A stretch of DNA of 64,000 nucleotides. Source: Ramlibacter sp. Leaf400. GTDB taxonomy: Bacteria; Pseudomonadota; Gammaproteobacteria; Burkholderiales; Burkholderiaceae_C. Position numbers and translations under genes: made by a program. Shown here piece by piece: positions 1-64,000 of the stretch. The DNA is taken from NCBI RefSeq assembly GCF_001424545.1, contig NZ_LMQL01000008.1, positions 310,001-374,000 of the forward strand, written 5' to 3'. Every line of letters begins with the position of its first letter. Positions within the stretch are counted from its first letter, which is position 1. The notes beneath the pieces were generated by a model. That model was given only the letters and a program-made list of their open reading frames with translations, made no database searches and was not told the origin of the DNA.

Positions 1-221
1 TCTACGACGGCGTCGAGCGCTCCACCGCCGTGCGGGTGACGGCGCTGGACGAACACGGCCAATCGCGCACGATCGAAGCCGAAGGCCTGCTGTCCGTGTG
101 CATCCAGCACGAGATGGACCATCTGCTGGGCAAGGTGTTCGTCGAATACCTCTCGCCGCTCAAGCGCAACCGCATCAAGACCAAGATGCTGAAGTCGCGC
201 CGCGACCCGGTGCGCGCCTGA
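1..221 (+). CDS. def: Peptide deformylase, 3' part (cut by window edge)
   Basis: This is the C-terminal third of a peptide deformylase, the metalloenzyme that removes the formyl group from the N-terminal Met of nascent proteins. The reading frame is open from base 3 and ends with TGA at 219-221. The segment [11 protein letters not shown] contains the HExDH motif, whose two His residues bind the catalytic metal and whose Glu is the general base. The basic tail ending in RRDPVRA is usual for the family. The start lies outside the window. It precedes a lipoprotein gene and fmt, the classic def-fmt pairing of formylation and deformylation. Confidence 0.93.
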
Positions 222-231
222 GGACCACGCC

Positions 232-726
232 ATGCGCGGCCTGCTTGTCTCGATGTCGCTGGCAGCCCTGCTGGCCGGTTGCGCGGTCAACCCCTTCAAT
301 GCCTCGGCCCTGCAGCCCGGCGCCAGCCGCCAGGACGTGATCGGCCGGCTGGGCACGCCCACCCGTGTCGTGCCCATCACGGGCGGGGAGCGCCTGCAGT
401 ACTCGTACCAGCCCTTCGGCCGCGAGACCTGGATCGTGGACCTGGATGCGTCGGGCCGCGTGGTGCGCGCGGGCCAGGCGCTGAACACCCTGAACTTCAA
501 CCGCATCGAACCCGGCCGCTGGTCGCGGGACGACGTCGAGCGCGAGTTCGGCCCGCCGGCCCGCATCGAGGCCGTCACGAGCTGGGGCGGTCCCATCATG
601 ACCTACCGCTGGTGGGACGTGGACCGCAGCCCGATGTTCTATTGGGTCTACCTCGACCCGAGCGGCGTGGTGCGGCGTGCGCATCCGGGCATGGAGTTCG
701 TGAACTCGCCCAACGTTCGCGACTGA
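232..726 (+). CDS. BamE/SmpA-like outer-membrane lipoprotein
   Basis: This is a 164-residue predicted lipoprotein. A short hydrophobic signal ends in a lipobox, LLAGC, with the acylated Cys near residue 17. The body contains two copies of a segment resembling the SmpA/OmlA (BamE) fold: [18 protein letters not shown] near residue 30 and [16 protein letters not shown] near residue 97. BamE-fold domains bind outer-membrane assembly or other envelope partners. The duplicated motif and its position between def and fmt argue for a BamE paralogue rather than BamE itself. The stop codon overlaps the fmt start (TGATG), so the two are probably translationally coupled. The exact role is unknown. Confidence 0.82.
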
Positions 727-1694
727 TGCGCGTCGCATTCGCCGGCACGCCCGACTTCGCCCGCGCCGCCCTGGAGCGGCTGCATGCCGCGGGTTTCGAC
801 ATCCCGCTGGTGCTCACGCAACCGGACCGGCCCGCCCACCGCGGCATGAAGCTGCAGGCCTCGCCGGTCAAGCAGTTCGCGCAGGCGCAAGGCATCGCCG
901 TCGCGCAGCCGCGCAGCCTGCGCATCGATGGCAAATATCCGGAGGAGGCGCAGGCCGCCCGCCAGGCGCTCGACGAGGCGCGGCCCGACGTGATGGTGGT
1001 GGCCGCATACGGCCTGATCCTGCCGCAGTGGACGCTAGCCCACCCCCGCCTGGGCTGCCTGAACATCCACGCTTCGCTGCTGCCCCGGTGGCGCGGCGCC
1101 GCGCCCATCCACCGCGCCATCGAGGCCGGCGATGCCGCCACCGGCGTGACCATCATGCAGATGGACGCCGGGCTGGACACCGGCGACATGCTGCTGGTCG
1201 AGCGGGTCGCCCTTCGCCCCGGAGACACCACCGGCACGCTTCATGACCGGCTGGCCGACCTCGGCGCGCGGCTGATCGTCGAGGCCCTCGAGATCGCGGC
1301 CTGCGGCGGCCTCACGCGCACGCCGCAGCCGGCCGAGGGCGTCACCTACGCCCAGAAGATCGACAAGGCCGAGGCCCAGGTGGACTGGTCGCAGCCCACC
1401 GCCGTGATCGAGCGGCGATTGCGCGCCTTCGATCCGTTCCCGGGCGCGTCCAGCCGTCTTGGCGACGAAACCCTCAAGCTGTGGCGCGGACAAGTGGTGG
1501 GCGAGCGCAGCGCGGCGCAGCCCCCCGGCACGGTGCTGGTCGCCGGCCCCGAGGGCATCGACGTGGCAACGGGCGACGGCGTGCTGCGCCTCACCGAGTT
1601 GCAACGCCCTGGCGGCAAGCGCCTGCCCGCCGCCGACTTCCTGCGCGGCGCCACGCTGGCGCCCGGCGCCCGTTTCGGAGCGGCACCGCCTTGA
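726..1694 (+). CDS. fmt: Methionyl-tRNA formyltransferase
   Basis: This 322-residue enzyme transfers a formyl group from 10-formyl-THF to Met-tRNAi in the cytoplasm. It opens with [12 protein letters not shown]. The formyl-transferase signature appears as [20 protein letters not shown], with the catalytic Asn-x-His and the [11 protein letters not shown] loop. The downstream Asp lies in [13 protein letters not shown]-terminal OB-type tRNA-binding domain follows (about 205-322). The length is normal for the family. The ATG overlaps the upstream stop by one base, and its own stop overlaps the azlC start, giving a tightly coupled unit. Confidence 0.97.
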
Positions 1695-2437
1695 TGTTCC
1701 TGGTGGGGGCGCTGCGACGGCACCGCGAATTCCGTGTCGGCATGCGGACCATGGCGCCCCAGGCGCCCGGCGTCGCGGCCTGGGGCCTGATGACGGGCGT
1801 GGCCATGGTGAAGTCCGGCCTGTCGACCGCCGAGTCCACCCTGATGGCGCTGCTGGTGTTCGCCGGCAGTTCGCAGCTCGCGTCGCTGCCGCTGATCATC
1901 GCCGGCGCCCCCGCGTGGGTGATTCTGGCCACGGGCTTCTGCGTCAACCTGCGCTTCGTGGTGTTCAGCCTGCACCTGCGGCCTTACCTGGTGCACCTGC
2001 CGCTGTGGCAGCGGCTGGCGCACGGCTACGTGACGGCCGACATGAGCTACGCCATCTTCACGAGCCGGTTCCCGGTGCCGGCCACCGACGCGGCCGGCCG
2101 GCAGGCGCAGGAGTCCTTCCTGGCCGGCAACTGCGCCGTCAACTGGAGCAGCTGGGTCGGCGCCAGCCTGCTGGGCATCGCGCTGGCCAACTTCATCCCC
2201 ACGACCTGGGGCCTGGGCTTCGCCGGCATCCTGTGCCTGGTGGGCATCCTCTGTTCGCTGGCCACCACGCGGCTGCGCATCGTCTCGGCCGTGGTCGCGA
2301 GCGTCGCCGCCATCGCGGCGTATGCCCTGCCCCTCAAGCTCAACATCGTCGTCGCGATCGCGGTGGCCGTGCTGCTGTGCATGACGCTGGAACGCTTGCC
2401 GCCCAATCGCCCGCGCGGCCAGGAGGTGCTCGAGTGA
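1694..2437 (+). CDS. azlC: AzlC-family branched-chain amino acid exporter, large subunit
   Basis: This is a 247-residue inner-membrane protein with about six to seven hydrophobic segments. It matches the AzlC family: the early [17 protein letters not shown] segment, the [13 protein letters not shown] stretch and the [14 protein letters not shown] region are typical. With the small AzlD partner it forms an efflux system for branched-chain amino acids (BrnFE type). The ATG shares a base with the fmt stop. The C-terminal stop overlaps the next gene, consistent with a two-subunit permease. The substrate is inferred from the family only. Confidence 0.9.
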
Positions 2438-2760
2438 GCGACCTCTGGACGCTGGCCGTGATCGTGGGCCTGGCGGCCGTCACGGTCGTGGCGCGCAGCT
2501 TCTTCTTCATCTCCAGCCGCCCCTGGGCGCTGCCGCGCTGGGCCGAGCGCGGCCTGCAGTACGCGCCCATCGCCGCGCTGGCCGCGGTCGTCGTGCCCGA
2601 GGTGGTGATGAGCCAGGGCCAGCTCATCCAGGGCTGGGACGCGCGCGTGTTCGGCGCGCTGGCCGGCGGCGCGGTCTTCTTCTGGCGCCGCAGCGTGCTG
2701 GCCACGATCGCCGCGGGAATGGCCGTGTACCTGCCTCTGCACCTGGGCCTGGGCTGGTAG
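2434..2760 (+). CDS. azlD: AzlD-family small exporter subunit
   Basis: This is a 108-residue hydrophobic protein with about four membrane segments, matching the AzlD family. The start is a GTG that overlaps the azlC TGA in a GTGA arrangement. No ATG precedes the conserved N-terminal hydrophobic segment, so the GTG is favoured. The segment [19 protein letters not shown] corresponds to the family's conserved central region. It would pair with AzlC in the inner membrane to export branched-chain amino acids. Confidence 0.88.
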
Positions 2761-2802
2761 CGCCAACGGGCCACAGCGGCCGCCGCACGGTGCCCCGCTG
2801 CC

Positions 2803-2808
2803 TACAAT
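2803..2808 (+). promoter_or_regulatory. pgk: Putative -10 element for pgk
   Basis: TACAAT lies 35 bases before the pgk ATG, in the 83-bp gap after azlD. No convincing -35 hexamer sits 16-18 bases upstream. The call rests on the -10 match and on position alone. Confidence 0.35.
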
Positions 2809-2843
2809 CGCCGGTCCTCTTTACAGCGAACCTCCGCGATCCC

Positions 2844-4037
2844 ATGAACGTCCTGCGCTTTTCCGATCTGTGTGCCTCGGGCCAGGTGGCCGGCCGCCGC
2901 GTCTTCATCCGCGCCGACCTCAACGTGCCGCAGGACGACCAGGGACGCATCACCGAGGACACGCGCGTGCGCGCCTCCGTGCCCTGCATCCGCATGGCGC
3001 TGGACGCCGGCGCGGCGGTCATGGTCACCTCGCACCTGGGCCGGCCCACCGAAGGCCAGTTCAAGCCCGAGGACTCGCTCGCCCCGGTGGCCGAGCGCCT
3101 GTCGCAGCTGCTCGGCCGGCCGGTGCCGCTGAAGGCCGGCTGGGTCGACGGGGTGGACGTCAAGCCCGGCGACGTCGTGCTGCTGGAGAACTGCCGCGTC
3201 AACAAGGGCGAGAAGAAGAACGACCCGGCGCTGGCCCAGAAGATGGCCGCGCTGTGCGACGTGTTCGTGCACGACGCCTTCGGCACCGCGCACCGCGCCG
3301 AAGCCTCCACCTACGGCATCGCCCAGTACGCCAAGGTGGCCTGCGCCGGCCCCCTGCTGGCGGCCGAGATCGACGCCATCACGCGCGCGCTGGCCCAGCC
3401 CCGGCGCCCGCTGGCCGCCATCGTGGCGGGCTCCAAGGTGTCGACCAAGCTCACCATCCTGAAGTCGCTGTCGAAGAACGTCGATCAGCTGATCGTCGGC
3501 GGCGGCATCGCCAACACCTTCATGCTGGCCGCGGGCCTCCCGATCGGCAAGTCGCTGGCCGAGCCCGACCTGGTGGGCGAAGCCCGCGCGGTGCTGGAGG
3601 CGATGAAGGCGCGCGGCGCCGAGGTGCCGGTGCCCACCGACGTCGTCACCGCCAAGACCTTCGCCGCCGACGCGCCGGCCACGGTGAAGAACGCCGCGGA
3701 CGTGGAAGCCGACGACCTGATCCTCGACATCGGCCCGCAGACCGCGCAGCGCCTGGCCGCGCAGCTGAAGGCCGCCGGCACCATCGTCTGGAACGGCCCG
3801 GTGGGCGTGTTCGAGTTCGACGCTTTCGCCAAGGGCACCGAGACCGTGGCGCGCGCCATCGCCGAGTCCTCCGCCTTCAGCATCGCCGGCGGCGGCGACA
3901 CGCTGGCGGCGATCGCCAAGTACGGCATCGAGAAGGACATCGGCTACATCTCCACCGGCGGCGGCGCGTTCCTCGAGGTGCTGGAAGGCAAGACACTGCC
4001 GGCCTTCGAGATCCTGGCAAAGCGCGCGGCCGGCTGA
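2844..4037 (+). CDS. pgk: Phosphoglycerate kinase
   Basis: This 397-residue glycolytic kinase transfers phosphate from 1,3-bisphosphoglycerate to ADP. The N-terminal signature [14 protein letters not shown], the substrate-binding [10 protein letters not shown] segment and the [12 protein letters not shown] segment are present. So are the nucleotide-binding GGGIANTFM and [13 protein letters not shown] motifs and the C-terminal GGGDTLAA. The chosen ATG sits just before the conserved N-terminal beta strand and gives the usual length. pyk and fba follow on the same strand with gaps of 75 and 138 bp, so this is a cluster of lower-glycolysis genes, possibly with separate promoters. Confidence 0.97.
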
Positions 4038-4112
4038 CGCCGTAACCGCCGTGTAACCGCGGCCGCGGCGGCATGTGAGAATGCCGCCCACCTTTCACCG
4101 CCAGGAACGCCC

Positions 4113-5546
4113 ATGGCCCGTCGCGCCACCAAGATCGTCGCCACCCTCGGCCCCGCCTCCAGCGATCCCAAGCTGCTCGAACAGATGATCCGGGCCGGCG
4201 TCAACGTCGTGCGCCTGAACTTCAGCCACGGCAAGTCGCAGGACCACATCGACCGCGCCACGCTGGTGCGCGAGGCCGCGCAGCGCGCCGGCCGCGAGGT
4301 GGCCATCATGGCCGACCTGCAGGGACCCAAGATCCGCGTCGGCAAGTTCGCCGAAGGCAAGGTGCTCCTGGAGCCCGGCATGAAGTTCGTGCTCGATGCC
4401 TCGCGAACCGAGCTGGGCAACCTCGAAGGCGTGGGCCTGGACTACAAGGAGCTGCCGCGCGACGTGCGCGCCGGCGACACGCTGCTGCTCAACGACGGCC
4501 TGATCGTGATGACGGTCGACGAGGTCAGGGGCGAGCAGGTCCACACCACCGTCAAGCTGGGCGGCGAGCTGTCCAACAACAAGGGCATCAACAAGCAGGG
4601 CGGCGGGCTGTCGGCCCCGGCGCTGACGGCCAAGGACATGGAGGACATCCGCACCGCCATGAGCTTCCAGGCCGACTACGTGGCGGTGAGCTTCCCCAAG
4701 ACCGCCACCGACATGGAGATGGCGCGCCAGTTGTGCAACGTGGCGGGCGCCGAGTACCGGCACAAGCCGGGCCTGATCGCCAAGATCGAGCGCGCCGAGG
4801 CCATCCCCAACCTCGAGTCCATCCTCAAGGCCAGCGACGGCGTCATGGTCGCGCGCGGCGACCTGGCGGTGGAAGTGGGCAACGCCGCGGTGCCCGCGCT
4901 GCAGAAACGCATGATCCGGATGGCCCGCGCCTGCGACAAGGTCGTGATCACCGCCACGCAGATGATGGAGTCCATGATCACGAATCCGGTGCCCACCCGC
5001 GCCGAGGTCAGCGACGTCGCCAACGCAGTGCTGGACGGCACCGACGCGGTGATGCTCAGCGCCGAGACCGCGGCCGGCAAGTACCCGCTGGAGACCATCA
5101 TCGAGATGGCCAACATCTGCGCCGAGGCCGAGATGGCCGAGGACGTGAAGCTGGACGCCGACTTCAGCGGCATGGAGTTCTCGCGCATCGACCAGTCGAT
5201 CGCCATGGGCGCGCTGTTCACCGCCCACCACCTGGGCTGCAAGGCGATCGTGGCGCTCACCGACTCGGGCTCCACCGCGCTCTGGATGAGCCGCCATCCG
5301 ATCCACATCCCGATCTATGCGCTCACGCCCAAGCTGGTCACGCAGCGCAAGATGGCCCTGTACCGCAACGTGCGGCCGCTGCTGATGGACCAGAGCGCAG
5401 AGCGCGACACGGCCCTGGGCGATGCCGAGGCGCACCTCAAGAAGCGCGGCATCGTCGCTTCCGGCGACATCTACGCCATCACCTGTGGCGAACCGATGGG
5501 CGCGCCGGGCGGCACCAACATGCTCAAGATTTGCCGGGTGGCCTGA
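4113..5546 (+). CDS. pyk: Pyruvate kinase
   Basis: This 477-residue enzyme converts phosphoenolpyruvate and ADP to pyruvate and ATP. It starts MARRATKIVATLGPASS. The NFSHG motif and the catalytic-Lys signature IAKIERAEAIPNLESI are present, as are the ARGDLAVEVG and TATQMMESM segments that shape the active site. The C-terminal regulatory domain (about 350-477) is complete. The ATG has a nearby AGGAA ribosome-binding site. It lies between pgk and fba. Confidence 0.97.
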   Translation: MARRATKIVATLGPASSDPKLLEQMIRAGVNVVRLNFSHGKSQDHIDRATLVREAAQRAGREVAIMADLQGPKIRVGKFAEGKVLLEPGMKFVLDASRTELGNLEGVGLDYKELPRDVRAGDTLLLNDGLIVMTVDEVRGEQVHTTVKLGGELSNNKGINKQGGGLSAPALTAKDMEDIRTAMSFQADYVAVSFPKTATDMEMARQLCNVAGAEYRHKPGLIAKIERAEAIPNLESILKASDGVMVARGDLAVEVGNAAVPALQKRMIRMARACDKVVITATQMMESMITNPVPTRAEVSDVANAVLDGTDAVMLSAETAAGKYPLETIIEMANICAEAEMAEDVKLDADFSGMEFSRIDQSIAMGALFTAHHLGCKAIVALTDSGSTALWMSRHPIHIPIYALTPKLVTQRKMALYRNVRPLLMDQSAERDTALGDAEAHLKKRGIVASGDIYAITCGEPMGAPGGTNMLKICRVA

Positions 5547-5608
5547 AAGGGCCAGTGCCGCGGCGCAGGCGCGACCTGGTCCCGGCCCCGGGGGCCAGGC
5601 CCAGCCGC

Positions 5609-5650
5609 TAGAATTTTCAGCAGTCGCCGCGCGAACGGTCTCGTTCGCGC
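5609..5650 (+). promoter_or_regulatory. fba: fba leader: -10-like TAGAAT and 9-bp perfect hairpin
   Basis: TAGAAT at 5609-5614 resembles a -10 box. It is followed by a perfect 9-bp inverted repeat, GCGCGAACG at 5629-5637 and its complement at 5642-5650, with a 4-base GTCT loop. The dyad would fold at the 5' end of the fba transcript, or could bind a dimeric regulator. It has no T-tract, so it is not a standard terminator. Function is inferred. Confidence 0.4.
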
Positions 5651-5684
5651 GCGCCACAGCTTTACCCACTACAGGACTTCACCC

Positions 5685-6749
5685 ATGCCCCTCGTTTCCA
5701 TGCGCGAACTGCTGGACCATGCCGCCGAGAACGGCTATGGCATCCCGGCCTTCAACGTCAACAACCTGGAGCAGGTCCAGGCCGTCATGGAGGCCGCCAA
5801 GGAAACGTCGGCCCCGGTGATCCTCCAGGCCAGCGCCGGTGCCCGCAAGTACGCCGGCGAGCCCTTCGTCAAGCACCTGATCCAGGCCGCGCTCGAGGCC
5901 TACCCCGAGATCCCGCTGGTGATGCACCAGGACCACGGCCAGAGCCCCGACGTCTGTGCCGGTGCCATCAAGCTCGGCTTCTCCTCCGTGATGATGGACG
6001 GTTCGCTCGAGGCCGACGGCAAGACCATCGCCAGCTACGACTACAACGTGGACGTCACCCGCAAGGTGGTCGACCTGGCGCACAAGCTGGGCGTCACCGT
6101 CGAGGGTGAGCTGGGCTGCCTGGGCTCGCTGGAGACCATGAAGGGCGACAAGGAAGACGGCCACGGCACCGACGCGACGATGACGCGCGAGCAGCTGCTC
6201 ACCGACCCGGAGCAGGCCGCCGACTTCGTCAAGAAGACGCAGCTGGACGCCCTGGCCATCGCCATCGGCACCAGCCACGGCGCCTACAAGTTCACCCGCA
6301 AGCCCACCGGCGACATCCTGGCGATCGACCGCATCAAGGAGATCCACCGCCGCATCCCCAACACCCACCTGGTGATGCACGGGTCCTCCTCGGTGCCGCA
6401 GGACCTGCTGGAGATCATCCGCCAGCACGGCGGCAAGATGAAGGAAACCTACGGCGTGCCGGTCGAGGAGATCCAGGAAGCCATCAAGCATGGCGTGCGC
6501 AAGATCAACATCGACACCGACATCCGCCTGGCGATGACGGGCGCGGTGCGCAAGTTCCTGGCCGAGAACCCCGAGAAGTTCGACATGCGCGAGTGGATGA
6601 AGCCCGCGCGCGAGGCCGCCAAGCAGATCTGCAAGCAACGCTACATCGAGTTCGGCTGCCAGGGCCAGGCGCCCAAGATCAAGGGCCACACCCTGCAGGT
6701 CGTGGCGAAGAAGTACGAGCAGGGCGAACTGGCGCAGACGGTGAACTGA
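5685..6749 (+). CDS. fba: Fructose-bisphosphate aldolase, class II
   Basis: This 354-residue zinc aldolase interconverts fructose 1,6-bisphosphate with DHAP and glyceraldehyde 3-phosphate. Visible landmarks are MHQDHGQS (Asp-His active site), [20 protein letters not shown] and MHGSSSVPQ (zinc His and phosphate binding). [15 protein letters not shown] lies near the C-terminus. The length and the [13 protein letters not shown]-terminus match the class II subtype common in Burkholderiales. A strong terminator follows at 6778-6809. Confidence 0.97.
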
Positions 6750-6777
6750 GCCGACCGCCCCCGCTTGCGATAATCAG

Positions 6778-6809
6778 TGGCCCGCCTCGTCGCGGGCCAT
6801 TTTCTTTTT
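6778..6809 (+). terminator. Rho-independent terminator after fba
   Basis: There is an 8-bp perfect stem, TGGCCCGC at 6778-6785 and GCGGGCCA at 6792-6799. The loop has 6 bases, and a T-rich tail (TTTTCTTTTT) follows at once. It should end the fba transcript. A GATAAT at 6769-6774 just upstream could instead be a purC -10 box, in which case the hairpin would sit in the purC leader. Confidence 0.82.
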
Positions 6810-6822
6810 CCCACCCGCCGCC

Positions 6823-7731
6823 ATGACGACCGCCCTGCACACCTCCTCGCTGACCTCCCTGCCCCTCCTGGCGCGCGGCAAGGTGCGCGACAACTACGCC
6901 GTCGGCCATGACCGCATCCTGATGGTGGCCAGCGACCGCATCTCGGCCTTCGACGTGATCATGGGCGAGCCCATCCCCGGCAAGGGCGAACTGCTGACGC
7001 AGATGGCGATGTTCTGGTTCGGCCGGCTGGCCCACCTGTGCCCCAACCACCTCACCGGCGAGCTGCCCGAGAGCGTGGTCACCTCGGCCGAGGCGCAGCA
7101 GGTGCTCGGCCGCTCGATGCTGGTGCGGCGCCTCAAGCCCATCCCGGTGGAGGCGGTGGTGCGCGGCTACCTGGCCGGCAGCGGCTGGCAGGAATACCAG
7201 CAGTCGCAGTCGGTCTGCGGGGTCGCGCTGCCCGCCGGCCTGCGCAACGCCAGCAAGCTGCCGCAGCCGATCTACACGCCGGCCGCCAAGGCCGCCGCGG
7301 GCGAACACGACGAGAACATCACCTTCGAGCGAACGGTGGAGATCGCCGGCGCCGACGTCGCGGCCCAGATCCGCGACCTCAGCCTCGCGCTCTACCAGGA
7401 GGCCGCGAAGATCGCGCTGGCCAAGGGCCTGATCATCGCGGACACCAAGTTCGAGTTCGGCCTGGACGACCAGGGCCGGGTGGTGCTGATGGACGAGGTG
7501 CTCACGCCCGACTCCTCGCGCTACTGGCCGGTGGAGGGCTATGACGACGCGCTGCGCGAAGGCCGCAACCCGCCCAGCTACGACAAGCAGTTCCTGCGCG
7601 ACTGGCTCGAGCAGGTGCGCCTGCACGGCAAGCCCTGGGACAAGACCCCCCCGGCGCCGCGGCTGCCGCAGGACGTGGTGGAGAAGACCGCGGCCAAGTA
7701 CCGCGAGGCGCTGGAGCGGCTGACGGCCTGA
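6823..7731 (+). CDS. purC: SAICAR synthetase (long form)
   Basis: This 302-residue purine-pathway enzyme joins CAIR and aspartate using ATP. The N-terminus [12 protein letters not shown] is the nucleotide-binding KVRD motif. SDRISAFDV and the later [11 protein letters not shown] and [13 protein letters not shown] signatures are all present. At about 300 residues it is the long, yeast-like form rather than the 237-residue E. coli form, as is common in Burkholderiales. The ATG lies 13 bases after the terminator tail. purE and purK are encoded about 1.6 kb downstream. Confidence 0.97.
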
Positions 7732-7762
7732 GGGCCCCCGAGGCCCAGCTGCCGGGCGACAG

Positions 7763-7792
7763 GCTCTGTGCTACATTTGTGGGACACGGAGC
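7763..7792. promoter_or_regulatory. Putative toxin-antitoxin operator and promoter
   Basis: GCTCTGTG (7763-7770) and CACGGAGC (7785-7792) form an inverted repeat matching at 7 of 8 positions. The arms flank a -10-like TACATT at 7772-7777. The site lies just before the antitoxin start at 7798. Ribbon-helix-helix antitoxins usually bind such a dyad and repress their own operon. This is inferred from position and symmetry. Confidence 0.4.
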
Positions 7793-7797
7793 ATGTC

Positions 7798-8079
7798 ATG
7801 AGCACAGCCACGATCCGGATCGACGACGACCTGCGCGAGCGCATCGCGCGCGTGGCCGCCGCCAATGAACAGACGCCGCACAGCTTCATGGTGCGGGCGC
7901 TGGCCGAAAAGGTGGATGAGGCGGAATGGACGCTGGCGCTGCGCGATGAAGCAGCCCAGCGCCATGCGGCCGTGCTGGCGGGCGAGCCGACCGTCGAATG
8001 GCACGACATGCGCGACTGGCTCAAGCGGCGCGTCGCGGAAGGTGCGCAGAAGAAGCGCGCCAAGCCTGCCGGCAAGTGA
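7798..8079 (+). CDS. Ribbon-helix-helix (CopG-type) antitoxin
   Basis: This is a 93-residue protein. Its N-terminus MSTATIRIDDDLRERIARVA is typical of a ribbon-helix-helix DNA-binding strand and helix. SFMVRALAEKVDEAE continues the fold to about residue 45. The rest is charged and ends in a Lys/Arg-rich tail, and probably wraps the toxin. It overlaps the downstream ParE/RelE-type gene by 4 bp (GTGA), the usual antitoxin-first operon. The start was chosen at the ATG directly before the RHH strand. Its function as an antitoxin is inferred from family and context. Confidence 0.85.
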   Translation: MSTATIRIDDDLRERIARVAAANEQTPHSFMVRALAEKVDEAEWTLALRDEAAQRHAAVLAGEPTVEWHDMRDWLKRRVAEGAQKKRAKPAGK

Positions 8080-8378
8080 CGCGCGTCGTTCTTTCCGCCG
8101 GCGTGCGGGACGACTTCGACCGGATCTTCGACTTCCTCTTCGAGCACGCTCCGGAGACCGCAGCGCAGCGGATCGAGTCCATCGTCAACGCCATCAACGT
8201 GCTCGAGTGGAGTCCCCACATCGGCCGGCCGGCTCCGCACGGCCAGCGCGAACTGATCATCTCGACGGGGGCCAGCGGTTTCCTGGCGCTGTACCACTAC
8301 GACCCGATGACCGACACGGCGCTCGTGCTGGCTGTGCGCAGCCAGCGTGAACGGGGATACAAGCGGCCCGGGGCTTAG
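8076..8378 (+). CDS. ParE/RelE-superfamily toxin
   Basis: This is a 100-residue protein with the ParE/RelE fold signature. It has an N-terminal strand (TRVVLSAGVRDDFDRIF), a helical hairpin, then IGRPAPHGQRELII and FLALYHYD strands, and VLAVRSQRERGY at the end. The start is GTG at 8076, overlapping the antitoxin stop; no ATG in frame gives a plausible toxin. ParE-like toxins act on gyrase and RelE-like ones cleave mRNA. The sequence does not settle which, although the lack of an obvious RelE catalytic set and the IGRP motif lean toward ParE. Confidence 0.83.
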   Translation: MTRVVLSAGVRDDFDRIFDFLFEHAPETAAQRIESIVNAINVLEWSPHIGRPAPHGQRELIISTGASGFLALYHYDPMTDTALVLAVRSQRERGYKRPGA

Positions 8379-8401
8379 ACCCGCGCCGCGTCAGGCGGGG
8401 T

Positions 8402-9304
8402 TCAGCTGAGAACCACGCTCGACAACCGCCGCCGGTAGGTCGCCACCGTCGGGTCGTCCGGCGGGATCTGTCCTTCGGCCACTTTCACCCGGGGCGGCTC
8501 GATGAGCTCGAGAATGGCGATGTAGAGCTTGCGCGCGGCGTCCTCGTTCCAGGCCTTGTCGCGCATCAGGATCTCCAGCAGTTCGTCCATCGCGTCGGTC
8601 CAGCGGCGCTGGGCTACCAGCAGGCGGGCGCGGGTGAAGCGGGCCTCGAAGTCTCGCTTGCCCGCGGCGATGCGCGCGTCCTGCGCGGCCAGCGCCTGGG
8701 CCGGATCGCCCTGCGTCGCGGCGAATTCCATCGCGTCGATCGCGCGCTGCAGGAGGTCCAGGCGACGCAGGCCCGCGGCGTTGGGGGCCAGGGGCGCGAA
8801 GGCGGTCTTGGCGTCCTGCACTCGGCCGGCCAGCAGCAATGCCTTCACGTATTCGGATCGGGCATCGTCGTCCGAAGGGTTGGTGGCCACGGCGTGCTGC
8901 AGCTTTTCCAGCTGGCTTTGCGCATCGGCGGGCGCCGCTTTCTCCTCGACGAACTCCTCGTCCGCCTGCGCTTCATCGGCGGGGGGCAGGTGCTTGTCCA
9001 GGAACTGGCGCAGCTGGCCCTCGGGCAGCGCGCCCATGAAGCCGTCGACCGGCTGGCCGTTCATCAGCAGGATGCAGGTGGGGATGCTGCGGATACCGAA
9101 GGCGGCCCCCAGCTGCTGCTCCTCGTCGGAGTTGATCTTCACCAGCTTGAAGCGGCCTTCGTAGTCGATCTCCAGCTTCTCGAGGATCGGGCCGATCGCC
9201 TTGCAGGGCCCGCACCAGGGCGCCCAGAAATCCACCAGCACGGGCTGGGTCATGGAAGCGGCGATCACTTCGCTTTCGAAGTTCTCTAGGGTGACGTCGA
9301 TCAT
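8402..9304 (-). CDS. cnoX: CnoX/YbbN-type thioredoxin with TPR domain
   Basis: This 300-residue protein has an N-terminal thioredoxin domain (1-110) and a C-terminal TPR-like helical region. The domain carries a full WCGPC active site (Cys31/Cys34). Family members act as redox-active chaperone holdases (chaperedoxins). E. coli CnoX lacks a complete CxxC, whereas this one retains it, so it should be redox competent. The ATG giving MIDVTLENF was preferred over one five codons upstream because it starts at the domain boundary. It is divergent from purE across 45 bp. Confidence 0.9.
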   Translation of the reverse strand: MIDVTLENFESEVIAASMTQPVLVDFWAPWCGPCKAIGPILEKLEIDYEGRFKLVKINSDEEQQLGAAFGIRSIPTCILLMNGQPVDGFMGALPEGQLRQFLDKHLPPADEAQADEEFVEEKAAPADAQSQLEKLQHAVATNPSDDDARSEYVKALLLAGRVQDAKTAFAPLAPNAAGLRRLDLLQRAIDAMEFAATQGDPAQALAAQDARIAAGKRDFEARFTRARLLVAQRRWTDAMDELLEILMRDKAWNEDAARKLYIAILELIEPPRVKVAEGQIPPDDPTVATYRRRLSSVVLS

Positions 9305-9349
9305 GGGTGGGACTCGCAAACCTTAAAATTCGACCTTTAGGAGCAGCTC

Positions 9350-9844
9350 ATGCCCCCGGTCCAGGTCGGCGTGGTGATGGGGTCCAGCAGTGACTGGGAC
9401 ACCCTGCAGCACGCAGTGCAGATTCTCCAGGAATTCGGCATCGCCCATGAGGCGAAGGTCGTCTCCGCCCACCGCATGCCGGACGACATGTTCGCGTACG
9501 CGCAGCAGGCGGCTGGCCGGGGGCTCAAGGCCATCATCGCCGGCGCCGGCGGCGCGGCCCACCTGCCGGGCATGCTCGCGTCCAAGACCACGGTGCCGGT
9601 GCTGGGCGTGCCGGTGCCCAGCCGCCACCTGCAGGGCGTGGATTCGCTGCACAGCATCGTGCAGATGCCCAAGGGCATCCCCGTCGCCACCTTCGCCATC
9701 GGCGCCGCCGGCGCGGCCAACGCGGCGCTGTTCGCCGTGGCCATGCTGGCCGCCTCGGATGAGCGCCTGCGCACCCAGCTCGAAACCTTTCGTTCCCGCC
9801 AGACCGAAGCGGCCCGGGCCATGACGGTGCCCCCCGCGGCATGA
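9350..9844 (+). CDS. purE: N5-CAIR mutase
   Basis: This 164-residue class I PurE moves the carboxylate of N5-CAIR to give CAIR in purine synthesis. [10 protein letters not shown] near the N-terminus and SAHRMPD (catalytic His) are the family signatures. [11 protein letters not shown] and GVPVPS also fit. An AGGAGC ribosome-binding site lies eight bases before the ATG. The stop overlaps the purK start (ATGA), so the two subunits of the two-step route are translated together. Confidence 0.97.
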
Positions 9845-11010
9845 GCGCTGTCCCCGTGAAACCGCTGCCCCCGGGCGCGACCCTGGGCGTGATGGGCGGC
9901 GGCCAGCTCGGCCGCATGTTCGTGCACGCCGCCCAGCAGCTGGGCTACCGCACCGCCGTGCTCGATGCGGACGAGGCCAGCCCCGCCGGCACCGTGAGCC
10001 ACCACCACGTGCGCACCGGCTACCTCGACGAAGCCGGCCTGTCGCAATTGGCCGCCGTGGCCCAGGCCATCACCACCGAATTCGAGAACGTGCCGGCGGC
10101 CGCCCTCACCCGGCTCGCGCAGCACTGCCCGGTGGCCCCCGGCGCCGACGCCGTCGCCATCGCGCAAGACAGGGCGCTGGAGAAGGCGCACTTCACCCGC
10201 TGCGGCGTGCCCTGCGCGCCGCATGCCGTGATCGAGACGCCGCAGCAGCTGCAAGCTGTCGCCGACCACCTGCTGCCCGGCGTGCTGAAGACCGCGCGCC
10301 TGGGCTACGACGGCAAGGGCCAGGTCCGCATCGCCGACCGCGAAGCCCTCGCGCGTGCCTGGGACGAGTTGAAGCGCGTCCCCTGCGTGCTCGAGAAGCT
10401 GCTGCCGCTGGCGTCGGAATGTTCCGTGGTCGTGGCGCGCGGCGCCGACGGCGAGATGGTCCACCTGCCCGTGCAGCACAACCTGCACCGTGGCGGCATC
10501 CTGGCCGTCACCGAAGTCGTCGAGGGCCGCGTCCCCGAAGCCACCGCGAAGCAGGCCATCGAGGCGACGCGCGCGATCGCCCAGGGCCTGTCGTACGTGG
10601 GCGTGCTGTGCGTGGAGTTCTTCCTGCTGCAGGACGGCTCGCTGGTGGTCAACGAGATGGCGCCGCGCCCGCACAACAGCGGCCACTGGAGCCTGGATGG
10701 CGCCGACGTCTCGCAGTTCGACCTGCAGGTGCGCGCCATGGCGGGCCTGCCCCTGGTGGCGCCGCGGCAGCACAGCGCCGCCATCATGCTCAACCTGCTG
10801 GGCGACCTCTGGTTCGCGGGCGGACGCGAACAGGCGCCGCCCTGGCGCGAGGTGCTGGCGCTGCCGGGTGCGCACCTGCACCTGTACGGCAAGACCGAGG
10901 CGCGTCCCGGCCGCAAGATGGGCCACCTGACCCTGACCGCCGCGGACGCCGCCACCGTGCGCGCAACCGCCCTGCGCGCCTGCGCCCTGCTCGGCCTGGA
11001 ACCGTTCTGA
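9841..11010 (+). CDS. purK: N5-carboxyaminoimidazole ribonucleotide synthetase
   Basis: This 389-residue ATP-grasp enzyme makes N5-CAIR from AIR, ATP and bicarbonate. It begins with a Rossmann-like [23 protein letters not shown] is the ATP-grasp loop, and [13 protein letters not shown] is the metal/ATP-binding signature. Its product is the substrate of PurE, encoded by the gene it overlaps by 4 bp. The following Sua5-type gene starts four bases after the stop. Confidence 0.97.
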
Positions 11011-11014
11011 CGCC

Positions 11015-12010
11015 ATGATCCGCGACCCGCGCGAGCCCACCGCCCTGCAGGACGCGGTGCGCACCCTGCAGGCCGGCGGCCTGGTCGCCTTCCCCACCGA
11101 GACCGTGTACGGCCTCGGCGCCGACGCCGCCAGCGACGAGGCCGTGGCCGGCATCTTCGCGGCCAAGGGCCGTCCCGCCGACCACCCGCTCATCGTCCAC
11201 GTGCCCGACCTGCCGGCCGCCACTCACTTCGTGGCGGAGATGCCGGCCTTCGCCCGCCGCCTGGCCGAGGCGTTCTGGCCCGGCCCGCTGACGCTGATCC
11301 TGCCCCGGCGGCCCGGCGTCGCCACGGCCGCCACCGGCGGGCAGGACTCCGTCGGCGTGCGCTGCCCCGGCCACCCTGTCGCGCACGCGCTGCTGGAGGC
11401 CTGCGCGCAGGCGTCGCCGCCGGTGCTCGGCCTGGCCGGGCCCAGCGCCAACAAGTTCGGCCGCGTCAGCCCCACGACGGCGGAACACGTGCGATCGGAA
11501 TTCGGCGACGCGCTGCTGGTGCTCGATGGCGGCCCCTGCGAGGTGGGCATCGAATCCACCATCGTCGACTGCACCCGCGGCCAGCCGGTGCTGCTGCGCC
11601 CCGGCGTGTTGACCACGCAGCAGATCGAGGCCGCCTGCGGCGAACGGCTGGCGCGACCGCACGAGCTGGAACAGGATGCGCCGCGCGCCTCCGGCACGCT
11701 GGAATCGCACTATGCGCCGCGGGCCCGGGTGCGGTTGATGGATGCGGCCGCCCTGCAGTCGGCGCTCGACGTGCTGGGCGAGGACGCCGCCGGCATCGCC
11801 ATCTGGTCGCGCGCCATCCTGCAGACGCGCTCGGGCCGCGTGCCGCGCCGGCGCATGCCGGACGATGCGCGCGAGGCCGCGCGGCTGCTGTTCGCGGTGC
11901 TGCGCGAGTTCGACGACCAGGGCGTGCGGCTGATCTGGGTGGAGACGCCGCCGGCCGAGGCCTCGTGGGACGGCGTGCGCGACCGGCTGCAGCGCGCGGC
12001 CGCCGGCTGA
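11015..12010 (+). CDS. sua5: Sua5/YrdC-type threonylcarbamoyl-AMP synthase
   Basis: This 331-residue protein has an N-terminal YrdC domain (1-205) and a C-terminal Sua5 domain. It makes threonylcarbamoyl-AMP from Thr, bicarbonate and ATP for the t6A modification of ANN-decoding tRNAs. FPTETVYGLGADA, AAKGRPADHPL and GPSANKFGRVSPT are the conserved ligand-binding segments. The length indicates the two-domain Sua5 form rather than short TsaC. It forms one operon with purEK. TsaB, another t6A enzyme, is encoded about 2.5 kb downstream. Confidence 0.93.
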   Translation: MIRDPREPTALQDAVRTLQAGGLVAFPTETVYGLGADAASDEAVAGIFAAKGRPADHPLIVHVPDLPAATHFVAEMPAFARRLAEAFWPGPLTLILPRRPGVATAATGGQDSVGVRCPGHPVAHALLEACAQASPPVLGLAGPSANKFGRVSPTTAEHVRSEFGDALLVLDGGPCEVGIESTIVDCTRGQPVLLRPGVLTTQQIEAACGERLARPHELEQDAPRASGTLESHYAPRARVRLMDAAALQSALDVLGEDAAGIAIWSRAILQTRSGRVPRRRMPDDAREAARLLFAVLREFDDQGVRLIWVETPPAEASWDGVRDRLQRAAAG

Positions 12011-12055
12011 GCGCTCGCTACACTACCCGCCAAGCTTTCCGACGGAGATCCCCCC

Positions 12056-13006
12056 ATGCCTTTCCAGCGCTTGCGCCGTGCGCTGCTCGCGGCCGCCTGT
12101 GCCTTCCCGATCGTGCTGGCCGCCTGCGGCGGCGGCGACATCGTGTCGGAGTTCCGGCCCGCGCGGCTGGTGGTGTTCGGCGACGCCTTCGCCGACGCCG
12201 GCCAGCGTGGCGTGCGCTACACCATCAACGACGGCACCTCGATCAACTGGACGCAGCAGCTGGCCGCCCGCTACGGCCTGGCGGTCGCGCCCACCAGCGC
12301 CGGCGGCACCTCGTTCGCGACGGGCAGCGCGCGCGTCACGGCCAAGCCGGACGCCGGCGGCAACGCCACCACGCCCACCATCACCGAACAGATCGGCACC
12401 TTCCTCGCGTCGGCCACGCCGGCCGACAGCGACCTGCTGGTGATCAACGGCGGCGTCGCCGACATCCTGGCGCAGATGGCCGCATTCACCACCGGCGGGC
12501 AGTCGCCGGAATCGACCACCGAGGCCGTGCGCCAGGCCGGCCGCGAGTTCGGCGCGCAGGTGCGCCGGCTGGTCGATGCGGGCGCCGAACGGGTGATCGT
12601 GGTCGGGCCCTACAACCTGGGCCGCTCGCCCTGGGCCCGCAACAACGGCCAGTCGGCCTTCGTGGAGCAGCTCGCCACCGCGTTCAACAACGCCCTGCTG
12701 ATCTCCATCGCGGACCTGGGCGGCAACGTGCTGTACGTGGACGCGGCGCTGCACCTGAACCTGGTGACGGCTTCGGGCCCCGCCTTCGGCTTCTCCGACG
12801 TGATCAACCTCGCCTGCAATTCGGCCGACGCGGGCCCCGGCATCGGGGTCGGCGCCGGCCAGGTCAACTCCGCCCTCTGCACGGGCGGCACCCTCGCCAC
12901 CAGCGTCCCCGGCACGACGCTGTTCGCCGACTCGGTGTACCTCACGCCGGCCGGCAACGTCTCCCTGGGCAACTACGCCTTCGACCGCGCGCGCGAGCGC
13001 TGGTGA
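12056..13006 (+). CDS. SGNH/GDSL-fold lipoprotein without catalytic residues
   Basis: This is a 316-residue predicted lipoprotein with the lipobox LAAC (Cys24). The body is laid out like an extracellular GDSL esterase, but key positions are changed. The block I GDS(L/F)SD motif reads GDAFAD, so the nucleophile Ser is Ala44. The block III GxND position reads GVAD (Ala135 for Asn). The C-terminal DxxH reads D292-S-V-Y295, so the catalytic His is Tyr. Asp292 alone survives. The fold seems intact and the hydrolase chemistry lost, which suggests a carbohydrate- or lipid-binding role. Alternatively, these are variant catalytic positions in an uncharacterised subfamily. Confidence 0.75.
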   Translation: MPFQRLRRALLAAACAFPIVLAACGGGDIVSEFRPARLVVFGDAFADAGQRGVRYTINDGTSINWTQQLAARYGLAVAPTSAGGTSFATGSARVTAKPDAGGNATTPTITEQIGTFLASATPADSDLLVINGGVADILAQMAAFTTGGQSPESTTEAVRQAGREFGAQVRRLVDAGAERVIVVGPYNLGRSPWARNNGQSAFVEQLATAFNNALLISIADLGGNVLYVDAALHLNLVTASGPAFGFSDVINLACNSADAGPGIGVGAGQVNSALCTGGTLATSVPGTTLFADSVYLTPAGNVSLGNYAFDRARERW

Positions 13007-13025
13007 TCGGCGGCGCGGCGCGACC

Positions 13026-14414
13026 TCAACGCTCCTGCGCTGCCCACGCCAGCAGCGCCTCGACCGCCGGCCGCAGCGCGTGCGCATTGGCATGGTTGGC
13101 GATGGCCACCACCACCCAGCGACGCCCGCCCGCGCCGTGCACGTAGCCGGCCACGCCGTACACGTCGCGCAGGCTGCCGCTCTTGAGGTGGGCCGCGGCC
13201 GTGGGCCGCGCGCGGCGCATCGTGCCGTCGACACCGGCCGCCGGCAGCGAGGCCACCAGGTCCGGCATCAGCGGCGACGCCCAGGCGTACTGCAGCAGCC
13301 GTGCGAGCTGCGCCGCCGTGGTCCGCTCGTCGCGTGACAGCCCGGAGCCGTTGTCGAAGGTGGGCAGGTCCGGCCCGATCCGCTCGCGCCACCAGCCGCG
13401 CAGCAGCTCGCGCGAGGCCTCGCGGTTGCCCTGGCCGCGCAGCTGCAGGCTGAGCGTCAGGAAGACCTGCTGCGCCATCACGTTGTTGCTGAACTTGTTG
13501 ATGTCGCGCACCACCTCGGCCAGCGGCGGCGAGACGTGCTCGAACAGCGGCACCATGCCGGCGGGCACGCGCCCTTCGCGCACCTGGCCGGCCAGCGTGC
13601 CGCCCATTTCCTGCCAGAGGCCGGCGATCGCCCGCGCCGCGTGGCTCGCCGGGTCGGCGAACGCGACTGCCCAGGTGCGCTCGCCGCAGGCCGCCGGGTA
13701 GCTGCCGTTCCAGCGGGGCCGCAACGGATCGCTGAAGTCGGGCCGCAGGGCGGTTCGCCAGTCGCCGCATTCGCCCGTCGACAGTGGCAGCTGCAGCGGC
13801 CACTCCACGCCCGCCAGCGGCGGATCGGCGGCCACGCGCGCCTGTCCCGCCGCGACCTGCGGCGTGAAGGTGAGCACCAGCGAGCGGAAGTTCAGCAGCA
13901 GCGCGTCGGGCGCCGCGTTGTAGGGCCGCAGCGGCTCGCCATCGAAGGCGGCCGGGTCGGTGCCCAGGGGCTCGAAGGCGCTGCGATCCAGCAGGATGTC
14001 GCCGGCGATCCGGTCGATGCCCATCGCGCGCAGCCGGCGCAGCAGCAGCCACAGGCGTTCGAGCACCAGCTTGGGATCGCCCTGGCCCTTGACGTAGAGG
14101 TTGCCCTGCAGCGTGCGGTCGATGATCGGCCCGTCCACATACACCGGCGTCGACCAGGTGTAGGCGGGCCCCAGCAGTTCGAGCGCGGCGAAGGTGGTCG
14201 CCAGCTTGGCGATCGAGGCCGGGTTCACCGCCTCCTGCGCGCGGTGGCTCAGCCGTGGCGGCACCGCGGGGTCGACGTCGGTGACCAGCAGGGTGACCGC
14301 GTCTCGCGGCAGGCGGGCGCGCGCCAGGGCCGCCTCGACCTCCGCCGGCAGGGGTTGCGCCGCCACGGCACCGCCGCAGTACACGAAGGCGGCCAGGAGC
14401 AGCAGTAAACGCAT
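13026..14414 (-). CDS. dacB: D-alanyl-D-alanine carboxypeptidase/endopeptidase (PBP4)
   Basis: This 462-residue periplasmic class C penicillin-binding protein trims peptidoglycan peptides. The signal peptide is MRLLLLLAAFVYCGGAVAA. The catalytic SxxK appears as NPASIAKLATT, the SxN as NKFSNNVMAQ, and the KTG-like triad as HLKSGSLRDV. The large insertion between SxxK and SxN is typical of DacB. An open frame continues upstream of the chosen ATG, but only this start gives a signal peptide. It is divergent from tsaB. Confidence 0.94.
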   Translation of the reverse strand: MRLLLLLAAFVYCGGAVAAQPLPAEVEAALARARLPRDAVTLLVTDVDPAVPPRLSHRAQEAVNPASIAKLATTFAALELLGPAYTWSTPVYVDGPIIDRTLQGNLYVKGQGDPKLVLERLWLLLRRLRAMGIDRIAGDILLDRSAFEPLGTDPAAFDGEPLRPYNAAPDALLLNFRSLVLTFTPQVAAGQARVAADPPLAGVEWPLQLPLSTGECGDWRTALRPDFSDPLRPRWNGSYPAACGERTWAVAFADPASHAARAIAGLWQEMGGTLAGQVREGRVPAGMVPLFEHVSPPLAEVVRDINKFSNNVMAQQVFLTLSLQLRGQGNREASRELLRGWWRERIGPDLPTFDNGSGLSRDERTTAAQLARLLQYAWASPLMPDLVASLPAAGVDGTMRRARPTAAAHLKSGSLRDVYGVAGYVHGAGGRRWVVVAIANHANAHALRPAVEALLAWAAQER

Positions 14415-14483
14415 CGGTGGATTATCCCGGGCTCGATAATGGGCGGCTTCCCGCCTGCCACCTCCGCCTGCACCTCCTTCCCT

Positions 14484-15203
14484 GTGAACCTGCTCGCCTT
14501 CGACACCAGCACCGAGGCCATGAGCATCGCCGTCGCCCACGGCGATGCGCCCGTGCTCGAGCTGCGCGGCAAGGGCGGCGCCCAGGCATCGGCCACGCTC
14601 ATCCCGCAGGCCATGGACCTGCTGGCCCAGGCCGGCCTCGCGCTGGCGGAGCTGGACGCGATCGTTTTCGGCGCCGGTCCCGGCTCCTTCACCGGCCTGC
14701 GCACCGCCTGTTCGGTGGCGCAGGGCCTGGCGCTGGGCGCGGGCGTGCCGGTGCTGCCGGTCGAAACCCTGATGGCGGTCGCCGAAGAAGCGCGCCGCCT
14801 GGTGGGCGCCACCGAGGTGCTGGCGCTGCTGGATGCGCGCATGGACGAGGTGTACGCGGCGCACTACCGGCACGACGGCGTGCTGTGGCGGCGGCAGGGC
14901 GAGATCGCGCTGGAGGCGCCCGAAGCGGTGCAGGTGCCGCCGGGCTGCTGGGTGGCGGGGAACGCCTTCGCCGCCTACCGCACGCGGCTGCCGATGGACA
15001 GCGCCCAGGCCGTCATCACCGTGCCGAGGGCGTCGGCCCTGCTGAGGCTGGCGCCGGCGCTGCTGGCGGCCGGCCAGGGGCGGGCGGCCGACCAGGCGCT
15101 GCCGCTCTACGTGCGCGACAAGGTCGCCCAGACCACCGCCGAACGCGACGCGATCCGCGCGGCGGCCACCGCGGCAGCCGCGCAGGACAGAATGACGCCA
15201 TGA
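14484..15203 (+). CDS. tsaB: t6A threonylcarbamoyltransferase complex dimerization protein
   Basis: This 239-residue ASKHA-fold protein partners TsaD in the t6A complex. NLLAFDTSTEAMSIAV is the N-terminal phosphate-1 motif, and FGAGPGSFTGLRTACSVAQG is the conserved interface segment. The GTG at 14484 starts exactly at the fold. The in-frame ATG 15 codons upstream would add a nonconserved leader, so GTG is preferred. It overlaps rimI by 4 bp, and rimI overlaps a uracil-DNA glycosylase gene. Confidence 0.94.
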   Translation: MNLLAFDTSTEAMSIAVAHGDAPVLELRGKGGAQASATLIPQAMDLLAQAGLALAELDAIVFGAGPGSFTGLRTACSVAQGLALGAGVPVLPVETLMAVAEEARRLVGATEVLALLDARMDEVYAAHYRHDGVLWRRQGEIALEAPEAVQVPPGCWVAGNAFAAYRTRLPMDSAQAVITVPRASALLRLAPALLAAGQGRAADQALPLYVRDKVAQTTAERDAIRAAATAAAAQDRMTP

Positions 15204-15667
15204 GCGCCGTCCTGGACACCCGCGAGGCGGGCTTCGAACCCATGACCGAGTCGCGCCTCGGCCAGGTGCTGCCGATCGAGCGCGGCGCCTACGAACACCC
15301 CTGGACGGCCGGCAACTTCGCCGACTCGCTGCGCGCCGGCTACGAGGCGCAGCTGCTGTGCGCGGGCGAAGACGTGCTGGGCTACTTCGTCGCCATGAAG
15401 GGCGTGGACGAGGTCCACCTGCTGAACCTCACCGTGGCGCAGCCCTGGCAGGGCCAGGGCTGGGGCCGGCTGATGCTGGACGCGCTGGCCACCTGGGCGC
15501 GCCGCCAGGGCGCGCAGTGGCTCTGGCTGGAAGTGCGCGTGGGCAACGTGCGGGCCCAGAAGGTCTACGAGAGCAGCGGCTTTCGCCGGGTCGGCCAGCG
15601 CAAGGCCTACTACCCGGCGGCCGGCGGCCTGCGAGAGGACGCCATCGTGATGAGCCTGAAGCTGTGA
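15200..15667 (+). CDS. rimI: Ribosomal protein alanine N-acetyltransferase
   Basis: This is a 155-residue GNAT acetyltransferase. The acetyl-CoA loop reads QPWQGQGWGRLML near residue 80. LEVRVGNVRAQKVYESSGF is the typical RimI motif B region. RimI acetylates the N-terminal Ala of ribosomal protein S18. The start overlaps the tsaB stop (ATGA) and the stop overlaps the next gene (GTGA). The tsaB-rimI order is widely conserved. Confidence 0.92.
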   Translation: MSAVLDTREAGFEPMTESRLGQVLPIERGAYEHPWTAGNFADSLRAGYEAQLLCAGEDVLGYFVAMKGVDEVHLLNLTVAQPWQGQGWGRLMLDALATWARRQGAQWLWLEVRVGNVRAQKVYESSGFRRVGQRKAYYPAAGGLREDAIVMSLKL

Positions 15668-16455
15668 CGCTGCACCTGGACCCGCGCCGCATCGCGATGC
15701 TGCAGGAGATGGGCCTGCGGCTGCTGCCGCCCATGGGGGCCGCGCCGGAGGTTGCCATCGCCGAACCCGAGGCCATCGAAGTCGCGGCCGTTGAAGTCGC
15801 GGCACGCGTTTCGACGGCGCCGGTGTCTTTCGCGCCCGCGGCAGTGCCCGTGGCCGCCCCGCGCACCCTGGGCGACCGCCCGACCGGCATCGAATCCCTC
15901 GGCTGGGACGACCTGGCCGCCGCCGTCGCCGGCTGCCGCGCCTGCGGCCTGTGCGAGTCGCGCCGCAACACCGTGTTCGGCGTCGGGCCGGCGCGGGCCG
16001 ACTGGATGGTGATCGGCGAGGCGCCGGGCGAGAACGAGGACCAGCAGGGCGAGCCCTTCGTCGGCCAGGCCGGCAAGCTGCTGGACAACATGCTGCGCGC
16101 GGCGGGCCTGAACCGCCGCAGCAACGTCTACATCGCCAACGTGCTCAAGTGCCGCCCGCCGGGCAACCGCAACCCCGAGCCCCAGGAAGTCGCTCAATGT
16201 GAGCCCTTCCTCCGCCGGCAGGTGGCGCTGGTGCAGCCTCGCATCATCCTGGCCATGGGCCGGTTCGCGGTGCAGACACTGCTGCAGTCGCAGGAGCCGG
16301 TCGGCCGGCTGCGCGGCCGCGTGCACCAGTACCAGGGCGTGCCGGTGGTGGTGACCTACCACCCGGCCTACCTGCTGCGCAACCTCCAGGACAAGGCCAA
16401 GGCCTGGGCCGACCTGTGCCTGGCCATGGACGTCATGGAAGGCGCGGACGCCTGA
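15664..16455 (+). CDS. Family 4 uracil-DNA glycosylase (iron-sulfur)
   Basis: This 263-residue protein has a variable N-terminal segment of about 75 residues followed by a family 4 UDG core. CRACGLC gives two of the 4Fe-4S Cys. KCRPPGNRN and QCEPFLRRQ give the other two, 15 residues apart. The GEAPGENED and GQAGKLLDNM motifs and the C-terminal HPAYLLRN complete the active site. It removes uracil from DNA. Translation starts at the GTG overlapping the rimI stop. The Ala/Val-rich N-terminal extension is a common feature of the betaproteobacterial form. Confidence 0.93.
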   Translation: MTLHLDPRRIAMLQEMGLRLLPPMGAAPEVAIAEPEAIEVAAVEVAARVSTAPVSFAPAAVPVAAPRTLGDRPTGIESLGWDDLAAAVAGCRACGLCESRRNTVFGVGPARADWMVIGEAPGENEDQQGEPFVGQAGKLLDNMLRAAGLNRRSNVYIANVLKCRPPGNRNPEPQEVAQCEPFLRRQVALVQPRIILAMGRFAVQTLLQSQEPVGRLRGRVHQYQGVPVVVTYHPAYLLRNLQDKAKAWADLCLAMDVMEGADA

Positions 16456-16468
16456 GCGCCGCCGGCGG

Positions 16469-17416
16469 CTAGGGCGCCATCGGCCGGAAGGCCTGCGGAC
16501 CCAGCGTCCGCCTCGCATAGTCGATCCCGCACCACTTCGCGTACTGCGCCAGCGTGCGCTCGCGCCCCAGGCCGTAGACGCCCAGCGGCTCGCCCGCCAG
16601 CAGCGCCCCCAGGCGCGCGCGCGAGCGCTGCTCCAGCTGCCACCAGGCCTGCGCGCGGCCGGCCTCGTGCGTCGCGTCCCAGTGCAGCGGGCGCGGCGGC
16701 ACGCCGGAGTTGCCGTCGTTGTACAGGTGCCGGAGCGGCAGGCCGGGCACGTGGAAGATGTCCCAGCCGTGCGTGTACAGGCGCGCGGCCAGCGCCTGCT
16801 CCTCGCCGTGGAAGTACAGGGCCGGGTCGTACGGGAACTCCAGCGCGAAGCGGCCCGGCGCGAACAGGCAGCCGGCGCCCAGGTGGAAGCCGGGCAGCGG
16901 CCGGTCGGTCTCGACCGGCCGCGCCTCGAACCCCAGCACCGGGTGGTCGGGCGCGAAGGCCGATCCCGCCTTCACGACGTGCGCCAATACCTTGCCGGTC
17001 GCGGCCCGCACGACGGGCCGGCCGTCCTCGAACACGAAGGCGTTCGGATAGGCGGACAGCACCACGCCCTTGCGCCCGGGCGCGAGCGCGCGGGCCTGGG
17101 CGATCAGCCGCTCGTCCCACCCGGGCTCGAAGTCCATGTGCGAGTCCAGCTGCAGGAACCAGTCCTCGCCGTCGTACAGCGCCATGGCAAGCGCGCGCGC
17201 CCAGCAGGGGCCGCGGGAGAACACCGGGTCGATGCGCTGGTAGCTCACGCGCGCCGGCGCGAGCCCCTCCAGCGTCGAGGGCGCGGGCGGCTGCGGGCTC
17301 TGGTCGAGGATGCCGAAGTGCAGGTCCTGCGGCCGGCGGGCCGCCGCCCGGGCGCGGGCGAGGGTGAAGCCCAGGACCGGGTCGCAGTAGGCGGCGATGC
17401 TGATGAAGACGGACAT
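16469..17416 (-). CDS. GT60-like (GlcNAc-type) glycosyltransferase
   Basis: This 315-residue protein resembles the GlcNAc-transferase family related to Skp1 polypeptide GlcNAc-transferase. It opens MSVFISIAAYCDPVLGFTL. It has a DxD-like QLDSHMDF near residue 105, then GFHLGAGCLFAPG and YFHGEEQALAARLYTHGWD. The last is the second acidic/His motif of this family. No signal peptide or membrane segment is visible, so it is likely cytoplasmic. The start at 17416 was chosen over one 12 codons upstream because it begins at the first beta strand. It is divergent from a giant adhesin gene, which makes adhesin or surface-glycan modification a plausible but unproven role. Confidence 0.78.
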   Translation of the reverse strand: MSVFISIAAYCDPVLGFTLARARAAARRPQDLHFGILDQSPQPPAPSTLEGLAPARVSYQRIDPVFSRGPCWARALAMALYDGEDWFLQLDSHMDFEPGWDERLIAQARALAPGRKGVVLSAYPNAFVFEDGRPVVRAATGKVLAHVVKAGSAFAPDHPVLGFEARPVETDRPLPGFHLGAGCLFAPGRFALEFPYDPALYFHGEEQALAARLYTHGWDIFHVPGLPLRHLYNDGNSGVPPRPLHWDATHEAGRAQAWWQLEQRSRARLGALLAGEPLGVYGLGRERTLAQYAKWCGIDYARRTLGPQAFRPMAP

Positions 17417-17544
17417 GCGGGCACCGGTTCGGGCGCGTGACATTTGCCGCACCTTTGCCGCCGGTTAATCACCCGGGCGGCATCGGGCAAGGCCGTTTGT
17501 TGATGTACTCGTAACGATATGCTACTGTCAATCTCAACAGCAGA

Positions 17545-17572
17545 GGGGCGCGCCGCAAGGCCGCCCCGTTTT
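17545..17572 (+). terminator. Terminator-like hairpin in adhesin leader
   Basis: GGGGCG (17545-17550) and GCC (17552-17554) pair with GGC (17559-17561) and CGCCCC (17562-17567). There is one bulged C and a GCAA (GNRA) tetraloop, followed by GTTTTGTT. It has the form of an intrinsic terminator but lies upstream of the adhesin start, after a TTGTTG/TATGCT promoter-like pair at 17497-17523. It could be an attenuator, or could end a very short transcript. Confidence 0.6.
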
Positions 17573-17602
17573 GTTCCTAGTCCTTGACGAGTGCAGCAAG
17601 CC

Positions 17603-20600
17603 ATGTCGCAACGCCAGATCGCTTCCAGACTTCGCGCCCGCGCCGCGGCCCCCGTTCCCGCCTTCGCCGGCCACCGCCCCCTGCTGCTGGCGCTGGCACT
17701 GGCGGCCGGCTTCTCGGCGCTGCCCGCCGCCGCGCAGCCCACCGGCGCGCAGGCCATCCACGGCAGCGCCACCCTGAGCCCGCAAGGCAGCCACCTCGTC
17801 GTGACGACGGGCAACGGCGCCGGTACGCGGCATTCGGCGATCAACTGGCAGAGCTTCAGCATCCCGGGCGGCACCAGCACGCACTTCGCCCAGCCCGACG
17901 CAGCCAGCACCTCAATCAACCGCGTGCTGGGCGCCAACCCCAGCGCGATCTTCGGCACGCTGTCCTCCAACGGGCGGCTGGTGCTGGTGAACCCGGCGGG
18001 CATCACGGTGGGCGCCGGCGCGGTGGTGGACACGGCGGGCTTCACCGCGTCCACGCTGCGCATGGGCGACGCCGACGCGATCGCCGGGCGTCTGCGCTTC
18101 GGCGACGGCAGTGCCGCCGGTCCGTTGCGGGTGGACGGCCGCATCCTGGCGACCAGCGGTGACGTGGTGCTGATCGGCACCGACGTGCAGGTCGGCGCGC
18201 AGGCCGTGGTCCGCAGCCCGCAGGGCGCGACCGTGCTGGCCGCGGGCCAGAAGGTCGAGATCACCGGGCGCGGCCTGGAAGGCATCCTCTTCGAGGTCCA
18301 GGCGCCCACCGACCGGGCGGTGAACCTGGGCACGCTGCAGGGCGACGCCGTCGGCATCTTCGCGGGCACGCTGCGGCACAGCGGCCTGGTGCAGGCCAGC
18401 GCCGCCACCGTGCAGGGCGGCCGGGTGGTGCTGCGCGCGAGCGACCATGCCGAGACGGCCGGCACCGTCCTGGCCCAGGGCGCAAACAGCGCCGGCGGCC
18501 AGGTCGACGTGCTCGGCAAGACCGTGGGCGTCATGTCGGGCGCCGTCATCGACACCTCCAGCAGCAACGGCGGTGGCCGCATCCGCATCGGCGGCGACTA
18601 CCAGGGCGCCAACGCGGACCTTCCCAACGCGCAGGTGGCCTACGTGGCGGCCGACGCCGCGTTGCGCGCCAACGCGATGGACCACGGCCAGGGCGGCACG
18701 GTCATCGTGTGGGCCGACGACACGGCGCGCGTGCACGGCAGCATCGAGGCCAAGGGCGGCGCCCAGGGCGGCGACGGCGGCTTCGTCGAGACTTCCGGCA
18801 AGCGCTACCTCGATACCAGCGGCGTGCGCGTGAACGCGTCCTCGCCGCGCGGCAAGGGCGGCCAGTGGCTGCTGGACCCGAGCGACCTGACCATCGCGGT
18901 GAACGGCGTCGACGACGCGGATTTCCTCAGCCCGTTCTCCATCGCCTCCGGCCTGCTGAACTCCCTGGTGCGGCTGGACACGCTGAACAACGCCCTGGAT
19001 TCGGGCACCAGCGTCACGCTCACCACCAACGCCCAGGGCACCGGCGGCAACGGCGACATCGTCTTCGGCGACGGCACCGGCTTCCTGGACATCGTGCGTT
19101 CGACCTCGGGCGCGGCCACCCTGAACGTGCAGGCCGACGGCGACATCGTGTTCAAGGCCGGCACCACCACCGCCTTCCGCACCCAGGGCGGCAGCGGGCG
19201 CGACCTGAGCGTGGTGCTGCAGGCCAGTGGCGGCATCCGCACCGAGACCGGCTCCTGGGTCAAGCTGTCCACGGACCACAACGACAGCAAGGTGCGGGCC
19301 ATCGTCGCCGGCGGCAAGACCTGGACCAACGACGGCAACGTCACGCTCAACCTGAACGGCAAGATCGACCTGGCCAGCGGCGCGACCTTCCAGAACAACG
19401 GCCTCCTGGACGGCGCCGCGGGCCCGTACGGCGGCATCTGGGGCGGCAACTTCATCAACTGGTCGGACGTCCGGCTGAGCCAGGGCCACTTCAACGTCGG
19501 CTCCTTCAGCGGCGGCGGCAGCTTCCGCTTCGACGGCGACACGTTCTCGGCCGGCGCCTTCGACTTCAGCGGCACCGACCTGTACGTGAAGGCGCGCACC
19601 GGCGACGTCGTCCTCTCCGGGATGTACGGGGTCACCGCCGCGGGGCACATCGGCCTCGAAGCAGTCAGCGGCAACGTCGAGGCCTCCAGCCTCACCGCCG
19701 GCAGCGTCGACGTATCGGCGGCCGGCAACATCACCGTGCAGGGCTGGGTCGACACCTACGGCGGCCGCACCAGCGCAGGCAGCGCCAGCGGCGGCAGGGT
19801 CAAGCTGGCGGCCGGCGGCAACGTGACGGTCTACGGCTCCATCGACTCGAGCGCCGGCTACGACTACTACGGCACTTCGGCCGGCGCCGGCGGCGACATC
19901 GACGTGTCGGCCGGTGGCGACATCTCCATCGGCAGCATCTACGCCTACGGCGGCTCGTCCAGCAGCGACGGGGTGGGCGGCAACGGGGCTTCGGTGACCC
20001 TGCGCTACGGCAACAAGCTGACGCTGGACTACGTCGACGCGGCCGGCGGCGGTGGCGGCTACAGCGGAGAAGGCGTCGGTGGCACCGGCGGCCGCGGCGG
20101 CAACCTGACGATCATCAAGGAACGCGGCGACCTCGAACTGTCCGGCGGCTACTTCAACGTGGACGGCGGCTGGGGCGGCGACGGCCTGGTCGGTGGCCAG
20201 GGCGGCCGCGGCGGCAACGTCACCCTGATCGCGCGCGCCGGCGGCGTGCTGATGCCGGGCTACGACGGCAGCATCAGCGCGCGCGGCGGCAGCGGCGGCT
20301 GGTCCGACGGCACCACCACCAACGCCGGCGGCCGCGGCGGCGACGGTGGCGCGATCGACATCTCGGCCAACGGCGCCTCCAGGCTGCTGGCCTGGCTCGA
20401 TGCCTCCGGCGGCGACGGTGGCGAGGGCGACTACTACGGCTCCTCGCGCGGCGGGCAGGGCGGCAACGGTGGCGCGATCAACATCGCGGTCAACGGCTCG
20501 CTGGCGCTGGGCGGCGCACTGCTGGCCGGAGGCGGCCAGGGCGGCATGGTGTACGACTGGGGCTCCGAATACAGGTCCGAGTACACGTACGGGTACGAAC

Positions 20601-21613
20601 CGTCCACCACCGCAACCGACCCGTCGCGCACCGGGGCGACAGGTGCGCTCGGCAGCGTCCACCTCTTCGCCACCGGCGGCGTGGTCGTGCCGGCCGTGAT
20701 CGACATCCCCTACCCGACGCCCACGCCCACCGAGCAATCGGCCGGCATCCTGCCGCCGATCCCGTCGTCCACCGAGATCCCCGGGTCGCTGCAGATCGAC
20801 GGCGCGTTCAGCAACGCGTCGGCGCTGCAGCTGGAGACCGGTGCCACCCTGCTGGTGAGCGGGCCGATGACGAACACCGGCTCGGTCGACCTCGGCGCGG
20901 CCTCCACGCTGGCGGTGGGCTTCAGCTACGACGCGGCCAGCGACACCTACGCGCTGGGCAACGGCACCTTCACCAACGCTGCCGGCGCGCGGCTGTCCGG
21001 CTCGGGCACGGTGCAGGGCAATGTGGTGAACGCCGGCACCGTCACGCCCGGCGGCGCCTCGGGCATCGGGCAGCTGAACATCACCGGCAACTTCGAGCAG
21101 ACCGCCGGCGGCCGGCTGGAGATGGACATCGCGGCCAGCTCGCCCTTCGTTCCCGGCGTCACCTACGACCAGCTGGCCGTGGGCGGCAACCTGGCCCTGG
21201 GCGGCCAGCTGTTCGTCAACGCGGTGCCGCAGGTGCCGACGGCCAGCAGCACCCAGCTCGCGGCGGGACTCACCAGCACGTCATCCACGTCCGTGCCAGT
21301 CGCCACGCAGTACTACGAGCTGCTGCAGGCGGCGGCGGCCGGCGGCCGCTTCGACCTGATCTCGGGCCCGCCCGAGCTGCTGTCGCAGATCCGCATGAAC
21401 GTGGGCGGCACGGTGATGGAAGTGCCCGGCAACACCGCCAGCGGGCTGATCGCCGCCATCGCCCGCATGCTGCCCGGCGTGACGCTGGCGCAGATCCAGC
21501 AGGTCATCGTCGAGGCGAACAACAACTCGATCGCCCAGCCGAAGGACGAGAAGGAAGGCGAGTCCGGCGAGAGCGACATCGTCGTGACGGACAGCGCGTG
21601 CAAGCCGGCGTGA
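17603..21613 (+). CDS. TpsA-type filamentous haemagglutinin-like adhesin
   Basis: This is a secreted protein of about 1336 residues. It has an extended signal peptide (about 1-45, ending LPAAAQ) and then a TPS secretion domain. INWQSFSIPGG, SINRVLGANPSAIFG and LVNPAGITVG (about residues 80-137) match the FHA N-terminal signatures, with NPAG in place of the usual NPNG. A long beta-helical region follows, including four Gly-rich repeats of about 40 residues (20040-20560; GGRGGN/GGDGGA motifs). The C-terminal part is autotransporter-passenger-like (SGSGTVQGNVVNAGT) with an acidic tail ending ACKPA. No beta-barrel is present, so a TpsB exporter is needed, and none lies in the window. A GTG four codons upstream is an alternative start. 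Confidence 0.88.
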   Translation: MSQRQIASRLRARAAAPVPAFAGHRPLLLALALAAGFSALPAAAQPTGAQAIHGSATLSPQGSHLVVTTGNGAGTRHSAINWQSFSIPGGTSTHFAQPDAASTSINRVLGANPSAIFGTLSSNGRLVLVNPAGITVGAGAVVDTAGFTASTLRMGDADAIAGRLRFGDGSAAGPLRVDGRILATSGDVVLIGTDVQVGAQAVVRSPQGATVLAAGQKVEITGRGLEGILFEVQAPTDRAVNLGTLQGDAVGIFAGTLRHSGLVQASAATVQGGRVVLRASDHAETAGTVLAQGANSAGGQVDVLGKTVGVMSGAVIDTSSSNGGGRIRIGGDYQGANADLPNAQVAYVAADAALRANAMDHGQGGTVIVWADDTARVHGSIEAKGGAQGGDGGFVETSGKRYLDTSGVRVNASSPRGKGGQWLLDPSDLTIAVNGVDDADFLSPFSIASGLLNSLVRLDTLNNALDSGTSVTLTTNAQGTGGNGDIVFGDGTGFLDIVRSTSGAATLNVQADGDIVFKAGTTTAFRTQGGSGRDLSVVLQASGGIRTETGSWVKLSTDHNDSKVRAIVAGGKTWTNDGNVTLNLNGKIDLASGATFQNNGLLDGAAGPYGGIWGGNFINWSDVRLSQGHFNVGSFSGGGSFRFDGDTFSAGAFDFSGTDLYVKARTGDVVLSGMYGVTAAGHIGLEAVSGNVEASSLTAGSVDVSAAGNITVQGWVDTYGGRTSAGSASGGRVKLAAGGNVTVYGSIDSSAGYDYYGTSAGAGGDIDVSAGGDISIGSIYAYGGSSSSDGVGGNGASVTLRYGNKLTLDYVDAAGGGGGYSGEGVGGTGGRGGNLTIIKERGDLELSGGYFNVDGGWGGDGLVGGQGGRGGNVTLIARAGGVLMPGYDGSISARGGSGGWSDGTTTNAGGRGGDGGAIDISANGASRLLAWLDASGGDGGEGDYYGSSRGGQGGNGGAINIAVNGSLALGGALLAGGGQGGMVYDWGSEYRSEYTYGYEPSTTATDPSRTGATGALGSVHLFATGGVVVPAVIDIPYPTPTPTEQSAGILPPIPSSTEIPGSLQIDGAFSNASALQLETGATLLVSGPMTNTGSVDLGAASTLAVGFSYDAASDTYALGNGTFTNAAGARLSGSGTVQGNVVNAGTVTPGGASGIGQLNITGNFEQTAGGRLEMDIAASSPFVPGVTYDQLAVGGNLALGGQLFVNAVPQVPTASSTQLAAGLTSTSSTSVPVATQYYELLQAAAAGGRFDLISGPPELLSQIRMNVGGTVMEVPGNTASGLIAAIARMLPGVTLAQIQQVIVEANNNSIAQPKDEKEGESGESDIVVTDSACKPA
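20040..20560 (+). repeat. Gly-rich repeats of about 40 residues inside the adhesin
   Basis: Four in-frame units recur every 114-126 bases. Each is centred on a GGCGGCCGCGGCGGCAAC-like core (at about 20087, 20201, 20327 and 20448) that encodes GGRGGN or a close variant. A hydrophobic beta strand and a GG-rich turn follow each core. They are imperfect, divergent coding repeats of the beta-helix, not an independent element. Confidence 0.65.
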
Positions 21614-21618
21614 TGTAA

Positions 21619-21736
21619 CCCGTCGTCCCCGCGGATTTGAACCCGTCGTCCCCGCGGAGGCGGGGACCCAGTGCTTCCATCTTCAAGGGGGTTCGAAGGC
21701 GGAAGCACTGGATTCCCGCCTTCGCGGGAATGACGG
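21619..21736. repeat. Dispersed palindrome, copy 1 (full)
   Basis: The left arm at 21644-21678 (CGTCGTCCCCGCGGAGGCGG onward) pairs with the right arm at 21701-21736 (GGAAGCACTGGATTCCCGCC onward) over about 35 bp. Each arm has an inner hairpin. A truncated direct copy of the left tip sits at 21619-21634. It lies between the convergent adhesin and glcD genes and may act as a bidirectional terminator. Confidence 0.85.
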
Positions 21737-21748
21737 TGCTTGGTATTC

Positions 21749-23242
21749 CTAGAACCGCGGCAGTTCGGGGTGGGCCAGGCGCCCGCCCCGCACCAGCTCC
21801 TTGCCGTACTCCGCGCAGCGCGTCAGCGTGGGGATCACCTTGCCGGGGTTGAGCAGGCCGCGCGCATCGAAGGCGCGCTTGACGGCCAGCATCTGCTCGC
21901 GCTCCTGCGGGCTGAACTGCACGCACATGGAGTTGAGCTTCTCCACGCCCACGCCGTGCTCGCCCGTGACCGTGCCGCCCATGGCCACGCTGGTCTCCAG
22001 GATGTCGGCGCCGAACAGCTCGCAGCGGTGCAGCTGGTCCGCGTCGTTGGCATCGAACAGGATCAGCGGGTGCAGGTTGCCGTCGCCCGCATGGAACACG
22101 TTGGCGCAGCGCAGGCCGTACTTCTTCTCCATCGCCTGGATCGCCAGCAGGATGTCGGCCAGCCGCTTGCGCGGGATGGTCGAGTCCATGCACATGTAGT
22201 CGGGGCTGATGCGGCCCGACGCGGGGAAGGCGTTCTTGCGGCCGCTCCAGAAGCGCAGCCGCTCGGCCTCGTCGCGGCTGACCGCGATGGCGGTGGCGCC
22301 GGCGGCGCGCAGCACGTCGCTCATGCGGCCGATCTCCTCGGCCACTTCCTCCGGCGTGCCGTCGCTCTCGCACAGCAGGATGGCCTCGGCCGTCAGGTCG
22401 TAGCCGGCGTGGACGAAGTCCTCCACCGCGGCGGTCATCGGCTTGTCCATCATCTCCAGCCCCGCCGGGATGATGCCGGCCGCGATCACCGCCGCGACCG
22501 CGTCGCCGGCCTTCCGCACGTCGTCGAAGCTGGCCATGATGCAGCGCGCCAGCAGCGGCTTGGGCACCAGCTTGACGGTGACCTCGGTGGTGACGGCCAG
22601 CATGCCCTCGCTGCCCACCAGCACGCTGAGCAGGTCGTAGCCCGGCGTGTCCAGCGCCTCGCTGCCGAACACCACCGGCTCGCCATCGGCGGTGAAGCCG
22701 CGCACCTGCAGCACGTTGTGCAGCGTGAGCCCGTATTTCAGGCAGTGCACGCCGCCCGAGTTCTCGGCCACGTTGCCGCCGATGGTGCAGGCGATCTGGC
22801 TGGAGGGATCGGGCGCGTAGTACAGGCCCCAGGTGGCCGCGGCCTCGCTGATGGCCAGGTTGCGCACGCCGCACTGCACCCGCGCCGTGCGGCTGGCCGG
22901 ATCGACCGCGAGGATGCGGTTGAACTTGGCCAGCGACAGCGTCACGCCCACCTTGTTCGGCATCGCGCCGCCCGACAGGCCCGTGCCGGCGCCGCGCGCC
23001 ACCACGGGCACGCCCAGGCGGTGGCAGGCGCGCAGCACGCCCTGGACCTGCTCCTCGGTTTCCGGCAGCGCGACGGCCAGCGGCCGCTCGCGGTACGCCG
23101 TGAGGCCGTCGCATTCGTAGGGCCGGGTCTCCTCGGCATGCCACAGCAGCGCGTGCTTCGGCAGCACCGCGAGCAGCGCGGGCACGAGCTGGTCGAGCAG
23201 GGCGGCCGGGGGCAGCACGGCGGGATCGAGCGGGGCGTTCAT
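21749..23242 (-). CDS. glcD: FAD-linked oxidase, glycolate/D-lactate dehydrogenase type (GlcD)
   Basis: This is a 497-residue flavoprotein of the PCMH FAD family with the FAD-linked oxidase C-terminal domain. The FAD-binding segment includes PVVARGAGTGLSGG near residue 80 and ACTIGGNVAENSGG near residue 150. The C-terminal half contains NVFHAGDGNLHPLI, whose His residues form the active/metal site, and TGEHGVGVEKL. It oxidises glycolate or D-lactate to the 2-oxo acid. The usual partners glcE and glcF are not adjacent, so it may be D-lactate dehydrogenase-like or act with subunits encoded elsewhere. Confidence 0.9.
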   Translation of the reverse strand: MNAPLDPAVLPPAALLDQLVPALLAVLPKHALLWHAEETRPYECDGLTAYRERPLAVALPETEEQVQGVLRACHRLGVPVVARGAGTGLSGGAMPNKVGVTLSLAKFNRILAVDPASRTARVQCGVRNLAISEAAATWGLYYAPDPSSQIACTIGGNVAENSGGVHCLKYGLTLHNVLQVRGFTADGEPVVFGSEALDTPGYDLLSVLVGSEGMLAVTTEVTVKLVPKPLLARCIMASFDDVRKAGDAVAAVIAAGIIPAGLEMMDKPMTAAVEDFVHAGYDLTAEAILLCESDGTPEEVAEEIGRMSDVLRAAGATAIAVSRDEAERLRFWSGRKNAFPASGRISPDYMCMDSTIPRKRLADILLAIQAMEKKYGLRCANVFHAGDGNLHPLILFDANDADQLHRCELFGADILETSVAMGGTVTGEHGVGVEKLNSMCVQFSPQEREQMLAVKRAFDARGLLNPGKVIPTLTRCAEYGKELVRGGRLAHPELPRF

Positions 23243-23293
23243 GGGTGCAACCCTAGCGCACCTGGCGGGCGGGTGGGGTGAAGAAACTTCAAG

Positions 23294-23326
23294 CGGCGTC
23301 GGGCCTGCGGCTCACGCAGGCCGCCG
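23294..23326 (-). terminator. Hairpin after the DISM gene
   Basis: GGCCTGCG (23302-23309) and CGCAGGCC (23315-23322) form a perfect 8-bp stem with a 5-base loop, directly after the stop codon of the minus-strand gene. On the minus strand it is followed by a T-rich but not uniform stretch (TTGAAGTTTCTT). It is probably a weak terminator separating that gene from glcD. Confidence 0.5.
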
Positions 23327-25114
23327 TCAGGTACTGGCGGGGGCCGCCCGCGGCTCCAGGTGGTGGATGGCGCGCTTGGGATCGGTCTTCAAGCGATCCA
23401 GGGCCCGGTGCAGGCGCTGCAGCAGCAGCTGCTCGTCGACCTCGCCGCCGTCGGCCGCCTCGATGTCGCCGTCGGGCACCCGGGCCGAGACCACGCGAAG
23501 GTTGAGCCCCAGGTCGGGCGGGAAGGTGCGCAGGCGCTCCAGGCCGCGCGCCACCATGTGCTGCGCCAGCCGGCGGCGCTCGTCGTCGTGGCTGGGCCCT
23601 TCGACCAGCACCGCGAAACGCGTGTCCGATACCCGGCACACGGTGTCGACGTCGCGCACCACGGCGGCCAGGCGGGAGGCCGCCACCACCAGCGCGCGGT
23701 CGCCGGCATCGCGCCCCTCGCGCTCGACGATGTGGGCGTGGTTGGCCAGCTCGACCAGCAGGACCGCGCAGCGGTGGCCCAGGCGGCGGCCGCGCCGCAG
23801 CGCGTCGCGCAGGCGCAGCCGCAGCACGGGCGCGAGCACCAGGCCGGTGAGCGGGTCGGTGCTTTCCAGCGCACGCAGCCGGGCGCGGTGTTCGCTGAAG
23901 TCGCGCGCGCGCCGGTGCAGGATGTACAGCAGCAGCGGGATCTCGATGGCCGAGCCGATCAGCACGGCGTACTGGGTCGCCCAGCTGTCGGGCAACACGC
24001 CGGCGGCGCGCAGCGCGGGGAAGGGGTAGGCCAGGTGCACCGGCAGGAAGCCCAGGAACAGCCAGAACGAGTACGCCTCGCCGCGCCGCCACGTCCACAG
24101 GCACAGCGAGATGCTCAGGGCCACGGCGGCCAGGCCGTAGACGTTGAGGATCGCGTACATCGCCCCGTTGTTCAGCAGCAGGTAGGGCAGCGGGAAGGCC
24201 AGCCCGAACAGCGAGAAGGCCAGCGCCGCGCGATCGAGCGTGGGGCCGTGGCGCGAGAGGGCCGTGGCCTTGCGGATGTTCCAGATGCCGGCCGCGGTCA
24301 TCCACAGCATGAAGATGGCCGGCGCGGCGTCGTTGAAGCGGGCCGAGCCGGGCCACAGGAACACCCCGCCCACCCCGGTGAAGGCCAGCTGGAACAGCAG
24401 CATGCAGGCGACGTAGGCCGCGTACGAATCGAACGCCAGGTCGGCGTACAGCCGCGCGTGCATCACGGCCAGCAGCCCCACCAGCAGGCCGAAGCCGACG
24501 TAGGCGCCCACCAGCAGGTAGGTCCACTGGCGGCGCTGCTGCAACTCGTTGGCATCGAGCAGCATCAGGTGCGCGCTGGCCGCGGCCGGGCGGTTCTCGA
24601 TGCGCAGCCACGCGGTGACGGCGCCGCCCGCGGGCACCTCGAACAGGGGCGCGAAGTTGGGATGCGTCCACTGCGCCACGGGGAGGTGGTCGCCAGCGTG
24701 CTGCTCGCGCCAGCCGCCGTCGCGCCCCTGGGTGAACAGGCTGGCGCGGTTGAGGAAGGCGGCGCCGTTGAGCATCAGGTACCAGGGCGGCTCGGCGGCC
24801 AGGGGCGGGACGTCGATTCGCAGCCAGAGGGCGCCCGAGCCCAGGGAGACGGCGCGAGGGCGCTCGACGGGCTGGAATTCGGTGCCGCGCTGGGTGACTT
24901 CTTCGATGGTCAGCTGGCCGGTGGGGTCGATCCATTGGCCGATGCGCAGGGGGTCCTGGGCGTGGGCGGGAAGGGTGAAGAGGAGAGTGAAGAAGGCGAG
25001 GAGGAGGCAGCGCCACCACGTGCCGAAGGCCAAGGCGGAGGCGGGAGCGGAAGCTCTGGATTCCCGCCTCCGCGGGAATGACGGGAAAGGGTGGATCGTT
25101 TCGGTGACGCTCAT
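23327..25114 (-). CDS. 7TMR-DISM membrane protein with degenerate GGDEF domain
   Basis: This is a 595-residue putative signalling protein. After a signal segment (about 33-52) comes a periplasmic 7TMR-DISM sensor domain (about 55-200). Seven membrane helices (about 205-400) and a C-terminal GGDEF-like domain follow. The domain keeps DPLTGL, but the catalytic loop reads SDTRF where GGDEF is expected, so cyclase activity is unlikely. The ATG overlaps the LysR stop (ATGA) and has an AGAAGAG ribosome-binding site. Residues 11-22 (PSFPRRRESRAS) are encoded by a dispersed palindrome copy, so the native start may once have been further in, for example a TTG near residue 29. Confidence 0.83.
   Translation of the reverse strand: MSVTETIHPFPSFPRRRESRASAPASALAFGTWWRCLLLAFFTLLFTLPAHAQDPLRIGQWIDPTGQLTIEEVTQRGTEFQPVERPRAVSLGSGALWLRIDVPPLAAEPPWYLMLNGAAFLNRASLFTQGRDGGWREQHAGDHLPVAQWTHPNFAPLFEVPAGGAVTAWLRIENRPAAASAHLMLLDANELQQRRQWTYLLVGAYVGFGLLVGLLAVMHARLYADLAFDSYAAYVACMLLFQLAFTGVGGVFLWPGSARFNDAAPAIFMLWMTAAGIWNIRKATALSRHGPTLDRAALAFSLFGLAFPLPYLLLNNGAMYAILNVYGLAAVALSISLCLWTWRRGEAYSFWLFLGFLPVHLAYPFPALRAAGVLPDSWATQYAVLIGSAIEIPLLLYILHRRARDFSEHRARLRALESTDPLTGLVLAPVLRLRLRDALRRGRRLGHRCAVLLVELANHAHIVEREGRDAGDRALVVAASRLAAVVRDVDTVCRVSDTRFAVLVEGPSHDDERRRLAQHMVARGLERLRTFPPDLGLNLRVVSARVPDGDIEAADGGEVDEQLLLQRLHRALDRLKTDPKRAIHHLEPRAAPAST
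25049..25084. repeat. Dispersed palindrome, copy 2 (half)
   Basis: This single right arm (GGAAGCTCTGGATTCCCGCC onward) is about 36 bp long with the inner CCCGCCTCCGCGGG hairpin. It lies inside the first codons of the DISM gene and is translated as part of its N-terminus. No matching left arm is visible. Confidence 0.82.
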
Positions 25115-25980
25115 GCCAGGCTCTTCTTCAGCCATTCCGCGAACGCGGCGCATTCCCAGCGGTCCAGGGTGCCGGTGCGCCAGCACAGGTAGTGCGCATG
25201 CGGGCTGGGCACGTTGCGCGGCGAGATGCGCTCCAGCGTGCCGTGGTCCAGCCAGGGCTGGCCGAGTTTCAGGCGAACGAGGGCGATGCCCAGGCCCTGC
25301 GCCGCCGCGTCGCACATCAGGCCGATGTCGTTGAACGAGGAGCCCTCGGCCGGCTCGCCGGCGTCGACGCCGTGGGCCAGGAACCAGGTGCGCCAGGGCT
25401 CCAGCGGGCTGCGGATCAGCTTGGCGGCGAGCAGCTCCTCGAGGGTGTCGAACGGCCCGTGCTCGCGGATGAAGGAGGGCGCCGCCAGCGGCGTGACCTC
25501 GTCGGTCAGCAGGCACAGGTGCTCGACGTCGGCGTAGCGGCCGGTGCCGAAGCGCACCATCAGGTCAGCGTCCTCGGCCACCACGTCCAGCAGCGGGATC
25601 GACACCTGCAGCGTGAGGTCGATCTCCGGATAGGCCTCGATGAAGCTGCGCAGCCGCGGCATCAGGATGGAGCGCGAGAACGTCGGCGTGACCGCCACCC
25701 GCAGCTTGCGCTTGCCCTGCGCCGCATGTCGGCCCGGGAAGCGCTCCAGGCTGGCCAGGCCCTCGCGCACGTGCGCCAGGTACTCGCTGCCTTCGGTGGT
25801 GAGCGAGAAATCGGCCCGGCCGAACAGCTTGGCGCCCAGCATCTGCTCGAGCTGCCGCACCCGGTGGCTCACCGCGCTGGGCGTCACGCACAGCTCCTCG
25901 GCCGCCAGCGTCACCGACCGCAGCCGCGCCAGGGCCTCGAAGGTGAGGAGGCACTGGATCGGCGGGATGCGGGCGGTCAT
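25111..25980 (-). CDS. LysR-family regulator (GcvA-like)
   Basis: This 289-residue transcription factor has an N-terminal winged HTH: LLTFEALARLRSVTLAAEEL, then VTPSAVSHRVRQLEQMLGAKLF. A periplasmic-binding-protein-like effector domain follows. The layout resembles the GcvA/AmpR-type subgroup. An open frame continues upstream through a dispersed palindrome, which would add DSRLRGND-type residues. The start at MTARIPP is preferred because it lies directly before the HTH. Its stop overlaps the start of the DISM gene (ATGA), so the two are expected to be co-translated. The target is unknown. Confidence 0.88.
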   Translation of the reverse strand: MTARIPPIQCLLTFEALARLRSVTLAAEELCVTPSAVSHRVRQLEQMLGAKLFGRADFSLTTEGSEYLAHVREGLASLERFPGRHAAQGKRKLRVAVTPTFSRSILMPRLRSFIEAYPEIDLTLQVSIPLLDVVAEDADLMVRFGTGRYADVEHLCLLTDEVTPLAAPSFIREHGPFDTLEELLAAKLIRSPLEPWRTWFLAHGVDAGEPAEGSSFNDIGLMCDAAAQGLGIALVRLKLGQPWLDHGTLERISPRNVPSPHAHYLCWRTGTLDRWECAAFAEWLKKSLA

Positions 25981-25991
25981 GGTTGGATTCT

Positions 25992-26100
25992 CGTCATTCC
26001 CGCGGAGGCGGGAATCCAGTGCTTCCGGCTGCGGCCGCCACGCGGCCGGCGCGCTGCGCTGGATCCCCACGTACGCTCTTGCTCCTCACGCGGGGATGAC
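25992..26100. repeat. Dispersed palindrome, copy 3 (interrupted)
   Basis: The left arm at 25992-26026 (CGTCATTCCCGCGGAGGCGG onward) is canonical. The right arm (about 26058-26100) is split by roughly 20 extra bases between GGATCCCC and GCGGGGATGAC. It lies between purU and the LysR gene, both on the minus strand. Confidence 0.78.
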
Positions 26101-26123
26101 CCGATGCGCTTCGCTTCATCGGG

Positions 26124-26972
26124 TCACTTGAAGATGACCGTCTTGTGCCCGTTGAGCAGAACGCGGTGCTCGCCGTGCCACTTCACCGCGCGGGCCAGCA
26201 CCTGGCTCTCGGTGTCGCGGCCGACCGCGGTAAGGTCCTCCACGGTCTGCGAGTGGTCCACCCGCGCCACGTCCTGCTCGATGATCGGGCCCTCGTCGAG
26301 TTCGGCGGTGACGTAGTGCGCCGTGGCGCCGATCAGCTTCACGCCGCGGTCGTGCGCCTGGTAGTACGGCTTGGCGCCCTTGAAGCTGGGCAGGAAGCTG
26401 TGGTGGATGTTGATGGCGCGACCGGCCAGCTTGCGGCACAGCTCGTCCGACAGGATCTGCATGTAGCGGGCCAGCACCACCAGCTCGGCGCGCTCGCTCT
26501 CGATGATCTCCAGCTGGCGCGCCTCGGCCTGGGCCTTGGTGGCGGCGCTCACCGGCACGTGGTGGAAGGGCACGTTGTAGCTGGCCGCCAGCTGGTAGAA
26601 GTCGCGGTGGTTGGAGACGATGGCCGCGATCTCCAGCGGCAGCAGGCCGCTGCGCCAGCGGAACAGCAGGTCGTTCAGGCAGTGGCCTTCCTTGCTGACC
26701 AGGATCACCGTGCGCATCGGCTGGCGGGTGGCGTGCAGCTTCCAGGCCATGCCGAAAGGCTGGGCGAACAGGTGCAGCTGCGCCTGCAGGTCCTCGAAGG
26801 TCAGCTGGCCGCAGGCGAACTGCACCCGCATGAAGAACAGGCCCGTGTCGTGGTCGTTGTACTGCGCCGCCTCCTCGATGTTGCCGCCGCGCTCCAGCAG
26901 GAAGCCGGAGACGGCGTGCACGATGCCCGGGCGGTCGGGGCAGGAAAGCGTGAGGATGTAGGCGTGCGTCAT
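26124..26972 (-). CDS. purU: Formyltetrahydrofolate deformylase
   Basis: This 282-residue enzyme hydrolyses 10-formyl-THF to formate and THF, balancing one-carbon pools. An N-terminal ACT domain (1-85; LTLSCPDRPGIVHAVSGFLL) senses glycine/methionine in the E. coli enzyme. The C-terminal formyltransferase-like domain shows NHRDFYQLA and INIHHSFLPSFKGAKPY, with the Asn-x-His catalytic pair, and then an Asp-bearing segment. An in-frame ATG 11 codons upstream is less likely because the ACT strand begins at MTHAYIL. It is divergent from the DUF4197 gene. Confidence 0.95.
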   Translation of the reverse strand: MTHAYILTLSCPDRPGIVHAVSGFLLERGGNIEEAAQYNDHDTGLFFMRVQFACGQLTFEDLQAQLHLFAQPFGMAWKLHATRQPMRTVILVSKEGHCLNDLLFRWRSGLLPLEIAAIVSNHRDFYQLAASYNVPFHHVPVSAATKAQAEARQLEIIESERAELVVLARYMQILSDELCRKLAGRAINIHHSFLPSFKGAKPYYQAHDRGVKLIGATAHYVTAELDEGPIIEQDVARVDHSQTVEDLTAVGRDTESQVLARAVKWHGEHRVLLNGHKTVIFK

Positions 26973-27061
26973 GGGAAGCGGCGATTGTCGCAAACGCCCG
27001 CGCATTGCCGCGTTGGCGCGCCGCAGGCATCATCGACTTCCCATCGCTTCTCGCTGCCCCG

Positions 27062-27757
27062 ATGCACCGACGCCGCTTTTCCCTCGCCCTCGTCTCGGCC
27101 CCCGCCGCCTTGCTGGCGCGGCCGGCCCATGCCTCCGGCCTGGCCTCCCTGTCCGATGCGGACGCCTCCCGCGGCCTGAAGACGGCGCTGGAGCAGGGCG
27201 CCCTGACGGCGGTGCGCCTGCTCGGCGTGCAGGACGGCTTCCTGGGCAACCCGCGGGTGCGCATCCCGCTGCCCAGCGCGCTGCAGGACGCTTCCAAGCT
27301 GCTCAAGGCCATGGGCCAGGGCCGGCAGGTGGAGGAGCTCGAGGTCGCGATCAACCGCGCCGCCGAGAACGCCGTGCCACTGGCCAAGAACCTGCTGGTG
27401 AACGCGGTGCGCACCATGAGCGTCACCGACGCCAAGAACATCCTCACCGGCGGCGACACCTCGGTGACCGCCTTCTTCGCCGACCGCACCCGTGCGCCGC
27501 TGGGCACGCAGTTCCTTCCCGTGGTGAAGCAGGCCACGTCCAAGGTGGGCCTGGCCGCCAAGTACGACCGCCTCGCCGGCAAGGCGGCGGGCTTCGGCCT
27601 GCTCAAGCAGGAGGACGCCAGCATCGACCACTACGTCACGCGCAAGGCGCTGGACGGGCTGTACCTGGTGATCGGCGAGGAGGAGAAGAAGCTGCGCAGC
27701 AACCCCGTGGCGGCCGGCAGCGACATCCTGCGCAAGGTGTTCGGGGCGCTGAAGTAA
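27062..27757 (+). CDS. DUF4197 periplasmic protein
   Basis: This 231-residue protein has a signal peptide (HRRRFSLALVSAPAALLA, cleaved near ARPAHAS) and a DUF4197 domain. Recognisable segments are ASRGLKTALEQG, VRIPLP, EVAINRAAENAVP, ILTGGDTSVT and ALDGLYLVIGEEEKKLR. The family is widespread in proteobacteria and has no known biochemical role. The start lies directly before the Arg-rich signal. A CAGAGG-type repeat follows the stop. Confidence 0.87.
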   Translation: MHRRRFSLALVSAPAALLARPAHASGLASLSDADASRGLKTALEQGALTAVRLLGVQDGFLGNPRVRIPLPSALQDASKLLKAMGQGRQVEELEVAINRAAENAVPLAKNLLVNAVRTMSVTDAKNILTGGDTSVTAFFADRTRAPLGTQFLPVVKQATSKVGLAAKYDRLAGKAAGFGLLKQEDASIDHYVTRKALDGLYLVIGEEEKKLRSNPVAAGSDILRKVFGALK

Positions 27758-27861
27758 TTCAAGGAACTGAACACGGAGGCACAGAGGCCCAGAGGAAAGA
27801 AGAGATTTCTTGAGGGTTTTCTCTGTCTCCCTCTGTGCCTCTGTGCCTCTGTGGTGAATTC
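27757..27861. repeat. GAATTC-bounded CAGAGGCACAGAGG inverted repeat
   Basis: The left side contains ATTC, then ACACGGAGGCACAGAGGCCC, at 27757-27795. The right side contains CTCTGTGCCTCTGTGCCTCT and GTGGTGAATTC at 27831-27861. The two are complementary over most of their length, with an AT-richer centre (AAGAAGAGATTTCTTGAGGG). It is a different repeat family from the FPRRRES palindromes and lies between the DUF4197 and aminotransferase genes. Confidence 0.75.
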
Positions 27862-27963
27862 TCAAGTGCTTCCCTGACGCGCGCCGCCCCCGGATTGCCG
27901 CCTCCGCGGGGCCACTCGCATTCAGAGCAAAATCAACTGACGATTCCGAAGGAGACCCGCCCC

Positions 27964-29298
<1,335 letters not shown>

Positions 29299-29325
29299 GC
29301 GCTTGCTGTTGTCCCCGGCAGTCGC

Positions 29326-29413
29326 CGTCATCCCCGCGCAGGCGGGGATCCAGTGCTTCCCCCGGCAGGGCTGAAGGCGGACGCCCTGGATTCCCGCCTG
29401 CGCGGGAATGACG
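29326..29413. repeat. Dispersed palindrome, copy 4 (full)
   Basis: The left arm is at 29326-29360 (CGTCATCCCCGCGCAGGCGG onward) and the right arm at 29386-29413 (CTGGATTCCCGCCTGCGCGG onward). It fills the gap between the convergent aminotransferase and ChaN-like genes. Confidence 0.85.
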
Positions 29414-29428
29414 TCCACCGGCCACGCC

Positions 29429-30178
29429 TCAGCGGCGCTGCATCCGCTCGCGCAACTGCGCGCAGTAATCCGGCGCAGCCGCGCCCTTCGATCCGCTGGC
29501 CGGCAGCACCACCGGCCTGACCACCAGCGCCGGCGGCAGGTGGCGCGGCACGCCCAGCTCCGGCAACACGTGCCCGGCCCCCGCGAGCAGCAGCACGGCG
29601 CGCCCCGGCACGGCGGCCCGTTCCAGCGTCTGCGCCATCGCCCGGTCGCGGGCGATCTGCACCCGGGCCATGGGCGCCAGCTGCTGCTGCGGCAGCAGGT
29701 CGCAGTGGCCGGTGCGGATGGCCTCGCGCTGGCCCGCCAGCGCCGCCGCGTCCAGCGTGTCGTCCAGCGAGGCATCGGCCATGGCCTGGCGCATGCGGTC
29801 GCGCGGCAGGTTGGCGCCCAGAACGGGGACGCCGGCCGCCACCGCGGCCATCACGGCCGGGCCGTAGGCGCTCCAGGGCCAGGCCTCTTCGTTCCAGTGG
29901 AGCGCGGCGCGGACGTCGCCCTCGTCGGCGTTGCGCGGCAGGCCGGCAGTGCTGCGGCCCTGTTCGGCCATCTCCAGCGCCACGGCGGCGAGCCGGCCCC
30001 GGGCCGCTAGCGACTGGACGGTGTCGCGGTGCTGGCGCTGGTGGGCCGCGTCGTCGTGCTGCTCGCCCAGCAGCACGATGTCGGCCCCGGCCAGCTCGTC
30101 GACGCCCGGTCCCGGCGAGGCGCAGCCGGCCAGCGTGGCGAGGGCGGCCAGCCCCCAGGTGCAGAGCGCGGTGCGCAT
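29429..30178 (-). CDS. ChaN-family haem-binding lipoprotein
   Basis: This 249-residue predicted lipoprotein has a lipobox LAGC near residue 18. It is followed by a ChaN/Tiki-superfamily domain: IVLLGEQHDDAAHQRQH carries the conserved Glu-x-His, and NADEGDVRAALHW and VLLLAGAGHV follow. ChaN of Campylobacter binds haem as an iron-regulated outer-membrane lipoprotein. Haem binding here is inferred. It is divergent from an AbrB-type transporter. Confidence 0.85.
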   Translation of the reverse strand: MRTALCTWGLAALATLAGCASPGPGVDELAGADIVLLGEQHDDAAHQRQHRDTVQSLAARGRLAAVALEMAEQGRSTAGLPRNADEGDVRAALHWNEEAWPWSAYGPAVMAAVAAGVPVLGANLPRDRMRQAMADASLDDTLDAAALAGQREAIRTGHCDLLPQQQLAPMARVQIARDRAMAQTLERAAVPGRAVLLLAGAGHVLPELGVPRHLPPALVVRPVVLPASGSKGAAAPDYCAQLRERMQRR

Positions 30179-30228
30179 CGGGCGATACTAAGCCGCGGCC
30201 GCGCTTGCCGCGCCGCTTTTCCCGACCG

Positions 30229-31284
30229 ATGGATTCCCGATTTTTCGTGCGCGCCGCCGCCACGCTCGCCGTCGCGCTGGCCGCCGCCCTGGCCTGCGTC
30301 TGGCTGCACACGCCCCTGCCCTGGATGCTGGGCCCGCTGATCGCCACCTCGGCGCTGTCGCTGCTGGGCGCGCCCACGCAGAGCTGGACACCGCTGCGCA
30401 ACGCGGCGCAGTGGGCGATCGGCGTGGCGCTGGGCCTGTACTTCACGCCCGAGGTCACGGCGCTGGTGCTGCAGCTGTGGTGGGCCATCCTGCTGGCCAT
30501 CGTCTGGGCGCTGCTGCTGGGCTGGGGCTTCGGACGCTGGCTGCACGGCGTGCTGCGCGGCCGCATGCCGGGCGGGCCGAAGGAGCTGCGCGCCACCAGC
30601 TACTTCGCCGGTGCCATCGGCGGCGCTTCGGAGATGACCTTGCTGGCCGAGCGCGCCGGCGCGCGCACCGACCTGGTCGCCGCCGCCCACAGCCTGCGCC
30701 TGCTGCTGGTGACGCTGCTGCTGCCGGTGGCCTTCGCCTGGCTGGGCCTGCACGGCAGCGACCCCACCTTGCCCGGCGCCCGCGTGGTCCGGCTGCCGGG
30801 GCTGGGCCTGCTGGTGCTCGCCACGCTGGCGGGCGCCTGGCTGCTGGCGCGCACCGGCCGCGCCAACCCGTGGTTCCTGGGGGCGCTGCTGGTGGCGATG
30901 GGCCTGACCATGGCCGGCATCCAGCTGTCGGCGATGCCGCAGGCGTTCACCAACGCGGCGCAGCTGGTCATCGGCGTCAGCCTGGGCGTGCGCTTCCGGG
31001 CCGAATTCGTGCACACGGCGCCGCGCTGGCTGCTGGCGGTGACGGTGGGCACGGTGGGAATGATCGTGCTGTGCGCGGGCTTCGCCGTCCTGCTGGCCTG
31101 GGCCACGGGATTGAGCGCCGCGACGCTGGTGCTGGGCACGTCACCGGGAGGGATCGCGGAGATGGCCATCACGGCCAAGGTGCTTCAGCTGGGGGTGCCG
31201 GTGGTGACTGCGTTCCAGGTCTGCCGGCTGGTGGCGGTGCTGATGCTGGTGGAACCCCTGCACCGATGGGGCTGGCTGCGCTGA
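30229..31284 (+). CDS. AbrB-family membrane transporter
   Basis: This 351-residue inner-membrane protein has about ten hydrophobic segments and an internal duplication. PWMLGPLIATSALSLLGAP near residue 25 is echoed by NPWFLGALLVAMGLTMAGI near residue 215. SYFAGAIGGASEMTLLAERA is echoed by LGTSPGGIAEMAITAKVLQL. This is the AbrB duplication family, formerly labelled ammonia monooxygenase. The substrate is unknown. The ATG at 30229 is chosen over a TTG eight codons upstream. Confidence 0.87.
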   Translation: MDSRFFVRAAATLAVALAAALACVWLHTPLPWMLGPLIATSALSLLGAPTQSWTPLRNAAQWAIGVALGLYFTPEVTALVLQLWWAILLAIVWALLLGWGFGRWLHGVLRGRMPGGPKELRATSYFAGAIGGASEMTLLAERAGARTDLVAAAHSLRLLLVTLLLPVAFAWLGLHGSDPTLPGARVVRLPGLGLLVLATLAGAWLLARTGRANPWFLGALLVAMGLTMAGIQLSAMPQAFTNAAQLVIGVSLGVRFRAEFVHTAPRWLLAVTVGTVGMIVLCAGFAVLLAWATGLSAATLVLGTSPGGIAEMAITAKVLQLGVPVVTAFQVCRLVAVLMLVEPLHRWGWLR

Positions 31285-31330
31285 ACCGGCAGCCGGGGGA
31301 AGACGCGGGTGGGTCGCCCGCGGCCGGGGG

Positions 31331-31603
31331 TCAGTGCATCACCAGGGGGTTCTGGGCGAGCTCGGCGTAGCCGTCGAGCGTTTCCTCGACCTCTTCCTGG
31401 GTGGGCGTGTTCAGCTGCCAGGCGTTGATCTGCTTCTGGAACGCGTCGGCCCAGGAGCCGTCCAGGTAGACCTCCTTGTTCGTGCGCTTGTCGACGATCT
31501 CGAAGCCGTGGCGGGCGGTGCGCGGAGGCGGCTCGCCATCGGCAGGCTCGTTCGCCTGCATGTGCACGACGACGAACGAGTCGGAGTCATAGAGCATTTG
31601 CAT
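31331..31603 (-). CDS. DUF3567 family protein
   Basis: This is a 90-residue soluble protein. MQMLYDSDSFVVVHM, then HGFEIVDKRTNKEVYLDGSW and NTPTQEEVEETLDGY, fit the DUF3567 family, known almost only from Burkholderiales. Its function is unknown. An in-frame ATG 16 codons upstream would add a nonconserved leader, so this start is preferred. It is convergent with the AbrB gene. Confidence 0.85.
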   Translation of the reverse strand: MQMLYDSDSFVVVHMQANEPADGEPPPRTARHGFEIVDKRTNKEVYLDGSWADAFQKQINAWQLNTPTQEEVEETLDGYAELAQNPLVMH

Positions 31604-31705
31604 GGTGTCGTCCTTTGGCATTCCAGATGGCTGCGTTCGGATCCGTTTCAAGTCATCCTCAAGAAGCCGCTTTCTGCATGCTTCCCAGAGTAGGCAATAC
31701 CAGCC

Positions 31706-32689
31706 TCAGCCTTTGTCGGTGCCGGACCACTGCAGGTCGAGCCATTCGCCAGTCGGCGTTGTAAGACGCAGGCGCACCGGAACGTCAGCCGCGCCGGGGG
31801 CGAACCACAGTTCGAGTCGCGGATCCCACTCGCGTTCCGGTGTCCGCGTGAGCTTCAGCCCATCCGTGGGGCCCGACGGCAGGGCCAGCGTCTGCGCCCC
31901 ATCGACCGTGAAGCGCCAGGCCTGGGCGTCGCGGGTGGTGGCGGTCTGGACCACGAGCGAATCGCCCGCCGACCAGCCTTGCGGTCGCGCTGAGAGCAGG
32001 GCGCCCAGCTGCAGCAGCACGCTCAGGCGGTCCTGAGCGCCAGGGTGCAGCGGCGCCGCTTCGGCCTGGCGGCTGAACACGATGCGGCCGCCGTCGCGGT
32101 CGAAGTGGGTGGCTTCCTCGCTGCGCAGCCGCTCGGAAAAGCGCAGCGGCGCCAGGCCGTGCGGCTGCAGGGTGCCGGTGCTGCGCTGCACGCGCGCCGG
32201 CAGCGGCGGCGCGTCGATGCGCAGCGTGGCCTCGTAGCGCTGGCCGTCGTGCCACCAGGCCAGTTCGGCCCGGCCGGACACGGGCACGCCGCGGTGAAGG
32301 GCGGTCACGGCGTAGTGCCAGCGGGCAGCGCCGGGGAGGGCGACTTGCGGAAGGGCTGCGCTCGTGTCCGGGGGCGGGATTGCGGGCGCAGGCGCCGCTG
32401 GCAACTCTCGGGAAGCAGGCGCGGGTGGCCGGGCTTGTCGCGCATCTGGGGTGCGGGGGACCCGCGTCGGCGTGGTCGGCGACGCAGCCGCGGGCGGCGC
32501 ACCTGCCTGCGCCCCAACGGGCTCCACGGGCGTCGTCACCAGCGCGCGGACCGCCGCCCCCTGCGGCGTTCGCGATCCATTCCACGCGAACGTCCCCGGC
32601 GCCTCCTTCAACACCAGCCCGTGCAGCAGAAGCACCAGCGCGGACAGGACCAGCAGCGGCCGCGTCGGCACGCCGGGCCCGGGTTTCAC
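31706..32689 (-). CDS. DUF3108 protein with N-terminal membrane anchor and proline-rich linker
   Basis: This is a 327-residue protein. One membrane helix (about 10-28, LLVLSALVLLLHGLVL) is followed by an Ala/Pro/Thr-rich linker of about 80 residues (TPTTPTRVPRT-like), giving a TonB-like layout. A C-terminal DUF3108 domain (about 115-327) is a beta-rich periplasmic fold. GTG at 32689 overlaps the IclR stop (GTGA). No function is established; a periplasmic envelope role is inferred from the anchor and linker. Confidence 0.82.
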   Translation of the reverse strand: MKPGPGVPTRPLLVLSALVLLLHGLVLKEAPGTFAWNGSRTPQGAAVRALVTTPVEPVGAQAGAPPAAASPTTPTRVPRTPDARQARPPAPASRELPAAPAPAIPPPDTSAALPQVALPGAARWHYAVTALHRGVPVSGRAELAWWHDGQRYEATLRIDAPPLPARVQRSTGTLQPHGLAPLRFSERLRSEEATHFDRDGGRIVFSRQAEAAPLHPGAQDRLSVLLQLGALLSARPQGWSAGDSLVVQTATTRDAQAWRFTVDGAQTLALPSGPTDGLKLTRTPEREWDPRLELWFAPGAADVPVRLRLTTPTGEWLDLQWSGTDKG

Positions 32690-33462
32690 CCGCGCCAGCC
32701 CAGGTCGCTGGAGAGCTGCAGGGCCGCTTCACGCAGCGGGCCGTGCACCGCGCCGTCCCACGCGGGGTCGAAGGTGCCGGTGGGCCCGAGGGCGACGATG
32801 CCCAGGACCATGTGGCCGTCGGCGTCGAACACCGGCACGCAGAAGCCCACGATGCCGGGCAGCAGCACGTCCACCACGCGTGCCGCGCCGCGCTCGCGCA
32901 CCTCGTCCAGCAGGGCGCGCGCCTGTGTGAGCGTGGCGGGCACGTCGGTGCGGCCCTGCTTCTGCGCGCGCGCCAGTTCCTCGCGCAGCATGGGCGTGAT
33001 CGCCTCGCGCGAGGCGTAGGCGGCAAAGCAGCGGCCGGTGGCGGACGACAGCAGCGGCATCACGTCGCCCAGGCGCAGGTTGACCGTCACCGCCGAGGGC
33101 GACTCCTCCCAGTGCACGATGGTCGGGCCGTGGTTGCCCCACACGGCCAGGGCCAGCGTGTGGCCGATGCGCTCCATCAGCGCCGTGACGCGCACGCGCG
33201 CCGCCTTGACCGCATCCAGCCGCGAGAGCGAAGCCAGACCGAGCTTGAGGGCCGCCGGCCCGAGGTCGTAGCGCGTGGTCGAGGGGTCCTGGGCCACCAG
33301 CTGCAGGCGCTGGAAACTCACCAGGTAGCGGTGCGCCTTGGCGGCGCTCATGCCGGCGGCGGCGGCCAGGTCGCGCAGCATCAGCGGGCCCGGCGCCTGG
33401 CCCAGGGCGTCGAGCAGCGCGAACCCCACCTCCACCGACTGGATTCCGGCGCGCTCCTTCAT
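32686..33462 (-). CDS. IclR-family transcription regulator
   Basis: This 258-residue regulator has an N-terminal winged HTH (SVEVGFALLDALGQAPGPLM, then AAAAGMSAAKAHRYLVSF) and a C-terminal IclR effector domain (about 85-258). It is divergent from an FAH-family hydrolase gene across 109 bp containing an AT-rich palindrome. This suggests it controls that gene. It shares 4 bp with the downstream DUF3108 gene. Confidence 0.92.
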   Translation of the reverse strand: MKERAGIQSVEVGFALLDALGQAPGPLMLRDLAAAAGMSAAKAHRYLVSFQRLQLVAQDPSTTRYDLGPAALKLGLASLSRLDAVKAARVRVTALMERIGHTLALAVWGNHGPTIVHWEESPSAVTVNLRLGDVMPLLSSATGRCFAAYASREAITPMLREELARAQKQGRTDVPATLTQARALLDEVRERGAARVVDVLLPGIVGFCVPVFDADGHMVLGIVALGPTGTFDPAWDGAVHGPLREAALQLSSDLGWRG

Positions 33463-33489
33463 GCGGGAAGGCGTGGGCTAGAATTTCGT

Positions 33490-33511
33490 TTAGGTAAATT
33501 CATTTCACTAA
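33490..33511. promoter_or_regulatory. Putative IclR operator
   Basis: TTAGGTAAATT directly abuts CATTTCACTAA, forming a 22-bp imperfect palindrome (8 of 11 pairs). It lies in the gap between the divergent IclR and FAH-family genes. It stands out as AT-rich in a high-GC region and sits 28 bases before the IclR start. Function is inferred from symmetry and position. Confidence 0.5.
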
Positions 33512-33571
33512 GCGTAACGCCGCGGTCGGGCCCCGACTTTAGCGCAGGACGCGAATTCCGGGGTGCTCAGG

Positions 33572-34582
33572 ATGAAGCTTGCGACGTACAAGGACGGTTC
33601 CCGCGACGGCCAGCTGGTGGTGGTGTCGCGCGACCTGGCGACGGCCCATTATGCGACCGGCATCGCGGGCCGCCTGCAGCAGGCGCTGGACGACTGGGGC
33701 TTCATCTCCCCCCAGTTGCAGGACCTGTACGAGGCCCTGAACGGCGGCAGGACGCGCCACGCTTTTCCCTTCGAGCCGCAGCGCTGCATGGCGCCGCTGC
33801 CGCGCGCCTACCAGTGGGCCGACGGCTCCGCCTACATCAACCACGTGGAACTGGTGCGGGCCGCCCGCAAGGCGGAAGTGCCCGAGACCTTCTACACCGA
33901 CCCGCTGATGTACCAGGGCGGCAGCGACGACTTCCTGGGCCCGTGCGACGAGGTGGTGGTGCCCAGCGAGGAGTGGGGCATCGACTTCGAGGCCGAGATC
34001 GCGGTGGTCACCGGCGACGTGCCCATGCAGGCCACCCCGGACGAGGCGCTCGAGGGCATCCGCCTGGTGATGCTGGCCAACGACGTCAGCCTGCGCAACC
34101 TGATCCCGGCCGAACTGGCCAAGGGCTTCGGCTTCTTCCAGAGCAAGCCGGCCACCGCTTTCAGCCCGGTGGCCGTGACGCTCGACGAACTGGGCGACGC
34201 CTGGCAGGGCGGGCGCCTGCACCTCACGCTGCAATCCAACTGGAACGGCCGCCGCGTGGGCATGTGCGAGGCCGGCCCCGAGATGACCTTCCACTTCGGC
34301 CAGCTGATCGCCCACATCTGCAAGACGCGCAACGTGCGTGCCGGCAGCATCGTGGGATCCGGCACCGTGAGCAACAAGGGCACGGAGCAGAACGGCCGAA
34401 TGGAGTGGCCCAAGGGCTACAGCTGCATCGCCGAGAAGCGGGCCATCGAGACCATCCAGGACGGCAAGCCCTCGACCGAGTTCATGAAGTTCGGCGACAC
34501 CATCCGCATCGAGATGAAGGGCAAGGACGGGCAGACGATCTTCGGGGCGATCGAGCAGAAGATCGCGCCGGTGGTGCGCTGA
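33572..34582 (+). CDS. Fumarylacetoacetate hydrolase-family protein
   Basis: This 336-residue protein has an N-terminal domain (about 1-75; MKLATYKDGSRDGQ) and an FAH-type catalytic domain. EWGIDFEAEIAVVTGDV carries two of the metal-binding acidic residues and ANDVSLRNLI a third. GSGTVSNKGTEQNG continues the fold. Members hydrolyse C-C bonds in aromatic degradation or decarboxylate oxaloacetate. The divergent IclR regulator favours aromatic or acylpyruvate breakdown. The substrate cannot be read from sequence. Confidence 0.9.
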   Translation: MKLATYKDGSRDGQLVVVSRDLATAHYATGIAGRLQQALDDWGFISPQLQDLYEALNGGRTRHAFPFEPQRCMAPLPRAYQWADGSAYINHVELVRAARKAEVPETFYTDPLMYQGGSDDFLGPCDEVVVPSEEWGIDFEAEIAVVTGDVPMQATPDEALEGIRLVMLANDVSLRNLIPAELAKGFGFFQSKPATAFSPVAVTLDELGDAWQGGRLHLTLQSNWNGRRVGMCEAGPEMTFHFGQLIAHICKTRNVRAGSIVGSGTVSNKGTEQNGRMEWPKGYSCIAEKRAIETIQDGKPSTEFMKFGDTIRIEMKGKDGQTIFGAIEQKIAPVVR

Positions 34583-34592
34583 GCCCCTGGTC

Positions 34593-34681
34593 CCGTCATT
34601 CCCGCGAAGGCGGGAATCCAGTGCGTCCGCCTTCAGCGGACTGCCGGAAGCCCTGGGTCCCCGCCTCCGCGAGGACGACGC
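34593..34681. repeat. Dispersed palindrome, copy 5 (full, diverged)
   Basis: The left arm is at 34593-34631 (CCGTCATTCCCGCGAAGGCG onward) and the right arm at about 34645-34681 (CGGAAGCCCTGGGTCCCCGC onward, with changes). It fills the gap between the convergent FAH-family and otsA genes. Confidence 0.83.
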
Positions 34682-34700
34682 ACATTCCCCCGCATTCCTC

Positions 34701-36104
<1,404 letters not shown>

Positions 36105-36109
36105 CGCGG

Positions 36110-37906
36110 TCAGATCACCGTGTCCCACGGCGCCGACAGGCGGACCGCGGCATTGATCAGGCCGACCATCGAATAGGTCTGCGGGTAGTTGCCCCACATC
36201 TCGCCGGTCTCGGCGTGCGTGTCCTCGGACAGCAGCCCCAGCGGGTTGCGGCTGGCCAGCATCACCTCGAAGATCTCGCGTGCCTGCGCCTTGCGGCCGA
36301 TTCGCGCCAGCGCGTCGATGCGCCAGAAGGTGCAGATGTTGAACGCCGTCTCGGGCTTGCCGAAATCGTCGGCCGCCTCGTAGCGGCGCATGTACGGCCC
36401 GTCGCACAGCGACTTCTCCAGCGCGTCCACCGTGGCCACGAAGCGCGGGTCGCGCGGGTCGATGAAGTTCACCTCGGCCATCAGCAGCGCGCTGGCGTCC
36501 AGGTCGCGGCCGCCGAAGCTTTCCGCGAAGGACTTGCGCTCCTCGCTCCAGGACTCGCGCAGGATGCGTTCGCGGATGGTGTGGGCGCGCTCGGCCCAGT
36601 AGTTGGAGCGGTCCGTCAGCCCCAGCGTGACCGCCACCTTGGCCAGCCGGTCGCAGGCGGCCCAGCTCATCAGCGCCGACGAGGTGTGGATGCGCGCCCG
36701 GGTGCGCAGCTCCCACATGCCGGCGTCGGGCGTGTCGTAGATGCGGAAGGCCTGCTCGCCCACCGCCTCCAGCGAGGCGAACTCGGCGCGGCCGGCGCGG
36801 CGCAGCAGGCGGTGGTCGTGGAAGGCCTGGGCCGCGCCCAGCACGATGTTGCCGTAGACGTCGTGCTGGAAGTGCTCGGCCGCCTGGTTGCCCACGCGCA
36901 CCGGCCCCATGCCGCGGTAGCCGGGCAGGTGCTCGTAGATCGCCTCGGGCAGCTTCTCCTCCTGGCCCACGCCGTACAGCGGCTGGATGTGGCTGCCGCG
37001 CGAGCGCACGATCACGTTGGTCAGCCAGCGCAGGTACTCCTCCATGGTCGCCACTTCGGAGATGCTGTTGAGCGCCCGCACGACGAAGAAGGCGTCGCGC
37101 AGCCAGCAGAACCGGTAGTCCCAGTTGCGTCCGCTGTTGGCCGCCTCCGGGATGCTGGTGGTCATGGCGGCGATGATGGCGCCGGTGTCCTCGAACAGGG
37201 ACATCTTCAGCGTGATGGCCGCGCGGATCACCGCGTCCTGCCACTCCAGCGGCAGCGACAGGGCCCGCGACCAGTTGCGCCAGTAGGCGGCCGTGTCCTG
37301 CTCGAAGGAGCGCGCCGTGTCCTCGATGCCACCGGTGAGCGTCTCGTCCGGCCCCATGATGAAGTTCAGCGGCCGGTCGACCACGAAGAACGTCTCGGAC
37401 AGGATGTAGTCGATCGGCGCGTCGGTGTTCACGCGCAGGGTCTGCCCCGGGCCGACGAAACGGATGTGGGTGCTGCCGCGCGTCACGTCCGGCTTGAAGC
37501 GGCCCCAGTCGAAGCGCGGCCGCAGCACCACCCGGATGCGCGGCGTGCCACCCAGCACGCGCACGCGCCGGATCATGGACAGCGGCCGGAAGGTGCGGCC
37601 GCGGCTCCAGAAGCGCGGCGCGAAGTCGGTGATCTCGATGCCCTGGCCCTGGCGGTCGTACAGGCGCGTGTGCAGCACTGCGGTGTTGGTCTCGTACTGC
37701 TGTTCGCTGCGCGCGAAGTCCTCCAGCTCGAACGCCCAGAGGCTGCCGTTCTCGGTCGGGTCCAGCAGCGCGTTGAAGATCGGGTCGCCGTCGAAGCGCG
37801 GCAGGCAGCACCAGACGACGCTGCCGCGTTCGTCGATCAGTGCGCTGTAGGCGCAGTTGCCGATCACGCCCAGGTTGAGGTTCGGGATCGAGGTGTTTGC
37901 TTTCAT
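36110..37906 (-). CDS. Glycoside hydrolase family 15 (glucoamylase/trehalase-like)
   Basis: This is a 598-residue protein. It has an N-terminal beta-sandwich (about 1-220; GVIGNCAYSALIDERGSVVW, CCLPRFDGDPIFNALL) and an (alpha/alpha)6 barrel. SGRNWDYRFCWLRDAFF is the family signature, and GQEEKLPEAIYEHLPGYRG carries the likely acid/base Glu residues. GH15 enzymes include glucoamylases and bacterial trehalases. It lies between otsB and otsA (4-bp overlap with otsB). This favours a trehalose- or maltodextrin-related role. No signal peptide is seen, so it is cytoplasmic. Confidence 0.92.
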   Translation of the reverse strand: MKANTSIPNLNLGVIGNCAYSALIDERGSVVWCCLPRFDGDPIFNALLDPTENGSLWAFELEDFARSEQQYETNTAVLHTRLYDRQGQGIEITDFAPRFWSRGRTFRPLSMIRRVRVLGGTPRIRVVLRPRFDWGRFKPDVTRGSTHIRFVGPGQTLRVNTDAPIDYILSETFFVVDRPLNFIMGPDETLTGGIEDTARSFEQDTAAYWRNWSRALSLPLEWQDAVIRAAITLKMSLFEDTGAIIAAMTTSIPEAANSGRNWDYRFCWLRDAFFVVRALNSISEVATMEEYLRWLTNVIVRSRGSHIQPLYGVGQEEKLPEAIYEHLPGYRGMGPVRVGNQAAEHFQHDVYGNIVLGAAQAFHDHRLLRRAGRAEFASLEAVGEQAFRIYDTPDAGMWELRTRARIHTSSALMSWAACDRLAKVAVTLGLTDRSNYWAERAHTIRERILRESWSEERKSFAESFGGRDLDASALLMAEVNFIDPRDPRFVATVDALEKSLCDGPYMRRYEAADDFGKPETAFNICTFWRIDALARIGRKAQAREIFEVMLASRNPLGLLSEDTHAETGEMWGNYPQTYSMVGLINAAVRLSAPWDTVI

Positions 37907-38649
37907 GCGGAGGCTTTCCGGGCGACCTTCATGGCCACCGCGTTCTCGAATTCCAGGCGCAGCGCGCCGGGGGTGGGCAGGCGCTGCCAGGCGACGGTGG
38001 GGCCTTCGCCCACCTTGACGCCCAGGCCGCCCAGGCGCTGCACGGCGGCGAAGCCGCCCTCGTCGGTGACGTCATCGCCCACGAACACGGGCAGGCGGCC
38101 GGCGAACGGGCCTTCGCGCAGGAAGGCCTCGATGGCGCTGCCCTTGGTCGCGCCGCCCGGCTTGGCTTCCACCACCATCTTGCCGCGCAGGAGCGTGAGG
38201 CCGGGCGAACGCTCCACCGCCTCCTGCATCGCGTCCAGGCATTCCTGTTCGAGCTCGGGGGCCGCGCGGTAATGGACGGCGATGGAGCTGTCCTTGTGTT
38301 CGACCAGCAACTGCGGGTAGCGCGTGGCCAGCACGCTGGCCGCGCGCTCCACCGCGTCCAGCGGATGCGTGGGCAGCAGGTCCACGGCACCGTCGGCCGC
38401 ACGGCGCTCGGCGCCGTGCACGCCGGCCACGGGCAGCCGCAGCGGGCCGAGGTACTGGTCGATCTCGCGGATCGGGCGGCCGCTGACGACCGCCACTGCG
38501 CCTCCGAGGTACTGCTGCAGGGCGCTGAGCGTCGGCACGAGGCCGCAGGGGACGACCACCGCGCCGGGCTCCGGCGCTATGTCCACCAGCGTGCCGTCGA
38601 AGTCGAGAAACAGCGCGCAGGCCGGACTCAGGATGTCCACGAAATTCAT
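37903..38649 (-). CDS. otsB: Trehalose-6-phosphate phosphatase
   Basis: This 248-residue HAD phosphatase dephosphorylates trehalose 6-phosphate. LFLDFDGTLVDIAP is motif I (nucleophile Asp), VVSGRP is motif II, and FVGDDVTDEGGF is motif IV; GGATKGSAI is also present. The start at MNFVDIL is preferred over one six codons earlier. Its stop overlaps the GH15 start. It is the first gene of the trehalose operon. Confidence 0.95.
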   Translation of the reverse strand: MNFVDILSPACALFLDFDGTLVDIAPEPGAVVVPCGLVPTLSALQQYLGGAVAVVSGRPIREIDQYLGPLRLPVAGVHGAERRAADGAVDLLPTHPLDAVERAASVLATRYPQLLVEHKDSSIAVHYRAAPELEQECLDAMQEAVERSPGLTLLRGKMVVEAKPGGATKGSAIEAFLREGPFAGRLPVFVGDDVTDEGGFAAVQRLGGLGVKVGEGPTVAWQRLPTPGALRLEFENAVAMKVARKASA

Positions 38650-38749
38650 GGGTCGTGAACGTAACACCGAAGGGGTGGGCGACGGCCGCCCTGCCGACCG
38701 CCGGACTCGGTAGGAACGCTCCTACAGGCCGGCGCGCTCGCGTAGAAAG

Positions 38750-39163
38750 TCAGGCCTGGTAAAGGCCCTGGAGCGAGCGGAAGCCCTTGACCTCGATCGG
38801 GTTGCCGCAGGGATCCAGGAAGAACATGGTCCATTGCTCGCCCGGCTGGCCGGCGTAGCGCAGGTGCGGCTCGATCACGAATCCGGTGCCCGCGGCGCGC
38901 AGGCGTTCGGCCAGCGCCTCCCACTGCGGCAGCTCCAGCACCAGCCCGAAGTGCGGCATGGGCACCATCCGGTCGCCCACCCGGCCGGTCAGCGTGGTCT
39001 CGAAGGGCTGGCCCAGGTGCAGCGAGAGCTGGTGGCCGAAGAAGTCGAAGTCCACCCACGTGTCGGTGCTGCGGCCCTCGGCGCAGCCGAGCACGCCGCC
39101 GTAGAAGCGGCGCGCGACGTCCAGGTCGGTCACGTGGAAGGCGAGGTGGAATAAGCTTTCCAT
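38750..39163 (-). CDS. VOC/glyoxalase-superfamily protein
   Basis: This 137-residue protein contains two vicinal-oxygen-chelate beta-alpha-beta modules. [20 protein letters not shown] begins the first, with a metal-type His. [19 protein letters not shown] begins the second, and [18 protein letters not shown] ends it with the usual Glu. It is probably a metal-dependent lyase or dioxygenase-like enzyme of unknown substrate. It is divergent from an enoyl-CoA hydratase-like gene across only 25 bp, so promoters must overlap. Confidence 0.87.
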
Positions 39164-39188
39164 CCCGCAAGACTACCCCACCCCGACG

Positions 39189-39992
39189 ATGGACTACTCG
39201 CGCTACCGGACCCTCTCGATCAGCCGCCGCGGGCCCGGCGATTCGGTGCTGGACATCGTGATGCGCGCGGCCAACGGCAAGCTGCCGACGGCCGGCCACG
39301 AGGGCCACCGCGAGCTGGCCGAGATCTGGCGCGACGTCGGCGCCGACGACAGCGTGCGCTGCGCCGTGCTCCGCGGCGAGGGCCAGGGCTTCTCCGGCGG
39401 CGGCGACCTGTCGCTGGTGCAGGACATGGCCGGCGACTTCGAGGTGCGCAGCCGCGTCTGGAAGGAGGCGCGCGACCTGGTCTACAACGTGATCAACTGC
39501 GACAAGCCGATCGTCAGCGCGCTGCACGGCCCGGCCGTGGGCGCCGGGCTGGTGGCCGGGCTGCTGGCCGACATCCCGATCGCGGCGCGCGACGCCAGGA
39601 TCGTCGACGGCCACACGCGGCTGGGCGTGGCGGCCGGCGACCACGCGGCCATCGTCTGGCCGCTGCTGTGCGGCCTGGCCAAGGCCAAGTACTACCTGAT
39701 GCTGTGCGAGCCCGTCAGTGGCGAGGAGGCCGAGCGCATCGGCCTGGTCGCGCTGGCGGTCGACCGCGACCAGCTGCTGCCCAAGGCCTACGAGGTGGCC
39801 GACCGGCTGGCGCAGGGCAGCCAGAGCGCCATCCGCTGGACCAAGTACTCGCTCAACAACTGGCTGCGCCAGGCCGGCCCCAACTTCGACACCTCGCTCG
39901 CGCTGGAGTTCATGGGGTTCGGCGGACCGGACGTGCGCGAGGGCATCGCCTCGCTGCGCGACAAGCGGCCGCCGCGGTTCCCCGGCAGCTGA
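39189..39992 (+). CDS. Enoyl-CoA hydratase/isomerase-family protein
   Basis: This 267-residue crotonase-fold protein has the first oxyanion-hole segment at [13 protein letters not shown] and the second at [13 protein letters not shown]. The region that normally carries the catalytic Glu (P-E-x-x-L-G) reads [14 protein letters not shown], so the usual acidic residue is His. The enzyme may be an isomerase, hydrolase or dehalogenase-type variant rather than a classic hydratase. Its neighbour is the divergent VOC protein. Confidence 0.86.
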
Positions 39993-40080
39993 CCGGCGTT
40001 GGGCCGGCGCGCTGCGGTCGCGTTTGTTTTTTCACGCAGCCGCGCACACGGCCCAGGGCCCGCCGGACATAATCCCGGCC

Positions 40081-40428
40081 ATGCAGCGCTTGCGCCAAGC
40101 CCGTTTCCTCGCCCGCCTCGTGCTGGCCTGGTTCGCGCTGGCGATCGGCGTCGCGGTCGCGTCGCCGGTGGTGCAGCCCAAGGCCGTGGAGATGGTGTGC
40201 AGCGGCGGCGTGATGAAGCTGATGCTGCAGGGCGACGCGGACGAGCCGGTAGCGTCGCACACGCTCGACTGTCCGCTCTGCGCTTCGACCAGCGCGCCCC
40301 CGCCCGCTCGCTCCACGCACGCCGTCCAGCTGCCGCTGGCGCACGTCGTGCAGCCGATCCCGGCCGCCCGGCTGGCGGCCCGCGTGGCCGCGCCCCTGCC
40401 CGCCCGCGGGCCCCCTTCGCACTCCTGA
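40081..40428 (+). CDS. DUF2946-family small secreted protein
   Basis: This 115-residue protein has an N-terminal hydrophobic signal ([19 protein letters not shown]). The body contains [14 protein letters not shown] and TLDCPLCAS, the paired Cys segments typical of DUF2946. These proteins usually lie before copper-related TonB receptors, as here. A -10-like CATAAT lies at 40068-40073, which would give a very short leader. Metal binding is inferred. Confidence 0.78.
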
Positions 40429-40500
40429 TCCGCTGAAAGCGTTCCATGCGCCGGCGTTCCCGCCGCGCGTGGCCTTCGTTTCCGAGACAGGAGTCCCATC

Positions 40501-42825
40501 GTGGACAGGTCGCGAGTCGCGGCCGCCGTGGCGGCCACCATCCCCCTGCTCTGCGCGCCGCCCGCCCGCGCGCAGGACACCCCGGCCCGCTCGCTGGGCG
40601 TGGTCACCGTCACCGGCGGGCAGCCCACTTCGCTGCCGACGCAGATCCCCACCACCATGGAAGGGATCACGCGCGAGCAGATCGAGCGCACCGTCAACGC
40701 GACCGACAGCGAGGACGTGCTCAAGTACTTTCCCAGCCTGCTGGTGCGCAAGCGCTACCCCGGCGACTACAACCACGCCATCCTGTCCAGCCGCGCCTCG
40801 GGCACGGGCAACAGCGCGCGCTCGCTGGTCTATGCGGACGGCATCCTGCTGTCCAACCTGCTGGGCAACGGCGTCGGCGGCCTGAGCTTCCCGCCGCGCT
40901 GGGGGCTGGTGACGCCCGAGGAGATCGAGCGGGTCGACGTGATGTACGGGCCGTTCTCGGCCGCGTACCCGGGCAATTCGGTGGGCGCGGTGGTCGACTT
41001 CGTGACCCGCATGCCCCGGCAGTTCGAGGCGCATGCCGCCGCCAGCTACTCGGTGCAGCCCTTCGAGCTGTACGGCACCGACCGGAACTCCCGGACCTGG
41101 CAGTCCAGCGCGTCGCTGGGCAACCGGGCCGGCGACTGGGGCTGGTGGCTCAACGTCAACCGCCTGGACAGCGAAGGCCAGCCGCTCACCTTCCCCACCC
41201 GGCCGGCCTCCGGCGCCAACCCGGCCGGGGCCGGCGTGCCCGTCACCGGCGCGGTGCCCACGCGCAACAGCGCCGACCAGCCCTGGTACGTGCTGGGCGA
41301 GGCCACGCAGTACGCCAGTCGCCAGGACCACCTGAAGGCCAAGCTGACCTACGACTTGCCGGGCGCGATCCGCGCCGCCTACACGCTGGGCTGGTGGGAG
41401 AACACCTCGCACGGGCGGTCGGCGTCCTACCTGCGCGACGGCGCAGGCAACGCGGTGGGCAGCGGGCCGATCCGCATCGGCGGCGCCGCGTTCGCCCCGC
41501 TCACCGGGGCCGACTTCCCGCTGACCGAGGAGCGCCTCACGCACCTGATGCACGGCCTGTCGCTCAAGAGCAGGACGCAGGGCGTGTTCGACTGGGAGGC
41601 CGCGGCCAGCCGCTACCACTACCGGCGCGACGACAAGCGCCAGAACGCCGCTTCCAATCCGCCGCCGGCGGCGCTGGCCGGCGGCGCGGGCACGCTGGCC
41701 GACGGCAGCGGCACCGGCTGGACCACCCTGGCCCTGCGCGGCACCTGGCGGCCCGACGGGACGCAGGGCGCGCACATCGTCGACTTCGGCGTGCAGCAGG
41801 AGCGCTACGAGCTGGCCTACCTGACTTCCAACGTCGCGGGCGACTGGCGCGACGATGCGCCGGGCAGCGTGGCCAGCAACGTCGGCGGCCACACGCAGCT
41901 GCGCAGCCTGTGGGCGCAGGACGCCTGGGCCTTCGCGCCGCGCTGGAAGACGGTGCTGGGGGCGCGCGTGGAGCGCTGGAACGCCTTCTCGGGCTTCACC
42001 GTCATCACGCCGGCGGTCAACACGGCCTGGCCGGACCGCGGCGAGTCCCACGTGTCGCCCAAGGCGGCGCTGTCCTGGCAGTGGCGGCCCGACACCGTGC
42101 TCAAGGCTTCGCTCGGGCGCGCGGTGCGTTTTCCCACCGTGGCCGAGCTCTACGGCGCGACCTCGACGGCCAACGCCCAGTTCATCAACGACCCCAACCT
42201 GCGGCCGGAACGGTCGTGGACCGGCGAGCTCACCGCCGAGCGGGAGCTGGAGCGCGGCCTGCTGCGGCTGACGTTCTTCGCCGAGGACACCCGCGACGCG
42301 CTCTACAACCAGACGCTGATCGACACGGCCGCCAACCGCAACGTCACCCGCGTGCAAAACGTGGGGCGCATCGCGACCCAGGGCCTCGAACTCGCCTGGA
42401 GCGGCACCGACGTGTGGACACCCGGCCTCAACCTCAACGCGAGCGCGACCTACGCCCACTCGGAGATCCGCGAGAACGCAGGCTTCGTGGCCACGCCCGG
42501 GGACACGGTGGGCAAGCGCCAGCCCAACATCCCGCGCTGGCGCGCCGCCGCGGTGGCCGACTACCGCTGGAGCGAGCGCTGGACCACCTCGGTCGGCGCG
42601 CGCTACAGCAGCCGGCAGTTCCGCACCCTGGACAACAGCGACGTCAACGGCTACGCGTACATGGGCGTGAGCCGGCTCTACGTGGTCGACGTGCGCGCGC
42701 GCGTGCAGCTGGACAAGCACCTGAGCGCGGCCTTCGGCATCGACAACCTGAACAACAAGACGTACTGGAACTTCCATCCCTACCCCCAGCGCACTTTCTT
42801 CGCGGAACTGAAGGCAGACCTATGA
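40501..42825 (+). CDS. TonB-dependent outer-membrane receptor, probably for copper
   Basis: This 774-residue protein has a signal peptide ending CAPPARAQ. A TonB-box-like VVTVTGG follows near residue 36. The plug domain (about 50-160; [34 protein letters not shown]) precedes a 22-strand barrel. Translation starts at GTG 40501 behind an AGGAG ribosome-binding site. The stop overlaps the YcnI-like gene (ATGA). The context (DUF2946 upstream, YcnI and PCuAC downstream) argues for copper or copper-complex uptake. The ligand is inferred. Confidence 0.9.
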
Positions 42826-43364
42826 ACCACCGATCCCTCGCCCCCCTGCTGGCCGCCCTTGTGGCGGCCCCCGCCGCCCTGGCGCACGTGTCGCTCGAGT
42901 ACCAGGTCGCGCCGGCCGATGCCGGCTACAAGGCCGCCTTCAAGATCGGCCACGGCTGCGGCGCCTCGCCCACGCGGCAGGTGAGCGTCACCATCCCCGC
43001 CGGCGTGACCGGCGCCAAGCCCATGCCCAAGCCCGGGTGGTCGCTGGAGATCGAGCGGGCCAAGCTTGCGCAGCCCCTCACCTCGCACGGGCGCACCGTC
43101 ACCGAGGACGTGGTGCGCGTCACCTGGACCGCGCGCACCGCCGCCGACATGCTGCCCAACGACCAGTACGATGAGTTCGTGCTGGTCGCGCGCACGCCGG
43201 CCAAGGCGGGCACGATCTACTGGCCGGTGAGCCAGGTGTGCGAGAACGGCCGCCTGGACTGGGTGGACGTCCCGCGCGACGGCCGCCCCGCCGCGGACCT
43301 CAAGTCGCCCGCGGCGGCCCTCGAGATCCTGCCGGCCGCGGGTGGCGGCGGCCACCGCCACTGA
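42822..43364 (+). CDS. YcnI-like (DUF1775) copper-binding protein
   Basis: This 180-residue periplasmic protein has a signal peptide that would be cleaved at ALA-HVSLEY, leaving His as the mature N-terminus. In YcnI that His takes part in a mono-histidine Cu(II) site. FKIGHGCGASPTRQVSV and LPNDQYDEFVLVARTP fit DUF1775. No C-terminal membrane anchor is seen. Instead the protein ends in GGGGHRH, a possible extra metal-binding tail. It is coupled to the TonB receptor (4-bp overlap) and precedes PCuAC. Confidence 0.9.
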   Translation: MNHRSLAPLLAALVAAPAALAHVSLEYQVAPADAGYKAAFKIGHGCGASPTRQVSVTIPAGVTGAKPMPKPGWSLEIERAKLAQPLTSHGRTVTEDVVRVTWTARTAADMLPNDQYDEFVLVARTPAKAGTIYWPVSQVCENGRLDWVDVPRDGRPAADLKSPAAALEILPAAGGGGHRH

Positions 43365-43384
43365 ACTTCAAAAGGAGAGAACCC

Positions 43385-43867
43385 ATGAACAAGATCAGAA
43401 CCTTGCTGGCCGCCACGGCCCTGGCCTGCGGCGCGTCCGCCTGGGCGCAGGCGACGGCGCCGGTGACCGTGCTCGCGCCCTGGGCGCGCGCCAGCGTGCA
43501 GGGCCAGCGCGCCTCGGGCGCCTTCATGACCCTGGTGGCGCAGGAGCCGCTGACGCTGGTTGCCGCCACCAGCCCCGTGGCCGGCCGGGCCGAGCTGCAC
43601 GAGATGAAGATGGACGGCGACGTGATGCGCATGCGCCAGCTCGACTCGGTGGAGATGAAGCCGGGCCAGCCGCTGCAGCTCAAGCCCGGCGGCCACCACC
43701 TCATGCTGATGGAGCTGAAGGCCCCGCTCGCGCCCAACACCAGCATCCCGGTGACGCTGACGTTCCGCACCGCCACGGGCGAACAGCGCCAGCTGGCGCT
43801 GCAGGTGCCGGTGTCGGCCACGCCGCCGAAGGAGGCTGGCGCCGCCGGCAGCCACCACAAGCATTGA
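43385..43867 (+). CDS. PCuAC-family periplasmic copper chaperone
   Basis: This 160-residue protein has a signal peptide (MNKIRTLLAATALACGASAW) and a PCuAC domain. ELHEMKMDGDVMRMRQ and KPGGHHLMLMELK carry the His/Met Cu(I) ligands of the H(M)x10Mx21HxM motif. It delivers copper to cytochrome oxidase in homologues. The C-terminus GSHHKH is a further metal-type tail matching that of the preceding YcnI. An AAAGGAGAG ribosome-binding site precedes the ATG. Confidence 0.93.
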   Translation: MNKIRTLLAATALACGASAWAQATAPVTVLAPWARASVQGQRASGAFMTLVAQEPLTLVAATSPVAGRAELHEMKMDGDVMRMRQLDSVEMKPGQPLQLKPGGHHLMLMELKAPLAPNTSIPVTLTFRTATGEQRQLALQVPVSATPPKEAGAAGSHHKH

Positions 43868-43891
43868 CACCGATGCTTGCGGATTGACGGT

Positions 43892-43911
43892 GCGGGCCGC
43901 CGACGGCCCGC
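43892..43911 (+). terminator. Hairpin after the copper cluster
   Basis: GCGGGCC (43892-43898) and GGCCCGC (43905-43911) form a perfect 7-bp stem with a 6-base loop, 25 bases after the PCuAC stop. No T-tract follows, so termination would be weak or Rho-assisted. It divides the copper cluster from phaM. Confidence 0.5.
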
Positions 43912-43956
43912 GTCTCGGCCTGCTAAGCTGGTGCCATCCCCCCGACGGAGACGGCC

Positions 43957-44679
43957 ATGAGCGACAACCCCACCCTGGCTTTCGGCAAGTTCGTTCCCGG
44001 TTTCGACTTCCTGCAGAACCTGGCCAGGGGCGCGAGCCAGACGATCCCGCAGATGCCCAACGTCGCGAACTGGATCGCGCCCACGCTCAACGTCGAGGAG
44101 CTGGACAAGCGCATCGGCGAGATGCGCGCGGTGCACTTCTGGCTGGAGCAGAACTCCAAGGCGCTGAGCGCCACCATCCAGGCGCTGGAGGTGCAGAAGA
44201 TGACCCTGGCGACGCTGCGCGGCATGAACGTCAGCATGGGCGAGCTGGCCGAGTCGATGCGGGCCCGGACCAGCGATGCGATGGCGGCGGGCGCGCAGAG
44301 GGCTGCGGACACGGCGGCCGCCGCCGAGGCGGCCCGCAGCGCTCGTGGCAAGGCGGCCAAGAGTGCCGAAGAAGACACCGCCAAGCCCGCGGCCACGGCC
44401 ACGGCCAGCGTGGTCGATCCGCTGCAGTGGTGGGGCGCCCTCACCCAGCAGTTCCAGAAGATCGCCTCCGACGCCCTGAAGGACGCCGCGCGCAACACCG
44501 CGATGGACACGGCGCGCACCACGGCCAGCGACATGGCCAGGGACGCCACCCAGGGCGCGGCGGACGGGACGCGGGCTGCGACCGGCACCTCCACCAAGAC
44601 CGCCGACGCGAAGCCCGCGCCGGCCAAGAAGGCCCGCAAGACCCCCGCGCGCCGCCGCGCGGCCGCCGACAAGACATGA
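43957..44679 (+). CDS. phaM: PHA granule activator protein PhaM
   Basis: This 240-residue protein matches PhaM, which binds PHB synthase PhaC1 and DNA in Ralstonia-type granules. FVPGFDFLQNLA and LNVEELDKRIGEMRAVHFWL are the conserved N-terminal segments. Then come an Ala-rich helical stretch and a Lys/Ala/Pro-rich basic tail (AKPAPAKKARKTPARRRAAA), the histone-like DNA-binding part. It overlaps the FIST-domain gene by 4 bp. Confidence 0.9.
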   Translation: MSDNPTLAFGKFVPGFDFLQNLARGASQTIPQMPNVANWIAPTLNVEELDKRIGEMRAVHFWLEQNSKALSATIQALEVQKMTLATLRGMNVSMGELAESMRARTSDAMAAGAQRAADTAAAAEAARSARGKAAKSAEEDTAKPAATATASVVDPLQWWGALTQQFQKIASDALKDAARNTAMDTARTTASDMARDATQGAADGTRAATGTSTKTADAKPAPAKKARKTPARRRAAADKT

Positions 44680-45941
44680 AGCTGTTCCCCTTCGCGCACG
44701 CCACCCATCCCCAGTGGCCGATGGCGGCCGGGCTGGTGCTGGCGCAGCTGCGCGCGCAGATGGCGCTGCCGGACTACGCCGCCACGCCCACGCTGGCCCT
44801 GCTGTACATCACCGACCACTACGCGGCGCACGCGCAGGACATCCTGGATCACCTGGGCGCCGAGCTGCCCGAGATCACCGACTGGTCGGGCACGGTGGGC
44901 GTGGGCATCTCGTCGAACAACGTGGAGTACTTCGACGAGCCGGCGCTGGCCGTCATGCTGTGCGCGGTGCCGTCGCACCAGTACCGCGTGTTCTCCGGCG
45001 TCGCGCCGCTGGGCACCGGCGAAGGCATGGGGTTCGAGCCGCACACCGCGCTGGTCCATGCCGACGCGACCACGCCCGACCTGGGCGAGCTGATCGCCGA
45101 GATGGCGGCGCGCACCAGCACCGGCTACCTGTTCGGCGGGCTGGCCGCCAGCCGCAGCGAGGCGGTGCAGTTCGCCGTCGGCGGCAACGGCAACATCAAG
45201 GGCCAGGGCAAGGCCGGCGGCGTCTTCCGTGGCGGCCTCTCGGGCGTGGCATTCGCCGAAAGCGTGCACGTGGTCTCGCGCGTCACGCAGGGCTGCCAGC
45301 CGCTCGGCCGCCAGCGCGAGGTCACGGCGGCCGAAGGCAACGTGCTGCTCGCCCTGGACGGCGAGCCCGCGCTGGACGTGCTGCTGGAGGAAGCCGGCAT
45401 CTCGCTGGAACGACCGCAGGCGGCCATGACCGCGCTGCGCGCGACGCTGGTGGGCCTGACCGCCCCGGGCGCCGACGTCATCGGGCGCGCCGGCACCTTC
45501 GGCGCCGACGTCGAGGTGCGCCACATCATCGGCCTGGACCCGGGCCGGCGCGGCGTGGCCGTGGCCAGCAAGGTCGACACCGGCATGCGCATGGCGTTCT
45601 GCAACCGCAATGCCCAGGCCGCGCGGGCCGACCTCACGCGCATCTGCGCCGAGATCCGCGAGGAGCTGGAGCCGCAGGAGATGCCGCAGACCGTGGCGGC
45701 CGCGCTGGCCGCCCCCGAGGCGCAGTCGGCGCCCAGCCCGCAGCGGCGCATCGCCGGTGCCGTGTACGTCAGCTGCGCCGGCCGCGGCGGCCCGCACTTC
45801 GGCGGGCCCAGCGCCGAGCTGCAGATCGTGCGCCGGGCGCTGGGCGACGTGCCGCTGGTGGGCTTCTTCGCCGGCGGCGAGATCGCGCGGCACCACCTGT
45901 ACGGCTACACCGGCGTGCTCACGGTCTTCGAGACGGCTTGA
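44676..45941 (+). CDS. FIST-domain sensory protein
   Basis: This 421-residue protein has a FIST N-terminal domain (about 25-225; ALLYITDHYA, VGVGISSNN, GYLFGGLAAS) and a FIST C-terminal domain (about 240-415; VSCAGRGGPHFGGPSAELQI, PLVGFFAGGEIA). FIST domains are thought to bind small ligands such as amino acids. No output domain is attached. Co-translation with phaM suggests a link to carbon-storage control, by inference. Confidence 0.9.
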   Translation: MKLFPFAHATHPQWPMAAGLVLAQLRAQMALPDYAATPTLALLYITDHYAAHAQDILDHLGAELPEITDWSGTVGVGISSNNVEYFDEPALAVMLCAVPSHQYRVFSGVAPLGTGEGMGFEPHTALVHADATTPDLGELIAEMAARTSTGYLFGGLAASRSEAVQFAVGGNGNIKGQGKAGGVFRGGLSGVAFAESVHVVSRVTQGCQPLGRQREVTAAEGNVLLALDGEPALDVLLEEAGISLERPQAAMTALRATLVGLTAPGADVIGRAGTFGADVEVRHIIGLDPGRRGVAVASKVDTGMRMAFCNRNAQAARADLTRICAEIREELEPQEMPQTVAAALAAPEAQSAPSPQRRIAGAVYVSCAGRGGPHFGGPSAELQIVRRALGDVPLVGFFAGGEIARHHLYGYTGVLTVFETA

Positions 45942-45970
45942 CGCGCGGCTCGCCGCGCACCCCCTTGTTT

Positions 45971-46005
45971 CGTCATTCCCGCGGAGGCGGGAATCCAGCG
46001 CTTCC
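45971..46005. repeat. Dispersed palindrome, copy 6 (half)
   Basis: This single left arm (CGTCATTCCCGCGGAGGCGG onward, ending CAGCGCTTCC) is 35 bp long, with the inner hairpin. It sits between the convergent FIST and tgt genes. Confidence 0.83.
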
Positions 46006-46016
46006 CCGCGCCGGGT

Positions 46017-48210
<2,194 letters not shown>

Positions 48211-48266
48211 GTGTGGAGGGCCGGACGGACCCGTTCCCAGGGGAAACGTGAAGGCAGAATTGTCCC

Positions 48267-50333
48267 ATGCCCGCCACCGCGACCCTGTCGGCCCCCCAGA
48301 AGGCCCTGCACAAGCTGGGACTGGTGCGCGACATCGACCTGGCGCTGCACCTGCCGCTGCGCTACGAGGACGAGACCCGCATCGTGAAGCTGCGCGACGC
48401 GCGCGAGGGCGAGTCGGCGCAGATCGAGGGCACGGTCACCGACAACCACGTCGCGTTCCGCCCGCGCCGCCAGCTGGTGGTGACGGTGGACGACGGCAGC
48501 GACACCTGCGTGCTGCGCTTCTTCTCGTTCTATCCCTCGCAGCAGAAGGCGCTGGCGGTGGGCCACCGGATCCTGGCCAGGGGCGAGCTCAAGGGCGGCT
48601 TCCTGGGCTGGACGATGGTGCACCCGACCTGCCGCGCCGCCGGCGGCGCTTTGCCGCAGGCGCTGACGCCGGTCTATCCGACTACCGCCACGCTGCCGCA
48701 GTCCTACCTTCGCAAGGCGGTGCAGAGCGGGCTGGCCCGCGCCGACCTGGCCGAGACCGTGCCGTCCGAACTCGCGCCGATGCTGGGCCTGCAGGCCGGG
48801 TGGACGCTGCGCGAGGCCCTGAACTTCCTGCACCACCCGGGCCCGGAAACCTCCCTGATGACGCTGGAGGACCGCAGCCACCCGGCGTGGCAGCGGCTGA
48901 AGGCCGAGGAACTGCTCGCGCAGCAGCTGTCGCAGCTGCAGAGCAAGCGCGAGCGCGACGAACTGCGCGCGCCGCACCTGGCCGCCGCGGCCGGCGGGCT
49001 GCACGAGCAACTGCTGCAGGCCCTGCCCTTCGCGCTCACCTCCGCGCAGCGGCGCGTCGGCGAGGAGATCGCGCGCGACCTGGCCCGGCCCGTGCCCATG
49101 CACAGGCTGTTGCAGGGCGACGTGGGATCGGGCAAGACCGTGGTCGCGGCGCTGGCGGCGGCCGTGGCCATCGACGCCGGCTGGCAGTGCGCGCTGATGG
49201 CGCCCACCGAGATCCTGGCGGAGCAGCACTTTCGCAAGCTCATCGGCTGGCTGGAGCCCCTGCTGGCGCCGCGCGGCCTCACGGTGGCCTGGCTCACCGG
49301 CGGCCAGAAGAAGAAGGAGCGCGAACCGATGCTGGAGCGCATCGCCAGCGGCGAGGCGGCCCTGGTGGTGGGCACCCATGCGGTGATCCAGGAGCAGGTG
49401 CGCTTCAAGCGCCTGGCGCTGGCCGTGATCGACGAACAGCACCGCTTCGGTGTCGCGCAGCGGCTGGCGCTGCGCGGCAAGATGGACGAGGCGGGGCAGG
49501 AACCGCACATGCTCATGATGTCGGCCACGCCCATCCCGCGCACGCTGGCCATGAGCTACTACGCCGACCTGGACGTGTCGACCCTGGACGAACTGCCGCC
49601 GGGCCGCACGCCGGTCATCACCAAGGTCGTGGCCGACAACCGCCGCGAGGAGGTGGTGGAGCGCATCCGCGCGCAGCTGGCGCAGGGCCGGCAGGTCTAC
49701 TGGGTCTGTCCGCTGATCGAGGAGAGCGAAGCGCTGGACCTCACCAATGCGACCGCGACGCACGAGGCGCTGCGGGCCGCCCTGCCCGGCGTGCTGGTCG
49801 GCCTGCTGCATTCGCGCATGCCGGCGGCGGAGAAGAAGGCGGTGATGGCGCTCTTCTCCGGCGGGCAGATGGGCGTGCTGGTGTCCACCACCGTGATCGA
49901 GGTCGGCGTGGACGTGCCCAATGCGTCGCTGATGGTGATCGAGCATGCCGAGCGCTTCGGCCTGTCGCAGCTGCACCAGCTGCGCGGCCGCGTGGGGCGC
50001 GGTGCCGCGGCTTCGGCCTGCGTGCTGCTCTACTCCCCGGGCGAGAACGGGCGCCTGGGCGAGACGGCGCGCGCGCGGCTCAAGGCCATGGCCGAGACCA
50101 ACGACGGCTTCGAGATCGCCCGGCGCGACCTGGAGATCCGCGGGCCCGGCGAGTTCCTGGGCGCGCGCCAGTCCGGCGCGCCACTGTTGCGCTTCGCCGA
50201 CCTGGCCACCGACACCCACCTGCTGCAGGCGGCGCGCGAGCTCGCGCCGCTCATGCTGGATCGCTTCCCCGAATCCGCCCGGAGGCACGTGGGCCGCTGG
50301 TTGGGTGGAAAATCGGAGTACCTGAAGGCGTAG
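48267..50333 (+). CDS. recG: ATP-dependent DNA helicase RecG
   Basis: This 688-residue helicase remodels stalled replication forks and branched DNA. An N-terminal wedge/OB domain (about 1-240) is followed by helicase motifs: [12 protein letters not shown] (Walker A), [12 protein letters not shown] (DEQH), [26 protein letters not shown] and QLRGRVGRG. oxyR starts nine bases after the stop. Confidence 0.97.
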
Positions 50334-50342
50334 AAGAAATCC

Positions 50343-51296
50343 ATGACGCTCACCGAACTCAAGTACATCGTGGCCGTTGCCCGGGAGAAGCACTTCGGCA
50401 AGGCGGCCGAAGCCTGCTTCGTCTCGCAGCCCACGCTGTCGGTGGCGATCAAGAAGCTCGAGGACGAGCTCGAGGTCAAGCTGTTCGAGCGCAGCGCCAA
50501 CGAGGTGAGCGTCACGCCGCTGGGCGAGGAGATCGTGCGCCAGGCGCAGAGCGTGCTGGAGCAGGCCGCGTCGATCAAGGAGATCGCCAAGCGGGGCAAG
50601 GACCCGCTGGCCGGGCCGCTCAAGCTTGGCGTGATCTACACCATCGGCCCCTACCTGCTGCCGGACCTGGTGCGCCAGGCGATCGCGCGCACGCCGCAGA
50701 TGCCGCTGATGCTGCAGGAGAACTTCACCGTCAAGCTGCTGGAGATGCTGCGCACCGGCGAGATCGACTGCGCGGTCATGGCCGAGCCTTTCCCCGACAC
50801 CGGCCTGGCGCTGGCGGGGCTGTACGACGAGCCCTTCATGGCCGCGGTGCCCAACACGCACGCCTTCGCCACGCGCGAGACCATCACCGCGCAGGAGCTC
50901 AAGAGCGAGACCATGCTGCTCCTGGGCACCGGCCACTGCTTCCGCGACCACGTGCTGGAGGTGTGTCCGGAGTTCGCGCGCTTTTCCAGCGACGCCGAAG
51001 GCATCCGCAAGAGCTTCGAGGGCTCCTCGCTGGAGACCATCAAGCACATGGTGGCCGCCGGCATGGGCATCACCCTGGTGCCGCGCCTGTCGGTGCCCAA
51101 GGACGCGCTCGACCCCAAGCCCAAGCGCCGCCGGGACGACCAGGCCTTCGTGCGCTACATCCCCTTCGACGGCGACCCGCCGATGCGCCGGGTGGTGCTG
51201 GCCTGGCGCCGCAGCTTCACGCGCTACGAGGCCATCGCCGCGTTGCGCAACGCCATCTACGCCTGCGAGCTGCCGGGCGTCAAGAGACTCTCATGA
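50343..51296 (+). CDS. oxyR: OxyR hydrogen-peroxide sensor
   Basis: This 317-residue LysR-family regulator has the HTH at KAAEACFVSQPTLSVAIKKL. The redox pair falls at Cys199 and Cys208 (GTGHCFRDHVLEVC), the same numbers as E. coli OxyR. Peroxide forms the disulfide and activates antioxidant genes. Its stop overlaps the start of a DyP peroxidase gene (ATGA), which places a peroxide-consuming enzyme under direct co-translation. Confidence 0.96.
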   Translation: MTLTELKYIVAVAREKHFGKAAEACFVSQPTLSVAIKKLEDELEVKLFERSANEVSVTPLGEEIVRQAQSVLEQAASIKEIAKRGKDPLAGPLKLGVIYTIGPYLLPDLVRQAIARTPQMPLMLQENFTVKLLEMLRTGEIDCAVMAEPFPDTGLALAGLYDEPFMAAVPNTHAFATRETITAQELKSETMLLLGTGHCFRDHVLEVCPEFARFSSDAEGIRKSFEGSSLETIKHMVAAGMGITLVPRLSVPKDALDPKPKRRRDDQAFVRYIPFDGDPPMRRVVLAWRRSFTRYEAIAALRNAIYACELPGVKRLS

Positions 51297-52210
51297 CCGA
51301 TTCCAAGCTTTTCCAACCGGGGATCCTCGACGGCGTGCCCGCCGTCGCGCGCTTCGTCACCTTCTCCATCCCCGACAAGGGCACGGACGCCGCGCACATC
51401 CGCCAGGCGCTCACGCGCCTGGCGCCGCTGGTCAACGGCAGCGATGCCGTGCTGGGCATCGGCCCCTCGCTGGTCGCCGCGCTCGACGCCAAGGTGCCCG
51501 GCCTGCACGAGTTCCCGGATTTCTCGCGCGAGGGCGTGCGGGTGCCGTCCACGCCCGGCACGCTGTGGTGCTGGGTGCGGGGCGACGACCTGGGCGACCT
51601 GCTGATGCTCACGCGCAAGGTGCAGAAGGCGCTGGCGCCGGCGTTCGCGGTGCGGCACGTGGTCGACGCGTTCCGGCATGCGCTGGGCGAGAGCGGCCAC
51701 GGCAAGGACCTCACCGGCTTCGAGGACGGCACCGAGAACCCGACCGGCGAGAAGGCCGAGGAGGCCGCGTTCGCCAGCGGCCTGGGCGAGGGCATCGACG
51801 GCTCCAGCTACGTGGCCGTGCAGCAGTGGGTGCACGACCTCGACGCCTTCGAGGCGCTGGGCGACGAGGCGGCCAACCACCATTTCGGCCGCCACCGCCT
51901 GACCAACGAGGAGCTGGACGACGCGCCGGAGTGGGCCCACGTCAAGCGCACGGCGCAGGAGAGCTTCGACCCCGAGGCCTTCGTGCTGCGCCGCTCCATG
52001 CCCTGGATGATGAGCATGCAGGCCGGTCTGAACTTCGTGGCGTTCGGCCGGTCGCTCGATGCCTTCGAGGCGCAGATGCGCCGCATGGCCGGCCACGACG
52101 ACGGCATCGTCGACGCCATGTTCCGCATCAGCAAGCCGGTCAACGGGGCGTACTACTGGTGCCCGCCGATGCGCGATGGCCAGCTGGACCTGCGGCAACT
52201 CGGTCTCTAG
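51293..52210 (+). CDS. DyP-type haem peroxidase
   Basis: This 305-residue protein has a DyP fold. GFEDGTENP carries the GxxDG motif with the distal Asp. The proximal haem His is probably in [10 protein letters not shown], and the distal Arg in the LRRSMPW segment. The compact length and lack of a Tat signal indicate a cytoplasmic class (B/P-like). The C-terminus LDLRQLGL is the ordinary family end and lacks an encapsulin cargo tail. It is coupled to oxyR, fitting a peroxide-defence role. Confidence 0.92.
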
Positions 52211-52214
52211 CAAC

Positions 52215-53078
52215 TTGCAGCTGCTGCAACGCATTCCCCTCTGGCTCGACCTGATCCGCTGGAGCCGCCCGGCGGGCTGGCTGCTGCTGCTGTGGCCCAC
52301 GCTCAGCGCGTTGTGGATCGCGGCCCACGGCTTCCCCGGCTGGCACCTGCTGGCGGTGTTCACGCTGGGCACCGTGCTGATGCGCAGCGCCGGCTGCTGC
52401 GTCAACGACGTGGCCGACCGCGAGTTCGACAGGCACGTCAAGCGCACGGCGCAGCGGCCCGTCACGTCGGGGCGCGTGGGCGTGAAGGAGGCGCTCACGC
52501 TCGGCGCCGTGCTGGCGCTGGTCGCCTTCGCCCTGGTGCTGACCACCAACACGGCGGCCATCCTGTGGTCGTTCGCCGCGCTGGCGGTCACGCTGCTCTA
52601 CCCCTACGCCAAGCGCTACGTGTCGATGCCGCAGGCGGTGCTGGGGATCGCCTTCAGTTTCGGCATCCCGATGGCCTTCGCCGCCGTGCAGTCGCGCGTG
52701 CCGCTGCTGGCCTGGGTGCTGCTGCTGGGCAACCTGTTCTGGGTGCTGGCCTACGACACCGAGTACGCGATGGTGGACCGCGACGACGACCTGCGCATCG
52801 GCATCAAGACCTCGGCCATCACGCTGGGCCGCGCCGACGTGCCGGTGGTGATGGCCTGCTACGGCGCCTTCCTGGCGATCTGGGTGCTGGCGCTGGCGCC
52901 GCGCGAGCTGGGCCTGCCGTTCCACCTGGGCATCGCGGCCGCGGTGGGGCAGGCGCTGTGGCACTGGCAGCTGATCCGCGAGCGCACGCGCGACGGCTGC
53001 TTCAAGGCCTTCCGCCTGAACCACTGGGTGGGCTTCGCGGTGTTCGCCGGCATCGTGGCCGGCTACGCGCTCAAGTAG
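52215..53078 (+). CDS. ubiA: 4-hydroxybenzoate octaprenyltransferase
   Basis: This 287-residue membrane enzyme prenylates 4-hydroxybenzoate in ubiquinone synthesis. [15 protein letters not shown] and [13 protein letters not shown] are the two Asp-rich Mg-diphosphate motifs. About eight to nine membrane helices are seen. No ATG fits: the best start is TTG at 52215, five bases after the DyP stop, giving [16 protein letters not shown] and the family's normal length. Its 3' end overlaps that of proC by 8 bp, tail to tail. Confidence 0.92.
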
Positions 53079-53907
53079 CCGGGCCGTCGCGGCCGAACTC
53101 GTCACCCAGTTCGGCGGCCCGCTGGCAGGCCGCCTGCATGGCCTGCACGAACCTGTCGGCCACGCCGGATTGCTCCATCGAGGTGAGCGCCGCGTAGGTC
53201 GTGCCGCCCTTGGAGGTCACGCGCTCGCGCAGCACCGACGGCGGCTCGTTCGACGCGCGCGCCAGTTCGGACGCGCCGCAAAAGGTGCCGATGGCCAGCC
53301 GCTGCGCGGTGGCGGCGGGCAGCCCCATCTCCTGGCCGGCGCGCGTCATCGCCTCGATGAAATAGAAGACGTAGGCCGGGCCGGACCCGGACAGCGCCGT
53401 CACCGCGTCGAGCTGCGCTTCGGCGTCGACCCACAGCGTCTCGCCGGTGGGCGCCAGCACCTGTTCGACCAGCGTGCGGTCGCCAGCGGACACCGCGCCC
53501 CGGGCGAACAGCGCCGTCATGCCGCGACCGACCAGCGCCGGCGTGTTGGGCATGGTGCGCACGATGCGCTCGGTGCCCAGCCAGCGCGCCATGCTGTCCG
53601 AGCGGATGCCGGCCGCCACGCTCAGGTGCAGCGCGCCCTTCGCATGCGGCGCGACGGCCGCGGCGGCATCGCGGAAGGTCTGGGGCTTGACCGCCCACAC
53701 CACCAGGCCGGCCTGCGCGAGCGCGGGGCCGGGGTGCTCGCTCGCGGCCACGCCGAAGTCGCGCGACAGCCGCTCGCGCGCCTCGGCCCAGGGTTCGACC
53801 ACCTGCACGTTCGACGCGGGCAGACCTTTCTTCACCAGGCCGCCAAGGATGGCGCTGGCCATGTTGCCGCCCCCGATGAAGGCGATCGTCGTGTCCTGGA
53901 AGTTCAT
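53071..53907 (-). CDS. proC: Pyrroline-5-carboxylate reductase
   Basis: This 278-residue enzyme makes proline from pyrroline-5-carboxylate with NAD(P)[18 protein letters not shown] is the nucleotide-binding loop, followed by VWAVKPQ and [29 protein letters not shown] and [12 protein letters not shown] form the substrate/proline signature. The start begins at the Rossmann fold. Confidence 0.97.
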
Positions 53908-53982
53908 GGGTGGTCCTGCGGTGGGGTGCCGCGGGGCCGCGGCGCAGGCGGGCAGTCTAGTCGCTGCGGCGGGGCCGGGTTC

Positions 53983-55035
53983 TCAGGCCGGCGCGGCGGT
54001 GCTGCCGCGGCACACCAGCTCGACCGGGTACTCCTTGAAGGCGTCCCAGGCCTGGCCTTCCAGCCGGGCGACCAGCTGGTCGGCGGCCGCGCGGCCGATG
54101 TCGGTGATGGGCGTGGCGACGCTGGTCAGGCCCGGCGTCTGGGTGGCGCCCAGGTCGGTGTTGTCCACGCCGGTGATCGACATGCGGCCCGGCACGTCGA
54201 TGCCGGCGTGGCGGCAGGCCAGCATGGCGCCGACGGCGAACACGTCGTTGGTGGCGACCACGGCCGTGGGCGGATCGGGCAGCTGCAGCAGGCCGGCCAT
54301 CGCCTGTTCGGCGGTGGCCAGCGAGATCGGCGCATAGGCCAGGTGCCGCGGGTCCAGCGCCAGGCCGGCCTCGGCGAGCGCGAGCCGAAGGCCCTCGCCG
54401 CGCGCGCGGGCCCGGTCGTTGCCCGGCAGGGGCGCGCTCAGCAGGCCGATCCGGCGATGCCCCAGGGCGATCAGGTGCCGCGCGGCCTGGTAGGTGGCCG
54501 CGCGGTTGTCGAAGCCGATGCTGGGATGCCGCTGCAGCGGGTCCACGCCCCAGGTCAGCACGTAGGGCCGGCCGTAGTCCTCCAGCAGGCCGAACAGGCC
54601 CTGCTCGTGGTCCAGGCCCACCAGCATGAAGGCGTCGACGCCGTGTTCCACCAGCTGCGCGGCGATGCGCGCTTCGGACGCCAGGTCGTAGTGGTGCTCG
54701 GCGAGCACGAGGGAGTAGCCGCGTTCGTCCAGCCGCTGCTGCAGGGCGCTGGTGGTGCGGGCGTACAGCGCGTAATCGAACGACGGGACGATGGCGCCCA
54801 CCATCTTGCTGCGGTGGCTGCGCAGGCTGCGCGCGGCGCCGTGCGGCACGTAGCGGAGCTTGCTGGCGGCGTCCAGCACGCGCTGCCGCGTGGCGGGGTC
54901 GACCTGCACCGAGTTGTTCAGGACCCGCGAGACCGTGGCCGTGGACACGCCGGCCAGGCGGGCCACGTCCTTGGCGCCGGAGCGGCCCTTTCGGGCGCTG
55001 GCTGCCGTCTTGTCCTCCAGTCGTTCCCCGTCCAT
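53983..55035 (-). CDS. LacI-family repressor
   Basis: This 350-residue regulator has a basic N-terminal extension of about 20 residues and a LacI HTH (KDVARLAGVSTATVSRVLNN). A periplasmic-binding-protein-like sugar domain follows. It is divergent from a sugar-type ABC/sulfatase operon. One TGTAATCGATTGCA operator lies eight bases before its own ATG and a second lies before the operon, pointing to auto-control and control of the operon. The inducer is unknown. Confidence 0.93.
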   Translation of the reverse strand: MDGERLEDKTAASARKGRSGAKDVARLAGVSTATVSRVLNNSVQVDPATRQRVLDAASKLRYVPHGAARSLRSHRSKMVGAIVPSFDYALYARTTSALQQRLDERGYSLVLAEHHYDLASEARIAAQLVEHGVDAFMLVGLDHEQGLFGLLEDYGRPYVLTWGVDPLQRHPSIGFDNRAATYQAARHLIALGHRRIGLLSAPLPGNDRARARGEGLRLALAEAGLALDPRHLAYAPISLATAEQAMAGLLQLPDPPTAVVATNDVFAVGAMLACRHAGIDVPGRMSITGVDNTDLGATQTPGLTSVATPITDIGRAAADQLVARLEGQAWDAFKEYPVELVCRGSTAAPA

Positions 55036-55043
55036 GGTGCCGT

Positions 55044-55057
55044 TGTAATCGATTGCA
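55044..55057. promoter_or_regulatory. LacI-family operator 1
   Basis: TGTAATCGATTGCA is a palindrome in 12 of 14 positions around a central ATCGAT. It is identical to the site at 55158-55171 and lies eight bases before the repressor start, so it fits autorepression. Confidence 0.75.
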
Positions 55058-55157
55058 GCGAATCTACCCCATGCAGAAGCAAATGAAAACTCCGTCTATG
55101 GGGAAACCACTGAGGCCAACGAGAATGACGGCGGCCAGATCGCTCGCTAGACTTGCA

Positions 55158-55171
55158 TGTAATCGATTGCA
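55158..55171. promoter_or_regulatory. LacI-family operator 2
   Basis: This is a second identical TGTAATCGATTGCA, with symmetry extending to CATG on both sides (55156-55173). It directly follows a -10-like TAGACT (55148-55153), so bound repressor would block the operon promoter. The centre lies 114 bp from operator 1, which would allow looping. Confidence 0.75.
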
Positions 55172-55222
55172 TGGGTCGAGCCCGGCCCGTCGCCGAAACC
55201 CGTCCACCCCGAGGAGACCTGC

Positions 55223-56638
55223 ATGAAGGAACCCACCCGCTCGCCCGACACGGGCGCCCCCAGCCGCCGCGAGTTCATCGGCCAGGCCGCCGCCCTGGGC
55301 GCCGCCGGCCTTGCGGCCGGATGGACGGCCCCGGCCCTGGCGCAGGGCGCCCCCGACCTGGCGCCCTACCAGCGCGCCAAGATCAACTGGCGCCAGGCCG
55401 AAGGCGAGCAGATCTCGGTCGCGGTGATCCCGGCCAGCTACTTCGACAACCTGCTGGGGCTGCTGCCGCAGTTCGAGGCGCTGACCGGCATCAAGGTGCG
55501 CGCCGAGAAGGTGCCGCCCGGCCAGATCCGCCAGAAGGCGATGCTGGACCTGTCGTCCAAGACGGCGACCTACGCCACCCACTCGGCCGACCCGATGTAC
55601 TACCCGCTGTACGTCTCCAACAAGTGGGTGGAGCCGCTGGACAAGTACCTGAACGACGCCACGCTCACCGACGCGGCCTGGTTCAACTACAACGACATCC
55701 TCAAGGCCTGGCGCGAGGCCGACTCGGTCGACGGCAAGCCGTACGGCATCCCGTACGACGGCGAGGTGACGGTGCAGGTCTACCGCAAGGACCTGTACGA
55801 CGCCAAGGGGCTCAAGCCGGCCGACACCTACGACCAGCTGCTGTCCAACGCCAAGGCGATCCACGACCCGGCCAACCGCGTCTGGGGCCTGGCGATGCGA
55901 GGTTTCTCCGGCGCGGGCCAGAACATGTACATCTACCCGTCGCTGTTCCGCGGTTTCGGCGGCGACTGGATGCAGAACAAGAACGTGGTGGTCAACAGCC
56001 CCGAGGCGGTCAAGGCGCTCGAGTGGTACGTCAACGCCCTGTCGCAGTACGCCCCGCCCGCGGTGCGCAACTGGAACTGGCCCGACATCGCCGACGCCTT
56101 CTCGCAGGGCACGGTGGGCTGCTACCTCGACGCCCACTCGTCGGCCGCGGTGATCACCAACCCGGAGAAGTCCAAGGTCGTGGGCAAGGTCGCCTACGCG
56201 CGCTGGCCCAAGGGCCCGTCGGGCAAGCGGGTGACGTCGATCTGGAACTGGGGCTTCCCCGTCAACGCCGCGCTCAACGACAAGCAGAAGAAGGCGACCT
56301 GGCTGTTCATCTCCTGGGCCGCGTCGGCCGAGACGCAGGCGCGCACCTCCTGGAAGTTCGACGGCCCGGCCAAACGCTCGGGGCTCAACCGCCTGTCCCT
56401 GTGGAAGGCGCCGGAATTCGCCGCGGCCATGAAGGGCGCGGGCGACAACTTCATCCCCGCCGCGCTCGAGTCGCTGGAGCAGGACACCGACGTCGACTGG
56501 CGTCCGCGCGTGCCGCAGTGGCCCGCCATCGGAGAGACCATGGCCACGGCCATCCAGGCCGCGCTGGTCGGCCAGAAGAAGCCGAAGGAAGCGCTGGACG
56601 AGGCGCAGGCGCGCATCGCCCAGATCATGAAGGCCTGA
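55223..56638 (+). CDS. ABC transporter solute-binding protein (sugar type, Tat signal)
   Basis: This 471-residue periplasmic binding protein has a twin-arginine-like signal: SRREFIGQAAALGAAGLAAG, then cleavage near PALAQ. The mature part is a family 1-type solute-binding protein (VIPASYFDNLLGLLPQFEAL, YGIPYDGEVTVQVYRKDLYD, WNWPDIADAFSQGTVGCYL). A GAGGAG ribosome-binding site precedes the ATG. It leads an operon of permeases, ATPase, sulfatase and FGE, so the ligand may carry a sulfate ester (inference). Confidence 0.92.
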   Translation: MKEPTRSPDTGAPSRREFIGQAAALGAAGLAAGWTAPALAQGAPDLAPYQRAKINWRQAEGEQISVAVIPASYFDNLLGLLPQFEALTGIKVRAEKVPPGQIRQKAMLDLSSKTATYATHSADPMYYPLYVSNKWVEPLDKYLNDATLTDAAWFNYNDILKAWREADSVDGKPYGIPYDGEVTVQVYRKDLYDAKGLKPADTYDQLLSNAKAIHDPANRVWGLAMRGFSGAGQNMYIYPSLFRGFGGDWMQNKNVVVNSPEAVKALEWYVNALSQYAPPAVRNWNWPDIADAFSQGTVGCYLDAHSSAAVITNPEKSKVVGKVAYARWPKGPSGKRVTSIWNWGFPVNAALNDKQKKATWLFISWAASAETQARTSWKFDGPAKRSGLNRLSLWKAPEFAAAMKGAGDNFIPAALESLEQDTDVDWRPRVPQWPAIGETMATAIQAALVGQKKPKEALDEAQARIAQIMKA

Positions 56639-56645
56639 TGCCGGC

Positions 56646-57548
56646 ATGACGGTCGCCACGCCCGCGGGCGGGGGGACGCTGGAGCGGCAGGAGCGGCGCT
56701 TTGCGCTCGCCCTGTTCGCGCCCGCGTTCCTGCTCCTGCTCATCACCACCACCGCGCCGCTGGTGTTCCTGGCCTGGAACAGCCTGCAGAAGCTGGACCT
56801 GGGCATGCCCTGGTTGTCCGGCTTCGCGGGGCTGGACAACTACGCCAAGATGGGCAGCGACCCGCGGTTCTGGAACTCGCTGTGGCTGACCGTGGTGTAC
56901 ACGGGATCGACCGTGCTGCTGCAGGTGGTGATCGGCCTGTCGCTCGCCCTGCTGGTGCTGCGCATCCCGCGAGGCCAGGGGCTGCTGCGGGTCGCGGCCA
57001 TCCTGCCGATCGTGCTGGCGCCGGTGGTCGTGGGCCTGTTCTGGCGCACGCTGGTGCTGTCGCCCGACGTGGGCCTGGTCGACCTGGTCACCCGCACGCT
57101 GGGCCTGGGCAGCCACAACTGGCTGGGCGATCCGCAGCTGGCGCTGATCTCGGTGATCGCCATCCACACCTGGCAGTGGACGCCGTTCGCCTTCCTGGTG
57201 CTGCTGGCCACGCTGGCGACGCTGCCGCCCGACGTCTACGAGGCGGCGCGGCTGGACCGCGCCAGCGCGTGGCAGCGCTTCCGCTACATCACGCTGCCGC
57301 TGATCCGCCCCGCGGTCGTGATGGTGGTGATCCTGCGCACGATGACGGCGCTGTCCGCCTTCGCAGCCATCTTCGCCGCGACGGGAGGCGGGCCGGGCAC
57401 CTCCACCGAGATCCTGAACCTGTACGCCTACCGCACCTCGTTCACCGAACTGAACATCGGCTACGGCTCCTCGCTGGCCATGGTGCTGCTGGCGATCACG
57501 ATGTTCGTGTCCTGGCTGCTGTTCCGCCGCAGGAGGGCGCCTGCATGA
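56646..57548 (+). CDS. ABC sugar permease (MalF/UgpA type)
   Basis: This 300-residue inner-membrane protein has six helices. The EAA loop that docks on the ATPase reads YEAARLDRASAWQRFRYITL near residue 200. It starts seven bases after the binding-protein stop, and its own stop overlaps the second permease (ATGA). With that partner it forms the heterodimeric channel. Confidence 0.94.
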   Translation: MTVATPAGGGTLERQERRFALALFAPAFLLLLITTTAPLVFLAWNSLQKLDLGMPWLSGFAGLDNYAKMGSDPRFWNSLWLTVVYTGSTVLLQVVIGLSLALLVLRIPRGQGLLRVAAILPIVLAPVVVGLFWRTLVLSPDVGLVDLVTRTLGLGSHNWLGDPQLALISVIAIHTWQWTPFAFLVLLATLATLPPDVYEAARLDRASAWQRFRYITLPLIRPAVVMVVILRTMTALSAFAAIFAATGGGPGTSTEILNLYAYRTSFTELNIGYGSSLAMVLLAITMFVSWLLFRRRRAPA

Positions 57549-58441
57549 ACGCCACCGCCGTTTCTCCCGTGAACGCCGCCGCCATCGCCGGGCGGTCCGG
57601 CAAGGCCCGGCGCCTGCACCGGACCGTGGTGCTCTATGCCATCGCGGGCCTGCTGGTGTCGGTGTGGGCCTTCCCGGTGCTGTGGGCGCTGCTGACGTCG
57701 TTCAAGACCGAGCGCGACGTGCTGGCCTATCCGCCGCTGCTGGTGTTCACGCCGACGCTGGCCAACTACCGCGACGTGCTGTGGGGCCCGTCGTCGATCC
57801 TGCCCAACCTCTGGTCGAGCATGGTCGTCAGTGTCGGCGCCACGCTGCTCACCATGCTGTTCGCGGTGCCCGCGGCCTACGCCCTGGCACGCCTGCGCTA
57901 CCCGTTCAAGCGGGCCAGCGGCTTCTACGTGCTGGCCACGCAGATGCTGCCGCCGGTGGGCCTGATCATCCCGTACTACCTGGTGCTGCAGCGCGCCGGC
58001 GGGCTGGACACCTACAGCGGGCTGGTGGCGATCTACCTGACGTTCTCGCTGCCGTTCGCGATCTGGCTGATGGTGTCGTACTTCGAGGACATCCCCTACG
58101 AGATGGAGGAGGCGGCCCTGCTCGACCGCGCGGGCCGCCTGCGCACGTTCTGGTACGTGATCCTGCCGCAGGTGGGTGGCGGCATCGCGGTGACCACGGT
58201 GTTCGTGTTCCTGAACGCGTGGAACGAGTTCCTGTTCGCGGTGGTGCTGGGCGGCAACAAGGTCCGGCCGGTCACCGTGGCGATGTTCAACTTCATCTCG
58301 GTCGAGCAGACGCAATGGGCACGCCTGGCCGCCGGCGCGATGGTGGCGATGGCGCCGGTGATCATCGTCGGCCTGCTGGCGCAGCGGCACATCGTCAAGG
58401 GCCTCACGGTGGGAGCGGTCAAGGGAGGTGGCCGGCGATGA
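57545..58441 (+). CDS. ABC sugar permease (MalG/UgpE type)
   Basis: This 298-residue inner-membrane protein has six helices. The EAA loop is YEMEEAALLDRAGRLRTFWY. FPVLWALLTSFKTERDVLAYP near the N-terminus is the MalG-type start. It overlaps the neighbouring permease and ATPase genes by 4 bp on each side, consistent with a stoichiometric complex. Confidence 0.94.
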   Translation: MNATAVSPVNAAAIAGRSGKARRLHRTVVLYAIAGLLVSVWAFPVLWALLTSFKTERDVLAYPPLLVFTPTLANYRDVLWGPSSILPNLWSSMVVSVGATLLTMLFAVPAAYALARLRYPFKRASGFYVLATQMLPPVGLIIPYYLVLQRAGGLDTYSGLVAIYLTFSLPFAIWLMVSYFEDIPYEMEEAALLDRAGRLRTFWYVILPQVGGGIAVTTVFVFLNAWNEFLFAVVLGGNKVRPVTVAMFNFISVEQTQWARLAAGAMVAMAPVIIVGLLAQRHIVKGLTVGAVKGGGRR

Positions 58442-59496
58442 ACCAGAAAAAAGGAAACGTGCGCCTGCGTGGCGTGGTCAAGCGGCACGGCGAGACCACG
58501 GTGCTGCACGGGGTCGACCTGGAGATCCGGGCCGGCGAGTTCTTCGTGCTGCTGGGGCCGTCGGGCTCGGGCAAGACCACCACGCTGCGCATCCTGGCCG
58601 GCCTGGAGCAGGTCAGCGAAGGGCAGGTCCTGATCGACGACGCCGACGTCACCGGCGCCGAGCCGGGCGAGCGCGACGTGGCGATGGTGTTCCAGAGCTA
58701 TGCGCTGTATCCGCACATGACGGTGGCCGAGAACATCGGCTTTCCGCTCAAGATGGTGGGCACGCCGCGCGAGGCGATGGCCCAGGCGGTGGCCGACGCG
58801 GCCGCGCGGGTGAGCATCGGCCACCTGCTGCAGCGGCGGCCCGGGCAGCTCTCGGGCGGGCAGCAGCAGCGCGTCGCGCTGGCGCGCGCGATCGTTCGGC
58901 AGCCGCGCCTGTTCCTGCTGGACGAGCCGCTGTCGAACCTGGACGCCAAGCTGCGGCTGGAGACCCGGCTGGAGCTCAAGCAGCTGCAGCGCTCGCTGGG
59001 CGTGACCACGGTGTACGTGACGCACGACCAGGAAGAGGCCATGACGCTGGCCGACCGCGTGGCCGTGTTCATGGACGGCCGCATCGTGCAGGTGGCCACG
59101 CCGCGCGACATCTTCAGCCGGCCCGCGCAGGTGACGGTGGCCGGCTTCATCGGCACGCCGCCGATGAACCTGGTGCCCGCCACCTGGCAGGGCGACTCGG
59201 TCCTGCTGGATGGCGTGGCCCACGCCGTCGGCGCCACCACCGCGCAGCCGCGCGAAGTGGTGCTGGGCGTGCGCCCGGGCGAGCTGCGCGCCGGGCCGCA
59301 CGGCACGCCCGCCCGGGTGGAGTACGTCGAGGAGCTGGGCGACCACTGCATCGTGGACCTGCAGGCCGGCGGCCAGCGCATGAAGCTCAAGGCCGAGGGC
59401 GCGTCCCGGCTGGGCGAAGGCGCGTCCACCGCGCTCAGCTTCTCGCCGCAGGCCGCCCACCTGTTCGACCGCGCCAGCGGCGAACGACTGAACTGA
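58438..59496 (+). CDS. ABC importer ATPase (MalK/UgpC type)
   Basis: This 352-residue protein has Walker A GPSGSGKTTTLR, a Q-loop at MVFQSYALYPH, the signature LSGGQQQRVALARA and Walker B LFLLDEPLSNLD. The H-loop is at YVTHDQEEAM. A TOBE/regulatory domain (about 235-352; MNLVPATWQGD, VVLGVRPGEL) marks the sugar-importer class. It completes the importer and is followed 22 bp later by the sulfatase gene. Confidence 0.95.
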   Translation: MNQKKGNVRLRGVVKRHGETTVLHGVDLEIRAGEFFVLLGPSGSGKTTTLRILAGLEQVSEGQVLIDDADVTGAEPGERDVAMVFQSYALYPHMTVAENIGFPLKMVGTPREAMAQAVADAAARVSIGHLLQRRPGQLSGGQQQRVALARAIVRQPRLFLLDEPLSNLDAKLRLETRLELKQLQRSLGVTTVYVTHDQEEAMTLADRVAVFMDGRIVQVATPRDIFSRPAQVTVAGFIGTPPMNLVPATWQGDSVLLDGVAHAVGATTAQPREVVLGVRPGELRAGPHGTPARVEYVEELGDHCIVDLQAGGQRMKLKAEGASRLGEGASTALSFSPQAAHLFDRASGERLN

Positions 59497-59518
59497 CCGA
59501 ATCGAAGGAAGGACCGCC

Positions 59519-61135
59519 ATGGACAAGCGCCCCAACATCCTGCTCATCCTGAACGACGACATGGGCTTCTCGGACATCGGCTGCTACGGCGGCGAGGTCG
59601 AGACGCCGAACCTGGACCGCCTGGCCGCCCAGGGCCTGCGGTTCTCCCAGTTCTACAACACGGCCCGCTGCAGCCCCTCGCGCGCGTCGCTGCTGACCGG
59701 CCTGCACCCGCACCAGACCGGCATCGGCATCCTGACCTACGACTCGGGCCCGGAGGGCTATGCGGGCAACCTGAACCAGCGTTGCGCCACCATCCCCGAG
59801 GTGCTCAAGCCGGCCGGCTACCGCAGTTACCTGAGCGGCAAGTGGCACGTGTCGAGCAACCTCCGGGAGCCCACCGATTCCTGGCCGATGCAGCGCGGCT
59901 TCGACGACTTCTTCGGCACCATCATCGGCGCCGGCAGCTTCTACGACCCCAACACGCTCACGCGCCGCAACGAGAACGCCGAGCACGAGGCGCGCGAGCC
60001 GGGCTTCTTCTACACCGACGCCATCAACGACGAGGCGGTCAAGTTCCTGCGCCGCCACAAGGCCGAGCATCCGGACAAGCCGTTCTTCCAGTACGTGGCC
60101 CACACCGCGCCGCACTGGCCGCTGCACGCGCACCCCGAGGACATCGCCAGGTACAAGGGCCGCTTCGACGAGGGCTGGGATCGCCTGCGCGAAGAGCGCC
60201 TGGAGCGCCTGGTGGCCAGCGGCATCCTGGACGCGCAATGGAAGCTGACCGGCCGCGACCCGCGCCAGCCGGCCTGGACCGACAGCGAAAACAAGGCCTG
60301 GCTGGCCAACTGCATGGAGGTCTACGCCGCGCAGATCGACCGCATGGACCAGGGCATCGGCCGCATCCTGAAGGCGCTGGAGGACCTGGACGAGCTGGAC
60401 GACACGCTGGTGATCTTCCTGTCCGACAACGGCGCCTGCGCCGAGGACATCCCGGAAGGCGTGACCGTCGACGAGCTGGTGGACAAGCTCATGATCGCCC
60501 GCTCGCACACGCGCGACGGCCGCGTCGTGCGCTTCGGCAACACGCCCGAGATCGCGCCCGGCCCGGAGGACACCTACCAGAGCTACGGCCAGGCCTGGGC
60601 CAACCTGTCGAACACGCCCTTCCGCCTGTACAAGCACTGGACGCACGAGGGCGGCATCAGCACGCCGCTCATCTTCCACTGGCCCCAGGGCATCGCCCAG
60701 CGCGGCGAGGTCCGCCACACGCCGGGCTACCTGCCGGACATCATGGCGACCATCGTGGACGTCGCCGGCGTGCCCTACCCGCAGCAGCTGGACGGCCGCA
60801 GCATCCTGCCGCTGGAAGGCCATTCGCTGCGCAAGGCGTTCGGCGCCGACGCGGGGGAGCGCCCGCCGATGTTCTGGGAGCACGAGGGCAACGGCGCCAT
60901 GCGCGACGGCCGCTGGAAGCTGGTGCGCGAGTACCCCAGGGACTGGGAGCTGTACGACATGGTGGCCGACCGCACCGAGACGCAGGACCTGGCGGCGCAG
61001 TTCCCCGACCGGGTGGCGGCCATGAAGCGGGCCTACGAGGAGTGGGCCGCGCGCTGCGGCGTGCTGCCGCGCGACAAGGTCGTGGCGCTGATGCGCAGCC
61101 AGGGCGTGACCAAGGCGTTCTGGGAAGACGAGTGA
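59519..61135 (+). CDS. Type I sulfatase (formylglycine-dependent), cytoplasmic
   Basis: This 538-residue sulfatase cleaves sulfate esters. PNILLILNDDMGFSDIGCYG carries the first Ca-binding Asp pair. CSPSRASLLTG holds the Cys51 that is oxidised to formylglycine. SGKWHV, HTAPHWPLHAH and FLSDNGACAED give further active-site residues. There is no signal peptide, so it acts in the cytoplasm on imported substrate. A GAAGGAAGG ribosome-binding site is present. It overlaps the gene for its activating enzyme. It is annotated arylsulfatase-like, but the substrate is not deducible. Confidence 0.95.
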   Translation: MDKRPNILLILNDDMGFSDIGCYGGEVETPNLDRLAAQGLRFSQFYNTARCSPSRASLLTGLHPHQTGIGILTYDSGPEGYAGNLNQRCATIPEVLKPAGYRSYLSGKWHVSSNLREPTDSWPMQRGFDDFFGTIIGAGSFYDPNTLTRRNENAEHEAREPGFFYTDAINDEAVKFLRRHKAEHPDKPFFQYVAHTAPHWPLHAHPEDIARYKGRFDEGWDRLREERLERLVASGILDAQWKLTGRDPRQPAWTDSENKAWLANCMEVYAAQIDRMDQGIGRILKALEDLDELDDTLVIFLSDNGACAEDIPEGVTVDELVDKLMIARSHTRDGRVVRFGNTPEIAPGPEDTYQSYGQAWANLSNTPFRLYKHWTHEGGISTPLIFHWPQGIAQRGEVRHTPGYLPDIMATIVDVAGVPYPQQLDGRSILPLEGHSLRKAFGADAGERPPMFWEHEGNGAMRDGRWKLVREYPRDWELYDMVADRTETQDLAAQFPDRVAAMKRAYEEWAARCGVLPRDKVVALMRSQGVTKAFWEDE

Positions 61136-62085
61136 AGGCCTGCTGCGTCCCGGCGCGCGAGGGAGCCGCAGCGGTGGCGGTGCCGGTCGTGCACGGCCCC
61201 GTCGGCGGCGCGCGCATCGACTGGGTCGACCTGCCGGGCGGGCGATTCACCATGGGCACGGATTCGGCCGAAGGCTTCGCCGAGGACGGCGAAGGCCCGG
61301 CGCGCGCGGTGGAGGTCGCGCCGTTCGCGATCGGCCGCACGGCCGTCACCAACGCGCAGTTCCGCGCCTTCGTCCGCGCCACCTCGTACATCACCGAGGC
61401 CGAGCAGGCCGGCTCCTCCTTCGTCTTCTACCTGCAGGTCGAGCCCCAGCGGCGCGCCGCGATCCGCCAGGTCTCGCGCGAGCTGCCGTGGTGGCTGCCG
61501 GTGGAGGGGGCCTGCTGGCAGCGGCCCGCCGGGCCGGACAGCTGGATCCACGACCGCCTCGACCACCCGGTGGTGCACGTGTCCTGGCACGACGCCGCGG
61601 CCTACTGCGCCTGGGCCGGCGCCCAGTTGCCCACCGAGGCGCAATGGGAGTTCGCGGCCCGCGGCGGACTGGAGGAAAAGCGCTACGCCTGGGGCGACGA
61701 ACTGGCGCCGGGCGGCCGCGAGCAATGCAACATCTGGCAGGGCGAATTTCCGTCGCGCCCCGCCGAGGGTTGGTGGCCGGAGACGGTGCCGGCCACGGAC
61801 TTCGAGCCCAACGGCTGGGGACTGCACCAAGTGGCCGGCAACGCCTGGGAGTGGTGCGCCGACTGGTTCAGCCCCGACTACCACCGCGCCACGGCGGCGG
61901 TCGATCCGCTGCAGCAGCGGCCGACCGGCCGGCGCTCGCTGCGCGGCGGCTCGTTCCTCTGCCACGAGTCGTACTGCAACCGCTACCGGGTGGCCGCGCG
62001 CGGCTCCAACACGCCGGGCAGCAGCGCCAGCAACATCGGTTTCCGCGTCGCCGCACCGGTCGGCGCGCGGCGCCCGCAGGCCTGA
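61132..62085 (+). CDS. Formylglycine-generating enzyme
   Basis: This 317-residue SUMF1/FGE-family enzyme oxidises the sulfatase CxPSR Cys to formylglycine. The N-terminal GGRFTMGTDSAEGFAEDGEG, VSWHDAAAYCAWAG, QLPTEAQWEFAARGG and GNAWEWCADW are family signatures. The copper-binding active Cys pair is Cys277 and Cys282 in CHESYCNRYRVAAR, so it is a true FGE rather than an inactive paralogue. The GTG start overlaps the sulfatase stop (GTGA), coupling enzyme and activator. Confidence 0.95.
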   Translation: MKACCVPAREGAAAVAVPVVHGPVGGARIDWVDLPGGRFTMGTDSAEGFAEDGEGPARAVEVAPFAIGRTAVTNAQFRAFVRATSYITEAEQAGSSFVFYLQVEPQRRAAIRQVSRELPWWLPVEGACWQRPAGPDSWIHDRLDHPVVHVSWHDAAAYCAWAGAQLPTEAQWEFAARGGLEEKRYAWGDELAPGGREQCNIWQGEFPSRPAEGWWPETVPATDFEPNGWGLHQVAGNAWEWCADWFSPDYHRATAAVDPLQQRPTGRRSLRGGSFLCHESYCNRYRVAARGSNTPGSSASNIGFRVAAPVGARRPQA

Positions 62086-62124
62086 CGAAAGCCTGTCTCA
62101 GGCGCTGGGGGACAATCGGCAGTG

Positions 62125-63699
62125 ATGACTCGAGAGGATGCATGGAACCGGCTGGCCTCGGCCGGGACCTTCGACGTGGTGGTGGTGGGGGGCGGCGCGA
62201 CCGGACTGGGCGTCGCACTGGATGCGGCGGCCCGCGGTTTTTCGGTGGCGCTGCTCGAATCGCACGATTTCGGCGGCGGCACCTCGTCGCGCGCGACCAA
62301 GCTGGTCCACGGAGGCGTGCGCTACCTGGCGCAGGGCAACATCGCGCTGGTGCGCGAGGCGCTGCACGAACGCACCGTGCTGCTGCGCAATGCGCCGCAC
62401 CTGGCGCAGCCGCTGGCCTTCGTCATGCCCTCGTACAAGCTGTGGGAGACGCCGTTCTACGGCGCCGGCCTCAAGCTGTACGACGCCCTCGCGGGCAAGG
62501 CGGGGCTGGCGCCCACGCGCTTCCTGAGCCGTGCCGAAACGTTGCGGGCGCTGCCGACAGCGCAGCCCGCCGGCCTCAAGGGCGGGGTCGAATACTGGGA
62601 CGGCCAGTTCGATGACGCCCGCCTGGCGCTGGCGCTGGCCCGCACCGCCGAAAGCAAGGGCGCGTTGCTGGTCAATTACTGCGCCGTCACCGGCTTGCGC
62701 CACGAAGGCGGCCGGGTGGTCGGTGTGCGCTGCGAGGACCGCGAGACCGGGCGCGCCCTGGACCTGGGCGCCCGCTGCGTGATCAATGCCGCCGGGGTCT
62801 GGGTCGACCGGCTGCGCGAACTGGACGGGCAGGCGGTCGGCCGGCCGGTGCGGCCGATGGTGGCGCCCAGCCAGGGCGTGCACGTGGTGGTGGACCGCAA
62901 GTTCCTGCCCGGCCGGCACGCGCTGATGGTGCCCAAGACGGCCGACGGACGCGTGCTGTTCGGCGTGCCGTGGCTGGGCAAGGTCATCCTGGGCACCACC
63001 GACACCCCGCGAACCGACCTGCCGCGCGAGCCGCGGCCGTTCGAGGAGGAGCTGGCCTTCATCCTGGGCGAGGCGCGGCGCTACCTGGCGGTGGCCCCCA
63101 CGATGGCCGACGTGCGCAGCCTGTGGGTCGGCCTGCGCCCGCTGGTCAAGCCGCAGGACGACGACGGCGGCAACACCAAGGCGATCAGCCGCGAGCACAC
63201 GGTGCTGGTAAGCCGCTCGGGGCTGGTCACGGTCACCGGCGGCAAGTGGACGACCTACCGCGCCATGGCCGAGGACGTGCTGGGGCGCTGCTTCGACGCG
63301 CGCCTGCTGGTCAAGGCCGCAGGCGGAGTGACCACCAACTTGCGGCTGGTCGGTGGGGACGTTCCCGCCGGTGCTGCCGTCCCGGTGTGCGACCCGCCGG
63401 GCCTGCACGGCTACGGCTCGGAGGCGGCCAAGGTGCAGGCGCTGCCCGGCGCCGGCGCCGAACTGGGCGGGGGCCTCACCGAGGCGATGGTGCGGTTCGC
63501 CGCCCGCGAGGAGTACGCCCGCACCGTCGAAGACGTGCTGGCGCGGCGCTCGCGCCTGCTGTTCCTGGACGCCGCGCTGGCGGCGCGCCTGGCGCCGGTG
63601 GTGGCGCGGCTTCTGCGCGAGGAAACCGGCGTCGACCCGCACGAGGCCGACTTCACCACCCTGGCGGCCGGCTACCTGCCGCAGCGGCAGCCGGCCTGA
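62125..63699 (+). CDS. glpD: Glycerol-3-phosphate dehydrogenase (aerobic, FAD)
   Basis: This 524-residue membrane-associated flavoenzyme oxidises glycerol 3-phosphate to DHAP and feeds the quinone pool. VVVVGGGATGLGVALDA is the FAD Rossmann loop, followed by GGGTSSRATKLVHGGVRYL. GLVTVTGGKWTTYRAMAEDV is the C-terminal FAD contact. Start options are ATG 62125 or GTG 62122; the ATG was chosen. It lies 39 bp after the FGE gene with a -10-like GACAAT at 62111-62116, so it may have its own promoter or be read through from the sulfatase operon. Confidence 0.95.
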   Translation: MTREDAWNRLASAGTFDVVVVGGGATGLGVALDAAARGFSVALLESHDFGGGTSSRATKLVHGGVRYLAQGNIALVREALHERTVLLRNAPHLAQPLAFVMPSYKLWETPFYGAGLKLYDALAGKAGLAPTRFLSRAETLRALPTAQPAGLKGGVEYWDGQFDDARLALALARTAESKGALLVNYCAVTGLRHEGGRVVGVRCEDRETGRALDLGARCVINAAGVWVDRLRELDGQAVGRPVRPMVAPSQGVHVVVDRKFLPGRHALMVPKTADGRVLFGVPWLGKVILGTTDTPRTDLPREPRPFEEELAFILGEARRYLAVAPTMADVRSLWVGLRPLVKPQDDDGGNTKAISREHTVLVSRSGLVTVTGGKWTTYRAMAEDVLGRCFDARLLVKAAGGVTTNLRLVGGDVPAGAAVPVCDPPGLHGYGSEAAKVQALPGAGAELGGGLTEAMVRFAAREEYARTVEDVLARRSRLLFLDAALAARLAPVVARLLREETGVDPHEADFTTLAAGYLPQRQPA

Positions 63700-63722
63700 T
63701 CGGCCGGGCCGCGAGGCCTGGT

Positions 63723-63750
63723 TTGACAAAGCCTGTGGATAAGGCATAAT
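63723..63750 (+). promoter_or_regulatory. rplN: Strong sigma-70-type promoter for rplN
   Basis: TTGACA (63723-63728) is a perfect -35 hexamer, and CATAAT (63745-63750) is a 5/6 -10 hexamer at a 16-base spacing. This is the best promoter match in the window. Transcription should start near 63757, leaving a leader of about 165 bases before rplN. Confidence 0.78.
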
Positions 63751-63755
63751 CGCGG

Positions 63756-63826
63756 GCTCGCCTGTTTTTGGGCGAGCTATCTGCCTTCCCGGAGGCGCCG
63801 GATGCGGACCCCAAGTCCGCGGCGCC
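63756..63826 (+). promoter_or_regulatory. rplN: Structured rplN leader (two hairpins)
   Basis: Hairpin 1: GCTCGCC (63756-63762) pairs with GGCGAGC (63771-63777) around an 8-base T-rich loop, right at the predicted 5' end. Hairpin 2: GGCGCC (63794-63799) and GCGGAC (63804-63809) pair with GTCCGC (63815-63820) and GGCGCC (63821-63826). Neither has a terminator T-tract. Candidates are transcript stabilisation or translational feedback by a ribosomal protein. Confidence 0.5.
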
Positions 63827-63920
63827 GACGACAGGCCCAAGACTGACCTGAAGTCCGCGCAGGAATCGGAGACCACCTCCGGTTCGAGCGGGGCCTCGGG
63901 GGAAAGTTGGGAATACACAA

Positions 63921-64000
63921 ATGATCCAGACTGAATCCCGGCTCGAAGTCGCCGACAACACGGGCGCGAAGTCCGTGCTTTGCATCAAGGTGCTCGGTGG
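63921..64000 (+). CDS. rplN: Ribosomal protein L14, 5' part (cut by window edge)
   Basis: The frame reads [20 protein letters not shown] and continues CIKVLGG to the window edge. This is the start of 50S protein L14, which lies at the subunit interface. It normally begins the spc half of the ribosomal protein operon. Here glpD rather than rpsQ lies upstream, and a dedicated promoter precedes it. Confidence 0.96.

Follow-up and report, generated by a model that had tools for sequence, protein, structure and literature searches.

Organization of the locus

The stretch of DNA that was analyzed, referred to as the window, comprises 64,000 nt of Ramlibacter sp. Leaf400 (GCF_001424545.1, NZ_LMQL01000008.1, positions 310,001 to 374,000). 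It contains a divergent LacI-family regulator gene (53983 to 55035, minus strand; Pfam LacI and Peripla_BP_3) and, on the plus strand, genes for a solute-binding protein (SBP; 55223 to 56638; Pfam SBP_bac_1), permease 1 (56646 to 57548; BPD_transp_1, best NCBIfam model UgpA, below cut-off), permease 2 (57545 to 58441; BPD_transp_1, best NCBIfam model MalG, below cut-off), a UgpC/MalK-type ATPase (58438 to 59496; ABC_tran and OB_MalK), a formylglycine sulfatase similar to PAS and BT4683 (59519 to 61135), and an aerobic-type formylglycine-generating enzyme (FGE; 61132 to 62085). All seven genes that an earlier sequence-only reading had listed, including the Tat-type SBP and the CSPSR sulfatase, are present in the span proposed, and family scans confirmed the families. 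The tight spacing that it reported, with four of the five junctions being overlaps or gaps under 10 bp, was reproduced from the coordinates: a gap of 7 bp between the SBP and permease 1 genes, overlaps of 4 bp between the permease genes, between the permease 2 and ATPase genes, and between the sulfatase and FGE genes, and a gap of 22 bp between the ATPase and sulfatase genes. That reading ended one gene short and likewise missed two operators. A gene for a GlpD-like FAD glycerol-3-phosphate dehydrogenase (62122 or 62125 to 63699, plus strand; best match NCBIfam PRK12266, below cut-off) lies 36 to 39 bp downstream of the FGE gene, on the same strand. A promoter and terminator scan gave one promoter-like site, after glpD, and two terminator-like sites, with 2.9 expected by chance.

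The two operators are identical copies of TGTAATCGATTGCA (55044 to 55057 and 55158 to 55171). They are the only two sites in the 4.59-Mb genome with at most one mismatch, and a reversed control gave none. Similar sites were present in 26 of the 27 LacI-SBP intergenic stretches scanned. An exact-pattern search of nine relatives gave one site each in eight and none in the ninth; the operator of G548 is palindromic and is listed on both strands. As judged from these patterns, the window LacI has an operator of its own. Its best NCBIfam model was GntR of the Pseudomonas type, below cut-off (227 of 400 bits). A regulon link through the operator was considered and rejected: with at most one mismatch, the genome has no site beyond these two and no recurrence near glp genes.

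The importer genes are those of a CUT1 polyol/sugar-type ABC system, with an SBP_bac_1 protein, two BPD_transp_1 permeases, and a MalK-type ATPase with OB/TOBE domains. The SBP carries a twin-arginine signal (SRREF), judged by eye. Its nearest solved structures by sequence were 5iai (141 bits) and sorbitol-binding 4rya (133 bits), and 4rya was nearest in a profile search. The best NCBIfam model for the ATPase was UgpC (404 bits, under the cut-off of 432). Identity as a Ugp glycerol-3-phosphate importer was rejected; the window SBP had no NCBIfam match, and the UgpB encoded at locus L046 scored 597 bits against a cut-off of 411. A structure model of the SBP (mean pLDDT 55) was too poor for any inference.

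Sulfatase and formylglycine-generating enzyme

The sulfatase begins with MDKRPNILLILNDD, and its open frame (547 versus 538 aa) extends only nine codons further upstream, which leaves no room for a signal peptide. The proposal that the enzyme is not exported therefore appears sound. A cytoplasmic sulfatase is not unusual as such. Cys-type sulfatases are typically cytosolic according to a passage in a review (PMC3920027).

The sulfatase domain (PF00884, 215 bits) includes CSPSR at residues 51 to 55. Residues D13, D14, C51, R55, K108, H110, H199, D303, N304, and K372 were invariant in 29 alignment rows and, by alignment, match catalytic and metal residues of PAS, the P. aeruginosa AtsA enzyme; the roles of these PAS residues are in part presumed here. 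Sequence matches in the PDB were 7all and 1hdh, and the predicted structure (pLDDT 86.5) likewise placed 7all nearest, followed by PAS, to which the window enzyme is 33 to 34% identical. These nearest structures bear on membership in SulfAtlas subfamily S1_4, to which PAS belongs. Two other identities were rejected, choline-sulfatase (TIGR03417; 101.9 of 433.45 bits) and the phosphonate monoester hydrolase/phosphodiesterase PehA (75.1 of 900 bits). Among formylglycine sulfatases, the choline sulfatase SmCS is specific for a primary alkyl sulfate and PAS cuts secondary ones, as stated in part of PMC5870055.

The FGE matched its domain model well above cut-off (PF03781; 263 versus 23.3 bits) and aligned to the FGE structures 5nxl and 6s07. 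The cysteine pair that had been noted earlier was found as Cys277 and Cys282 within CHESYC, as in aerobic FGEs.

Recurrence in other genomes

Scattered Betaproteobacteria, as well as Bradyrhizobium, also carry the importer-sulfatase(-FGE) unit, and its arrangement is conserved beyond what chance would give. A search for the same gene order, which the sequence-only reading had recommended, found SBP, permease 1, permease 2, ATPase, and sulfatase genes in order at 14 of the 17 best-matching named loci (L046 to L062). At L047 the order is kept from permease 1, where the contig begins; at L055 and L056 an MFS gene replaces the ABC importer. Fourteen of the 17 loci had an FGE match, L055 had a partial one, and none was found at L049 and L059. 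TRAP importers replace the ABC system at L065 and L214 to L217, so that one sulfatase clade pairs with ABC, MFS, or TRAP importers. In all five plasmid records opened, the sulfatase is annotated simply as 'arylsulfatase'. Wider sampling at E 1e-150 gave matches in 3 of 398 genomes of the phylum, that of the window included, and in 1 of 385 of the class (the centre itself), too few for a rate.

Other neighbours included a SulP-type permease after the FGE at L053 (328 of 380 bits), an anaerobic sulfatase maturase over cut-off at L051, xylulokinase-type FGGY kinases near the unit at L050 and L217, and a UgpB over cut-off next door at L046. SBP orthologs at L198 to L201 occur without this sulfatase. 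The one at L198 (76% identical) accompanies a choline-sulfatase-family protein that scored 587 bits against a cut-off of 433 and has 6fny as its nearest structure. Those at L199 to L201 accompany GMC oxidoreductases akin to choline dehydrogenase, which stayed under the cut-offs where scans were made. L198 also holds a TctC-like protein.

Association with glycerol genes

The window protein was called GlpD because of its GlpD-like domains and best match; it was the single match in its own genome (E 1e-5), and GlpK is encoded elsewhere on the chromosome. Against PRK12266 (cut-off 360 bits), the window protein (307.5 bits) and those of L046 (300) and L062 (261) scored under the cut-off, and those of L056 (759) and L214 (735) scored over it.

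In five lineages the unit has glpK, glpD, or both as neighbors: type A of the window genus (8 of 9), L046, L062, L056, and Sulfitobacter L214. We define the proposed system by linkage of glpK or glpD to importer, sulfatase, and FGE genes, a combination present in the window, L046, L062, L056, and L214. L047, grouped with L046, has a contig end inside glpK. The gap from FGE to the glp gene is 18 bp at L046 and 34 bp at L062, compared with 36 to 39 bp in the window, which has glpD as its only adjoining glp gene, as do G407 and G420. The Sulfitobacter plasmid locus L214 reads glpD-glpK-gntR-sulfatase-TRAP-FGE on one strand. At L056 a GlpR-type gene in the opposite orientation sits between FGE and glpD, so these two genes would not share a transcript. 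In the window's genus, glpD is a housekeeping gene at this position and is found on the proC side both where the operon is present and where it is absent, so adjacency there may by itself be chance.

Of the 80 named sulfatase loci fetched, 3 showed glp adjacency at 200 bits, all among the best 17 (4 with the partial glpK of L047). Of 5 distinct plasmid loci opened, 1 is glp-linked. No glpK or glpD match was found at the 63 lower-ranked loci L063 to L125, at L065 (the nearest relative of L214), at L221 and L222, where the ABC unit is present, or within the fetched stretches of G422 and type B of the window genus (6 genomes), the type to which R. lithotrophicus belongs.

Three sulfatase trees each required five changes of the glp label, and well-supported branches alone forced 4, 2, and 4. 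The first tree had 51 chosen rows (L066 gave no usable row); the second dropped ten, namely L055, which has its contig end within FGE, and nine rows that were distant or on long branches; the third omitted seven more and added five plasmid rows. A single clade of the 12 glp-labelled rows, L214 not included, was rejected on the second tree (p-AU 2e-16); the group was labelled by gene neighbourhood, but after the first tree had been viewed. One old origin of the linkage with later losses may also be compatible with the trees. We give even odds to a dedicated glycerol sulfate pathway, supplying carbon and sulfur, having been assembled more than once from one sulfatase clade, ABC, TRAP, or MFS importers, and GlpK/GlpD.

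Predicted substrate and pathway

The sequence-only reading envisaged that an intact sulfated small molecule is imported and desulfated inside the cell. Support for import of a small sulfate ester and its desulfation in the cytoplasm comes from the lack of a signal peptide, from the recurrence of the operon, and from the occurrence of non-homologous ABC, MFS, and TRAP importers within the same sulfatase clade. Adjacency of glpK/glpD in five lineages allows the substrate to be narrowed: the operon probably (at roughly 0.64) serves the uptake and use of a glycerol sulfate ester, either 2,3-dihydroxypropyl sulfate or one of its isomers.

In the proposed pathway, LacI would sense glycerol sulfate or its product and leave its two operators. 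The Tat-exported SBP and the CUT1 importer would carry the intact ester into the cytoplasm, where FGE would mature the sulfatase by oxidizing its Cys51 to formylglycine. The sulfatase would then split glycerol sulfate into sulfate and glycerol. GlpK would phosphorylate the glycerol, and the adjoining GlpD would then yield dihydroxyacetone phosphate, making carbon, energy, and sulfur all available from one molecule. We infer the ligand, the direction of regulation, and co-transcription with glpD.

Several observations favor glycerol sulfate: the similarity of the SBP to 4rya and 5iai, the short FGE-glp gaps, the presence of glpD-glpK with a TRAP importer at L214, and the lack of glpK/glpD at L063 to L125. 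The cleavage of alkyl sulfates by SmCS and PAS described in part of PMC5870055, and the occurrence of glycerol sulfate isomers in aerosols noted in a portion of PMC12224290, also count in its favor. Counting against it are the lack of the operator near other glp genes, the small number of glp-linked loci, the score of the window GlpD, and the company of some SBP orthologs.

That company would suit scavenging of one or a range of other small alkyl or polyol sulfates, such as choline sulfate or a C4-C6 polyol sulfate, with glp genes present by chance or as a product route in some lineages. The choline-sulfatase-family and TctC-like proteins at L198, the GMC oxidoreductases at L199 to L201, the 77 of 80 named loci with no glp gene at 200 bits, and the sorbitol-binding nearest relative of the SBP are all consistent with it. 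However, PAS, a relative of the window enzyme, yielded no choline from choline sulfate, according to part of PMC5870055. We consider this explanation unlikely: it leaves unexplained the glpK/glpD adjacency across five lineages and three importer types, and the window enzyme falls far short of the choline-sulfatase cut-off (102 versus 433 bits).

A sulfated sugar or glycoside is a distinctly poorer candidate, suggested by the best structural neighbor of the sulfatase, 7all, which we take to be BT4683, by LacI/CUT1 systems often serving sugars, and by the FGGY kinases at L050 and L217. BT4683 is an S1_4 enzyme that acts on galactose 3-O-sulfate, as listed in part of PMC10154612. However, no glycosidase was found among a selection of neighbor proteins scanned, and glpK/glpD recur instead. 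The TRAP importers at L065 and L214 to L217 are of a kind unusual for sugars.

Least probable of all is that the 'sulfatase' is a phosphodiesterase releasing glycerol-3-phosphate from imported glycerophosphodiesters directly to GlpD: the Ugp-like scores of the ATPase and permease, glpD without glpK in the window, G407, and G420, the UgpB at L046, and the promiscuous phosphodiester hydrolysis by PAS would fit, but GlpK, superfluous for freed glycerol-3-phosphate, is clustered in members of all five lineages, the metal ligands D13/D14/D303/N304 match sulfatases and differ in phosphonate monoester hydrolases, the SulP-type permease (L053) and anaerobic maturase (L051) point to sulfate esters, and the PehA score is just 75 of 900 bits.

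Literature searches for glycerol sulfate with sulfatase and bacteria found nothing; among the papers listed under several spellings, none was about bacterial degradation as judged by its listing, and no biological sink was described, and none of the listed papers on aerosols and related matters had 'sulfatase'. No equivalent operon was described among the papers listed in operon searches; cytoplasmic sulfatases are already known, and it is the present combination of genes and substrate that was not found there. If the glycerol sulfate assignment is correct, it would give a substrate to a sulfatase clade labelled only 'arylsulfatase' in the five plasmid records, offer a candidate biological route for a compound of aerosol particles, and indicate that bacteria join sulfate-ester uptake to the glycerol pathway through different importers.

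Comparison with known systems

The slf operon of plasmid pP62BP1 was likewise proposed for alkyl sulfate catabolism, but the portion of PMC3346939 that describes it gives five genes with no transporter among them, a metallo-beta-lactamase-type alkylsulfatase, a fatty-acid-CoA ligase, and dodecyl sulfate as the proposed substrate. Choline-O-sulfate use (betC; SmCS, S1_12) also relies on a formylglycine sulfatase that acts on a small alkyl sulfate, after which the alcohol is oxidized, according to parts of PMC5870055 and PMC5066984. That sulfatase belongs to another subfamily (102 of 433 bits for the window enzyme), and its neighbors are BetA/BetB rather than GlpK/GlpD.

SmoF (7nbz), the SBP for sulfoquinovosyl-glycerol, has an organosulfur glycerol glycoside as its ligand and detectable similarity to the window SBP, but the ligand is a sulfonate, not a sulfate ester, and the match is 49 bits, compared with 141 and 133 for 5iai and 4rya. 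With the Ugp/Glp route the window shares a UgpC-like ATPase and a UgpA-like permease, both below cut-offs, and GlpD; it differs in that its SBP is not UgpB and that sulfatase and FGE stand in place of a phosphodiesterase.

P. aeruginosa AtsA (PAS; S1_4, 1hdh) desulfates in the cytoplasm, with the sulfate-ester ABC importer atsRBC encoded nearby. It has the same fold as the window sulfatase at the 33 to 34% identity given above, and both lack a signal peptide. The atsRBC importer, regulated by sulfur starvation, belongs to the sulfonate/taurine type. Unlike the AtsA system, the window has a CUT1 polyol-like importer and a LacI regulator that has operators of its own, and it encodes an FGE and a glycerol gene alongside the sulfatase.

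Genes of the operon and the adjoining glpD

Coordinates and family scans placed all seven genes of the sequence-only reading (53983-62085) where it had put them and with the junctions it had described. Its end point, however, fell one gene short, because glpD (62122/62125-63699, + strand) follows the FGE gene on the same strand at a distance of 36-39 bp. A genome search found no second match to glpD in the same genome, and glpK is present as a single copy, at a distance from the operon. The encoded protein scored 307 bits against the NCBIfam GlpD model, under the cut-off of 360, and is therefore strictly "GlpD-like". A sigma-70-like site (11/12) at 63723-63750, 3' of glpD, precedes what by eye appears to be the rplN ribosomal-protein operon (see also locus L043 from 2922); the same genes lie 3' of glpD in the congeners read. 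At 51293-52210 (+), the end of a long ORF presumably encodes a Dyp-type peroxidase.

The open frame of the sulfatase is only 9 codons longer than from the annotated start, which leaves no room for a signal peptide, as had been claimed. Its catalytic residues are invariant across 29 aligned rows, and the structures nearest to its predicted model (pLDDT 86.5) are 7all, which we take to be BT4683, and then the P. aeruginosa arylsulfatase (PAS). The proposed Cys pair of the FGE was found as CHESYC. By sequence, the solute-binding protein (SBP) is nearest to 5iai and to the sorbitol-binding 4rya; its own structure model was too poor to interpret.

Two identical LacI-type operators, TGTAATCGATTGCA, lie between lacI and the SBP gene (55044-55057 and 55158-55171). 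With one mismatch allowed, the 4,585,682-base genome contains no further site (reversed control, 0). A similar site occurs in 26 of the 27 LacI-SBP intergenic stretches scanned, which include two pairs from the same organism; the sole exception, locus L046, has TGTAAACGATTGCA instead. Among nine relatives, the exact variant pattern gave one site each in eight and none in one, and by coordinates those eight sites sit between the operon's LacI and SBP genes. The LacI protein has the appearance of a regulator dedicated to this locus.

Distribution of the importer-sulfatase unit

The best 80 of at least 581 confirmed sulfatase relatives were kept from a contig scan. The ABC importer and sulfatase, a gene order that the sequence-only reading had proposed to seek in other Comamonadaceae, recur together in 15 of the 17 best loci (L046-L062), counting L047, where the SBP is absent at the contig start. 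In the other two (L055 and L056) an MFS gene replaces the ABC importer. The unit is scattered rather than general: a sulfatase at least 73% identical occurs in 4 of 399 genomes of the family, and the SBP, at E 1e-150, in 8 of 399 genomes of the order. A GntR regulator stands between ATPase and sulfatase in L057, L060, and L067 (Bradyrhizobium or its family) and in L061 (Tianweitania), and one Bradyrhizobium plasmid carrying the unit is typed as conjugative.

Other importers accompany related sulfatases: a TRAP importer in L065 and in Sulfitobacter, Paracoccus, and Labrenzia plasmids (no FGE is listed within the stretch of L216), an MFS gene 3' of the sulfatase in one Paenibacillus (L064), and a TctC protein adjoining the more distant Limnohabitans-type sulfatases (55-56% identity). 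The pairing of one sulfatase clade with different importers argues for a small substrate taken up whole. In L051 the gene directly 3' of the FGE gene (12580-13761) encodes a radical SAM protein that scores over the cut-off for an anaerobic sulfatase maturase, and in L053 a SulP-type permease, below cut-off, follows the FGE. Such neighbors, each seen in a single locus, would be in keeping with sulfate release by the enzyme. L051 also sets oxygen-dependent and oxygen-independent sulfatase maturation side by side.

The SBP orthologs occur in several contexts. Three of the eight from the order accompany this sulfatase and FGE (the window's own, G548, and G686), and the contig of one (G516) is too short to read. 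Another (G761, 76% identity) lies in a cluster (L198 = G761:C3:47000-65000, 2100-10655) of LacI, a further protein judged sulfatase-like by eye, a TctC-like protein, a choline-sulfatase-family protein, and the importer ortholog; the sulfatase-like protein, again by eye, apparently lacks the CxPSR motif. This is possibly a different sulfate-ester system. The remaining three (G658, G623, and G602; L199, L200, and L201; SBPs 62-71% identical) accompany GMC oxidoreductases, with no sulfatase found. L200 also has a GntR-type gene, and L201 has, below cut-offs, a pair resembling sulfopyruvate/phosphonopyruvate decarboxylase subunits, with a TauC-like permease adjoining. Given this variety, the transporter clade handles either several kinds of solute or a group of related alcohols and esters.

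Linkage to glycerol metabolism

A close sulfatase (E <=1e-200) occurs in 15 of 60 genomes of the window's genus, as type A (n = 9, 81-100% identity) or type B (n = 6, 74-75% identity). Same-strand glpD lies downstream in eight of the nine type A loci, preceded by glpK in five; G431 has an extra gene between FGE and glpK. Within the stretches fetched, neither gene was found in the ninth type A locus (G422), nor any glp gene beside the six type B copies. Fifteen congeneric glpD sites were read. The operon is at three (G407, G420, and G425); at the other 12, glpD is on the proC side, with glpK between in five. Most simply, glpD (and glpK) is older at the site and the operon was inserted alongside later. 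Alternatively, the operon once stood at all these sites and was lost from the operon-free congeners. By itself, the adjacency in this genus could be luck.

The link recurs in other lineages. FGE-glpK-glpD occurs in L046 (FGE-glpK gap, 18 bp) and L062 (gap, 34 bp), and the contig of L047 stops inside glpK. In L056, with its MFS importer, a GlpR-type regulator gene (282 of 331 bits) follows FGE on the opposite strand; beyond it come a gene for GlpD from a different subfamily (759 bits against a cut-off of 360) and then glpK. A Sulfitobacter faviae plasmid (L214) has glpD-glpK-gntR-sulfatase-TRAP genes-FGE on a single strand, with GlpK and GlpD both exceeding curated cut-offs. Compared with its counterparts in L046, L062, and L056, the window GlpD shows 63%, 51%, and 35% identity, against 76%, 70%, and 74% for the sulfatases. 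The glp genes therefore probably did not all travel with a single cassette; the GlpK identities (69-70%, G425 versus L062 or L046) are less clear on this question. Beyond its LacI gene, L046 (1-4034) encodes a UgpB-type glycerol-3-phosphate importer, making the locus a larger glycerol island.

An alternative to repeated association is a single old origin of glp adjacency followed by losses. The adjacency requires five changes on each of the three sulfatase trees; when only well-supported branches count, the minimum is 4, 2, and 4 changes. Constraining the 12 glp-labelled rows together was rejected (p-AU 1.96e-16). Lower-ranked loci of varying length (L063-L125, 63 in all), L065 and L067 of the same sulfatase clade among them, gave no glpK or glpD match. 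As a rough estimate, a given insertion would fall next to a glp gene about one time in 1000.

Several results run against a glycerol link. At 200 bits, 3 of the 80 loci (best 80 of at least 581 relatives) are glp-adjacent, or 4 with the partial glpK of L047. The varied contexts of the SBP orthologs described above also count against it. Seven plasmid records matched, three from Labrenzia; of five distinct loci opened (L213-L217), one (L214) has glpK/glpD. Neither gene was found in the stretch fetched for L065, the nearest relative of L214. The glp-related content of L213, L217, and L222 is limited to an upstream GlpR/DeoR-type regulator, and no glp match was found in L221. In L217, a Labrenzia plasmid locus, genes for a DeoR/GlpR-type regulator, a xylulokinase-like FGGY kinase, and a HAD phosphatase (2356-5322) lie upstream of the gntR-sulfatase-TRAP-FGE unit. 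At L050 and L217, the xylulokinase-type FGGY kinases encoded close to the unit suggest that other polyols or sugars are involved at these loci.

Predicted substrate and comparison with known systems

Gene neighborhoods in five lineages support glycerol sulfate as the predicted substrate. On the simplest reading, it would enter the cell and lose its sulfate, and GlpK and then GlpD would convert the glycerol to dihydroxyacetone phosphate. Every glp-linked lineage has members whose cluster includes GlpK, which favors glycerol over glycerol-3-phosphate as the product and disfavors the reading of the sulfatase as a phosphodiesterase.

Among formylglycine sulfatases, choline sulfatase acts specifically on a primary alkyl sulfate, and PAS cleaves secondary alkyl sulfates (PMC5870055). 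With these precedents, cleavage of glycerol sulfate by such a sulfatase is chemically plausible. Two isomers of glycerol sulfate have been confirmed in aerosol samples (PMC12224290). The literature searched, mostly without subscription journals, yielded no biological route for the compound. Import of an intact ester and its desulfation in the cytoplasm, as the sequence-only reading proposed, is supported as an inference, with small-molecule uptake argued from the differing importers. For comparison, the P. aeruginosa arylsulfatase has its own sulfate-ester ABC importer, atsRBC. The new element is the prediction of glycerol sulfate as the substrate.
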